Virus record (IMG/VR): IMGVR_UViG_3300048883_000844
Coordinates: 1-33,775 of that record
DNA length: 33,775 nt
DNA from: a virus
Strand: one strand, 5' to 3'
The notes beneath the pieces were generated by a model. It made no database searches. It had not been told where the DNA came from and saw only the letters and a program-made list of their open reading frames with translations. The translations under genes were made by a program, and so were the position numbers. Shown here piece by piece: positions 1 through 33,775 of the stretch (positions are counted from its first letter, which is position 1; each line of letters opens with the position of its first letter).

Positions 1-177
1 ATGAAGATGCATACAGACGAACAATGCGCGACAAAGTTAAAAGGAATAAAGATGTTGAGCGAACAACTACAACAAAGACATAAAGGGGACGACATGGATA
101 ATTTCGCACTATCCGAATCAATTACTATTATGTGCGATGAGCTATTAAGGGAATTTGATAATGAGCCTAAGAGCTAA
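1..177 (+). CDS. Small hypothetical protein (58 aa), possibly 5'-partial
   Basis: An open frame runs from the first base of the window (ATG) to TAA at 175-177. It encodes a charged, helix-prone peptide beginning MKMHTDEQ and ending FDNEPKS. The frame is open at the window edge, so the true start may lie further upstream. It overlaps the next gene by 17 nt in a different frame, a spacing typical of co-translated phage early genes. I recognise no family and see no membrane segment. Gene status rests on position, strand and overlap only. Confidence 0.45.
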   Translation: MKMHTDEQCATKLKGIKMLSEQLQQRHKGDDMDNFALSESITIMCDELLREFDNEPKS

Positions 178-334
178 ACAAAACGCAGAAGTATATGAAG
201 AAATGATCAGTAGTGGTAAATCACTACTAGAGCTATACCTAGAACTGAAACAGAAGGATGCTAGTATAAAGAAATTATCAGTAATTCGCGGATATGACCA
301 ACATTTTCCAACCCGCATAGACAAGCCAGAATAA
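161..334 (+). CDS. Small hypothetical protein (57 aa)
   Basis: ATG at 161 overlaps the end of the preceding ORF and the frame closes with TAA at 332-334. The product begins MSLRAKQNAE and is basic and probably helical, with a stretch (VYEEMISSGKSLLELYLELK) that could form a short helix-turn-helix-like unit; that idea is weak. It is the last gene before promoter P1 (378-406), so it closes an upstream transcription unit. No family is recognised. Confidence 0.45.
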   Translation: MSLRAKQNAEVYEEMISSGKSLLELYLELKQKDASIKKLSVIRGYDQHFPTRIDKPE

Positions 335-377
335 TAAACAAATAAAATACCACGTACTAGCATTAAAAAAATAATAC

Positions 378-406
378 TTGACATTTTATCAAAATTTAAG
401 TATAAT
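378..406 (+). promoter_or_regulatory. Consensus sigma70 promoter P1
   Basis: TTGACA (378-383) and TATAAT (401-406) are separated by exactly 17 bp. The spacer ends in AAAATTTAAG and the -10 box continues as TATAATATA. A GAAAATTGA motif follows about 10 nt downstream. The same arrangement recurs at 963, 3614 and 13314. It lies 43 bp upstream of the 89-aa gene at 449. Confidence 0.93.
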
Positions 407-448
407 ATAATATTAGAAAATTGAAAAATTAACGGAGAAACGCATAAG

Positions 449-718
449 ATGAAAAATATACACTTCCAATACCGCAAAACACCAGAAAACCTTACAACTA
501 GAGAAGCAATCGTGCTATCAGAACCCAGTAATAACTATTTCACGTTAGACATCACTAAAGTTGACCCCGCTGAGCGAGAAAAACTTGAAGCTAGTTTAGC
601 TAAGTTACAAAAGGATATTGATACGGCTTTCTCACATAGAACAAAGTGGTTACGTGATAATGGATTTGGTTCCTGCTTTAGAAACTTTAACAAGGACAAA
701 ATGTCCCTTATCGTTTAG
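449..718 (+). CDS. Hypothetical early protein (89 aa)
   Basis: This is the first gene after promoter P1. A GGAG at 434-437 lies 11 nt before the ATG. The product is hydrophilic: a beta-prone N-terminal half (residues 1-35) is followed by a long amphipathic helix (about 40-65) and a basic tail with one Cys near the C-terminus. A strong intrinsic terminator follows 17 nt after the stop, so P1 and this terminator bracket it as a highly transcribed single-gene unit. It is not recognised as a known family. The position suggests an abundant early protein, possibly host-directed, but that is inference. Confidence 0.7.
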   Translation: MKNIHFQYRKTPENLTTREAIVLSEPSNNYFTLDITKVDPAEREKLEASLAKLQKDIDTAFSHRTKWLRDNGFGSCFRNFNKDKMSLIV

Positions 719-735
719 CAGGTCAAAAGGAACTG

Positions 736-759
736 GCCCCACCTCAAATGGGGCTTTTT
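736..759 (+). terminator. Intrinsic terminator after the 89-aa gene
   Basis: Stem GCCCCA/TGGGGC (736-741 with 749-754), a 7-nt loop and a five-T tail. No promoter follows before the next gene (784), so some readthrough is required for its expression. Confidence 0.88.
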
Positions 760-783
760 AAACTCTAAATTAAAGGAACTAGA

Positions 784-951
784 ATGGCAACATTAAGCGA
801 TGATTTACTACAACAGCGAGCTCAGCTGTCGCATTTATACGAGCAACAAGAAAGCATTACAAATAATATTACTGGATTAAAGCAGATCATAGCTACATTA
901 GAGTATGCTATCAATAAGGAACAAGAGTCAGAAACTACTTCTGAGGATTAG
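784..951 (+). CDS. Small coiled-coil protein (55 aa)
   Basis: ATG at 784 is preceded by AAGGAA (774-779) and the frame ends in TAG at 949-951. The peptide begins MATLSDDLLQ and is rich in Gln, Glu and Leu. Residues 6-50 show regular spacing of L/I/Y (for example LLQQRAQLSHLYEQQE) and would form a coiled coil or helical hairpin, ending in an acidic tail. It lies between the 736 terminator and promoter P2. No function is recognised. Confidence 0.6.
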   Translation: MATLSDDLLQQRAQLSHLYEQQESITNNITGLKQIIATLEYAINKEQESETTSED

Positions 952-962
952 TTAAAAACTTC

Positions 963-991
963 TTGACAATCTGTCAAAATCAAAGTATAAT
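963..991 (+). promoter_or_regulatory. Consensus sigma70 promoter P2 with overlapping palindrome
   Basis: TTGACA (963-968), a 17-bp spacer and TATAAT (986-991). The -35 box is the left arm of a perfect inverted repeat, TTGACA-ATC-TGTCAA (963-977), which could be an operator. Downstream AAAATCGAAAGATTAAG resembles the leader of P1. It drives the HTH gene at 1058. Confidence 0.93.
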
Positions 992-1057
992 ATACATTAC
1001 AAAATCGAAAGATTAAGTAAGATAAATTTAATTTAACAATATATAGGAACAAATAAG

Positions 1058-1414
1058 ATGGCATGGGATGACGAAAAGAAAGCATTAGCAGTATCAATGT
1101 ACGAGAATGCAGAACCAACTCCAGAGAACTCAATGGAGATTGTAAAAGACTTAGCAGATGAATTAGAGGAGTCACCAAATGGTGTACGAATGATTCTATC
1201 TAAAGCAGGAGTTTATATTAAGAAAGTTGCGGCAAGTAAGTCTGCTGCTGGAGGTACAGCTAGTAAGCGTGTATCTAAGCAAGACTGTCAAGATGAAATG
1301 ACTGCTGCTATTACAGATGCCGGCCAAGATGCAGATGCAGATATCATTAGCAAATTGTCGGGTAAAGCAGCAAAGTATGTTGCTGACGTAATTAACGCTA
1401 TTAACAAGGGTTAA
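1058..1414 (+). CDS. Small HTH-type DNA-binding protein (118 aa)
   Basis: This is the first gene after P2, with AGGAA at 1045-1049. The N-terminal 55 residues form one module: a W-D-D-E start, a helix, then a helix-turn-helix-like stretch (EIVKDLADELEESPNGVRM) followed by ILSKAGVYIKK. The pattern W-x-E...A.EL..S...VR..L...G matches the repeats in the 243-aa protein at 4430, so both probably belong to one DNA-binding family. An Ala/Lys/Ser-rich linker and a C-terminal helical segment follow. A terminator follows directly, and codon choice looks closer to highly expressed genes than that of nearby enzymes. It could be a regulator or an abundant DNA-coating protein; the sequence does not decide. 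Confidence 0.8.
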   Translation: MAWDDEKKALAVSMYENAEPTPENSMEIVKDLADELEESPNGVRMILSKAGVYIKKVAASKSAAGGTASKRVSKQDCQDEMTAAITDAGQDADADIISKLSGKAAKYVADVINAINKG

Positions 1415-1419
1415 TTAAT

Positions 1420-1446
1420 AGGGCTGTTAATTCAGCCCTTTATTAT
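1420..1446 (+). terminator. Intrinsic terminator after the HTH gene
   Basis: Stem AGGGCTG/CAGCCCT (1420-1426 with 1433-1439), loop TTAATT and a T-rich tail (TTATTATTTT). The next gene (1466) has no promoter of its own, so this stop is probably leaky. Confidence 0.88.
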
Positions 1447-1465
1447 TTTCTAATAGGGAGGTTAC

Positions 1466-2101
1466 ATGGCTAGAAGAGTTAAAGTTAAAGACAGTGAGAA
1501 ACTTGATGATAATAACGTAAAGTATGTAACTGAGCTATTAGAAAGTAATAAACCAATTACCAAGAAAGAGGCGTGTGGTATTCTTAGAATATCTTATAAC
1601 ACTGCTCGACTTGGTAATATTATTGCTGGCTACAAAGAGCGTGCAGCAACTGAAGCAAGACTCCGAGCTAAAAATCGAGGTAAGTCCGCTACAGATAACG
1701 AAATAGTAAGAGCTATTGAAGAGTATCTGAACGGTGATTCGATTTCGGAGATTGCTAAGTTTATGTATCGTTCTAGTAGTTTTATAAAAGGAATCATTAA
1801 GAGGTATAACGTCCCCGTTCGTTCTACTTCTAGTGATTACTTTTCACCAGAGTTACTCCCCGATGAAGTCCTCTCTGAGGACTTTAAACCAGGTGAATTA
1901 GTGTGGTCTGCCCGGTATAATACTACGGCTAGAGTTGACAAGTTAGTTCAAACCCAAGAAGAACACGGTAATGTTTATCGTATTTGGACACTGGGTAAGA
2001 ATCAACGATACGCTGCTCAACCATGGTACGAACTAGGCAAACTGGAACATTTACAAAACCTAGGAGTAAAATTACATGGTCAAGGATCTTTTCCTAACTA
2101 A
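1466..2101 (+). CDS. HTH DNA-binding regulator (211 aa)
   Basis: ATG at 1466 follows a strong GGGAGG. Two helix-turn-helix-like segments are visible: residues 31-55 (ITKKEACGILRISYNTARLG) and about 82-112 (AIEEYLNGDSISEIAKFMYR, followed by a basic recognition helix). They are joined by a basic linker (KERAATEARLRAKNRGK). The C-terminal 85 residues are beta-rich (GELVWSARYNTTARVDKLVQ) and resemble a small SH3/KOW-like barrel, although no family is named. This fits a sequence-specific regulator or terminase-small-like DNA binder; the position among early genes favours a regulator. The 3' end overlaps the next gene by 26 nt. Confidence 0.78.
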   Translation: MARRVKVKDSEKLDDNNVKYVTELLESNKPITKKEACGILRISYNTARLGNIIAGYKERAATEARLRAKNRGKSATDNEIVRAIEEYLNGDSISEIAKFMYRSSSFIKGIIKRYNVPVRSTSSDYFSPELLPDEVLSEDFKPGELVWSARYNTTARVDKLVQTQEEHGNVYRIWTLGKNQRYAAQPWYELGKLEHLQNLGVKLHGQGSFPN

Positions 2102-2354
2102 AATGGATATAGCGGGGGATGCTATAATAACTTATAGAAGTCCCGTATCCAAAAAGTTAAAATACAACGTGTGTACTTTAGAGTTTGACTCTTGTGCCTA
2201 CATCAAAGAAAAGAATAAGAAAAACATAAATATAAAAGACGGACATATGTTAATGTTCTGTTGGGACACAGATTCCTTCAGGCAACTAAACATAGAGTCT
2301 GTAACTAATATCCAACCTCTTGGTACTATACTGAGAAATCGGAGACAGTACTAA
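2076..2354 (+). CDS. Hypothetical protein (92 aa)
   Basis: The start at 2076 is chosen over an in-frame ATG at 2103 because AGGAG (2062-2066) is well placed for 2076, while nothing suitable precedes 2103. The gene therefore overlaps the HTH gene by 26 nt. The product is small, basic and beta-rich, with Cys at about residues 33, 40 and 62 and a C-terminal segment SVTNIQPLGTILRNRRQY. No zinc-binding spacing is clear and no family is recognised. It is probably co-translated with its upstream neighbour. Confidence 0.65.
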   Translation: MVKDLFLTKMDIAGDAIITYRSPVSKKLKYNVCTLEFDSCAYIKEKNKKNINIKDGHMLMFCWDTDSFRQLNIESVTNIQPLGTILRNRRQY

Positions 2355-2368
2355 GATTAGGATAACGA

Positions 2369-2668
2369 ATGACAGACGCAGAAGATGATATTTATGAGAG
2401 AATTATACTAGAACAAGAGAATAAAGAGATACAGTGGAGGCTTGTTGTTTCTAAATTTAGAGACGTTGAGTACCTTCACCTTAGAAAATACTATTTAGAC
2501 TTTGAAGGAATATATATGCCAACTAAAGAAGGTGCATGTATCCCTTTTGAGCTCAATAGCTTATCTAACTTATTTGAAGCATTAGTAGAAATACTAAGTT
2601 TAGCAGAAAGTAAGGGGTCTATAGAAGCTCATTTTAAAGGACTTATAAAGGACTTATATGAACAATAA
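2369..2668 (+). CDS. PC4/p15-like ssDNA-binding protein (99 aa)
   Basis: Residues 20-80 fit the PC4 (transcriptional coactivator p15) pattern: a first strand WRLVVSKFRDVEYLHLRKYY, then an acidic turn, YMPTKEGACIPF resembling the 'PTKKGISL' signature, and a C-terminal amphipathic helix (LSNLFEALVEILSLAES). PC4-fold proteins dimerise and bind single-stranded DNA, and phage members occur in replication or early-gene regions. The 3' end overlaps the ligase start by 11 nt, which supports a role with DNA metabolism genes. The family call is by motif memory only; an unrelated beta-beta-alpha protein is possible. Confidence 0.6.
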   Translation: MTDAEDDIYERIILEQENKEIQWRLVVSKFRDVEYLHLRKYYLDFEGIYMPTKEGACIPFELNSLSNLFEALVEILSLAESKGSIEAHFKGLIKDLYEQ

Positions 2669-3593
2669 AGATTTATTGGATAAGGCATCAAAGGCTTACT
2701 ATGAAGGTAAGCCTTTGTTGTCTGACGAAGAGTTTGACAGATTAGCAGAGCGAGAAGGGTATGAGCCTGTTGGCTATAACCCTGACGCTAAACGAAAGCA
2801 TCTGTTTCCATTGTACTCACTGCAGAAAGTATTTGCAGGTGAAGATACTGCCCCAGAATATAAAAGTAAAGTAATTGAAACCCCTAAATTAGATGGGGCA
2901 GCTATTGCAGTTCAGTATAAAGGTGGTAAAGTATTCAAAGTAGTTACAAGAGGGGATGGAGAAGCTGGAGTAGATGTTACAGATAAGTTCATATACAATA
3001 CTATAGTACCTTACTACATTCAAAATAAAGGTGAGTTTCAAATCACTGGTGAAATAGTAGCCCCTAAAGAAATTCCTAATGCTAGGAACTATGCTGCGGG
3101 TGCATTGAATTTGAAAGATACCCAAGAGTTTCTTAATAGAGACCTTACTTTCATTGCGTATAACGTACAGCCTTGTTTCACCGAGTTCTACTCTAACGAT
3201 ATGTATCTATTAGAGTCCCTAAAGTTTAAAGTAGTAACTAAAGGGGATTGGAGTATGTTCCCCGAAGATGGTAAAGTTTTCAGAGTAGACTCTAATACAG
3301 AGTTTGATACTTTAGGATTTACTTCTCATCATCCTAGAGGAGCGTATGCTTTAAAGACTAGGGATGCTGGAGTAGTTACTACATTACTTGATGTAGTTTG
3401 GCAAACAGGAAAATCCGGAAAGGTTACCCCTGTTGCTATCTTAGATGAGATAGTTATTGATGATGCTAAAATTTCGAGAGCTACGTTGAACAACATGGCG
3501 TACATCGAAAGTTTAAACCTGGAAATAGGTTGCCAAGTTGAAGTAATTCGAGCTGGTAAGATAATCCCTTGCATAATCGGAAGGGTCGGTTGA
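2658..3593 (+). CDS. ligA: NAD+-dependent DNA ligase, adenylation and OB-fold half
   Basis: Joins nicks in duplex DNA using NAD+. The order is a shortened Ia domain (residues 1-60, with AYYEGKPLLSDEEFDRL), then the nucleotidyltransferase domain with the catalytic lysine in KLDG (K77) and the VTRGDGEAGVDVT motif (96-108), then an OB fold (about 245-311) with WQTGKSGKVTPVA, SRATLNN and RAGKIIP, the canonical LigA OB signatures. It stops right after the OB fold (IIGRVG, stop TGA), so it lacks the zinc finger, HhH and BRCT domains. Those are encoded separately at 3675-4433 in the same reading frame, after an 81-nt gap containing promoter P3. T5 also encodes its ligase as two proteins. The Ia domain is shorter than in bacterial LigA. 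Confidence 0.93.
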   Translation: MNNKDLLDKASKAYYEGKPLLSDEEFDRLAEREGYEPVGYNPDAKRKHLFPLYSLQKVFAGEDTAPEYKSKVIETPKLDGAAIAVQYKGGKVFKVVTRGDGEAGVDVTDKFIYNTIVPYYIQNKGEFQITGEIVAPKEIPNARNYAAGALNLKDTQEFLNRDLTFIAYNVQPCFTEFYSNDMYLLESLKFKVVTKGDWSMFPEDGKVFRVDSNTEFDTLGFTSHHPRGAYALKTRDAGVVTTLLDVVWQTGKSGKVTPVAILDEIVIDDAKISRATLNNMAYIESLNLEIGCQVEVIRAGKIIPCIIGRVG

Positions 3594-3613
3594 GACATCA
3601 AGAAAATTAACTC

Positions 3614-3642
3614 TTGACTTTTAGTTGAAAGTTAAGTATAAT
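3614..3642 (+). promoter_or_regulatory. Sigma70 promoter P3 between the two ligase genes
   Basis: TTGACT (3614-3619), a 17-bp spacer ending GAAAGTTAAG and TATAAT (3637-3642), continuing as TATAATATA. The short leader contains GAAAATTGA and ends in AATAAG just before ATG 3675. It is the same cassette as P1 and P2, and here it sits inside what is normally one ligase gene. Confidence 0.9.
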
Positions 3643-3674
3643 ATATTATATAGAAAATTGAGAAAACGAATAAG

Positions 3675-4433
3675 ATGATAAGAATAGAACCACCTACCAA
3701 ATGTCCCAGTTGTGGGTCGAAGTTAGAATTAGTAAAAGACCAATTATTTTGTCGCAACCCCGATTGCGATGCTAAATCGAGTAAGAAGTTAGAACACTTT
3801 GCTAAGACACTAAAAATAAAAGGGTTAGGCCCTAAGACTATCGAAAAGTTACCTCTTACATCTATACCCGACATCTATTCGATGTCTAAAAAAGAGATAG
3901 TTGATGAAATAGGAGAGAAGTTAGGAGACAAGTTGTTTAATCAGATTGAATTAAGTAAATCGGTTGATTTAACAGTGTTACTCCCTGCTTTCTCAATATC
4001 ATTAATTGGTTCTTCCGCTTCTAAAAAACTAACTAAACAGATATCTAGCATACGCGATATAACCCACGAGAAATGTTTAGAAGCCGGTCTAGGACCAAAG
4101 TCTTGTACAAACTTACTTAATTGGTACCATGATGAATTTTGTGATAACCTTGAGTATTTACCCTTCTCATTTGAGGCGGAAGTACAAGCAGAAACTACTA
4201 AAAGTATCGGTAAATCAGTCTGTATTACAGGCAAATTAAATGACTTCAAAAATAGAAACCTCGCAAAGACCTATTTAGAATCATTTGGATTTACCGTTAC
4301 AACTTCTATCACTAAAAAGACTGATTATCTTGTAGATGAGGAAGGAAGAAAATCAAGTAAGAGTACTAAAGCAGATAGCTTAGGTATTCCAATTTTAACA
4401 ATCAAAGATATTTTAAAGGAAAATAAATTATGA
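3675..4433 (+). CDS. ligB: NAD+-dependent DNA ligase, zinc-finger/HhH/BRCT half
   Basis: Carries the C-terminal domains of LigA. A four-cysteine zinc finger lies near the N-terminus (CPSCGSKLELVKDQLFCRNP, then DC; C10, C13, C26 and C31). Helix-hairpin-helix repeats follow (KGLGPKTIEKL at about 48-58; a second, AGLGPKSCTNLL, at about 137-148). A BRCT domain covers about 175-252 (SIGKSVCITGKLNDFKNRNL, TKKTDYLV). It should bind and encircle nicked DNA with the catalytic half encoded upstream. The start has no clear Shine-Dalgarno, only an A-rich leader. It overlaps the next gene by 4 nt (ATGA). Length plus the upstream half sums to about 563 aa, slightly short for a bacterial LigA. Confidence 0.92.
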   Translation: MIRIEPPTKCPSCGSKLELVKDQLFCRNPDCDAKSSKKLEHFAKTLKIKGLGPKTIEKLPLTSIPDIYSMSKKEIVDEIGEKLGDKLFNQIELSKSVDLTVLLPAFSISLIGSSASKKLTKQISSIRDITHEKCLEAGLGPKSCTNLLNWYHDEFCDNLEYLPFSFEAEVQAETTKSIGKSVCITGKLNDFKNRNLAKTYLESFGFTVTTSITKKTDYLVDEEGRKSSKSTKADSLGIPILTIKDILKENKL

Positions 4434-5161
4434 GTACAACTCCAAAATGGACAGAAGACCGCACACGTATCCTAACAGCAATCGTAGAGAACATGGATAC
4501 AATTTCACAAGACACAGTAGCTTCAACAGCTGTTGAATTAGACACTACTACTCGTTCTATTAGCTCTAAGCTACGTAAGATGGGCTATGATGTTGAATTA
4601 GCTGCATCAGCACACAAAAAAGCATTTACAGATGAGCAGGCAGACGCTTTATCTTCATTCGTTACAGAAAATTCAGGTGAGTACACTTACGCTGATATCG
4701 CTACAGCGTACGAAGACGGTGCATTTACTGCTAAGCAAGTACAAGGTAAAATCCTTTCTATGGAATTAACTGGGCATGTTAAGCCAGCTGAGAAAGTAGA
4801 AGTTGCTCGTACTTACTCTACTTCTGAAGAAGCTACTTTCTTAGACTTAGTTTCTAAAGAAGCTTTTGTTGAAGAAATCGCTGAAGCATTAGGTAAGTCA
4901 ATCAACTCAGTACGTGGTAAAGCATTGTCTTTCTTACGTTCTGGTGAGATTACTTCAATTCCTAAGCAAAAAGAGTCACGTGCTAAAGCTAATGTAGATG
5001 CTTTATCTGAATTAGGTGATATCTCTGCTATGACTGTTGAGCAAATTGCTGAATCTATCGACAAGACTGTACGTGGTGTAAAAACTATGTTAACTCGTCG
5101 TGGTATCACATGTGCTAACCATGATGGCGCTAAGAAAGCGGCTAAGAACGCAGCTGCTTAA
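4430..5161 (+). CDS. Tandem-repeat HTH DNA-binding protein (243 aa)
   Basis: Four related helix-turn-helix-like modules can be read: residues 6-55 (WTEDRTRILTAIVE ... RSISSKLRKMGYDV), 65-118 (AFTDEQADAL ... TAKQVQGKIL), 129-178 (YSTSEEATFLDLVSK ... SINSVRGKALSFL) and 187-228 (ANVDALSELGD ... KTVRGVKTMLTRRG). Each has an aromatic/T-x-E start, a helix, then A..I..S/T...V..K/R followed by a glycine. The 118-aa protein at 1058 holds one such module. The C-terminus is Ala/Lys-rich. Codon choice (frequent CGT and GGT) differs from neighbouring enzymes, which use AGA more, suggesting high expression. It is translationally coupled to ligB and bracketed by P3 and a strong terminator. It may coat or organise DNA, or act as a multi-site regulator. 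Confidence 0.82.
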   Translation: MSTTPKWTEDRTRILTAIVENMDTISQDTVASTAVELDTTTRSISSKLRKMGYDVELAASAHKKAFTDEQADALSSFVTENSGEYTYADIATAYEDGAFTAKQVQGKILSMELTGHVKPAEKVEVARTYSTSEEATFLDLVSKEAFVEEIAEALGKSINSVRGKALSFLRSGEITSIPKQKESRAKANVDALSELGDISAMTVEQIAESIDKTVRGVKTMLTRRGITCANHDGAKKAAKNAAA

Positions 5162-5180
5162 TTGACCAAGTAAGTTGAAT

Positions 5181-5213
5181 AGGGGTAGCAAGCAATATTG
5201 CTACCCCTTTTTT
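5181..5213 (+). terminator. Strong intrinsic terminator
   Basis: An 11-bp perfect stem, AGGGGTAGCAA/TTGCTACCCCT (5181-5191 with 5198-5208), a 6-nt loop and a run of six Ts. It closes the P3-ligB-HTH unit. No promoter is visible between it and the helicase operon, so that operon depends on readthrough or antitermination. Confidence 0.93.
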
Positions 5214-5228
5214 GTCGGAGAAAAACGT

Positions 5229-5528
5229 ATGAAATTGATAGCTAAATTCCACGACGTGGATAGCTTTACAGGAACAGAGGCAATTAGAAGAGCAAAAGAC
5301 TTATTAGGTGAGTATACTGATATTCAAGCTTTCCCTAGTACCAGAGATCCTTGGGATGGAATATACTTCTCCATTCAACAGATAATTACTGATGAACAAT
5401 TAAACATTTTATTTGACTCGGGGGCATTATACCCAAGCAAATTAAAAGAATTAAGGTCTAGAATTCTAGGTAGACTAGAAAAAGAGCTAGACGAAGTTAT
5501 ACAGGATAACGAACATAAGGCGAAATAA
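5229..5528 (+). CDS. Hypothetical protein upstream of helicase (99 aa)
   Basis: The ATG at 5229 is chosen because GTCGGAG (5214-5220) precedes it. A longer frame reaching back to 5175 would run through the terminator stem, has no Shine-Dalgarno and is rejected. The product begins MKLIAKFHDVDSF, has a mixed alpha/beta N-terminal part and a charged C-terminal helix (about 70-99). Its stop overlaps the helicase start by 1 nt (TAATG), implying coupled translation. Position makes a helicase-associated role (loader or accessory) conceivable, but no motif supports it. Confidence 0.7.
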   Translation: MKLIAKFHDVDSFTGTEAIRRAKDLLGEYTDIQAFPSTRDPWDGIYFSIQQIITDEQLNILFDSGALYPSKLKELRSRILGRLEKELDEVIQDNEHKAK

Positions 5529-6922
5529 TGGATATTGGGGCAGTAGTTCTACACATGTTAATGGAGGAACAGAGTCTCGACGGTTGGTCAAGAGTTAAGA
5601 AGGACTTCTTCGAGGAGTCATTTAACTCCTTGTATACAGCAATGAATAAGTTCTACCAAGAATACAACTCTATCCCTTCCTTTGAAGAGTTAGAAACTGT
5701 AACCAGAGAAATAAAAACTCAAAAAGACTTAGCTGCTATCCAACTTCTTGAAGTTCCAGATATTGAGTTAGATTTAGCGATTGACGCTTTAATTGACCAA
5801 TACTCCCAAAACGAATCACTAAAGTTACTTGATGACTATGTGGGGCGTATTACTGTAATGGATAGTCTTGAAGTAAAAGAAGGACTATCCGGTATAGTAT
5901 TAAAACTAGACGAAAAGACTCATACAGACGAATCAGTGTCTAATATGAGTGATTTATTACTATTCCAAGAGGAAGGTGTAGAAGAACACACCTGTATACC
6001 TTTAGGAATTAACAACGACTTCGATAGTAAAGTCGGAGGCGCGTACCGAGAAGAGTTAATAATGCTTGGAGGTAAGAGAGGTTCTGGCAAATCCTTAGTA
6101 AGTGCTAATATGGTTGCTAATCAATATGAGATAGGCAATACCTCTATTTACTTTACTATTGAAATGACAGCAATGGAAACCTTTCAACGTATTACAAGTA
6201 TGTTGTCGGGAGTATCTTATGCTAATATTCGTAAGAATAACTTAGATACACAGGAAATGAATGCCTTAGCTAAAACTAGGGCAGGTATGTTCCTAGAAAG
6301 CGAAAAGATATATGATAACTTCTTAGATAATAGAGATGCCTTATCATTCGAGCGTAAACTAACCTCAGAGTGTGCTTTGAAGCCCGATAATCAAATAATC
6401 ATTGTAGATGATAGGTCTCTATCTTTAACGAGTATTGACCTTCAACTGCAAAAAGCTAAAGCACAGTTCGGAGACAGATTATCATTAGTGGTAGTAGACT
6501 ACGTTAACCAAATTGAAACAGGCATAGGTAAAGATTTATATGACTGGCAAAGTCAAATTTTTGCTAGTAAAAAACTGAAAGAGTTTGCTAGGAAGTACGA
6601 TTTGGCAATGGTTAGCCCTTATCAGATTGATGAAGGCGGTGGAACTAGGTTTGCTAAAGGACTATTAGATAGTCCGGATAGTGCCTTTTTAATTGACGCA
6701 CACTCTAAAGAGGACGGTGCTATGACATTTACTTCCACTAAGGTTAGAAGTGGTCCTGATATAGAGTTTACTAGTACAATGAACTGGGATACTTTAAAAT
6801 TAGGGCCTACTACTAAACAGAAACCTTCGGGTCAGAGTGATGATGGAGAAACAGTATCAGTTAAAAACATAGGCAAAAAACAGAAGACTCCTAAGAAAGA
6901 AGGGAGTGATATGCCATGGTAG
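5528..6922 (+). CDS. dnaB-like: Replicative DNA helicase, DnaB-like (464 aa)
   Basis: Hexameric 5'-3' replicative helicase of the RecA/DnaB superfamily. The N-terminal 130 residues are helical with a DnaB-N-like layout (FNSLYTAMNKFYQEYNSIPS). The RecA core starts near 155 with a G-x-x-x-x-F-D motif. Walker A is GGKRGSGKS (181-189), the glutamate-bearing ITFTIEMT-like strand is near 206-214, and Walker B is VVVDYVNQI (321-329). The H4-like SPYQIDEGG segment is near 363-371, with STKVRSG at 403-409. The C-terminal 35 residues are a basic, flexible tail. The gene overlaps the primase gene by 7 nt, matching the helicase-primase pairing seen in many phages. Confidence 0.92.
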   Translation: MDIGAVVLHMLMEEQSLDGWSRVKKDFFEESFNSLYTAMNKFYQEYNSIPSFEELETVTREIKTQKDLAAIQLLEVPDIELDLAIDALIDQYSQNESLKLLDDYVGRITVMDSLEVKEGLSGIVLKLDEKTHTDESVSNMSDLLLFQEEGVEEHTCIPLGINNDFDSKVGGAYREELIMLGGKRGSGKSLVSANMVANQYEIGNTSIYFTIEMTAMETFQRITSMLSGVSYANIRKNNLDTQEMNALAKTRAGMFLESEKIYDNFLDNRDALSFERKLTSECALKPDNQIIIVDDRSLSLTSIDLQLQKAKAQFGDRLSLVVVDYVNQIETGIGKDLYDWQSQIFASKKLKEFARKYDLAMVSPYQIDEGGGTRFAKGLLDSPDSAFLIDAHSKEDGAMTFTSTKVRSGPDIEFTSTMNWDTLKLGPTTKQKPSGQSDDGETVSVKNIGKKQKTPKKEGSDMPW

Positions 6923-7758
6923 TAACAGAGATACTGGATAAACATAACATACCTTTTACGGTTAAAGGACAAGATTACGTAGTAAGCTGCCTTAACCCCG
7001 AGCACGAGGATAATAACCCCTCTATGCATATAGACCAGCAGGAGGGGGCGTTCCACTGCTTTAGTTGTGGCTTTAAAGGAAATGTATTTAAGTTCTTTAA
7101 TGTAGATAAAAACTGGCAAGATGTCAAAGTATCTAAACTAAGGAATAAGATTGCGGGTATTAAAGCTGCTTCTACAGGGCTTAAACTACCTCCTGGAGCA
7201 GTACCGTATAATAGACACTTCAGAGACATAGATAAGAGAACTTTAGCAGAGTTCGGAGCGTTTACTCAAGATAAGGATTTCAATGGTAGGATAGTATTTC
7301 CTCTACCAGACATTACAGGAAAGATACGTGCCTTTATTGGCAGGTACACTGATAGTAATGCTCATCCTAAGTATATGATTAAACCTTCTGGCGCTGAACT
7401 ACCTCTATTCCCCTCGATTGTCTCTCCTATTAACGGAAGTATAATTTTAGTTGAGGGAATATTCGATGCTTTAAATCTAATAGATAAAGGGTTGAACAAT
7501 GCAGTGGCAGTACTTGGAGCGAATAACCTTCAGTTAGAAGTGCTCAAGGCACTGAAACTACAAGGAGTTCATACAATCTATACTATGTTTGATGAAGATG
7601 ATGCAGGTAGAAAAGCAGGACTAACAGTACAAAGATTACTAGAAGAGGACTTTATAATAAGTGATGATACTAGACTAGAATTACCAGATGGCTTAGACCC
7701 TGGAGACCTGTCCGCAATGGACATAAAACACATTAAGGAGAATTTATATGGAAGTTAA
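6916..7758 (+). CDS. dnaG-like: DNA primase, DnaG-type (280 aa)
   Basis: Makes RNA primers at the fork. The CHC2 zinc-binding motif is C25-x4-H30 ... C48-x2-C51. The TOPRIM domain has LVEGIFDAL (catalytic E180) and the acidic FDEDDAG motif (225-231). It is short for DnaG (bacterial enzymes are about 600 aa) and lacks a C-terminal helicase-binding domain, as is usual for T5- and T7-like phage primases. It starts inside the helicase gene and ends inside the halogenase gene, with an 11-nt overlap, so helicase, primase and halogenase are translationally linked. Confidence 0.92.
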   Translation: MVVTEILDKHNIPFTVKGQDYVVSCLNPEHEDNNPSMHIDQQEGAFHCFSCGFKGNVFKFFNVDKNWQDVKVSKLRNKIAGIKAASTGLKLPPGAVPYNRHFRDIDKRTLAEFGAFTQDKDFNGRIVFPLPDITGKIRAFIGRYTDSNAHPKYMIKPSGAELPLFPSIVSPINGSIILVEGIFDALNLIDKGLNNAVAVLGANNLQLEVLKALKLQGVHTIYTMFDEDDAGRKAGLTVQRLLEEDFIISDDTRLELPDGLDPGDLSAMDIKHIKENLYGS

Positions 7759-9298
7759 ATCAATTTGTATAGTAGGAGGAGGCACCTCTGGCTGGAGCAT
7801 GGCACTAGCTCTGCACAAAAAATTACCACAAGTAGATGTAACATTAGTAGAGTCTAGTAGTATAGGGACCATTGGAGTAGGGGAGGCAACTCAACCAGGT
7901 GTACACCACTTTATTAATAGTTACTTGGGACTAAAGGAAGAGGATTGGATGCCTGCTTCTGATGCTATTTATAAGTCTGGAGCATTATTCCGAAACTTTA
8001 ATACTTTAGACACGGAGGATGTAGTACACCACACCTTCATGGCAGACTCCGAAGAGGGACAAAATATATACAACTGGGGCATTAAGAAAGCAATACTAGA
8101 GAACGTTCGATCTACCGACTACGCAGATACCTTTTACGCAGCCCCTCACATGATAGATAAGCGAAAGTTCTCAAAGAGAGAAGGTAGAGTTTGGTACGCG
8201 TCTCATCTAGATGCATCTAAGTTCGCAGACTTTGCTAAGGAGCATACCTGCAATTATATTAACCATATTATAGGTACGATTAGCAAAGTAATCACAGGGG
8301 ATAAAGGCATAGAAAAAATAGTTTTAGAGGGGGGGAAAATTGTGTATGCGGATCTATTTATAGATTGTTCGGGGTTTAAGTCTCTACTACTAGAGAAGTC
8401 TTTGGGAGGCTCTTTTAAAGATATGACCAAAGTATTACCTAATGATACAGCGCTTGCAACTAGAATTCCTTATACAAATAAAGAGGAACAGATAAATGGG
8501 GGCACGGATTGCCAAGCTTTAAGTTCTGGATGGGCATGGACTATCCCTTTATGGTCTAGAATAGGGTCTGGATACGTATACAGCAGTAAATTTATTTCAG
8601 AAAAAGAGGCGCTACAGGAGTTTAAAAGCCTACTATTACTAAGCCACTCTAAGGAGCTCGTGGACACCTTGACGTTCAAAAATATACCTATGAAAGTTGG
8701 GTACCAGGAAACTCCTTGGATAAAAAATTGTGTAGCAGTAGGGCTATCCTCGCAGTTCGTAGAGCCTTTAGAGTCTACGGGCCTACTATTTGTTAGTGCT
8801 TCTGTGCAGCAGATTATTGACCTACTTAAAAGTAATGACTGTCACTATACGGACCTAACTAGGTCTAGGTATAATAAGTATAGTAAGAAACTATTTGATG
8901 AAGCCTTTCAGTTTGTACTACTACACTATTTAAATACTAAAAGAGGGGACACTGCCTACTGGAGGCATATAAGTGATAATATTAAGGTGGAGCCTTTTAT
9001 ACTAGATTTTATAAGTCAGATAGGCTCAGGGAACTGGGAGCTAGAACTTAGAGAGATATTCCCTACACTTAGCTGGGAGCATATTATAGCCGGGTTCAAT
9101 ATAGTAGATATTGCGCACAATGTATTATTAGATGGTATAAGGTTAGATAGTTACGGAGATCAAGTACCTGATAGAGCGACAGAGATAATAAACGAATTAC
9201 AACTTAATAAAGGACTACGGTTAAAAGAGGTAGAAAACATGCCTACTTTATACCAATACTTAAAGGAGGGTATATATGGCAACGATAGCGATAGTTGA
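7748..9298 (+). CDS. Flavin-dependent (tryptophan-type) halogenase (516 aa)
   Basis: FADH2-dependent halogenases make a hypohalous acid from halide and O2 and pass it along a tunnel to a lysine that directs halogenation. Seen here: the dinucleotide-binding GGGTSGW (10-16) near the N-terminus, GVGEATQP (43-50), the candidate catalytic lysine K76 in YKSGALF (aligned by eye to PrnA/RebH K79), the diagnostic W-x-W-x-I-P as GWAWTIP (261-267), and FVEPLESTGL (337-346), whose E342 matches PrnA E346. All hallmark residues are present and length is typical (about 510-540). It overlaps primase (11 nt) and DNA polymerase (23 nt) and has its own AAGGAG. The substrate cannot be read. A cyanophage halogenase, VirX1, preferring iodide, is known. 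A flavin reductase is not encoded in this window. Confidence 0.93.
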   Translation: MEVKSICIVGGGTSGWSMALALHKKLPQVDVTLVESSSIGTIGVGEATQPGVHHFINSYLGLKEEDWMPASDAIYKSGALFRNFNTLDTEDVVHHTFMADSEEGQNIYNWGIKKAILENVRSTDYADTFYAAPHMIDKRKFSKREGRVWYASHLDASKFADFAKEHTCNYINHIIGTISKVITGDKGIEKIVLEGGKIVYADLFIDCSGFKSLLLEKSLGGSFKDMTKVLPNDTALATRIPYTNKEEQINGGTDCQALSSGWAWTIPLWSRIGSGYVYSSKFISEKEALQEFKSLLLLSHSKELVDTLTFKNIPMKVGYQETPWIKNCVAVGLSSQFVEPLESTGLLFVSASVQQIIDLLKSNDCHYTDLTRSRYNKYSKKLFDEAFQFVLLHYLNTKRGDTAYWRHISDNIKVEPFILDFISQIGSGNWELELREIFPTLSWEHIIAGFNIVDIAHNVLLDGIRLDSYGDQVPDRATEIINELQLNKGLRLKEVENMPTLYQYLKEGIYGNDSDS

Positions 9299-11540
9299 TA
9301 AAGCACCAAGTGCTGTTAATTACAGTAGATATTTTAACTTTGAATTTGATAACTATCATTTATCCTCTAAAAAAGTAAAGAAGTTACTAAAGAAGGATGT
9401 GGACTTAGAGTTTGATTCAGACTCTTATGAGTATGTTATTTTAATCGGCTCAGAAGCAAGTAAGTTCATTGGAGGAATTAGTTCAGTAACAGAGTTCGCG
9501 GGTCATTTAGTAGATGATAAATTTATACCAATGATTAACCCTGCAATGCTTAGTTTCAAACCTGAAGCAAAACCTTTGTTTGATAGAGCTTGTGAAAAGT
9601 TACATAATTATGTGTCGGGGGAGAAACCACCGACAGTTACGGGAGATTTTGAGGGGATAGTAGATGAAGAAAGGGCAAATGAATATCTTAGATCGATACT
9701 TGAGGATGATGCAGTTAAATTTATTGCGTGTGACACGGAAACAACGGCTTTATACCCGAGAGACGGTTACGTATTGGGCATTAGCATTTCACATAAGAGT
9801 AAACAAGGTGTTTACATATCTACCGAGTGTATTGGAGAAGACACTGAAAGACTTATGCAAGCTTTGTTCTCCAGTAGACTAGTAGTATTCCACAACGCTA
9901 AGTTCGACCTAAAGATGCTTGAGTATCACTTTGATTTTAAGTTTCCAAGTGTGTCAGACACAATGCTTATGCACTACGTTTTAGACGAGACACAAGGGTC
10001 TCACGGACTCAAGCAACTCGCAATGAAGTACACAGAGTACGGAGATTACGACAAAGCGTTAGATGAGTTTAAGACCAACTATTGTAGGGAACATAAGATA
10101 TTGAAGGGGGATTTTAGCTATGACTTAATACCTTTTGATATTATGTATCCTTATGCTGCAATCGATACTGCAGTAACCTATGACTTATATCAGATGTTTG
10201 TAAAAAAGATTGTAAAAAATGTTCAACTAAAGAAGGTTTACAAGGAACTAATGGTTCCAGGTATGCTTTTCTTGAAAGATGTTGAAGAGAATGGGGTACC
10301 TTTCGACCTACCAAGGTTACAAAAGGTACAAGGCTTAATGGAGACAGAAATCCAAGAAGCGAAAGAGAAATTATATGGATATAAAGAAGTACATACGTTT
10401 GAGGAAGAACAGGGTAAAGTCTTCAACCCTAATAGTACGCAGCAGCTCAGGGTACTTTTGTTTGACTACCTTGGGCTTACTCCTACTGGGAAGCTCACTG
10501 GTACTGGGGCTGCTTCTACTGATGCGGAAGTTTTAAAGAAGCTGGCAGAAGAACATCCTATCCCGGGAGTAATCTTAGATATTAGGCAGAAGTCTAAAAT
10601 TAAGAATACATACTTGGATAAGATTATCCCTGCTTTAGATAAGGATAGTAGAATTAGAACAGGTTTTAACCTAACTTCTACTACATCTGGTAGATTATCT
10701 AGTTCTGGTAAGATTAATATGCAACAACTGCCTAGAGACAATGCGGCAGTAAAAGGGTGTATTAAAGCAAAACCTGGCTACAAGATATTACAACAGGATT
10801 TAGCAACTGCGGAAGTTTATGTTGCGGCTATCCTAAGTGGCGACAAGAATCTACAGAATGTATTTAAGAGTGGAGGAGACTTACACTCTACAGTGGCTAA
10901 AATGGTATTTGCACTTCCGCACGATGTGGCTGATATTAAAGAGAAAGCCTCTACACAGAGACAGGCTGCAAAAGCTATTACGTTTGGTATTATGTATGGT
11001 AGTGGCCCTGCTAAGGTGGCAGAGACAGTTACCAAAGATAGTGGTAAGCCTTTCTCTATTCAACAAGCGAAAGATACAATCGCTAAGTATTTTAGAACCT
11101 TTCCTAGACTAAAGGATTGGTTGCAAATGTCTAAGGAGGACATAGAAGCAAATGGATATATCTACAGTATTCTCGGACGTAAGCGTCGTCTTGGCAATGT
11201 ATTTAGTAATGACAAGGGTGTTGCATCACACGAAGTGCGTAGCGGCATTAATTTCCTTATCCAGTCTGTGGCTAGTGACATTAATCTACTCGCTGGTGTG
11301 GAGCTAAATCAATGGATTAAAGACAACGATGTTGATGCTAAGATTATCGCATTAGTACATGACTCTTTAGTACTAGAAGTAGCAGATAAAGATATTGAAG
11401 AAGTATCTAAGGTTATGGCTGAATTTACTCAGAAAGACCGAGGCTGCTCTATCCCCGGTCAGCCGATCGGAGTAGATTTAGATATTGGAGAGGACTATGC
11501 CTTTGGGAAATTTGACAAACAGTACCCAGAGTTTCTCTAA
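9276..11540 (+). CDS. polA: DNA polymerase, family A (754 aa)
   Basis: The phage replicase. It has a proofreading 3'-5' exonuclease with CDTETTAL (D153, E155), FHNAKFDLKML (N207, D211) and YPYAAIDTAVTYDLY (D297). The polymerase domain has TSGRLSSSGKINMQQLPRD (470-488), motif A QDLATAEVY (catalytic D508), motif B RQAAKAITFGIMYG with Phe570 at the position of E. coli F762, and motif C LVHDSLVLEV (H695, D696). Motif A departs from the usual D-x-S-x-x-E-L-R (it reads D-L-A-T-A-E-V-Y). In motif C the usual Glu after His-Asp is Ser. The N-terminal 130 residues have no visible 5'-nuclease. AGGAGG at 9264-9269 is the best Shine-Dalgarno in the operon. It overlaps the halogenase by 23 nt. Confidence 0.95.
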   Translation: MATIAIVDKAPSAVNYSRYFNFEFDNYHLSSKKVKKLLKKDVDLEFDSDSYEYVILIGSEASKFIGGISSVTEFAGHLVDDKFIPMINPAMLSFKPEAKPLFDRACEKLHNYVSGEKPPTVTGDFEGIVDEERANEYLRSILEDDAVKFIACDTETTALYPRDGYVLGISISHKSKQGVYISTECIGEDTERLMQALFSSRLVVFHNAKFDLKMLEYHFDFKFPSVSDTMLMHYVLDETQGSHGLKQLAMKYTEYGDYDKALDEFKTNYCREHKILKGDFSYDLIPFDIMYPYAAIDTAVTYDLYQMFVKKIVKNVQLKKVYKELMVPGMLFLKDVEENGVPFDLPRLQKVQGLMETEIQEAKEKLYGYKEVHTFEEEQGKVFNPNSTQQLRVLLFDYLGLTPTGKLTGTGAASTDAEVLKKLAEEHPIPGVILDIRQKSKIKNTYLDKIIPALDKDSRIRTGFNLTSTTSGRLSSSGKINMQQLPRDNAAVKGCIKAKPGYKILQQDLATAEVYVAAILSGDKNLQNVFKSGGDLHSTVAKMVFALPHDVADIKEKASTQRQAAKAITFGIMYGSGPAKVAETVTKDSGKPFSIQQAKDTIAKYFRTFPRLKDWLQMSKEDIEANGYIYSILGRKRRLGNVFSNDKGVASHEVRSGINFLIQSVASDINLLAGVELNQWIKDNDVDAKIIALVHDSLVLEVADKDIEEVSKVMAEFTQKDRGCSIPGQPIGVDLDIGEDYAFGKFDKQYPEFL

Positions 11541-12012
11541 TATACATTGGCCGGTCTGGGTTATAAGGAACCATGAGCACATAGGGGCAGGGTTAATAAC
11601 AGATAGATATGGTATCAGGAGAATAGATTTAGCCGATAAGACTTTATCCTTTCCTATGCGTAGAGTCGCTATTAAGAAGTTAAAAGACTATAAGGTCTAC
11701 CCATTGAGTAAAGCTGTATGGAACTTTAAAGACTTACTAGCTTCCAAGATGTTACACTTTATAGATTTTGAAGGTAATATATATAACTATAAAAAGAGCG
11801 TATTTCACCCTTTAGTATATAGAAAAATAATATATAAAAAGTACACGGATACGACTACTATATTTAGAGTTAAAGGAGTTCCTGCCTTCTTTGAAGTAGC
11901 AGGTAAACTTAACTTAGAAGCTGAGTATGCAGGACTACTACATATAGATAGAGGTTATTTACTATATGAAGTAACTACTGAGAAACTAAAAGACACTAAA
12001 AGGAAAATATGA
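11497..12012 (+). CDS. Hypothetical protein between polymerase and helicase (171 aa)
   Basis: The likely start is ATG 11497 with GGAGAGG 4-6 nt upstream, inside the 3' end of polA; a TTG at 11485 is the in-frame alternative. The product is basic and beta-rich with many aromatic residues (WPVWVIRNHEHIGAG, then YNYKKSVFHPLVYRKIIYKK). This could suit nucleic-acid contact, but no family is recognised and there is no signal peptide or membrane span. It ends with a 4-nt overlap (ATGA) into the SF2 helicase, so the two are probably made together. Confidence 0.68.
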   Translation: MPLGNLTNSTQSFSNIHWPVWVIRNHEHIGAGLITDRYGIRRIDLADKTLSFPMRRVAIKKLKDYKVYPLSKAVWNFKDLLASKMLHFIDFEGNIYNYKKSVFHPLVYRKIIYKKYTDTTTIFRVKGVPAFFEVAGKLNLEAEYAGLLHIDRGYLLYEVTTEKLKDTKRKI

Positions 12013-13304
12013 GCGGAAAAGCAATTTTATCAAACAGAATCTATATGTCCGCTGACGCTAAACGACAGAAACTTATAGACCAGGAATTGACATATTCAAT
12101 TCCTTCTTACAATCCAATGGAGCCTCCTACTATAATTAAGAATATGGGTAGGATTAGTAGTAAGTTAATAACAGTTCCAATGGGTAGAATGGATTTAATA
12201 CCTGAGGACTTTGAAATAATTGATAAAAGAACTTTAGTGCCGGTAACTTTTCCCGATTTCAAATTTGACCTTCGGGATAGCCAAGCCAAAGTTTACAACG
12301 AAGTTGAGGACAATGCAATTATTAACGCTTTTGTAAGTTGGGGTAAGACTTTTACAGCGATAGCCATTGCGGCTAAGTTAGGGCAGAAAACCTTAATTGT
12401 AGTTCATACATTGGCGTTAAGAAAGCAGTGGGAAGATGAGATAGAAAAGTGCTTGGGCATTGTTCCAGGAGTCATTGGAAGTGGAAAGTTTGATACTGAC
12501 CCGATAATTGTTGTATCTAATGTACAGACTCTTGGTAAGAAAATGACAGAAATTCAAAAAATGTTTGGAACAATAATTTTGGATGAAATGCATCACGTAA
12601 GCGCACCTACATTTTCTAATATAATTGATAAGTGTAGCGCTAGATATAAGATAGGACTAAGTGGTACACTTCAGCGAAAGGATGGTAAACACATTATATT
12701 CAATGATTACTTTGGTTACGATGTACATCAACCTCCTAAAGAGAACTACATAACCCCTAGAGTTGTATTAGTTAAGTCGGAGACGCGGTTCCCCGATAGT
12801 GCAAAACTTCCCTGGGCTAAGAGAGTAAATCAGGTGGCATATGACGAGAACTATCAGAAGATGATTGCACAACTTGCTTCAGTATATGCAGCAAAAGGCC
12901 ATAAAGTATTGGTAGTAAGTGATAGGGTCCAATTTTTGAACAGGTGCGCCGACCTAACCGGAAATAATGCAATATGTATTACAGGAGAGCTACCACATGA
13001 ACAAAGAGATGAAGAGTTGGACAAGATTAGAACTGGAGAAGCAGATATCCTATACGGGTCGCAAAGCATCTTCAGTGAGGGTATTTCAGTTAATGAGCTT
13101 AGTTGTCTTATTCTGGGTACTCCAATCAATAATGAACCTCTACTAACTCAGCTGATAGGCAGGGTCATTAGAAAAATGGAAGGCAAGATACAGCCAGTAG
13201 TATTAGATATTCACTTAAAGGGTAACACTGCTGCAAGACAAGCTAAAGCGCGTTCAGCAGTATATATCAAGCAAGGATATGATATTAAAGTGGTAGCTGG
13301 TTAA
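12009..13304 (+). CDS. SF2 DNA helicase, T5 D10 / UvsW-like (431 aa)
   Basis: Branch-migrating or recombination-type helicase. Motifs: Q-like LRDSQAKVYNEV (88-99), Walker A region AFVSWGKTFTAIA (107-119), motif Ia LIVVHTLALRKQW, motif II LDEMHH (191-196), motif III GLSGTLQR (216-223) and motif VI LIGRVIRK in the C-terminal RecA lobe. The Walker A reads S-W-G-K-T, without the first glycine of G-x-G-K-T, but K113 and T114 are kept. Position between polymerase and the recombination nuclease genes matches T5 D10. A sigma70 promoter follows at once, so this gene ends the long replisome unit. Confidence 0.88.
   Translation: MSGKAILSNRIYMSADAKRQKLIDQELTYSIPSYNPMEPPTIIKNMGRISSKLITVPMGRMDLIPEDFEIIDKRTLVPVTFPDFKFDLRDSQAKVYNEVEDNAIINAFVSWGKTFTAIAIAAKLGQKTLIVVHTLALRKQWEDEIEKCLGIVPGVIGSGKFDTDPIIVVSNVQTLGKKMTEIQKMFGTIILDEMHHVSAPTFSNIIDKCSARYKIGLSGTLQRKDGKHIIFNDYFGYDVHQPPKENYITPRVVLVKSETRFPDSAKLPWAKRVNQVAYDENYQKMIAQLASVYAAKGHKVLVVSDRVQFLNRCADLTGNNAICITGELPHEQRDEELDKIRTGEADILYGSQSIFSEGISVNELSCLILGTPINNEPLLTQLIGRVIRKMEGKIQPVVLDIHLKGNTAARQAKARSAVYIKQGYDIKVVAG
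12083..12103. repeat. Intragenic 8-bp inverted repeat
   Basis: GGAATTGA-CATAT-TCAATTCC is a perfect inverted repeat within the start of the SF2 helicase gene. It might be a protein-binding site, but coding sequence alone can explain it. Confidence 0.3.
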
Positions 13305-13313
13305 AAATAATGC

Positions 13314-13342
13314 TTGACAAATTGGTTAAATATTGGTATAAT
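13314..13342 (+). promoter_or_regulatory. Consensus sigma70 promoter P4
   Basis: TTGACA (13314-13319), a 17-bp spacer and TATAAT (13337-13342), followed by ATAAATTCGAAAATGGAG. The leader resembles P1-P3 in its GAAAAT motif but ends in a GGAG-TTG start instead of ATAAGATG. It drives the 128-aa gene and the ssDNA-binding protein. Confidence 0.93.
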
Positions 13343-13367
13343 ATAAATTCGAAAATGGAGATTTAAG

Positions 13368-13754
13368 TTGATATTTTACGACTGGGAAAAAGTGCTTAAA
13401 CTTAGCAAAGGTGTAACTAAAAATACGATAAGATTGATGGTTATCTATACTTATAGTATTAAAATGCCTAAAAATAATAAAAGTTTAAACAGGTTTTACG
13501 GACAAGATATAACTGGAGATAGTTTTTTACTAAATCCTAAAGCGATATTTAAGAACAAACTTCAAGTAACTCTAGAACAGATGGTTGCCTATATGGAACT
13601 AGCAAGTTATAGAAATTACTTAGATTATAAGTGGCAAGGAGTAACAACCTTACCATATAGATACACAGAGATAACTCGGAGAGATATAGAGGACAATCCT
13701 TTATTAGAACTTGATGAGCAAGATAATATAAAATTTTATTACGAGGAAAAATAA
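13368..13754 (+). CDS. Hypothetical protein with TTG start (128 aa)
   Basis: The start is TTG at 13368, placed 7 nt after GGAG (13357-13360). The earlier ATG (13355) hits a stop within four codons, and the next in-frame ATG would discard about 23 residues and leave the GGAG unused. The product is basic, rich in Tyr and Lys, and probably mixed alpha/beta; it ends in an acidic tail (NIKFYYEEK). It is the first gene after P4 and lies 1 nt upstream of the SSB gene. It is not recognised; a role in ssDNA handling or SSB regulation is only guessed from position. The rare TTG start may keep its yield low relative to SSB. Confidence 0.7.
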   Translation: MIFYDWEKVLKLSKGVTKNTIRLMVIYTYSIKMPKNNKSLNRFYGQDITGDSFLLNPKAIFKNKLQVTLEQMVAYMELASYRNYLDYKWQGVTTLPYRYTEITRRDIEDNPLLELDEQDNIKFYYEEK

Positions 13755-13755
13755 T

Positions 13756-14397
13756 ATGGCAATTACATTTAAGAATGTTACAGGTAAAGCAAAAAAGTCT
13801 TCAGTAGACGCATACACATATAAAGAAGGCAACAATGTTGTTCGCATAGTAGGAGACGTTCTTCCTAGATATGTTTATTGGGTAACAACAGCAGACGGTA
13901 AACGTGTTCCTATGGAATGTTTAGGGTTTGATAGAGATAAAGAACAATTTACAAATATTGAAAAGGATTGGGTAAGACACTACCATACGGATATGAAATG
14001 TTCATGGGCGTACGCAGTACAATGTATTGACCCAGATGATGGTAAGGTTAAAGTACTTAACCTTAAAAAGAAGTTATTTGAAGCAGTAATGGTAGCAGCA
14101 GAAGACTTAGGCGATCCAACAGACCCAGTAACTGGGTGGGATTTAGCATTTAAGAAGCAGAAGACTGGTCCTCTACCTTTTAATGTAGAATACACTTTAC
14201 AAGTATTAAAATGTAAAGTGAGAGCATTAGATGAGAAAGAGCTAGAAGCTACTAAAGAGTTACCTAACATTGACGATGTTATTAGCCGTCCGTCAGCAGA
14301 CCAACAGAAGGAGTTCATTGAAACTAGAATTCTGGAGAATGTTAGTCCAACTAATGTACCAACGGAAGTTGCAGAGGAAGTTGCTGAACTACTGTAA
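13756..14397 (+). CDS. ssb: Phage single-stranded DNA-binding protein (213 aa)
   Basis: Matches by memory the phage SSB family found with T7/T5-like replisomes. Conserved runs include VVRIVGDVLPRYVYWV (28-43), GKRVPMECLGFDRDKEQF (48-65), DWVRHYHTDMKCSWAYAVQC (71-90), LKKKLFEAV, DLGDPTDPVTGWDLAFK and GPLPFNVEYTLQVLKCK. Aromatic and basic residues fit an OB-fold ssDNA-binding core. The C-terminal 20 residues are acidic (EVAEEVAELL), like tails that recruit other replication proteins. It is bracketed by P4 and an intrinsic terminator, consistent with the high copy number an SSB needs. Confidence 0.85.
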   Translation: MAITFKNVTGKAKKSSVDAYTYKEGNNVVRIVGDVLPRYVYWVTTADGKRVPMECLGFDRDKEQFTNIEKDWVRHYHTDMKCSWAYAVQCIDPDDGKVKVLNLKKKLFEAVMVAAEDLGDPTDPVTGWDLAFKKQKTGPLPFNVEYTLQVLKCKVRALDEKELEATKELPNIDDVISRPSADQQKEFIETRILENVSPTNVPTEVAEEVAELL

Positions 14398-14413
14398 GTA
14401 ACAAGAAATAAGG

Positions 14414-14438
14414 AAGCCCCTGCATATGGGGCTTTTTT
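14414..14438 (+). terminator. Intrinsic terminator after ssb
   Basis: Stem AAGCCCC/GGGGCTT (14414-14420 with 14428-14434), loop TGCATAT and a T run. No promoter is seen before the nuclease gene at 14459, so partial readthrough is implied. Confidence 0.88.
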
Positions 14439-14458
14439 ATCGCATATAGGAAATAACA

Positions 14459-15394
14459 ATGAAGATTTTATTCACCGCAGATTGGCACATTAAGTTAGGT
14501 CAGAAAAGCGTACCACGGGAGTGGGCAACTAATAGGTACGAGCTGCTATTTGCAGAACTATACAAGTTAGAGAAGACAGTGGATTTACACGTTATAGGGG
14601 GAGACCTGTTTGATAGGATGCCTACGTTAGACGAGTTAAGCCTGTACTTCAAGTATATAAAAGATATTAGTGTAAGAACTATTATCTATCCTGGTAACCA
14701 CGAAGCAGTAAAGAAGGATACCTCATTCTTTACTAACCTAAAAGAAGTTACAAAAGCAATAAACCCTTTAGTAGAGATTATTGATGACTACTATAAGCTA
14801 GAAGATATGGACTTTATTCCTTATAATAAGCTAAAAGAGTTTGACCCAGAGGACTTTGAGGGTAGGACTCTATTTACACATGTAAGAGGTGAGATCCCCC
14901 CTCACGTAAGTCCGGAAATTGACTTGAAGAAACTAGAAGGATGGGAGCTAGTTATTGCAGGAGATTTACACTCTCACTCTAACTCACAGGGTAATATAGT
15001 GTACCCTGGAAGTCCTGTTACTACCTCCTTTCATAGGAACCCTGTAGATACAGGAGTACTATTATTCGAAAGTGACACCTTAGAATGGTCTTGGCTTAAA
15101 CTAAAGCTACCTCAGCTTATTAGGCAAACGGTTAGTCACCCCGATCAAATGATTAAGACTAATTATCATCATACAATATATGAATTAGAAGGGGATGTTA
15201 GTGACTTAGTAAAAGTAGACAAGGACAATGAGTTATTAGATAAAAAGTTAATAAAGAGACATAATGACTCTGCACTTATACTAACCCCGGAGATGACATT
15301 AGAGGATGAACTGTCTGAGTATCTTCAGTTTATTATGGGATTAAATGAAAAGAAAGTTAAAGAAGTTTTAGGAGTATTTCATGATTATACTTAA
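14459..15394 (+). CDS. sbcD-like: SbcD/Mre11-like nuclease subunit (T4 gp47, T5 D12 type)
   Basis: Metallophosphoesterase subunit of a recombination exonuclease that resects DNA ends and helps degrade host DNA. Motifs in order: TADWH (D8, H10), GGDLFD (D49), PGNHE (N80, H81), a late FTHVRGEIP strand, and AGDLHSHSN, the last metal-ligand cluster. The 311-aa length fits phage gp47 proteins. The C-terminal part after about 200 is the capping and partner-binding region. The 3' end overlaps the SbcC-like gene by 14 nt, the standard arrangement for this complex. Confidence 0.93.
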   Translation: MKILFTADWHIKLGQKSVPREWATNRYELLFAELYKLEKTVDLHVIGGDLFDRMPTLDELSLYFKYIKDISVRTIIYPGNHEAVKKDTSFFTNLKEVTKAINPLVEIIDDYYKLEDMDFIPYNKLKEFDPEDFEGRTLFTHVRGEIPPHVSPEIDLKKLEGWELVIAGDLHSHSNSQGNIVYPGSPVTTSFHRNPVDTGVLLFESDTLEWSWLKLKLPQLIRQTVSHPDQMIKTNYHHTIYELEGDVSDLVKVDKDNELLDKKLIKRHNDSALILTPEMTLEDELSEYLQFIMGLNEKKVKEVLGVFHDYT

Positions 15395-17183
15395 AAGTTT
15401 AAAATGGTCTAATTGCTTTTCGTATGGAAAAGATAATAGCCTAGACTTAGAAAAAGACCTTATAGTACAGTTAGTAGGTACAAATGGTACGGGTAAGAGT
15501 TCAATTCCTTTATTAATCGAAGAAGCTCTATTTAATAAGAATTCTAAAGGTATAAAGAAAGTAGACATCGTTAATAGAAATAATAACGAGAATGGGTACA
15601 GTATATCTCTAGATTTCAGCGTAGATAGCAGAGAGTATAGTATATCAGTAGATAGAAAGTCTAGTATTAAAGTAGTTTTAATATGTGATGGAGAAGATAT
15701 ATCATCACATACTGCTACTAATACGTTTAAGACTGTACAAAATGTTATAGGTATGGACTTCAAAACCTTTAGTCAGTTAGTATATCAAAGTACTACTAGT
15801 TCATTACAGTTCCTAACTGCTACAGATACTAATAGAAAGAAGTTTCTAATTGAATTACTGAATTTAGATAACTATTTGACTCTATTTGATAACTTTAAAT
15901 CTGCACACAAGGAAGCATCTAATGAGGTGTCTGAGATTAGGGGAAGTATAGAAACTATTAATAGTTGGATATCTACTAATCCTATAAAAAGTACTACGAA
16001 AAAAGAATTAGTAGAAGTACCAGAAGCTCCAGAAGACATAATCTCAGAAAGAGCTTTAGTAAAAGCAAAACTTGATAATATACTAGAAATTAATAATAAG
16101 ATTAATATTAATAATCAGTACAAAAGTCAGTTATCTGAACTTAGCGCTAATGAATTAACTAAAGAAGTTGCGATGCCTGAGGGCATTGGAGCATTGAATG
16201 AGGAATTTACGTCTTTAAAAACTATTATTGCTCAAGCAAATACAGTACTACATAAAATGGAAAGTTTGGGGGATAGTTGTCCTACTTGTTTGCAAGATAT
16301 TGACTCCGATAAAACAGAAGAATTGGTAGACGAGCAAAGAAAGACAGTATCAATAAGTACCAAAAGAAAGGGAGAAGTCCAAAACCTTGTAGTTAATCTA
16401 AAGAGGCAACTTCAAGACTATAAAAATCATCAATCAACTATTAAAAATTTCGAAAAGCTATCTACTCTAATAGATAATAAGCTGCCCAGCACTACTGAAG
16501 ATAAGTTAGAATTAGAAGAAGAAATTAATAAATTTACTGTCGAAATTTCTAAAAAACAAACTGAGATTAGGGATATATCATCTCAAAATAATGAAATTAC
16601 AAAATTTAATACTGAACTAGATTACTTAATTAAACAAGTAAAAGAGTTTAAATTAACGTTACTTTCTGAAGAATCTAAACTAAAGGCAACCAATGATGTA
16701 TATGCTAATTTAGAAGTATTAAAGAAAGCCTTCAGTACTAATGGTTTAGTGGCTTACAAGATTGAAAATCTTGTTAAAGACTTGGAAGATTTAGTAAACC
16801 AGTACTTATCTGAGCTGTCTGATGGAAGATTCGGATTAGAATTTGTTGTTAGTAATGATAAACTTAATGTTGTTATATCAGATGAAGGTAGAGATATTGA
16901 TATCCTTGCCTTAAGTAGCGGCGAGTTGGCCCGAGTTAACACCTCAACATTACTAGCCATTAGAAAACTAATGAGTACCTTGTCTAAATCTAAAATTAAT
17001 GTACTGTTTTTAGACGAAGTAATTGGGGTACTAGACGACGAAGGCAGGGAGAAGCTTATTGAAGTTCTACTTAAAGAGCACGACCTCAATACCTTCTTAG
17101 TGAGCCATAATTGGTCTCACCCATTACTTACTAAAATCAATGTTATTAAAGAGAAGAAGATATCGAGGTTAGAATGGCAGTAG
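15381..17183 (+). CDS. sbcC-like: SbcC/Rad50-like ATPase subunit (T4 gp46, T5 D13 type)
   Basis: SMC-like ABC ATPase partner of the preceding nuclease. Walker A is GTNGTGKS (33-40). Long coiled coils (about 170-290 and 310-470) flank a zinc hook, CPTC (C300, C303). The C-terminal lobe has the ABC signature LSSGELARVN and Walker B VLFLDEVIGVLDDEG, with an H-loop His in LVSHNW. The 600-aa length fits phage gp46 proteins (short coiled coils compared with about 1000 aa in bacterial SbcC). The stop lies inside the next gene (10-nt overlap). Confidence 0.93.
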   Translation: MIILKSLKWSNCFSYGKDNSLDLEKDLIVQLVGTNGTGKSSIPLLIEEALFNKNSKGIKKVDIVNRNNNENGYSISLDFSVDSREYSISVDRKSSIKVVLICDGEDISSHTATNTFKTVQNVIGMDFKTFSQLVYQSTTSSLQFLTATDTNRKKFLIELLNLDNYLTLFDNFKSAHKEASNEVSEIRGSIETINSWISTNPIKSTTKKELVEVPEAPEDIISERALVKAKLDNILEINNKININNQYKSQLSELSANELTKEVAMPEGIGALNEEFTSLKTIIAQANTVLHKMESLGDSCPTCLQDIDSDKTEELVDEQRKTVSISTKRKGEVQNLVVNLKRQLQDYKNHQSTIKNFEKLSTLIDNKLPSTTEDKLELEEEINKFTVEISKKQTEIRDISSQNNEITKFNTELDYLIKQVKEFKLTLLSEESKLKATNDVYANLEVLKKAFSTNGLVAYKIENLVKDLEDLVNQYLSELSDGRFGLEFVVSNDKLNVVISDEGRDIDILALSSGELARVNTSTLLAIRKLMSTLSKSKINVLFLDEVIGVLDDEGREKLIEVLLKEHDLNTFLVSHNWSHPLLTKINVIKEKKISRLEWQ

Positions 17184-17641
17184 CAAATAAAAGTAAGGCT
17201 AAGGGTACGAGGGCCGAAGCAGCGGTGTGTGTAGTCTTAAGGAAAGCTACAGGTTGGAACTGGGAAAGGGTCCCTTTATCTGGAGCTTTAGATGCTAAGC
17301 ACGGTCTTTCTGCCGACGTTTACATTCCTAAGGAGCTAATGAAGTATAGTGTTGAAGTAAAACATTATAAAGATGACCACCTTACTAGTAAACTATTAAC
17401 AGGTAAAACTCCTCAAATAGTTGAGTGGTGGGAGCAAACTTTAAGAGAGCAGAGAGAGAATGAAGCTGAGCACCCCTTACTTGTCTTTAAGTTTGATAGA
17501 AGTAAGTGGTTCTGTGCGTTTTTACAGGAACCTGTTAATGACTATAGATACTTGTATTACTCTGAAGGATTCTATTTAGCCAAGTTAGATGACTGGCTTA
17601 CTGATCGCTGCAAAGATGATTGGGTCTGGAAAAGAAGTTAA
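17174..17641 (+). CDS. PD-(D/E)XK nuclease, probable Holliday junction resolvase-like (155 aa)
   Basis: The N-terminal region reads SKAKGTRAEAAVCVVL with E15, then GALDAKHGLSADVYIP with D48, then YSVEVKHYK with E61 and K63: the E...D...E-x-K set of archaeal-Hjc-like and other PD-(D/E)XK enzymes. The rest holds an amphipathic WWEQTLREQRENEAEHP helix and a WFCAF strand. It closes the recombination operon next to the SbcC/D pair, a fitting place for a resolvase or DNA-debranching enzyme. Alternatives are a restriction-like or packaging-associated endonuclease. The last gene before the convergent terminator. Confidence 0.72.
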   Translation: MAVANKSKAKGTRAEAAVCVVLRKATGWNWERVPLSGALDAKHGLSADVYIPKELMKYSVEVKHYKDDHLTSKLLTGKTPQIVEWWEQTLREQRENEAEHPLLVFKFDRSKWFCAFLQEPVNDYRYLYYSEGFYLAKLDDWLTDRCKDDWVWKRS

Positions 17642-17647
17642 GACGAT

Positions 17648-17675
17648 AAAAACCCGCAATTAAGCGGGTTTTTTT
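17648..17675. terminator. Bidirectional intrinsic terminator between convergent halves
   Basis: AAAAACCCGC-AATTAA-GCGGGTTTTTTT: a 5-bp GC stem extended by A/T pairs, with a T run on the plus strand and the matching A run giving a T run on the minus strand. It separates the plus-strand replication genes from the minus-strand tail and cassette genes. Confidence 0.93.
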
Positions 17676-17686
17676 ATTACCTATTA

Positions 17687-18094
17687 TCAGGTGCTTCCAT
17701 TTTTCAAGCCTTTGATGATATTTTTTACATTATAAGCAAACCCTTTCACCCTGTGTGTGTTTTTAGGGGCTTGAAACAAGTTGTCTGTATCACTGTATTT
17801 ACTTGATTTAACAGTGTCCATCCAAATAGTGCAATCCGCATTAACTATATCTCTGCTTTCTTCTAAAGGACAAATAAAGTCCATAACCACATACTCTTTA
17901 CTTGATTGCAATGATAGTTCATTAATTCGTTTGGCTTGTCTTACCCTTCCTTCTTTACTGAAATCCCAATCATCTGTTTCTTTCCTTATTTCATCAGCAT
18001 TTAAGTAATCAGCATCTAATAAATTAATCAACTCACCTGACAAGGTTGTTTTACCTGAGCCTGATAACCCCATAACAAGTATTCTAAAACTCAT
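17687..18094 (-). CDS. cysC-like: APS-kinase-like P-loop kinase (135 aa)
   Basis: APS kinases phosphorylate adenylyl sulfate to PAPS, the sulfate donor of sulfotransferases. Motifs: P-loop GLSGSGKTT near the N-terminus, LNADEIRKE corresponding to CysC LDGD-x-x-R, DWDFSKEGRVRQAKRI matching the CysC F-S-x-x-x-R...RRI block, and DFICPLEESR matching the 'ISP' strand. The C-terminal part (TIWMDTVKSS, DTDNLFQAP) follows a small phage family often labelled adenylylsulfate kinase. It is shorter than CysC (about 200 aa). Start chosen at 18094 (MSFRILVMG); the longer frame to 18130 would run deeper into the upstream gene and add 12 residues of no family match. It overlaps the sulfotransferase by 11 nt. 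Last gene before the terminator. Kinase substrate is not proved; other small phosphoryl acceptors are possible. Confidence 0.78.
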   Translation of the reverse strand: MSFRILVMGLSGSGKTTLSGELINLLDADYLNADEIRKETDDWDFSKEGRVRQAKRINELSLQSSKEYVVMDFICPLEESRDIVNADCTIWMDTVKSSKYSDTDNLFQAPKNTHRVKGFAYNVKNIIKGLKNGST

Positions 18095-18731
18095 AACCAA
18101 ACTTCTCAAAAATAGAGTTATCTTTTGCATATACCATGTCTATCAGTTCATCTGAATAGTATTCTCTATAAGGGCTTCTTTCAGTTGTATTTTTATGAGG
18201 CGTTCCAAATATCATATTCTCTTGTTTAGCTGTTATATTACAATACTCTTTTAGTATGTCTATAAGGTCAGTTGTAAGACTCTCAAATCGCATAAAACGA
18301 ACGCCCTTAGTATCAAGCCCTGTCATCCTATGAGACAACCAAGAATAATAACCAATATTGTCAGGGTATTCTAAAAAATCTTTATTAGTTAGATTTGGTA
18401 GTGAGGTTTTTCTCCAATCATGTCTCATAAGACAGTGTTGTTTTTTACTTCCTTTAATTTGTAGCATTAAACGTAGAGCGCTATCAAAATCATCTACACC
18501 TGTCATCAAAGGATGATTTATATTTTTATAAAAATGAAATGCTGAAACATACCAATCAAAAGGATTTCTTATTGTGCTTACAAACTTAGTACGATTTCCT
18601 TTATACCTACTAAGGGGTAAGTGGGAGTCAACCACGCGACTTTCAGGAAAAACACTTTTCAATATAGCGTTCGTGAAAGTTCCACCTGTTCTTGATGTGT
18701 GTATGTAGGCAAAGTTCTTAGTTTCTAGCAT
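18084..18731 (-). CDS. Sulfotransferase family protein A (215 aa)
   Basis: Sulfotransferases move a sulfuryl group from PAPS to hydroxyl or amine groups. The 5'-phosphosulfate loop is HTSRTGGTFTN (11-21), and the 3'-phosphate site is VSTIRNPFDWYVSAF (51-65; R55, S63). The C-terminal end (SPYREYYSDELIDMVY, then IFEKFGYEF) is typical of the Sulfotransfer_2/5 type. It has no signal peptide, so it acts in the host cytoplasm. It overlaps both neighbours (14 and 11 nt) and sits directly upstream of the gene for a probable PAPS-forming kinase. Acceptor unknown: phage tail protein, host surface glycan precursor or small molecule are all possible. Confidence 0.85.
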   Translation of the reverse strand: MLETKNFAYIHTSRTGGTFTNAILKSVFPESRVVDSHLPLSRYKGNRTKFVSTIRNPFDWYVSAFHFYKNINHPLMTGVDDFDSALRLMLQIKGSKKQHCLMRHDWRKTSLPNLTNKDFLEYPDNIGYYSWLSHRMTGLDTKGVRFMRFESLTTDLIDILKEYCNITAKQENMIFGTPHKNTTERSPYREYYSDELIDMVYAKDNSIFEKFGYEF

Positions 18732-19461
18732 ATATTGGTATTAACTTAAACCTTGTAAACCCTAATGATTTTAGTTTTTCTAAATCAAAAAACACCATAC
18801 CAAGGTCTTCTCTTGGCTTTAACTGTTTACTGCACGTTACAGGTCTTACCTTTGCTACCGTATTGTTGTTAATCTTAGAAATAACAGAATAACATATTTT
18901 AGATGGACAGTTATAAGCGCATCCTGCATTGGCAAAAAGAATGACTCTATTTTTGTTTTTTATATCTTTTAGACTTTCATAATCTTCAGTTACCTCCATC
19001 GGCAACACAACAGAATCATAAATTTCTAGGTTTTTATCAATATCTGAAAACTTAATGTTTTTAATCACACTCGCTTCTATTTTGTACTTTGGGTAATCTT
19101 CCCTAATTCTGAAGGCAAGTTCATCATTAGTACAGATTATTGAATTTAATTTGTTGTGATGTTTCTCTAATAAGGGCTTAGTCTTTTCATAGTCTTCTTC
19201 CGTGAAAAATGAGTTAGTTAGGGGAATCCTAAATCCTATTCCGTTCTTGTATAGATACTTCAAGTCATCTTTTGTAACATTAGGCGAAGAAAAACCCCTC
19301 CCACCATACAAAGGCACATACGTTGAAAATCCATACACACTGTCTATTCGACCCTCTCCTACTACATTTTTAAACCTTACCAACCACCTATCCATAGAAC
19401 AAGAGTTAGGCTTGTTTCTAGCCGAAACAGTGAAACTTAAAACATTATCTAACTCTATCAT
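18718..19461 (-). CDS. U32-peptidase-like cysteine protein (247 aa), function unknown
   Basis: Has four C-terminal cysteines in the pattern NAGC-x3-CP-x4-C (C181, C185, C190) plus C210, resembling the N-x-G-C...CP motif of U32 family proteins, which in several cases assist Fe-S- or O2-independent hydroxylation pathways. The N-terminal region holds SCSMDRWLVRFKNVVGEG and a run of alternating strands and helices fitting a TIM-barrel-like fold (GFRIPLTNS, EASVIKNIKF, VVLPMEV). I recall similar unnamed proteins in cyanophages, but cannot verify it. It overlaps the oxygenase by 17 nt and the sulfotransferase by 14 nt, with weak Shine-Dalgarno, so it is translated by coupling. Confidence 0.65.
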   Translation of the reverse strand: MIELDNVLSFTVSARNKPNSCSMDRWLVRFKNVVGEGRIDSVYGFSTYVPLYGGRGFSSPNVTKDDLKYLYKNGIGFRIPLTNSFFTEEDYEKTKPLLEKHHNKLNSIICTNDELAFRIREDYPKYKIEASVIKNIKFSDIDKNLEIYDSVVLPMEVTEDYESLKDIKNKNRVILFANAGCAYNCPSKICYSVISKINNNTVAKVRPVTCSKQLKPREDLGMVFFDLEKLKSLGFTRFKLIPIYARN

Positions 19462-19972
19462 AATTTAGTTTACTACTCTTCTCAAAAGACCACCCCCAAT
19501 TAACGGTTATTCTCGGCTTACTCCCCACTACAGGAGTGCTACTATGACCAACCTTGTCAGGCTCATAAGCCACAATATCCCTTTCCTTTACATTAAGGAC
19601 TTTAGAATCATAAACGGGCATACCGCCTTTATCAGGAACGCTTAAAAAAAGATTAAATCTAAAATGGTTTCTGTCTTTAAAAGGGTCAACGTGTGGTTGC
19701 ACAAAGCCACCTTCGATATGACGACTTAGGAAACAAGGGTGGGCGCGTACTTCGTAATATTCAAAACCTTTCAAACCGTAGTCTTTTAAAATTCTTTCTC
19801 CTATTTCTGTAACTAGAGAATTACTCTTTAAGTTAAAAAGGGCATTAGAGCGCCTGAAGTCGCCCCAAACAGGATGAGGAGTAAGATTTGGCTCGCACTC
19901 ATAAAACCAAGACAGAAGTTTTTTATGCTCTTCTTCTGTAATAAATTCTCGGTTTATAATTTTCTTATCCAT
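19445..19972 (-). CDS. 2-oxoglutarate/Fe(II)-dependent oxygenase (175 aa)
   Basis: Double-stranded beta-helix dioxygenase of the prolyl-4-hydroxylase-like group. The metal triad is H94-x-D96 (VQPHVDPFKD) and H143 (VGHSSTP), with R154 (KPRITVNWGW) placed to bind 2-oxoglutarate. SVPDKGGMPVYDSKV forms the middle strands. The fold spans about 70-162. Such enzymes in phages often lie near tail-fibre genes and could hydroxylate a fibre residue or a small substrate. The start overlaps the upstream sulfotransferase by 8 nt (TTATGGATAA). A hydroxylated side chain would be a ready acceptor for sulfation, which is why its position between two sulfotransferases matters. Confidence 0.87.
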   Translation of the reverse strand: MDKKIINREFITEEEHKKLLSWFYECEPNLTPHPVWGDFRRSNALFNLKSNSLVTEIGERILKDYGLKGFEYYEVRAHPCFLSRHIEGGFVQPHVDPFKDRNHFRFNLFLSVPDKGGMPVYDSKVLNVKERDIVAYEPDKVGHSSTPVVGSKPRITVNWGWSFEKSSKLNYDRVR

Positions 19973-20654
19973 AACATTTGTATCCTAATGATTGTATGAG
20001 GTCGCTTCCTAACAACTCAGTAATTTTATTAATATTATTACTGCTTAGTTTTTTCGGTATTTCTTTTTTATTATAATTAAAATCGTTTTTATCAAAGTAT
20101 TTAGAATAGCGGACATTTCCATAGTGGAGTTTAAAATCCTTTACTACCTTATCCCCTCCTATTTTAGATATTATATTTCTACTTACTTCTTCTGCCTTTT
20201 TTTCATCTAAGAAATCTTCGTATCTGACTAATTGAATATCTGTGTTGCTGTCTGAATACTTCAGCCATTTGCTGTAAAAATCCTTGTATAACTTAATTAG
20301 ATTTTCTAAGTTATATCTTGAATTTCCTACATCGGGGTTTTTTTCTAATTCGTATTCTTCAAAGCCCCACCATAATGACTCTCTAACGTCAGAGTTCATT
20401 CTATCATTAAATAGTAAAGACTCTGCCCACAGATAAGGATTTCTAACCACCAACACAAAGTATGCTTGAGCAATTTTCGCTTTCTTTAAATAGTTAATGT
20501 GCTTAGGAAAGCAGTGTTTTGACATAGCGTTGCCATCCTCTAACAGATACCCTCTGAAACTAACATCAGATGGTGTGTTTTTATTTAGGACAATCTCCAA
20601 ATAATTAGAACCTGTCCTCTGTAAACTAATAAAGAATACATTTTTTTTAAACAA
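19965..20654 (-). CDS. Sulfotransferase family protein B (229 aa)
   Basis: The PAPS-binding loop ISLQRTGSNYLEIV (about 9-22) and the 3'-phosphate segment FVLVVRNPYLWAESLLF (R, S) identify a sulfotransferase, and DIQLVRYEDFL is the typical later strand. The frame is open back to ATG 20720, but that would overlap the upstream gene by 74 nt. I favour TTG 20654, with GTGAGG about 6 nt upstream, which places the PSB loop at residue 10 as usual for the family. It is only distantly similar to sulfotransferase A, so the two probably have different acceptors. It is the first gene of the five-gene cassette. Confidence 0.8.
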   Translation of the reverse strand: MFKKNVFFISLQRTGSNYLEIVLNKNTPSDVSFRGYLLEDGNAMSKHCFPKHINYLKKAKIAQAYFVLVVRNPYLWAESLLFNDRMNSDVRESLWWGFEEYELEKNPDVGNSRYNLENLIKLYKDFYSKWLKYSDSNTDIQLVRYEDFLDEKKAEEVSRNIISKIGGDKVVKDFKLHYGNVRYSKYFDKNDFNYNKKEIPKKLSSNNINKITELLGSDLIQSLGYKCYG

Positions 20655-21096
20655 ACGTATCCTCACCCCAATCCAATGTAATTTCACCAGACTCAAGTAA
20701 AGTCTCATAGTCTGAAGCAATCGGTGCTGTTATGTCACTTCCATTATTTGGGGTGTTCTCGTACTCTTCTATTGCCAACCTAAATTCTTCAGACTGAAGC
20801 GGTGTTACAAATTTTACTTTGGCTTTAACTATAGAAGTGCCTTTGGCTCCTTGTTTAACTTGCATTACAGTATTTGAGTAGTCTATTACTCCATCTGCAT
20901 CTGCATCTTCCTCGACAGATTTATAATGTAAAAATTCGCCTGATGGCGCACCACCGCCATGATTAATAGAAGGTCCTGATAATAATTCAATAGTATGTGT
21001 AGCAATCCCCGTCGCTCCTTGAGCGTCGAATAATACTTCTAATTTGTCTTCTGCGGAAAATGAACTTCCACTAATTCTTCTTGCTGTTATATTCAT
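20647..21096 (-). CDS. Hypothetical tail-associated protein (149 aa)
   Basis: ATG at 21096 is preceded by AAGGAAAA. The sequence is acidic and beta-rich, with a hexagonal GPSINHGGGAPSGEF turn, DADADGVIDYSNTVMQV resembling a calcium-binding loop (D-x-D-x-D-G), and an acidic C-terminus (EITLDWGEDTFV). Located between the polyglycine adhesin and the sulfation cassette, it might be an adhesin assembly factor or small tail ornament, but no family is recognised. Its 3' end overlaps the sulfotransferase start region by 8 nt. Confidence 0.68.
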   Translation of the reverse strand: MNITARRISGSSFSAEDKLEVLFDAQGATGIATHTIELLSGPSINHGGGAPSGEFLHYKSVEEDADADGVIDYSNTVMQVKQGAKGTSIVKAKVKFVTPLQSEEFRLAIEEYENTPNNGSDITAPIASDYETLLESGEITLDWGEDTFV

Positions 21097-21108
21097 AATA
21101 ATTTTCCT

Positions 21109-22128
21109 TTAACTAATTTGTCCTGTGTTTCCTGATAGTGCCAAACCTGCTGTGCCACCTGCTGAACCGTTAGAGCCACCTGAGCCACCTACACCACTTG
21201 GATAAGCACTCTGATGTCCCCAATAACTACAGTATCTCGTGCCATACTCACCTGAAGAGCCTGCTGAGGTGTTCCCACCACCGTTTCCACCTGCACCACC
21301 ATACTCAAGATATTGTCCAGCAACACGTGCGCCGCCTGAGCCACCTGCGCTAGCCGACCCGTTAGAGCCTGAACCTGAGCCTAAACCTGAGCCTGCTCCG
21401 CCACCGCCACCTGCACCACTAATATAAGTGTTCCCTTGGTATTCACAACGATATCCACGACCACCGCCACCACCGCCACCGCCACCGCCATATATGGTTT
21501 TAGTTCCTGCCGAGCCACCTGTGCGTGTACCTGCTGTGTCAAAGACTACTGATAAATAAGTATCACCTGTCTGTGAGTGTTCAAAAGCATTTCCACCATT
21601 ATTTGCTGAGTCTGCTGAACCTGACCCTGCCGAGCCACTACCCCCACTTGGGGCTTGGCTATTTGATGAGCCCCCTGCTCCTCCATTACCACCATTAGTA
21701 ACATACCCTGAAGTATTAGTTCCTGATACCCCCACAATAGTTCCATTATTAGTAATATTGATAGTTGTACCTGATGACCAACCTGTGTCTGTTTTCATAG
21801 CAGCAGTACCACTAGAAGTAGAGCTTACAGTAACACCTGCGTTAATGGTAAGAATAACAGGGGTTGATTTATCACCACCTGCTGCAATAGCTGCAGCGCC
21901 AATATTGTAATTATTAGTATTTGTAGAGATAGTTAATACTGTTGCTGCTACTGAATCATAGAAACTGTTGAAATTAATTTGACCTGATGTAGCGATGCCT
22001 GGGTTCGCACCTGCAGGTACTTTGTCACCACCACCATAAAATTCACTCAATGCGTGGGGTGCTGAATCGGCAAACTCACCTACAATATCTGTAGCAAAAG
22101 AGAGTGCGCCTGTGCTTTTAACTGCCAT
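21109..22128 (-). CDS. Polyglycine tail adhesin, gp38-like (339 aa)
   Basis: The likely distal receptor-binding protein. Residues 1-60 (MAVKSTGALSFATDIVGEF, then a GGGDKVPAG loop) resemble an N-terminal attachment domain common in marine phage fibre proteins. Residues 60-140 are beta-helix-like Thr/Asn/Ile repeats. From about 145 on the chain is very rich in Gly/Ser/Ala, including a run of ten glycines (about residues 213-222) and SGAGGGGGAGSGLGSGSG. T-even gp38 adhesins fold such sequence into stacked polyglycine-II helices with variable loops between. Five loops here carry aromatic residues (YRCEYQGNTY, EYGTRYCSYWGHQSAYPS) and could contact receptor. AGGAG precedes the start. Confidence 0.75.
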   Translation of the reverse strand: MAVKSTGALSFATDIVGEFADSAPHALSEFYGGGDKVPAGANPGIATSGQINFNSFYDSVAATVLTISTNTNNYNIGAAAIAAGGDKSTPVILTINAGVTVSSTSSGTAAMKTDTGWSSGTTINITNNGTIVGVSGTNTSGYVTNGGNGGAGGSSNSQAPSGGSGSAGSGSADSANNGGNAFEHSQTGDTYLSVVFDTAGTRTGGSAGTKTIYGGGGGGGGGGRGYRCEYQGNTYISGAGGGGGAGSGLGSGSGSNGSASAGGSGGARVAGQYLEYGGAGGNGGGNTSAGSSGEYGTRYCSYWGHQSAYPSGVGGSGGSNGSAGGTAGLALSGNTGQIS

Positions 22129-22131
22129 ATA

Positions 22132-24021
22132 CTACTCCTCTAATTTTTCAATTTTACTCGAAAGTTCCTTAATCGCTTCTACTAATAGACCGATTGTTTG
22201 ATCATACTGTAATACTTTATACTTCTCTCCATCGTCTTTCTTCAGTGGTAGTTCCTTCTCGCTTACTGCTGACGGTAATACCTTTTCAACATCTTGTGCG
22301 ATTAAACCTGCTGATTCTTTGCCATCTTCTGTGTAAGTAAACGTACAACCTTTAAGTTGGTTAACTTTTGCTAAAGCATTGGTGATAGGCATAATACCTG
22401 TTTTTAAACGCTCATCTGAAATAGTAGTTGAGTAGGCGATAATATCACCATCTGCGTGTAAGTCACCATCAGCTTCAATTCTAACACGTTCAGCAGCATT
22501 AACGAAGAATGATTGATAAAGATTATTAGTCCAACCAATATAGTCACCTGCATCTAGCCCAATATGGGTAATTGAATCCCTTAAATCAGGTTCAACTGAG
22601 AATGTCGTACCTGATATATCAAGACCAGCACCTGCTGAGTAAGTAGTGTTATCATTTGGAGCAGTTACAGTATCTGTAGTACCGTCTCCTCTATTTAAAG
22701 TAATAACACTACCTGAAATAGTCATGGCATTTGCTGAAGTTGCTAGTGCTTGTGCGGAACTTGTAGCCACTTTAGTGCCTAATGCAGTTGTTATTGTTGC
22801 GGCATAAGAAGCATCGTCCCCAATAGCTTCTGCTAATTCATTAAGAGTATCTAATGCACCAGGTGCACCACCTATTAAGTTAGTAACTGCTGTAGTAACA
22901 TATGCTGTAGAAGCAACCTGAGTACTATTAGTTGCAGAGGATGCTGTAGGTACTGTAGGAATACCTGTTATTGTAGGACTAGTTAAACTCTTATTAGTAA
23001 GAGTATCAGTTGTTGCTAATCCAACGAAAGTATCTGAAGCATTTGGAATAGTCCAAGTCCTATCTGCTGTTGGGTCTGTAATTGCTATTGTAGTTTCAAA
23101 CCCATTAGCAGTAAGTCCTTCAAATACTAAAGGGCTTGCACCTGATAGTACACCTCCAGTTAAATCTACAACACCAGTTACAGTAGCTGCATTTATTGTA
23201 GGACTCGTTAATGTCTTATTAGTCATTGTTTGAGTTCCTGTAAGAGTTCCTACAGTAGAATCAATATTAAGAGTAACTGTATTTAAAGAACCTACAGAGG
23301 CTAGCCCGGTACCTCCTGCAATAGTTAAAGATTCTGAATCTAAATCTATAGCTAGAGCACCTCCAGAATCAGCAATAAAATCCAAATCTTGTGCAGTTAC
23401 TTGAGCATCTACATAAGCCTTAATAGACTGTTGAGATGCAAGCTTTGTAGCAGAATTAGAGGACATAGTGTCTTCGTCTAGAAAAGCAGTACCTGATACT
23501 CCTGTATTTAGTACAGGACTCGTTAATGTCTTATTAGTCATTGTTTGAGTTCCTGTAAGAGTTCCTACAGTAGAATCAATATTAAGAGTAACTGTATTTA
23601 AAGAACCTACAGAGGCTAGCCCGGTACCTCCTGCAATAGTTAAAGATTCTGAATCTAAATCTATAGCTAGAGCACCTCCAGAATCAGCAATAAAATCCAA
23701 ATCTTGTGCAGTTACTTGAGCATCTACATAAGCCTTAATAGACTGTTGAGATGCAAGCTTTGTAGCAGAATTAGAGGACATAGTGTCTTCGTCTAGAAAA
23801 GCAGTACCTGATACTCCTGTATTTAGTACAGGACTCGTTAATGTCTTATTAGTCATTGTTTGAGTCGCAGTAGTACTTACATGCGGAAAGCCTGCTGCGG
23901 TTGCACCATCATGTACAATTAAAATATCCTTATCTGTATCGACGGTAACTTCACCTGCAGCTCCTGTAAACGATGCGTGACCTACTGTTGTACCTCGTCT
24001 GTGTTGTATTTGTGTTGCCAT
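22132..24021 (-). CDS. Tail fibre with C-terminal S74 intramolecular chaperone (629 aa)
   Basis: The N-terminal domain (IQHRRGTTVGHAS, GAAGEVTVDTDKDILIVHDG) is like the major-tropism-determinant N-terminal anchor. The shaft carries a repeat of 105 residues starting TMTNKTLTSPVLNTGVSG present twice with identical DNA, plus a partial third copy. The C-terminal 110 residues are a peptidase S74 chaperone (SDERLKTGIMPITNALAKVN, SAGLIAQDVEKVLP, then a coiled coil ending KIEKLEE). S74 domains promote trimerisation and cut themselves off at the conserved Ser of the T-x-S-D-E-R motif. RBS AGGAG is 9 nt upstream. Confidence 0.87.
   Translation of the reverse strand: MATQIQHRRGTTVGHASFTGAAGEVTVDTDKDILIVHDGATAAGFPHVSTTATQTMTNKTLTSPVLNTGVSGTAFLDEDTMSSNSATKLASQQSIKAYVDAQVTAQDLDFIADSGGALAIDLDSESLTIAGGTGLASVGSLNTVTLNIDSTVGTLTGTQTMTNKTLTSPVLNTGVSGTAFLDEDTMSSNSATKLASQQSIKAYVDAQVTAQDLDFIADSGGALAIDLDSESLTIAGGTGLASVGSLNTVTLNIDSTVGTLTGTQTMTNKTLTSPTINAATVTGVVDLTGGVLSGASPLVFEGLTANGFETTIAITDPTADRTWTIPNASDTFVGLATTDTLTNKSLTSPTITGIPTVPTASSATNSTQVASTAYVTTAVTNLIGGAPGALDTLNELAEAIGDDASYAATITTALGTKVATSSAQALATSANAMTISGSVITLNRGDGTTDTVTAPNDNTTYSAGAGLDISGTTFSVEPDLRDSITHIGLDAGDYIGWTNNLYQSFFVNAAERVRIEADGDLHADGDIIAYSTTISDERLKTGIMPITNALAKVNQLKGCTFTYTEDGKESAGLIAQDVEKVLPSAVSEKELPLKKDDGEKYKVLQYDQTIGLLVEAIKELSSKIEKLEE
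23201..23865. repeat. Perfect 315-bp tandem duplication plus 35-bp remnant
   Basis: Copies 23201-23515 and 23516-23830 appear identical by eye, and 23831-23865 repeats the first 35 bp of the unit. The period is exactly 105 codons, so the fibre frame is kept. Perfect identity suggests a recent duplication or very active homogenisation. Confidence 0.9.
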
Positions 24022-24033
24022 ATTTTTTTACTC

Positions 24034-25074
24034 CTAAGTCAAATCGCCAAAATCTACTGTTACAGTAGTACCTGGCAAAGCTAAATCTTGGTATGCAGTT
24101 GCACGAATTGGTTCATTTGTGAAACCTGCAGTACCTGTGTCATTTGTTAAATTTCCATAATCGCTTGTAGCATAAGCGGTTGCAGATGTTGATGCAAAAG
24201 CAGTAGGAGAAACCGAAGCAGTTGTTAAGAAGCTTCCTGATGTTAATCCATCCAAAGTATCCGCATCTAACCCTGATCCTGATCCATCTACTGTTTTGAT
24301 TGCAGTAAGAAGAGCAGAAGCAGACCCATAAGTTTCCGTAAAGGATATTGCCCCTGTGGAACTATTATACGCTACACTTCCAGAAGCGGACAAAGCCGCT
24401 CTAGATCTTGCATTCGTATAGTATAAATTAGTACTACCTTCAGACATACTATCAGTATCATGATTACTAATACTTGAAGTTGTACCGGTTACATTACCTG
24501 TTACATTACCTGTTACATTACCTGTAATAGGCCCAGAGAATGCTGTTGCAGTTAGTGTTCCTGTACCTGCATTGTAAGTTAGACCTGTATCCGACTTAGG
24601 GGCTAGATTACCAGTTGCTGACTCCCATAATCCTACGTTACAAGTTGTATCGGTTGTATCAGCAACTGTAACTGTTGTTGCAATTGAAGAAGTACCTGTT
24701 ACATTACCTGTTAAAGCACCAGTAAACGTAGTTGCATGAATCTCAGCCCATTTCTTAGAAGAAGAACCTAAGTCGTATGTATTAGTAGCATCTGGGATTA
24801 CATCAGAGTTTATTTCACCACCGATTGTAACATTATCAGTACCTGCATCACCTAAAGTGATTGTACCTCCATTTGCTGTCATTGTGCCAGTGATAACTGC
24901 GTTACCTCCGACATATAAATTTTCTTGAGTAGATATACCTCCAACAACTTGTAAAGCACCTGAAGTGCTACTAGTTGCTGTAGTAGTATTACTAATAGTT
25001 AGATTTGCGGTACTATCTACATTTATAGTAGAACCAGTATACGAATCTAGAGTATTGACTTGTAAAGTAGACAT
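24034..25074 (-). CDS. Tail fibre / structural protein (346 aa)
   Basis: The N-terminus (MSTLQVNTLDSYTGSTINVD) matches a starter domain common in marine phage fibres. The rest is beta-rich Thr/Ser/Gly shaft with three GNVT repeats and a block (GLWESATGNLAPKSDTGLTY) shared with the 746-aa fibre at 25800-28040. It also shares STSGALQVVGGISTQENLYVGG-type sequence with the 298-aa fibre at 28997. There is no S74 domain, so it may rely on another chaperone or be a trimer with its neighbours. The RBS is AGGAT. It is in a five-gene run driven from promoter M1. Confidence 0.78.
   Translation of the reverse strand: MSTLQVNTLDSYTGSTINVDSTANLTISNTTTATSSTSGALQVVGGISTQENLYVGGNAVITGTMTANGGTITLGDAGTDNVTIGGEINSDVIPDATNTYDLGSSSKKWAEIHATTFTGALTGNVTGTSSIATTVTVADTTDTTCNVGLWESATGNLAPKSDTGLTYNAGTGTLTATAFSGPITGNVTGNVTGNVTGTTSSISNHDTDSMSEGSTNLYYTNARSRAALSASGSVAYNSSTGAISFTETYGSASALLTAIKTVDGSGSGLDADTLDGLTSGSFLTTASVSPTAFASTSATAYATSDYGNLTNDTGTAGFTNEPIRATAYQDLALPGTTVTVDFGDLT
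24491..24526. repeat. Three tandem 12-bp repeats in fibre gene
   Basis: ACATTACCTGTT on the plus strand is repeated three times (last copy one base different), coding GNVT repeats on the minus strand. A matching array occurs in the 746-aa fibre. Confidence 0.8.
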
Positions 25075-25082
25075 AATTTATC

Positions 25083-25667
25083 CTATGATATGGCCATAAA
25101 TGACCCTGTTTCTAAAGTTACTGTTACGCTGGCTCCAATCTTACCAGTGCCAGACCTAGAAGCTGTGTACCCATTCTTAACTGTAATATCCGTATTTATT
25201 ACATCATTAGTAGGATTTATACTAAATCCAGTATTAAAACTCTGTGGAATTCCATTAGCATGTAAAGTACCTGGACCAATAAATACGTCTTTCCATTGTT
25301 TAGTAGCTGAGCCTAAAGACCTTATATCGTCGGTATCAGGTATAATATTAGTATCGAATCCAGACCATACAGCCGAAGCAATTTTAGCCATAGTAACAGA
25401 AGAATCTGCAACAGTGGCAGCTCCATTCTCCCATTTACTTGTAGAAGAATTATAAATTAAGGTCTGACCATTAGATACACTAGAAATAGTGGTATCGTCT
25501 AAAGAGGAGATAGCTCTAGTTGTAAGTTCTAGAATATTGCTATTTGTATCTCTTACGTACAGCTTCTTATCTGCCAAATTAATAGCAATTTCACCTGCGT
25601 CTAAGTTAGAGGTACTAGGAACGTTACTCGCCGTAGAGCTACGTTTAGGTTTGATTTTTAGGGCCAT
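25083..25667 (-). CDS. Short tail fibre with Mtd-like N-terminal anchor (194 aa)
   Basis: Residues 1-48 (IKPKRSSTASNVPSTSNLDA, GEIAINLADKKLYVRDTNSN) are an Mtd-N-like anchor paralogous to those of the 629- and 746-aa fibres. A linker helix-turn (SSLDDTTISSVSNGQTLIYN, with SSTSKWENG) and a beta-rich C-terminal head follow. It is the first gene after promoter M1. AAGGAG precedes ATG 25667, downstream of a hairpin in the leader. The length suggests an adaptor or short side fibre rather than a long shaft. Confidence 0.77.
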   Translation of the reverse strand: MALKIKPKRSSTASNVPSTSNLDAGEIAINLADKKLYVRDTNSNILELTTRAISSLDDTTISSVSNGQTLIYNSSTSKWENGAATVADSSVTMAKIASAVWSGFDTNIIPDTDDIRSLGSATKQWKDVFIGPGTLHANGIPQSFNTGFSINPTNDVINTDITVKNGYTASRSGTGKIGASVTVTLETGSFMAIS

Positions 25668-25707
25668 CTGGCTCTCCTTATATCCTGCTATATAGCTGGA
25701 GCTCTGA

Positions 25708-25725
25708 AGGGCCTATCTAGGCCCT
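25708..25725 (-). promoter_or_regulatory. Leader hairpin of the M1 transcript
   Basis: AGGGCCTA-TC-TAGGCCCT, an 8-bp self-complementary stem, lies between promoter M1 and the Shine-Dalgarno of the 194-aa gene. It has no T run after it in either direction, so a terminator is unlikely; an mRNA-stabilising or translation-control stem fits better. It is partly a DNA palindrome as well. Confidence 0.6.
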
Positions 25726-25761
25726 ATTTAGAGTTTTGAATTTTTTGTTCAATATGGGGTA

Positions 25762-25790
25762 ATTATACCAAAGTTGAACAATTTTGTCAA
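25762..25790 (-). promoter_or_regulatory. Consensus sigma70 promoter M1
   Basis: On the minus strand TTGACA (25790-25785), a 17-bp spacer and TATAAT (25767-25762). Inverted repeat arms TTGAACAA (25774-25781, in the spacer) and TTGTTCAA (25745-25752, near the expected start site) flank the -10 box and could bind a dimeric repressor or activator. It drives the fibre genes leftwards. Confidence 0.9.
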
Positions 25791-25799
25791 GGGGTAAAT

Positions 25800-28040
25800 T
25801 TAGTAGGTACCGCCATCTAAAGTAGTAGTCCATTCAGGTGCCGTAGCCCCTGAGTTCATAGATAATATTTGACCTGCTGTACCTTTATTAAGCTTAGACA
25901 TTGCAGTAGCTCCAGAAGCATATACTATATCACCAGCTGTATAACCAGTAAAACCTGTTCCACCTTTATTAACTGCAATAGCATTTGCACTCCAGGTACC
26001 AGAAGTAACAATACCTAATGTAACGAGTGCTGCTTGCCCTGGCCAAGCTGTATCAATAGCCATACTATTTGCACTAACTGTAATACCTGTACTACCGATA
26101 ACATCCAAAGTACTACCGGTTTTAGTCATACCAGCTCCGGCAGTTATCTGTCCAGTACCTGAAAATTGAGAGAATGCAATACTTGTAGAGCCTACAGTAA
26201 TAGAACCATTGGTTGATAGTACAAAGCCTGAATCAGCATTTGCAGTACCTTCTTCAACAAAAGTAAATGCTCCACCTGTAACTTCTGAATTTGCATCAAA
26301 GTCCGTGGCTCTTGTTGGTGCGCCGGAAGCATTGACAGTATAGACACCATTTTCTGAACCTGTTGACTGGTTCTTAATTAATATACGATCATTTGTAGCA
26401 AGTGTAACACCATCCACTGTAGATGAATTAGCAAATGCTGAAGCTAAAGTTCCGCTTGCTGTAGTAGCAACACGAACTGAATCCTTAACATCTAAGCCGG
26501 TTTTAACTGCATCAACGTATGCTTTAGTAGCTGCGTCTTGGTCAGCTGTAGGATCAGTAACATTAGTAATCTTGTTAGAACCCATTGAAACTGTTTGAGA
26601 GGCTGCAATAGTTAATCCATTTAAATCACCAACTGAAGTAACGTTTGCCTGTGCTGCGGTCTGTAGCGTACCTGTTACATTAGTAGCAGTAATATCTCCA
26701 GAACCTAAATTAATATCTTTACTGCCATCTACAACTAAAGCTTTAGAAGCTGTTGCAGTACCAGCAGTAACACCTAATTCGGTTGCCCCTACTACATCAG
26801 ATTGAATAGCTGATGTAGCTGTTACATTTCCTGAACCATCAAATGAAGCGGAGGTCCAAACGACATCTCCTGTCATACCAATAGTTCTACCAGTTGCTAA
26901 AGCGGTTGTAGTAGCTGCAAGACCTGTACAAGACCCTGAAGATCCAGAGGTATCACCAGTTACATTACCTGTAAGTGGTCCAACAATTGCTGTTGCAGTT
27001 AATGTTCCTGTGCCCGCATTATATGTTAAACCTCCATCTGACTTAGGAGCTAGGTTACCAGTTGCTGATTCCCATAATCCTACACTACATGTTGTATCTG
27101 TTGTGTCCGCAACTGTAACTGTTGTTGCAATTGAAGAAGTACCTGTTACGTTACCTGTTACATTACCTGTTACATTACCTGTTAAAGCAGCTGTTACTGT
27201 TCCTGCAGTAAAGTCTCCGGAAGAGTCTCTAGCTACAAGAGTAGAAGCCGTATTAGCATTTGTAGCATTAGATGTTACAGTAAATGTTCCACCTTCAGCA
27301 CTTAAAGATCCTGATAAACCAACACCTGCAACAGCACCAACACCTACATAATTACCTGTAGTATCCGTACCTAAAGCAACTGAATTTGCTTGAATAGTAG
27401 TAACACCTGCTGAAGTAATAAGTACATCTCCAGACATTGCTACGCCTTCCCAAGAATCTCCATCAGCAATCATTAAGTTACCGGCAGTCTCTGTATTAGC
27501 TCCTGTTCCTACATTATCTAAATCGCCTATAGTAGTAGCACCTAGGTACTTAGCCGCAATTTTCTTATATGCGGTGGCTGAGTTATCATAGATAAGTACA
27601 AAATCATTGTCTCCATCTGGATTCGCCGCTAATGCTGTTTGCCCTGTGATAACATCTGTATGTACCATTGCTTTCTGTACAGTATTACTACCAATAGTAG
27701 CTGCTAGTGTACCACTAGCTAAGTTTGTTAATGTAACAGAACCTGATAAATCTCCACTTAGAGTAATTACTGGATCTGATGTTACTGCTAAAGCTAAAAC
27801 TCCGGCTCCTGCAGCTCCATCTGTATATGTTGCGCTAATTCCAGTATGAGAACCACCAGTAATTAAAGCTGCTGCCTCATCTTGAATTGCTTCCTTACCA
27901 CCGATAGTATGAATACCACTACTAGATTTTCCGATATAAAGCTCTTGCTTAAATTCATTATAAGCTAATTCGCCTTCTGATAGTGTAGGTGCACCTGAAC
28001 TGGAATTCAGAGCTCTTTTGATTTTTATTGTATTTGCCAT
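25800..28040 (-). CDS. Large tail fibre protein (746 aa)
   Basis: The N-terminal anchor (MANTIKIKRALNSSSGAP, LSEGELAYNEFKQELYIGKS) is the Mtd-N-like type. A long beta-rich shaft holds four GNVT-coding 12-bp repeats, a fibre repeat unit (NKITNVTDPTADQDAATKAY), and VDGVTLATNDRILIKNQSTG followed by SENGVYTVNASG, which is the recurrent tail-fibre repeat found in many Caudoviricetes fibres. The last residues read WTTTLDGGTY, a C-terminal end resembling that of the 156-aa protein (VTLNGGYF). No chaperone domain is present. The GGAGG 10 nt upstream of ATG 28040 lies in the end of the previous gene. Confidence 0.85.
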   Translation of the reverse strand: MANTIKIKRALNSSSGAPTLSEGELAYNEFKQELYIGKSSSGIHTIGGKEAIQDEAAALITGGSHTGISATYTDGAAGAGVLALAVTSDPVITLSGDLSGSVTLTNLASGTLAATIGSNTVQKAMVHTDVITGQTALAANPDGDNDFVLIYDNSATAYKKIAAKYLGATTIGDLDNVGTGANTETAGNLMIADGDSWEGVAMSGDVLITSAGVTTIQANSVALGTDTTGNYVGVGAVAGVGLSGSLSAEGGTFTVTSNATNANTASTLVARDSSGDFTAGTVTAALTGNVTGNVTGNVTGTSSIATTVTVADTTDTTCSVGLWESATGNLAPKSDGGLTYNAGTGTLTATAIVGPLTGNVTGDTSGSSGSCTGLAATTTALATGRTIGMTGDVVWTSASFDGSGNVTATSAIQSDVVGATELGVTAGTATASKALVVDGSKDINLGSGDITATNVTGTLQTAAQANVTSVGDLNGLTIAASQTVSMGSNKITNVTDPTADQDAATKAYVDAVKTGLDVKDSVRVATTASGTLASAFANSSTVDGVTLATNDRILIKNQSTGSENGVYTVNASGAPTRATDFDANSEVTGGAFTFVEEGTANADSGFVLSTNGSITVGSTSIAFSQFSGTGQITAGAGMTKTGSTLDVIGSTGITVSANSMAIDTAWPGQAALVTLGIVTSGTWSANAIAVNKGGTGFTGYTAGDIVYASGATAMSKLNKGTAGQILSMNSGATAPEWTTTLDGGTY
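26988..27188. repeat. Segment shared with the 346-aa fibre, with four 12-bp repeats
   Basis: Bases 26988-27152 match 24541-24721 closely but not perfectly, coding the same GLWESATGNLAPKSD block. The array 27141-27188 holds four units of ACCTGTTACATT with minor changes. It marks recombination or duplication between neighbouring fibre genes. Confidence 0.75.
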
Positions 28041-28511
28041 TTAAAAGTAACCTCCATTTAAAGTTACATCAGTGTACTCTGAAGTACCTGAACTTTCCGA
28101 TAGTTGTGCATCTAGGGTTATTTCTTCCCAAGTTGTATTTCTATAAACCATTAGTTTATTATCGGTTGTGTTATACCATAAATCCCCTTCTTGGAGATTT
28201 GCGTCTGCAGTAGCCGGAGCTGCTGATTGTACGAATTTTTGATCCGCTAATTCATGCAAAGCATCTTGCATATTTGTTGATGTAATTGTACCTACAGGAG
28301 TAAAAGTAATACCTGCAGCCGAGCCAGAAGCTTCCGAAGCTACTTCAGCTATAGCAGCTTGAATGTTGGTTGCGCTAATAGTTCCTGTGGGCGTAAATGC
28401 AATATCTCCTGCATCTCCAACTGCTACAGAATTAGTAGTTACAATTACCTCATCTGAAGTAACTGTAATATTATTTCCTGTAGTTTCAGTAATAGATACA
28501 ATTACACTCAT
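28041..28511 (-). CDS. Fibre-adjacent structural protein with duplicated motif (156 aa)
   Basis: Thr/Ile-rich beta sequence. One motif is repeated: IAFTPTGTISATNIQAAIAE and ITFTPVGTITSTNMQDALHE, the common tail-fibre 'F.P.GTI.ATN.Q.AI' repeat. A C-terminal LQEGDLWYNTTDNKLMVYRN is a typical fibre 'GDLWYDT' anchor. It ends one base before the next gene's ATG and overlaps the preceding gene by 4 nt, so the three are translated together. Probably a fibre base or connector. Confidence 0.77.
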   Translation of the reverse strand: MSVIVSITETTGNNITVTSDEVIVTTNSVAVGDAGDIAFTPTGTISATNIQAAIAEVASEASGSAAGITFTPVGTITSTNMQDALHELADQKFVQSAAPATADANLQEGDLWYNTTDNKLMVYRNTTWEEITLDAQLSESSGTSEYTDVTLNGGYF

Positions 28512-28846
28512 GAGGTAACTCCTGCACTAATTGTAGCTCTTCCTTGTATAAGTCTGGTTACAACCCCTGCTCCCGAAGTTATTTCTACATCGTATATGTA
28601 CTCAATAGCAGCATCTAAAAGTGCTGTCTGTGCAGCCGTAAGAGATAGTAGAAACTTACCTTGTGCTGCGGTAACCACACCTGCAGTTACAGATACTGGA
28701 TTATCGTCATAATGAGACTTTGCCAACTTTGCAGCAAAAGTATACCCAGTTAAATTCAGGTCAACACCTGCTGAAGAGTCTACGGCTAAGCTTAGGGACC
28801 AAGTACTACCTTGTTCAATACTTATATTGTATGTGCCTGCTGCCAT
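28508..28846 (-). CDS. Small structural protein, Ig/BppU-N-like (112 aa)
   Basis: Beta-sandwich-like sequence (SIEQGSTWSLSLAVDSS, LTGYTFAAKLAKSH, GKFLLSLTAAQTALLDA, YIYDVEITSGAGVVTRLIQG) resembles the small domain of phage baseplate/fibre-anchoring proteins such as the N-terminal part of BppU-type proteins. This is a match by pattern memory, not by search. First gene of the M2 unit, with AAGGAA before ATG 28846 and a 4-nt overlap with the next gene. It likely links fibres to the tail tip. Confidence 0.65.
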   Translation of the reverse strand: MAAGTYNISIEQGSTWSLSLAVDSSAGVDLNLTGYTFAAKLAKSHYDDNPVSVTAGVVTAAQGKFLLSLTAAQTALLDAAIEYIYDVEITSGAGVVTRLIQGRATISAGVTS

Positions 28847-28876
28847 AATAAATTCCTTATTAAAAACCTTGCACAG

Positions 28877-28892
28877 ACGGCTTTCCAGCCGT
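28877..28892 (-). promoter_or_regulatory. Leader hairpin of the M2 transcript
   Basis: ACGGCT-TTCC-AGCCGT, a 6-bp stem with a tetraloop, sits between promoter M2 and the first fibre gene. Like the M1 leader stem it has no following T run. The two leaders share this layout though not the sequence. Confidence 0.6.
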
Positions 28893-28955
28893 AAGCGCTA
28901 TATACTTGTTAAAAGGTGTACACTAAATTATTTTAATGACCTTTTCTTATTAACT

Positions 28956-28984
28956 ATTATATCAAATTCCATCAAAAAAGTCAA
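28956..28984 (-). promoter_or_regulatory. Sigma70 promoter M2
   Basis: On the minus strand TTGACT (28984-28979), a 17-bp spacer and TATAAT (28961-28956). It lies in the 150-bp gap between the 298-aa fibre gene and the structural genes it drives. Confidence 0.9.
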
Positions 28985-28996
28985 GACATAAATTTT

Positions 28997-29893
28997 TTAT
29001 GCACCTTGTAATTCTTTTATCTGTACTGCCTGCTTTTCGACCATATCTTTCAACTCTTTAATTGCTTCGATATAAAGTGAATGCAAAGCATCATATTCTA
29101 CAGTTTTGTATAGAGTATCTTCATCACCTGTTTGTAGAGGTAACTTTTTCTCTCTAATTGCCTGAGGCAATACTTTTTCTACATCTTGTGCTATTACTCC
29201 TGCACTACGTTGTCCATTATTCTTACGAGTAAACTCAACGCCTTTTAGTTTAGTAACTTTATCTAATGCATTAGTTACTGTAGTAATACCTGTCTTTAAT
29301 CTTTCGTCAGAGATAGTAGTAGAATATGCGACAACATCGCCATCAGCGTGAAAATCGCCATCTGCTTCCATACGGAATTTATTAAGATTATTAATATAGA
29401 AGTCTGTCTGAGCATTATTAGTCCAAGAAATATAATCAGTACTATCTAATCCTACTTTAGGGCCAGTAATAATACCAGTTACTGCTAATGTACCTCCCAC
29501 TGTTGCATTCGAAGTTACGGCTAATCCAGTACCAGAGGATTTAGCACATGTTACTAATCCTGTACTAGTAGTTACTCCCCCAATATACAAATTTTCCTGC
29601 GTTGATACCCCTCCTGTAACTTTAAGAGCACCAGTCGTACTACTAGTAGCTGAAGTAGCATTAGTTAGAGCTAGTGCGGCTGAAGTATCTATACCTACTT
29701 GAGCGAATGCAGACCCACTATATACCTTTAGAGTAGTATTTGCAGTATCGTAAAAAAGCTGCCCAGCTACTAAAGAAGTAGTAGGTGCTGTTGCTGCACT
29801 ATTACTACTTTTAATGGCAGTTAGTGCGTTGTTTAAATCCGAGCGGGTTGCTGGGAATGATTGATTTGCTATGCTATAGTCGTGTGTTGCCAT
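28997..29893 (-). CDS. Tail fibre with S74 chaperone (298 aa)
   Basis: The N-terminus (MATHDYSIANQSFPATRSDL, NNALTAIKSSN) is a distinct short fibre starter. A shaft repeats TGALKVTGGVSTQENLYIGG, similar to part of the 346-aa fibre. The C-terminal 110 residues are an S74 chaperone (AYSTTISDERLKTGITTVTN, SAGVIAQDVEKVLPQAI) and end in a coiled coil. The chaperone is a paralogue of the one at 22132. RBS AGGAT. It is the last gene before promoter M2 and so belongs to the J transcription unit. Confidence 0.85.
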   Translation of the reverse strand: MATHDYSIANQSFPATRSDLNNALTAIKSSNSAATAPTTSLVAGQLFYDTANTTLKVYSGSAFAQVGIDTSAALALTNATSATSSTTGALKVTGGVSTQENLYIGGVTTSTGLVTCAKSSGTGLAVTSNATVGGTLAVTGIITGPKVGLDSTDYISWTNNAQTDFYINNLNKFRMEADGDFHADGDVVAYSTTISDERLKTGITTVTNALDKVTKLKGVEFTRKNNGQRSAGVIAQDVEKVLPQAIREKKLPLQTGDEDTLYKTVEYDALHSLYIEAIKELKDMVEKQAVQIKELQGA

Positions 29894-29897
29894 AATT

Positions 29898-31490
29898 TTA
29901 GTATCCTGAACTTATCCAATTGAATGTTTTTTGTGTAGCAGTTGCGCTACTGTTATAAAATGTTACTGTGAACCCTGAAGCAGTACTACTACTTATAGTC
30001 CAGTAATCCCCTGTATTTGCGTTCTGAAGAGTTATACCCACAGTAGGTACAATCTTATAAGGAGTAGCATAAGTGATTACTTCTGTACCATTGTTAGTAC
30101 CAGAACTACTAGTTACTCCCGCATTTCTTTTTATTTGGTCGGGCATATCTACCGTTACAGTTAGTGCATCTAACTGCACATTATGTGAAGTATTAGAACT
30201 AGTTAATTTAGTTCTAAACTCTAGCCCTCTTGCAAAGTAATCTCCTATAAAGAAAGGAGTCCACGAACCCCAAGTAGGTGAAACAGCAGGATCATCTTGA
30301 GTAGTGCGTATTTCCAATACAGCATTTGTATCAGAAATATCAGTACCATCAAATAGTCCTGAGTTACTATCAAAGTTCCCTGTAGCCATATCAAATAAGT
30401 CTTTTACAGATACTCCAGTACTAGACAGTGACCCCGTAATTCGACTAGTATATATAGCTCCTAAGTCTAGGGCTTGGTCCGTGAAATAGTAATAACCTAA
30501 AGCAGGTATATCTCCCTCTATCTTATAATTAGCCTGGTCTGTCTGTCCAAATATATTATCCACTAAAATTAAATCATTATATGCGTTAATAGAACTAACG
30601 GTACTAACTAGTGCAGTATCAGTATTTCTTATGATTCTGTTATCATGAGTACCTGCTACAAACGTAGCTCCTGTATCCCTCATCATATTATTTGCTACTT
30701 CAATTCTGTAAGCGTCCCCTTCCGTACCTGTAAATATATTAGCAGATAAAGTCATTCTAGTACCGCTAGTAACTGACACTACTGTAGCAGTAGTAGAGTC
30801 TGTAGTATTCCTAACAGTGGCATCTATATATTCTGATATAAAAGAAGCGTTATCGTCTTCCAAGTCATTATTAATATGCGAACTGTCATCCATACTACCT
30901 GAACGAGCATCCCAATTACCAGCTGCAGAGTCACACCAATCCTCTGTAATAAACCCTGTACCTGTAGCATAGTAAGCATCATGTGTACCAGTACCTAAAC
31001 TAGCTGAGGCTAGCTCAATAGTATTATCACTAGAGTCGTAGAATATATTAGAATTTCTAGAATCATTGACTCCTTTGTCCGCAGTATTAGACCCAAATAA
31101 CGTATGTTGGTTAGATGTGTGTACTACATTAAGAGCTAAAATATCTGCAGTATTAGATTGTATAAATGCAGTGTTTTGAGACTCATTACCAGATGAATCT
31201 AGTGCCTTTATTAAGTACGATCCCGATAATAAGGGTGCTAAATAGTTGTCCATATTACCCGGCACAGTTTTAGTAACATCAGTAGACCCCGCCCAAGTTA
31301 CTCCACTAATTTTACTAGTATGACGAATCCAATATGACCCCCCAGTTAACACATCTAAGTCTGCTACAGCTGTCCAGGTTAAATAGGCTTTATCTCCTTG
31401 TGCAACCATATTAAAATTAGTTACATCATTTGGAGCGTATAATTTTCCGTATACTTCAGCTTCTAAACTGACATAGGGTGAATATATCAT
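29898..31490 (-). CDS. Tail tip protein, C-terminal part (FN3 and H-lectin-like), 530 aa
   Basis: Begins in mid-fold: residues 1-60 (MIYSPYVSLEAEVYGKLYAP, then DVTNFNMVAQGDKAYLTWTA) are the end of one fibronectin-III-like unit and the start of another, exactly as in the middle of lambda-J-type proteins. The centre is a repetitive, Thr/Asp/Asn-rich beta region. The C-terminal 70 residues (ITYATPYKIVPTVGITLQNA, then TASGFTVTFYNSSATA and FNWISSGY) match the H-lectin/gp53-like receptor-binding ends of J proteins. The start overlaps the J gene stop by one base (TAATG), with AAGGAG 9 nt upstream. It looks like a separated half of J. A phase-slip site was sought and not found. Confidence 0.78.
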   Translation of the reverse strand: MIYSPYVSLEAEVYGKLYAPNDVTNFNMVAQGDKAYLTWTAVADLDVLTGGSYWIRHTSKISGVTWAGSTDVTKTVPGNMDNYLAPLLSGSYLIKALDSSGNESQNTAFIQSNTADILALNVVHTSNQHTLFGSNTADKGVNDSRNSNIFYDSSDNTIELASASLGTGTHDAYYATGTGFITEDWCDSAAGNWDARSGSMDDSSHINNDLEDDNASFISEYIDATVRNTTDSTTATVVSVTSGTRMTLSANIFTGTEGDAYRIEVANNMMRDTGATFVAGTHDNRIIRNTDTALVSTVSSINAYNDLILVDNIFGQTDQANYKIEGDIPALGYYYFTDQALDLGAIYTSRITGSLSSTGVSVKDLFDMATGNFDSNSGLFDGTDISDTNAVLEIRTTQDDPAVSPTWGSWTPFFIGDYFARGLEFRTKLTSSNTSHNVQLDALTVTVDMPDQIKRNAGVTSSSGTNNGTEVITYATPYKIVPTVGITLQNANTGDYWTISSSTASGFTVTFYNSSATATQKTFNWISSGY

Positions 31491-33775
31491 TAGAAAATTC
31501 TCCTTGTTTTAACTCGAAACTCTAGCGTACCTGCTGGAGCATCATCAATAATAATACTTTGCGCGGAGGTTTCCCCCATTGAAGTCCAGTTTGTAATTGC
31601 AGGAGTTTTTCTTCTCCATTCAACATAATATGATGCAATATATGGATAAGTGGTTGCAGTGCCCGCAGTTTTAGGGGCATCCCACGAAAATTCTGCTCTA
31701 TTTTTAACATTACCCATTGAATCAACGTACAATTCCTCGCTAATAGTTAAGTTAGATGGGGAAGGTATCGGATCACTAGGGTTAGGTAAACTACTAGTAG
31801 ATTTAGAAGAGAACGCTATATTTTCTTCTATCAATCCATACTTGGCTTCATGGTACTTCAATGCTGAAATTTCAACTATATTAGGCCCAGATTCTCTAGT
31901 CATTAGAACTCTGAAATCTGCGGCCTCTACCGTTCCTATTTCCTCTAATATCCACATATAATTAGTAGTAGGGGTATTTTCAAATGCAGAAGTTACGGTT
32001 ATCTCTGAAACTGATTCTGTAGTACCTATGGTAGTAACATCTTTTGTTTCCACCCATACATAAGGTTTCCATTCATTATCTACGTTTGCATTTAAACAAG
32101 TCTCTTGAGTAGTCTGAGCTTGTTTAACTCCAGACTGTATACAAGCCTCTTCTGTATTAATCAGAGATAACTTATACGTTTTACCTGCAGTAACAGAAGT
32201 CGCAGCGTCTAATTTAACAGTAGTAGTTGTACTTCCTGCCGCAATTCTACCTCCATATCTGACACCCGCTTTATGGGAGTCTGCTACCTTAATTAGATCT
32301 CCTGGCCTAACTACAGCACCTTCCATACCTGTTGAAAAGGTTACAGTCTCAGTTTCATACCTTTCAGTATATAAAATCCATTTGCCAACTCTACGAGCTT
32401 GTCCTTGTGAAGTACAACCTACTGCAACTACACTAGTAGCAAAAATTTGGTTATTAGCATTAACTATGCCTGGGGCATCCTCTACATACTCTACATTTTG
32501 TCTATAAAAGTCTTCTGGGTTGTTCCATTGTACATGAGCAACATTATGTCTCTGTTTTCTAGAAGTTCCCTCATAAGTGAATGTTCCATCAATTACATTA
32601 GCATCTGAAAAGTTCATTACTGGATCTTTAGGTGCATCTTGTACAGAACTAATTTGTCCTTGTTGCCAATATATCATACCTCTAAAAGCTGAGGCTATAT
32701 CGTTTAGTACTTTGAAAGCTTCCTCTCTTCCTTGTAAGTATAAATTACAAGCAAAGCGTGCTTCCTTATTCCCCCATCCATCATCAACTCCAGTAAAATT
32801 TCCGGAGTTATCTACGGCATCACAATACTTTCCAATTTCATATAAAGACCACTTATCCATCTGATTAGCAGAAAGCCATTTACCTAATCCGTATCTTTCA
32901 TCCGTACATAAGTCATATAGAATCCAAGCAGGATTACAAGTCCATTCAGTATCGAATGTTCCGTTCCACGAGCCTGTGTACAAAGTATCTCCAGGCGAGG
33001 TTCCTGTCCAAGTGCCTCCCGCTTGCGTACATCTGTCTTGGCGTCTATATCCCGATAGAGAGCAATGACCTGGGTCATATGGAGTATAGTTACTAGGAAC
33101 TTTTATTTTTACTCCTTTTATCTCATATGCTCGAGTAGGAATTGCAGTAAATTGTCTAGCGTCCACTTGTGTAGCTATTATAGCGCTATTAGGATACCTT
33201 AATTTGTTATCTATAACTTTAGTATAAGAAGCAAAATATATTTCATTTTGTACTTTTGTAGAAGTAGCGTCATCACTAGTTCTCTCTACTTTAATAGCTA
33301 TAGTAGTAAAGCCCGAAGACTTCCAAGCCGACGGTATATCTAATCTAAACTGCCTCTCGTATTTTGCTGATGTCTTTCCTGTAAAAGAATCGGTCTTTGC
33401 TAAATACCAAGAACCATTATTATCTTTTTCTAAATAAATTTTGAATGATACAGTAGAACCGTGTAAGTCTCCCTTATCGTTATCCCCGTCTAAAAGGGCC
33501 GGAGTATTTATTATAACTCTTACTGCATCTACTGTAGTAGAAGAAAATGTTCTAATTATGGCTCCAGGGGCATCCTTAGTTACTATAACGCCGACGCTCA
33601 CTGCATTTTCTGTTCCTACAAACCCGGGTATGTATGCCTGAGAGTTTGTACCTTCTCTAGTAGAGTAGGCTACATCATCAAAATTGCTATTACCTGCAGA
33701 GTCCTGCAATGGAGTTTCATTCAGATAAATAGACTTTTGAGCACTTAGTAATCCTACTATTTCACCTTCAGATAG
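31490..33775 (-). CDS. Tail tip attachment protein J-like, N-terminal part missing (partial)
   Basis: Lambda gpJ-type host-specificity protein at the tail tip. The frame is open to the window edge: 22 more in-frame codons precede TTG 33709 (LSEGEIVGLLSAQKSIYLNE), the canonical J start 'SEGPI.GL..G.KSI.L..TP'. Visible: YIPGFVGTENAVSVGVIVTK, GVKIKVPSNYTPYDP, WNGTFDTEWTCNPAWILYDL, LTDERYGLG-like and a two-cysteine insert (DPGHCSLSGYRRQDRC) in the J insertion domain. An FN3 fold lies near the end (SWDAPKTAGTATTYP), closed by TRRIF. It continues as a separate ORF at 31490. Confidence in the identity is high; the true N-terminus is outside the window. Confidence 0.9.
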   Translation of the reverse strand, partial: LSEGEIVGLLSAQKSIYLNETPLQDSAGNSNFDDVAYSTREGTNSQAYIPGFVGTENAVSVGVIVTKDAPGAIIRTFSSTTVDAVRVIINTPALLDGDNDKGDLHGSTVSFKIYLEKDNNGSWYLAKTDSFTGKTSAKYERQFRLDIPSAWKSSGFTTIAIKVERTSDDATSTKVQNEIYFASYTKVIDNKLRYPNSAIIATQVDARQFTAIPTRAYEIKGVKIKVPSNYTPYDPGHCSLSGYRRQDRCTQAGGTWTGTSPGDTLYTGSWNGTFDTEWTCNPAWILYDLCTDERYGLGKWLSANQMDKWSLYEIGKYCDAVDNSGNFTGVDDGWGNKEARFACNLYLQGREEAFKVLNDIASAFRGMIYWQQGQISSVQDAPKDPVMNFSDANVIDGTFTYEGTSRKQRHNVAHVQWNNPEDFYRQNVEYVEDAPGIVNANNQIFATSVVAVGCTSQGQARRVGKWILYTERYETETVTFSTGMEGAVVRPGDLIKVADSHKAGVRYGGRIAAGSTTTTVKLDAATSVTAGKTYKLSLINTEEACIQSGVKQAQTTQETCLNANVDNEWKPYVWVETKDVTTIGTTESVSEITVTSAFENTPTTNYMWILEEIGTVEAADFRVLMTRESGPNIVEISALKYHEAKYGLIEENIAFSSKSTSSLPNPSDPIPSPSNLTISEELYVDSMGNVKNRAEFSWDAPKTAGTATTYPYIASYYVEWRRKTPAITNWTSMGETSAQSIIIDDAPAGTLEFRVKTRRIF

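Follow-up and report, generated by a model that had tools for sequence, protein, structure and literature searches.

Why a gene for a flavin-dependent halogenase should lie between the genes for DNA primase and DNA polymerase, and whether this position says anything about the substrate of the enzyme, is the question raised by the viral record IMGVR_UViG_3300048883_000844, whose 33,775 nucleotides are here called the window. A preliminary description of this DNA had read the placement as a tie to the replication proteins and as a possible clue to the substrate. The features concerned are the following, all on the plus strand:

2658–4433, +, split NAD-dependent DNA ligase in two ORFs, a marker of the T5-like module (Pfam, PHROG)
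5528–6922, +, DnaB-like replicative helicase (Pfam, PHROG)
6916–7758, +, DNA primase with CHC2 zinc finger and Toprim domain (Pfam, PHROG)
7735–7751, +, left border of the exchanged segment, Shine-Dalgarno-like AAGGAG followed by TATATGG
7748–9298, +, flavin-dependent halogenase, assigned to the VirX1 type, 516 aa (ORF, Pfam, PHROG, motifs, model)
9263–9279, +, right border, Shine-Dalgarno-like AAGGAGG and TATATGG at the polymerase start
9276–11540, +, T5-like family A DNA polymerase with 3'-5' exonuclease domain (Pfam, PHROG)
12009–13304, +, DNA helicase of the T5-like module (Pfam, PHROG)
13305–13367, +, second cargo slot after the helicase, empty in the window (comparison with relatives L002, L003 and L005)
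14459–17183, +, SbcD/SbcC-like pair, T5 D12/D13 (PHROG)

The operon around the halogenase is a T5-like replication module, which also includes a D5-like protein, an SSB and a RusA-like resolvase. Vibrio phage pVp-1 (Demerecviridae) has the same order of ligase, ligase, D5, DnaB, primase, polymerase, helicase, SSB, D12 and D13, and the window polymerase compares with those of Vibrio T5-like phages at 47%. The primase–polymerase interval of pVp-1 is, however, without an annotated gene, whereas the window has the halogenase inserted there, its ORF overlapping that of the primase by 11 bp and that of the polymerase by 23 bp, in agreement with the overlaps first described. A terminator-like hairpin at 5181–5208 (11 pairs, then TTTTT) is found upstream of the DnaB–primase–halogenase–polymerase stretch and may make two transcription units of one operon.

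The ORF encodes an intact flavin-dependent halogenase with all hallmark residues, and the family match is far beyond chance. It starts with ATG and stays open across 516 codons. The protein matches Pfam Trp_halogenase over residues 6–461 (E 9.6e-99; PF04820 whole-protein score 331.7 bits against a curated cut-off of 21) and PHROG 2928, 'tryptophan halogenase' (E 5.5e-119). The GxGxxG motif is present as GGGTSG (residues 10–15) and the WxWxIP motif as WAWTIP (residues 262–267), while Lys76 occupies the position of the catalytic lysine and Glu342 lies inside EPLE 339–342, so that the hallmark motifs, active-site residues included, are there as the preliminary description had stated. Neither residue varies in alignments of 19 and of 68 phage proteins. 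In VirX1 the catalytic lysine is K79, according to PMC8407142. Promoter-like sites did not exceed those in shuffled sequences, and a promoter belonging to the halogenase was rejected; codon usage carries no mark of recent arrival and was uninformative on recent transfer. Among the window proteins scanned, none was recognisable as a flavin reductase.

The nearest solved protein is VirX1 of cyanophage Syn10 (PDB 6qgm), matched over residues 2–512 of 516 (E 2.7e-81). An AlphaFold2 model built with 67 viral homologues (mean pLDDT 89.8) found VirX1 as its best Foldseek match (TM 0.89–0.90), and VIA-align superimposed the two at 2.0 Å over 494 residues, the lowest rmsd among the matches listed; VIA Z was slightly higher for PrnA and others than for VirX1. 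PrnA, RebH, Thal and PyrH aligned at 2.4–2.9 Å, MibH gave a VIA Z of 38.6, and weak matches pointed to LodB and QhpG, flavoproteins that modify proteins. The kinship to VirX1, the phage enzyme named beforehand, is thereby supported. A tree of 67 proteins pairs the window halogenase with L035 (support 100) and places the two on a mainly phage side, including one bacterial row, at a moderate support of 83–88. The enzyme belongs with the phage halogenases of VirX1 type, with which it shares full-length homology, a fold including the C-terminal part, the catalytic Lys and Glu and a place in a phage genome. It differs from VirX1 in being distant in sequence (33% identity to the syn9 orthologue), and even the nearest homologue (L035/L209) is 45% identical. 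Querying the viral contigs with the halogenase sequence alone gave nothing, an alignment query being needed to find homologues, and the two-sequence subclade, used as a query, recovered only L035/L209 and distant members. One 'bacteriophage' record from human faeces with a Trp halogenase, MT835646, was set aside because it has a TonB receptor and reads as a piece of bacterial DNA.

Like PrnA, RebH, Thal and PyrH, the window enzyme has the Pfam Trp_halogenase domain, the fold and the active-site Lys and Glu, but it lacks the YY..E..FW of the tryptophan 6/7 type and groups with phage enzymes. This segment, which we take to bind tryptophan in PrnA and RebH, is absent in the alignment from the window protein and from its phage and VirX1 relatives, and present in the bacterial proteins L116, L119, L121, L122, L127 and L169. 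The protein thus does not read as a tryptophan 6/7-halogenase; since enzymes of the tryptophan-5 type are likewise without the segment, tryptophan may still be its substrate.

The significance of the position was assessed by reading across the primase/polymerase junction of relatives in the viral collection with polymerases 78–97% identical. The junction is empty in nine loci (L003, L006, L196–L198, L199 and L200–L202), which, L200–L202 being near-identical and L196–L198 alike, amount to about five lineages. Two further relatives, L002 and L005, hold a single unrelated gene (262 and 265 codons, respectively), and among the junctions read only that of the window holds a halogenase. A core replisome gene would be conserved at this place in relatives; the halogenase is missing from every other junction read, including those next to polymerases 91–97% identical. 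Likewise, none of 13 sister records carries it in its sequenced part, these records being fragments. One halogenase-bearing junction is known and the sister records are fragmentary, so that the gene need not be fixed in the lineage. The halogenase is an optional, exchangeable passenger and not part of the DNA-copying machinery. The empty junction is probably the older state, the halogenase having been gained, because it is the widely distributed one.

The borders of the exchanged segment are sharply placed. DNA matches to five relatives end at 7750–7751, and similarity picks up again at 9263 (L002, L003) or at 9273–9274 (L005, L006). The left-border segment AAGGAGAATTTATATGG equals the one that in L003, whose junction is empty, stands ahead of the polymerase start, and a fresh AAGGAGG upstream of the polymerase ATG comes with the insert. 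Both borders carry the word TATATGG, the two copies being separated by 1,528 bp. The exchange thus runs from start codon to start codon and leaves both genes translatable.

The relatives also differ at other places in the operon. The second slot, after the helicase, is filled in L003 (4273–5022) by a PHROG 24927 protein that is oxygenase-like by motif reading, and in L002 (13808–14431) and L005 (5425–6057) by proteins that are sulfotransferase-like by motif reading; Pfam gave no match for the L003 and L005 proteins, and NCBIfam none for those of L003, L002 and L005. A third optional gene, encoding a membrane-like protein of fewer than 90 aa, sits between the ORF after the polymerase and the helicase in L002 (12265–12507) and L005 (3881–4123), and has no counterpart in the window.

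The surroundings of viral halogenases elsewhere were surveyed at 80 loci, within five gene positions; many of these loci run off the end of a contig, and neighbours were detected with single sequences as queries, so that the counts are lower bounds. A 2OG oxygenase gene was found at 54 loci at least and a tail gene at 24 at least. Replication or recombination genes (SbcCD, UvsW, clamp or gp41 type) were found at 6 of the 80, and a polymerase or primase gene at none within the same distance. Halogenases stand beside tail-fibre genes and 2OG oxygenases in syn9, Sf-FP1, P-RSM6, S-CREM1, P-TIM40, S-WAM1, S-SZBM1 and Sf-CH11, the S-CREM1 locus also encoding a collagen-like protein and several 2OG oxygenases. 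The nearest homologue, L035/L209, has a tail-fibre assembly gene on one side and head-tail adaptor (neck) genes on the other, that of S-SRM01 lies between a tail fibre and an adhesin, and that of HTVC008M is flanked by a 2OG oxygenase and the large terminase. Other settings are the vicinity of psbA (S-MbCM6) and a sugar/carbamoyltransferase cluster (S-SSM7). Three of the 80 directly abut SbcCD-type genes, the halogenase of S-B64 follows SbcC, and in the marine virus AG-345-O18 (L032, 1542–6419) the gene comes directly after genes read as nrdA/nrdB. This reading is the sole nucleotide-metabolism context seen. In the 177-kb circular record of syn9 the halogenases (33–36 kb) and the polymerase (140–143 kb) are more than 70 kb apart; there the orthologue of VirX1 has a second halogenase and a PHROG 7084 gene as its neighbours, with a 2OG oxygenase further on, and does not lie in a replication operon. 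The survey shows no general link of phage halogenases to replication; nucleic-acid contexts (SbcCD-type, nrdA/nrdB) are not absent, and gene neighbourhoods are correlations. As a separate observation, syn9 has a gene for a 2OG oxygenase between uvsX and gp41 (L208, 19102–19671), a further tailoring-type gene inside a replication cluster.

The preliminary description had itself named gene order in related phages as a point on which the link could fail, and on this half the outcome is clear: the gene is absent from the relatives' junction, which is empty or holds another gene, and homologues elsewhere lie apart from replication genes. A replication link drawn from position is ruled out by the empty junctions of the relatives together with these contexts, and with it goes the use of the position as a clue to the substrate. 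The phage 'tryptophan halogenases' of PHROG 2928, from cyanophages and Pelagibacter phage HTVC008M, are of the same family and share its accessory distribution and mobile position. They differ in that the annotated members occur mostly in T4-like phages, the window gene being the only one found in a T5-like replication module. T4-like cyanophages likewise make up most of the phage records listed with a halogenase; the 60 matches listed include no Vibrio phage and no other T5-like phage, and scans with the polymerase and primase did not find a second T5-like halogenase.

The other occupant of the slot proved informative. The inserts of L002 and L005 match PHROG 7084 (E 2e-7 and 1e-8), a family that accounts for 20 of the 150 immediate neighbours of the 80 viral halogenases, outnumbered only by 2OG oxygenases, and that was detected by phmmer within five genes at 27 of the 80 loci. 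Among 50,697 phage records, all 14 near full-length matches to syn9 gp43 lie directly beside a halogenase, these records representing about seven distinct phages rather than 14 independent events. Remoter matches come from haloarchaeal viruses and from a few cyanophages and fall outside the listed halogenase set, which indicates that PHROG 7084 also exists without a halogenase. The halogenase and PHROG 7084 are exchangeable members of one cargo set. A literature search found no paper on DUF6065.

A model of the L002 protein, built with 28 relatives (pLDDT 76.9), listed dUTPases in all of the best 50 VIA rows, at a Z of 9.6 (values of 8–10 being moderate) and 2.5 Å over 117 residues; nearly all Foldseek rows were dUTPases, with weak E-values. 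However, dUTPase motifs 1 (SAGxDL) and 5 (GSTG) occur in none of the 29 PHROG 7084 members, motif 2 (RSG) occurs as chance-like words only, in 5 of the 29, and at the motif-3 position the L002 and L005 copies are without the aspartate found in most members. PHROG 7084 is thus predicted to share the dUTPase fold and is not thereby a dUTPase; an active dUTPase was rejected as its catalytic motifs are missing. It is conceivable, and somewhat doubtful, that halogenase and PHROG 7084 form a functional pair, the latter as substrate-binding or carrier partner, which together with 2OG oxygenases and sulfotransferases would modify phage or host surface proteins, and that T5-like phages swap members of the set in the replication operon.

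Near the tail genes, the window holds a minus-strand cassette at 17687–20720 that encodes an APS-kinase-like protein (Pfam E 2.6e-8), a sulfotransferase (18084–18731; Pfam E 3.4e-6), a second sulfotransferase-like ORF, a PHROG 13746 protein resembling a 2OG oxygenase and one protein with no match. Its composition suggests phage-encoded sulfation; no match to its proteins was found in the sister L002. The tail region further encodes a glycine-rich protein (21109–22128, PHROG 10745), and Gly_rich_2 proteins are among the immediate neighbours of 4 surveyed viral halogenases.

Taken as a whole, the best explanation, which we hold to be probable, is a cargo VirX1-type halogenase inserted in an exchangeable slot of a T5-like replication operon, expressed early and acting on an aromatic substrate. 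The accessory gene would have entered the slot start codon to start codon, taking over the pre-existing ribosome-binding site and carrying its own such site for the polymerase. Because both sites are in place, the operon would remain intact and the halogenase would be made together with the replication proteins, which lends support to the earlier proposal that its translation is tied to the operon. The operon would thus serve an exchangeable tailoring enzyme as a means of early expression. In flavin-dependent halogenases a separate reductase supplies reduced FAD, which reacts with O2 and halide, and the hypohalite reaches the active lysine before the aromatic substrate is halogenated (PMC8407142). 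By analogy with this family, halogenase activity is expected here, with reduced host flavin, O2 and halide yielding hypohalite that Lys76 would steer onto an electron-rich aromatic substrate, activated by Glu342. The same source describes VirX1 as preferring iodide and accepting many bulky substrates in an open active site.

The substrate is the least certain part of this explanation. An aromatic protein residue or a host metabolite is most likely, DNA or nucleotides are unlikely, and the remaining probability goes to other targets, a surface glycan or lipid for example. A tailoring role, on proteins or on surface molecules, is favoured by the company that the homologues keep with 2OG oxygenases, tail genes and PHROG 7084. 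That the tailoring set, alongside its oxygenases, modifies aromatic residues of a tail fibre or adhesin, or of a host surface protein, is a serious possibility, consistent with the clustering of viral homologues with oxygenase and tail-fibre genes and with the S-CREM1 locus. MibH acts on peptide-bound tryptophan and has the halogenase fold, so that such a substrate would be possible in this fold, and the weak LodB and QhpG matches point the same way; on the other hand, the window gene sits among the replication genes and apart from those for the tail. Halogenation of a free small host aromatic (tryptophan, indole or a relative), with altered host metabolism, signalling or competition as the result, is also possible, if uncertain. 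PrnA, RebH, Thal and PyrH use free tryptophan and align with the model, a family precedent for this reading. Altered host metabolites have been proposed (PMC10452541), as has, for the cyanophage cluster of S-SSM6a type, either a halogenated, secondary metabolite or decoration of the capsule (PMC7824862). Against it stand the missing YY..E..FW, a segment that tryptophan-5 enzymes also lack, and the open, bulky-substrate active site of VirX1 as given in PMC8407142.

Modification of a nucleotide precursor or of the phage DNA, the place in the replisome operon then reflecting the substrate, is improbable. The gene does lie between primase and polymerase, and a small probability is kept for this substrate by the predicted dUTPase fold of the occupant of the same slot in sister records and by the nrd-adjacent homologue; yet closely related polymerases have no halogenase beside them, PHROG 7084 lacks dUTPase motifs 1, 2 and 5 and, in L002 and L005, the motif-3 aspartate, the usual neighbours of the homologues are oxygenases or virion genes, and no nucleotide-modification enzyme was recognised among the window proteins scanned, the record being a 33.8-kb fragment. 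The single occurrence in the lineage would also fit a decayed gene, an assembly join or a monooxygenase with other chemistry, a view that we regard as very improbable given the open frame, the invariant Lys and Glu and the high-confidence model; a join would in addition require two chance events, as both borders match relatives and proper start sites are kept.

For the family, the position in the replisome operon is dropped as a clue to the substrate, and the natural swaps at one slot point instead to PHROG 7084 as a candidate partner of the halogenase. The locus furthermore puts a VirX1-type halogenase into a T5-like phage, not a T4-like one.

Follow-up and report, generated by a model that had tools for sequence, protein, structure and literature searches.

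Arrangement of the cassette behind the adhesin genes

Why would a phage carry sulfotransferases, an oxygenase and a kinase directly behind the genes for its tail adhesins? We considered this question for a virus record of 33,775 bases, analysed as a whole and referred to here as the window, which belongs to a marine-type phage. Its SbcC-like protein is nearest to those of Vibrio phages of 112-121 kb, with about 36% identity. The cassette occupies positions 17687-20720 of the minus strand. The initial annotation described it as five overlapping minus-strand genes placed immediately after the adhesin genes, and both statements are borne out. All five open reading frames lie on the minus strand, overlap one another by 8-47 nt, and run in the order ST2, oxygenase, cysteine protein, ST1, kinase. 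They are preceded by a tail-fibre gene, a Gly-rich 339-aa gene and a 149-aa gene, with junctions that consist of a 12-nt gap or an overlap (Table 1).

Table 1. Positions of the cassette genes and of the genes leading into them
Feature	Position	Strand	Evidence
APS-kinase-like P-loop kinase without the usual lid	17687..18130	-	APS_kinase 2.6e-8; AF2 model; conserved residues
Sulfotransferase ST1	18084..18731	-	Sulfotransfer_1 3.4e-6; both PAPS-binding motifs; viral-contig relatives
Four-cysteine protein, no family assigned (earlier label 'U32-like')	18718..19461	-	Four invariant Cys; viral relatives
2OG-Fe(II) oxygenase	19445..19972	-	PF13640 0.0013; phrog_13746 1.9e-12; HxD...H...R
Sulfotransferase-like ST2	19965..20720, likely start at or near 20654	-	Sulfotransfer_3 0.031; both PAPS-binding motifs
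149-aa protein between adhesin and cassette	20647..21096	-	Open reading frame alone
Gly-rich (26% Gly) 339-aa tail adhesin candidate	21109..22128	-	phrog_10745 3.9e-23 (function unknown); position behind tail fibres
Tail fibre with Mtd_N and S74 chaperone domains	22132..24021	-	Mtd_N 1.6e-14; Peptidase_S74 1.1e-16; tail fibre PHROGs

For the kinase, the ATG at 18094 is the probable start codon. The ST2 start listed in Table 1 is a TTG that lies in frame and is preceded by a plausible ribosome-binding site. Profile searches of Pfam and PHROG assigned the 149-aa protein to no family. The layout suggests that the cassette is co-expressed with the adhesin genes, and its expression is probably late because the genes continue from the adhesin genes without a break. 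The Gly-rich 339-aa protein is a possible target of modification.

Two sulfotransferases and an oxygenase

The two distinct sulfotransferases and the 2OG-Fe(II) oxygenase that had been claimed for this locus are supported by our searches. ST1 scores over the Pfam cut-off with Sulfotransfer_1 (3.4e-6), retains an intact 5'-phosphosulfate loop (HTSRTGGTF) and 3'-phosphate motif (IRNPFDWYVS), and has relatives in viral contigs. Both motifs are also intact in ST2 (SLQRTGSNY and VRNPYLWAES), which scores 0.031 with Sulfotransfer_3, under the Pfam cut-off. On iteration ST2 joins the ST1 profile family at 1e-34, a figure that is inflated because ST2 was by then part of the ST1 profile. The two proteins share the 5'- and 3'-phosphosulfate motifs with the sulfotransferase family (PF00685 / PF13469 / PF03567), although the forms in the window are short and divergent. 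By motif, both are predicted to be PAPS-dependent enzymes that transfer sulfate.

The oxygenase has its facial triad and 2OG-binding Arg in the expected places (HVD...H...R). Its match to phrog_13746 is clear (1.9e-12), its match to PF13640 (0.0013) lies under the Pfam cut-off, and it falls into a group of other phage oxygenases. Single-sequence scans of viral contigs with ST2, the oxygenase or the cysteine protein returned no relatives.

The four-cysteine protein

The gene between the oxygenase and ST1 had been labelled U32-like. We dropped this identity, since profile searches with PF01136 (U32) gave no match in six family members searched at E<=5 or in the whole window record, in a search that yielded matches in 8 control genomes. 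The protein had no family match in Pfam or PHROG and no match in a PDB sequence search. Its structure model is poor (pLDDT 49.6), with weak barrel-like matches, none of them at E<=0.001. A search for cellular relatives through its conserved peptides found none; relatives in viral contigs stand at 37-41%. Four cysteines, C181, C185, C190 and C210, are invariant in the aligned members and suggest a possible Fe-S site.

In three phages (the window, L008 and L096) the gene immediately precedes ST1 and has oxygenases nearby; in L008, L096 and L098 a Gly-rich adhesin and a small 'MAHFA' protein are found near it. At L099 (3886-4425) and L100 (3758-4261), the cysteine protein stands beside replication/recombination genes, not adhesins.

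The kinase resembles APS kinases in fold and in half of its active site

The last gene had been described as encoding an APS-kinase-like enzyme, and structure comparison had been proposed as the check on APS binding. Judged by its sequence and predicted model, the kinase is APS-kinase-like in its fold and in half of its active site. The Pfam APS_kinase match (2.6e-8) is over the Pfam cut-off, and APS kinases rank first among full-length matches in a profile search. Its AlphaFold2 model is confident (pLDDT 93.2); the best Foldseek match is 5cb8 (TMq 0.71-0.74), and among PDB entries the model comes closest to APS-bound APS kinases and to gluconate kinases.

In Mtb CysC, the phosphosulfate of APS is held by Arg483 and Arg497, its adenine stacks against Phe492, Asp480 touches the ribose, and a lid formed by residues 552-581 contributes Arg559, Lys562 and Phe576 (PMC4373884). 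D46, R49, F57 and R62 of the kinase align with Asp480, Arg483, Phe492 and Arg497, respectively, and are invariant in 33 members. Compared with APS kinases (CysC, or the APSK domain of PAPS synthase; PF01583), the family has thus kept the fold, the P-loop, both phosphosulfate-binding Arg residues, the adenine-stacking Phe and the second Asp of the LDGD motif. However, Asn replaces the first Asp of that motif throughout the 33 aligned members (NAD for DGD), and the lid, about 30 residues in APS kinase, is almost absent: the stretch is short in all members, and the profile alignments stop before it. The family is also smaller, at about 135-147 aa against 170-210 for APS kinases, and with TIGR00455, the curated APS kinase model, the kinase scores 32.1 bits, far under the cut-off of 138.7. 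For APS binding, the observations point both ways. The fold and the phosphosulfate-binding residues match those of APS kinases, whereas the missing lid, the invariantly changed motif residues and the pairing of many relatives with a NadM-like nucleotidylyltransferase (see below) speak against it.

Cytidine diphosphoramidate kinase is a CysC-like enzyme that functions in capsule phosphoramidate synthesis, and a substrate of that class is possible for the kinase.

Kinase neighbourhoods in viruses

We confirmed at least 445 relatives of the kinase in viral contigs and obtained neighbourhoods from the best 80 of them. Before removal of near-duplicates, 25 loci had the kinase fused to a nucleotidylyltransferase and 21 had it paired with a separate one; others had none. 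Because these loci share ancestry and are not phylogenetically independent, the following p-values are a rough guide only: by profile labels alone, sulfotransferase or oxygenase genes lay within three genes of the kinase at 14 of 29 loci without a nucleotidylyltransferase versus 5 of 41 with one (Fisher p=0.001), and around kinases without one their density was 17% within three genes versus 8% further out (p=0.007); Gly-rich genes occurred within seven genes at 8/29 versus 2/41 loci (p=0.013). In the kinase tree, the window kinase falls, with moderate support, into a clade that has such enzymes as neighbours in 13 of 18 rows. Some neighbour labels in this tree were assigned by visual inspection, and only at loci lacking a nucleotidylyltransferase, which biases the tree's own p-value; the sulfotransferase and oxygenase statistics above are free of such labels.

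Locus L016 has a sulfotransferase, an oxygenase and the kinase in the same order as the window, and its oxygenase is 32% identical to that of the window. The initial annotation had made its hypothesis depend on co-occurrence of the genes in other phages, and this was found: clusters of kinase, sulfotransferase and oxygenase, and of cysteine protein, ST1 and oxygenase, recur in unrelated phages, often near Gly-rich adhesins. The association of the kinase with sulfotransferase and oxygenase genes is well supported. Recurrence of similar enzyme runs in unrelated phages suggests that such phages may chemically modify the host surface or the proteins with which they attach.

Several oxygenases can be co-located in one pelagiphage (PMC9599517). 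L002 and L096 look like these 2OG-Fe(II) oxygenase clusters of pelagiphages and cyanophages; in the window, by contrast, the oxygenase is joined with sulfotransferases and a kinase beside Gly-rich adhesins. In L002 (2194-8506), a kinase and a sulfotransferase are surrounded by a row of nine oxygenase-like genes, and the whole array is flanked by a Gly-rich adhesin and a tail gene.

The nucleotidylyltransferase partner and the SAR11 relatives

By sequence search, the partner found in the fusions and pairs resembles NMN adenylyltransferases and is NadM-like. Its GRD- and ISxTxIR-like motifs had suggested ATP sulfurylase, an identity that we rejected since the search favours NMN adenylyltransferases. 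In PAPS synthase an APS kinase is fused to ATP sulfurylase, and relatives of the kinase are likewise fused, kinase first, to a nucleotidylyltransferase; the partner is, however, of the NMN-adenylyltransferase type, and the window has none.

In cellular genome contigs, at least 539 relatives of the kinase were confirmed. The best 80 of these are nearly all from Pelagibacteraceae, and at 67 of the 80 loci a nucleotidylyltransferase is nearby, mostly next door. Most cellular loci with the kinase and the NadM-like gene have neighbourhoods without a sulfotransferase; at L103 and L107 of SAR11, a Sulfotransfer_1 protein (3e-26 and 3e-22) adjoins the kinase gene. Across L101-L180 (SAR11), the pair is conserved near Rieske-type, M24-peptidase-type and one-carbon-type genes.

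These loci bear on whether the kinase acts on APS at all. Working with NadM-like partners, it could phosphorylate a nucleotide-like substrate other than APS, in which case its sulfotransferase neighbours would be cargo in a hot-spot behind the adhesins and would use host PAPS. The fusions and pairs, the missing lid with the changed motif residues, and the scarcity of sulfotransferases around the SAR11 kinases all agree with this. Against it, sulfotransferase and oxygenase neighbours are enriched and clade-linked in viruses, and a NadD-type enzyme is already over the cut-off in 10 of the 14 SAR11 genomes tested. Moreover, the kinase is present in 22 of 60 Pelagibacteraceae genomes, and a clear Sulfotransfer_3 protein is commoner in its carriers (12/22) than in non-carriers (4/38; p=0.0005, with neither phylogeny nor genome size corrected for). 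On balance, we regard a different substrate as unlikely.

SAR11 has been reported to lack assimilatory sulfate reduction and yet to have genes listed as cysC and cysQ (PMC5069961), with cysC mostly present without cysD (Table 3 of the same paper). CysD was found in none of our 22 SAR11 kinase carriers. Judged by distribution, the listed cysC may be this kinase family, which would put the label of SAR11 'cysC' in question.

Viral 'cysC' is usually filed under assimilatory sulfate reduction, a placement given as 'not validated' (PMC12713726), and on that basis the cassette would be an auxiliary gene set for this pathway. However, the commonest neighbour clusters hold no recognisable reductive sulfur genes (among models that did not include cysH), the neighbours of the kinase are sulfotransferases, oxygenases and nucleotidylyltransferases, and SAR11 carriers are without CysD. 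With the supporting genes not seen, we set this role aside as very improbable.

A possible modification cassette of the tail operon

Phages are already known to carry sulfotransferases, oxygenases and cysC-like genes singly. The function of phage sulfotransferases has been called unclear (PMC10580990). In a literature search, we found no description of a joint cassette behind adhesins, nor of a lid-less kinase paired with such a cassette. Our preferred reading, which we hold tentatively and at somewhat less than an even chance, is that the window has a modification cassette in its tail operon which, fed by the kinase, sulfates and hydroxylates a component of the virion or of the cell surface. 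The oxygenase, perhaps also the cysteine protein, would make some of the hydroxyl acceptors; ST1 and ST2 would then sulfonate hydroxyl groups, using a 3'-phosphonucleotide donor that the kinase would supply, most likely PAPS from host APS. Expressed late, the cassette would have the virion adhesin or tail as its likeliest target, which we infer from gene order. We count against this proposal the missing lid, the invariant Asn in LDGD and the cellular relatives, most of them NadM-paired without a sulfotransferase, as well as the presence of the cysteine protein at L099 and L100, replication regions that lack adhesins.

The substrate could instead be a host surface polysaccharide or lipid, not the virion, with the effect of altering adsorption or blocking superinfection. 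Sulfotransferases accept many substrates, sugar-nucleotide-type genes are among the neighbours of the sulfotransferase and kinase in SAR11 L107, and glycosyltransferases adjoin some kinase-sulfotransferase loci (L024). Changes to the host surface against superinfection usually come early in infection, however, whereas these genes sit in a late tail-fibre run, and we think such a target improbable. With either target, covalent decoration of virions or host surfaces becomes an alternative role, open to test, for phage sulfotransferases and viral 'cysC'.

A broader idea is that the lid-less kinase, with or without its NadM-like partner, provides a compact pathway to PAPS or a PAPS-like donor that has so far gone unrecognised. 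This pathway would serve CysD-lacking SAR11 as well as marine phages, and the phages would combine the kinase with sulfotransferases and oxygenases for sulfated, hydroxylated adhesins. We consider this speculative and decidedly unlikely.

Variation among kinase and sulfotransferase loci

L029 (352-1349 and 5229-8499) is a close relative that shares 87-92% identity with the window in five core genes but has no cassette at the corresponding site. A kinase of its own and an adjoining sulfotransferase-like gene are found elsewhere, upstream of recombination genes, a layout that looks as though the module had been relocated or gained a second time. The sulfotransferase-like gene was flagged by a motif regular expression, which is insensitive (it recovers 8 of 42 known) and served only for this purpose; its Pfam match is sub-threshold (0.039).

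One viral contig, L010 (1151-8624), holds four ST1-like genes together with radical-SAM-like genes. A DUF2061 membrane domain adjoins or is fused to the kinase in L020, L038, L068, L074, L076, L085, L088 and L095. In L003 and L005, from Xanthomonas and Stenotrophomonas phages, the kinase-nucleotidylyltransferase fusion is next to a small upstream gene, which in L005 carries a NADAR-domain annotation.
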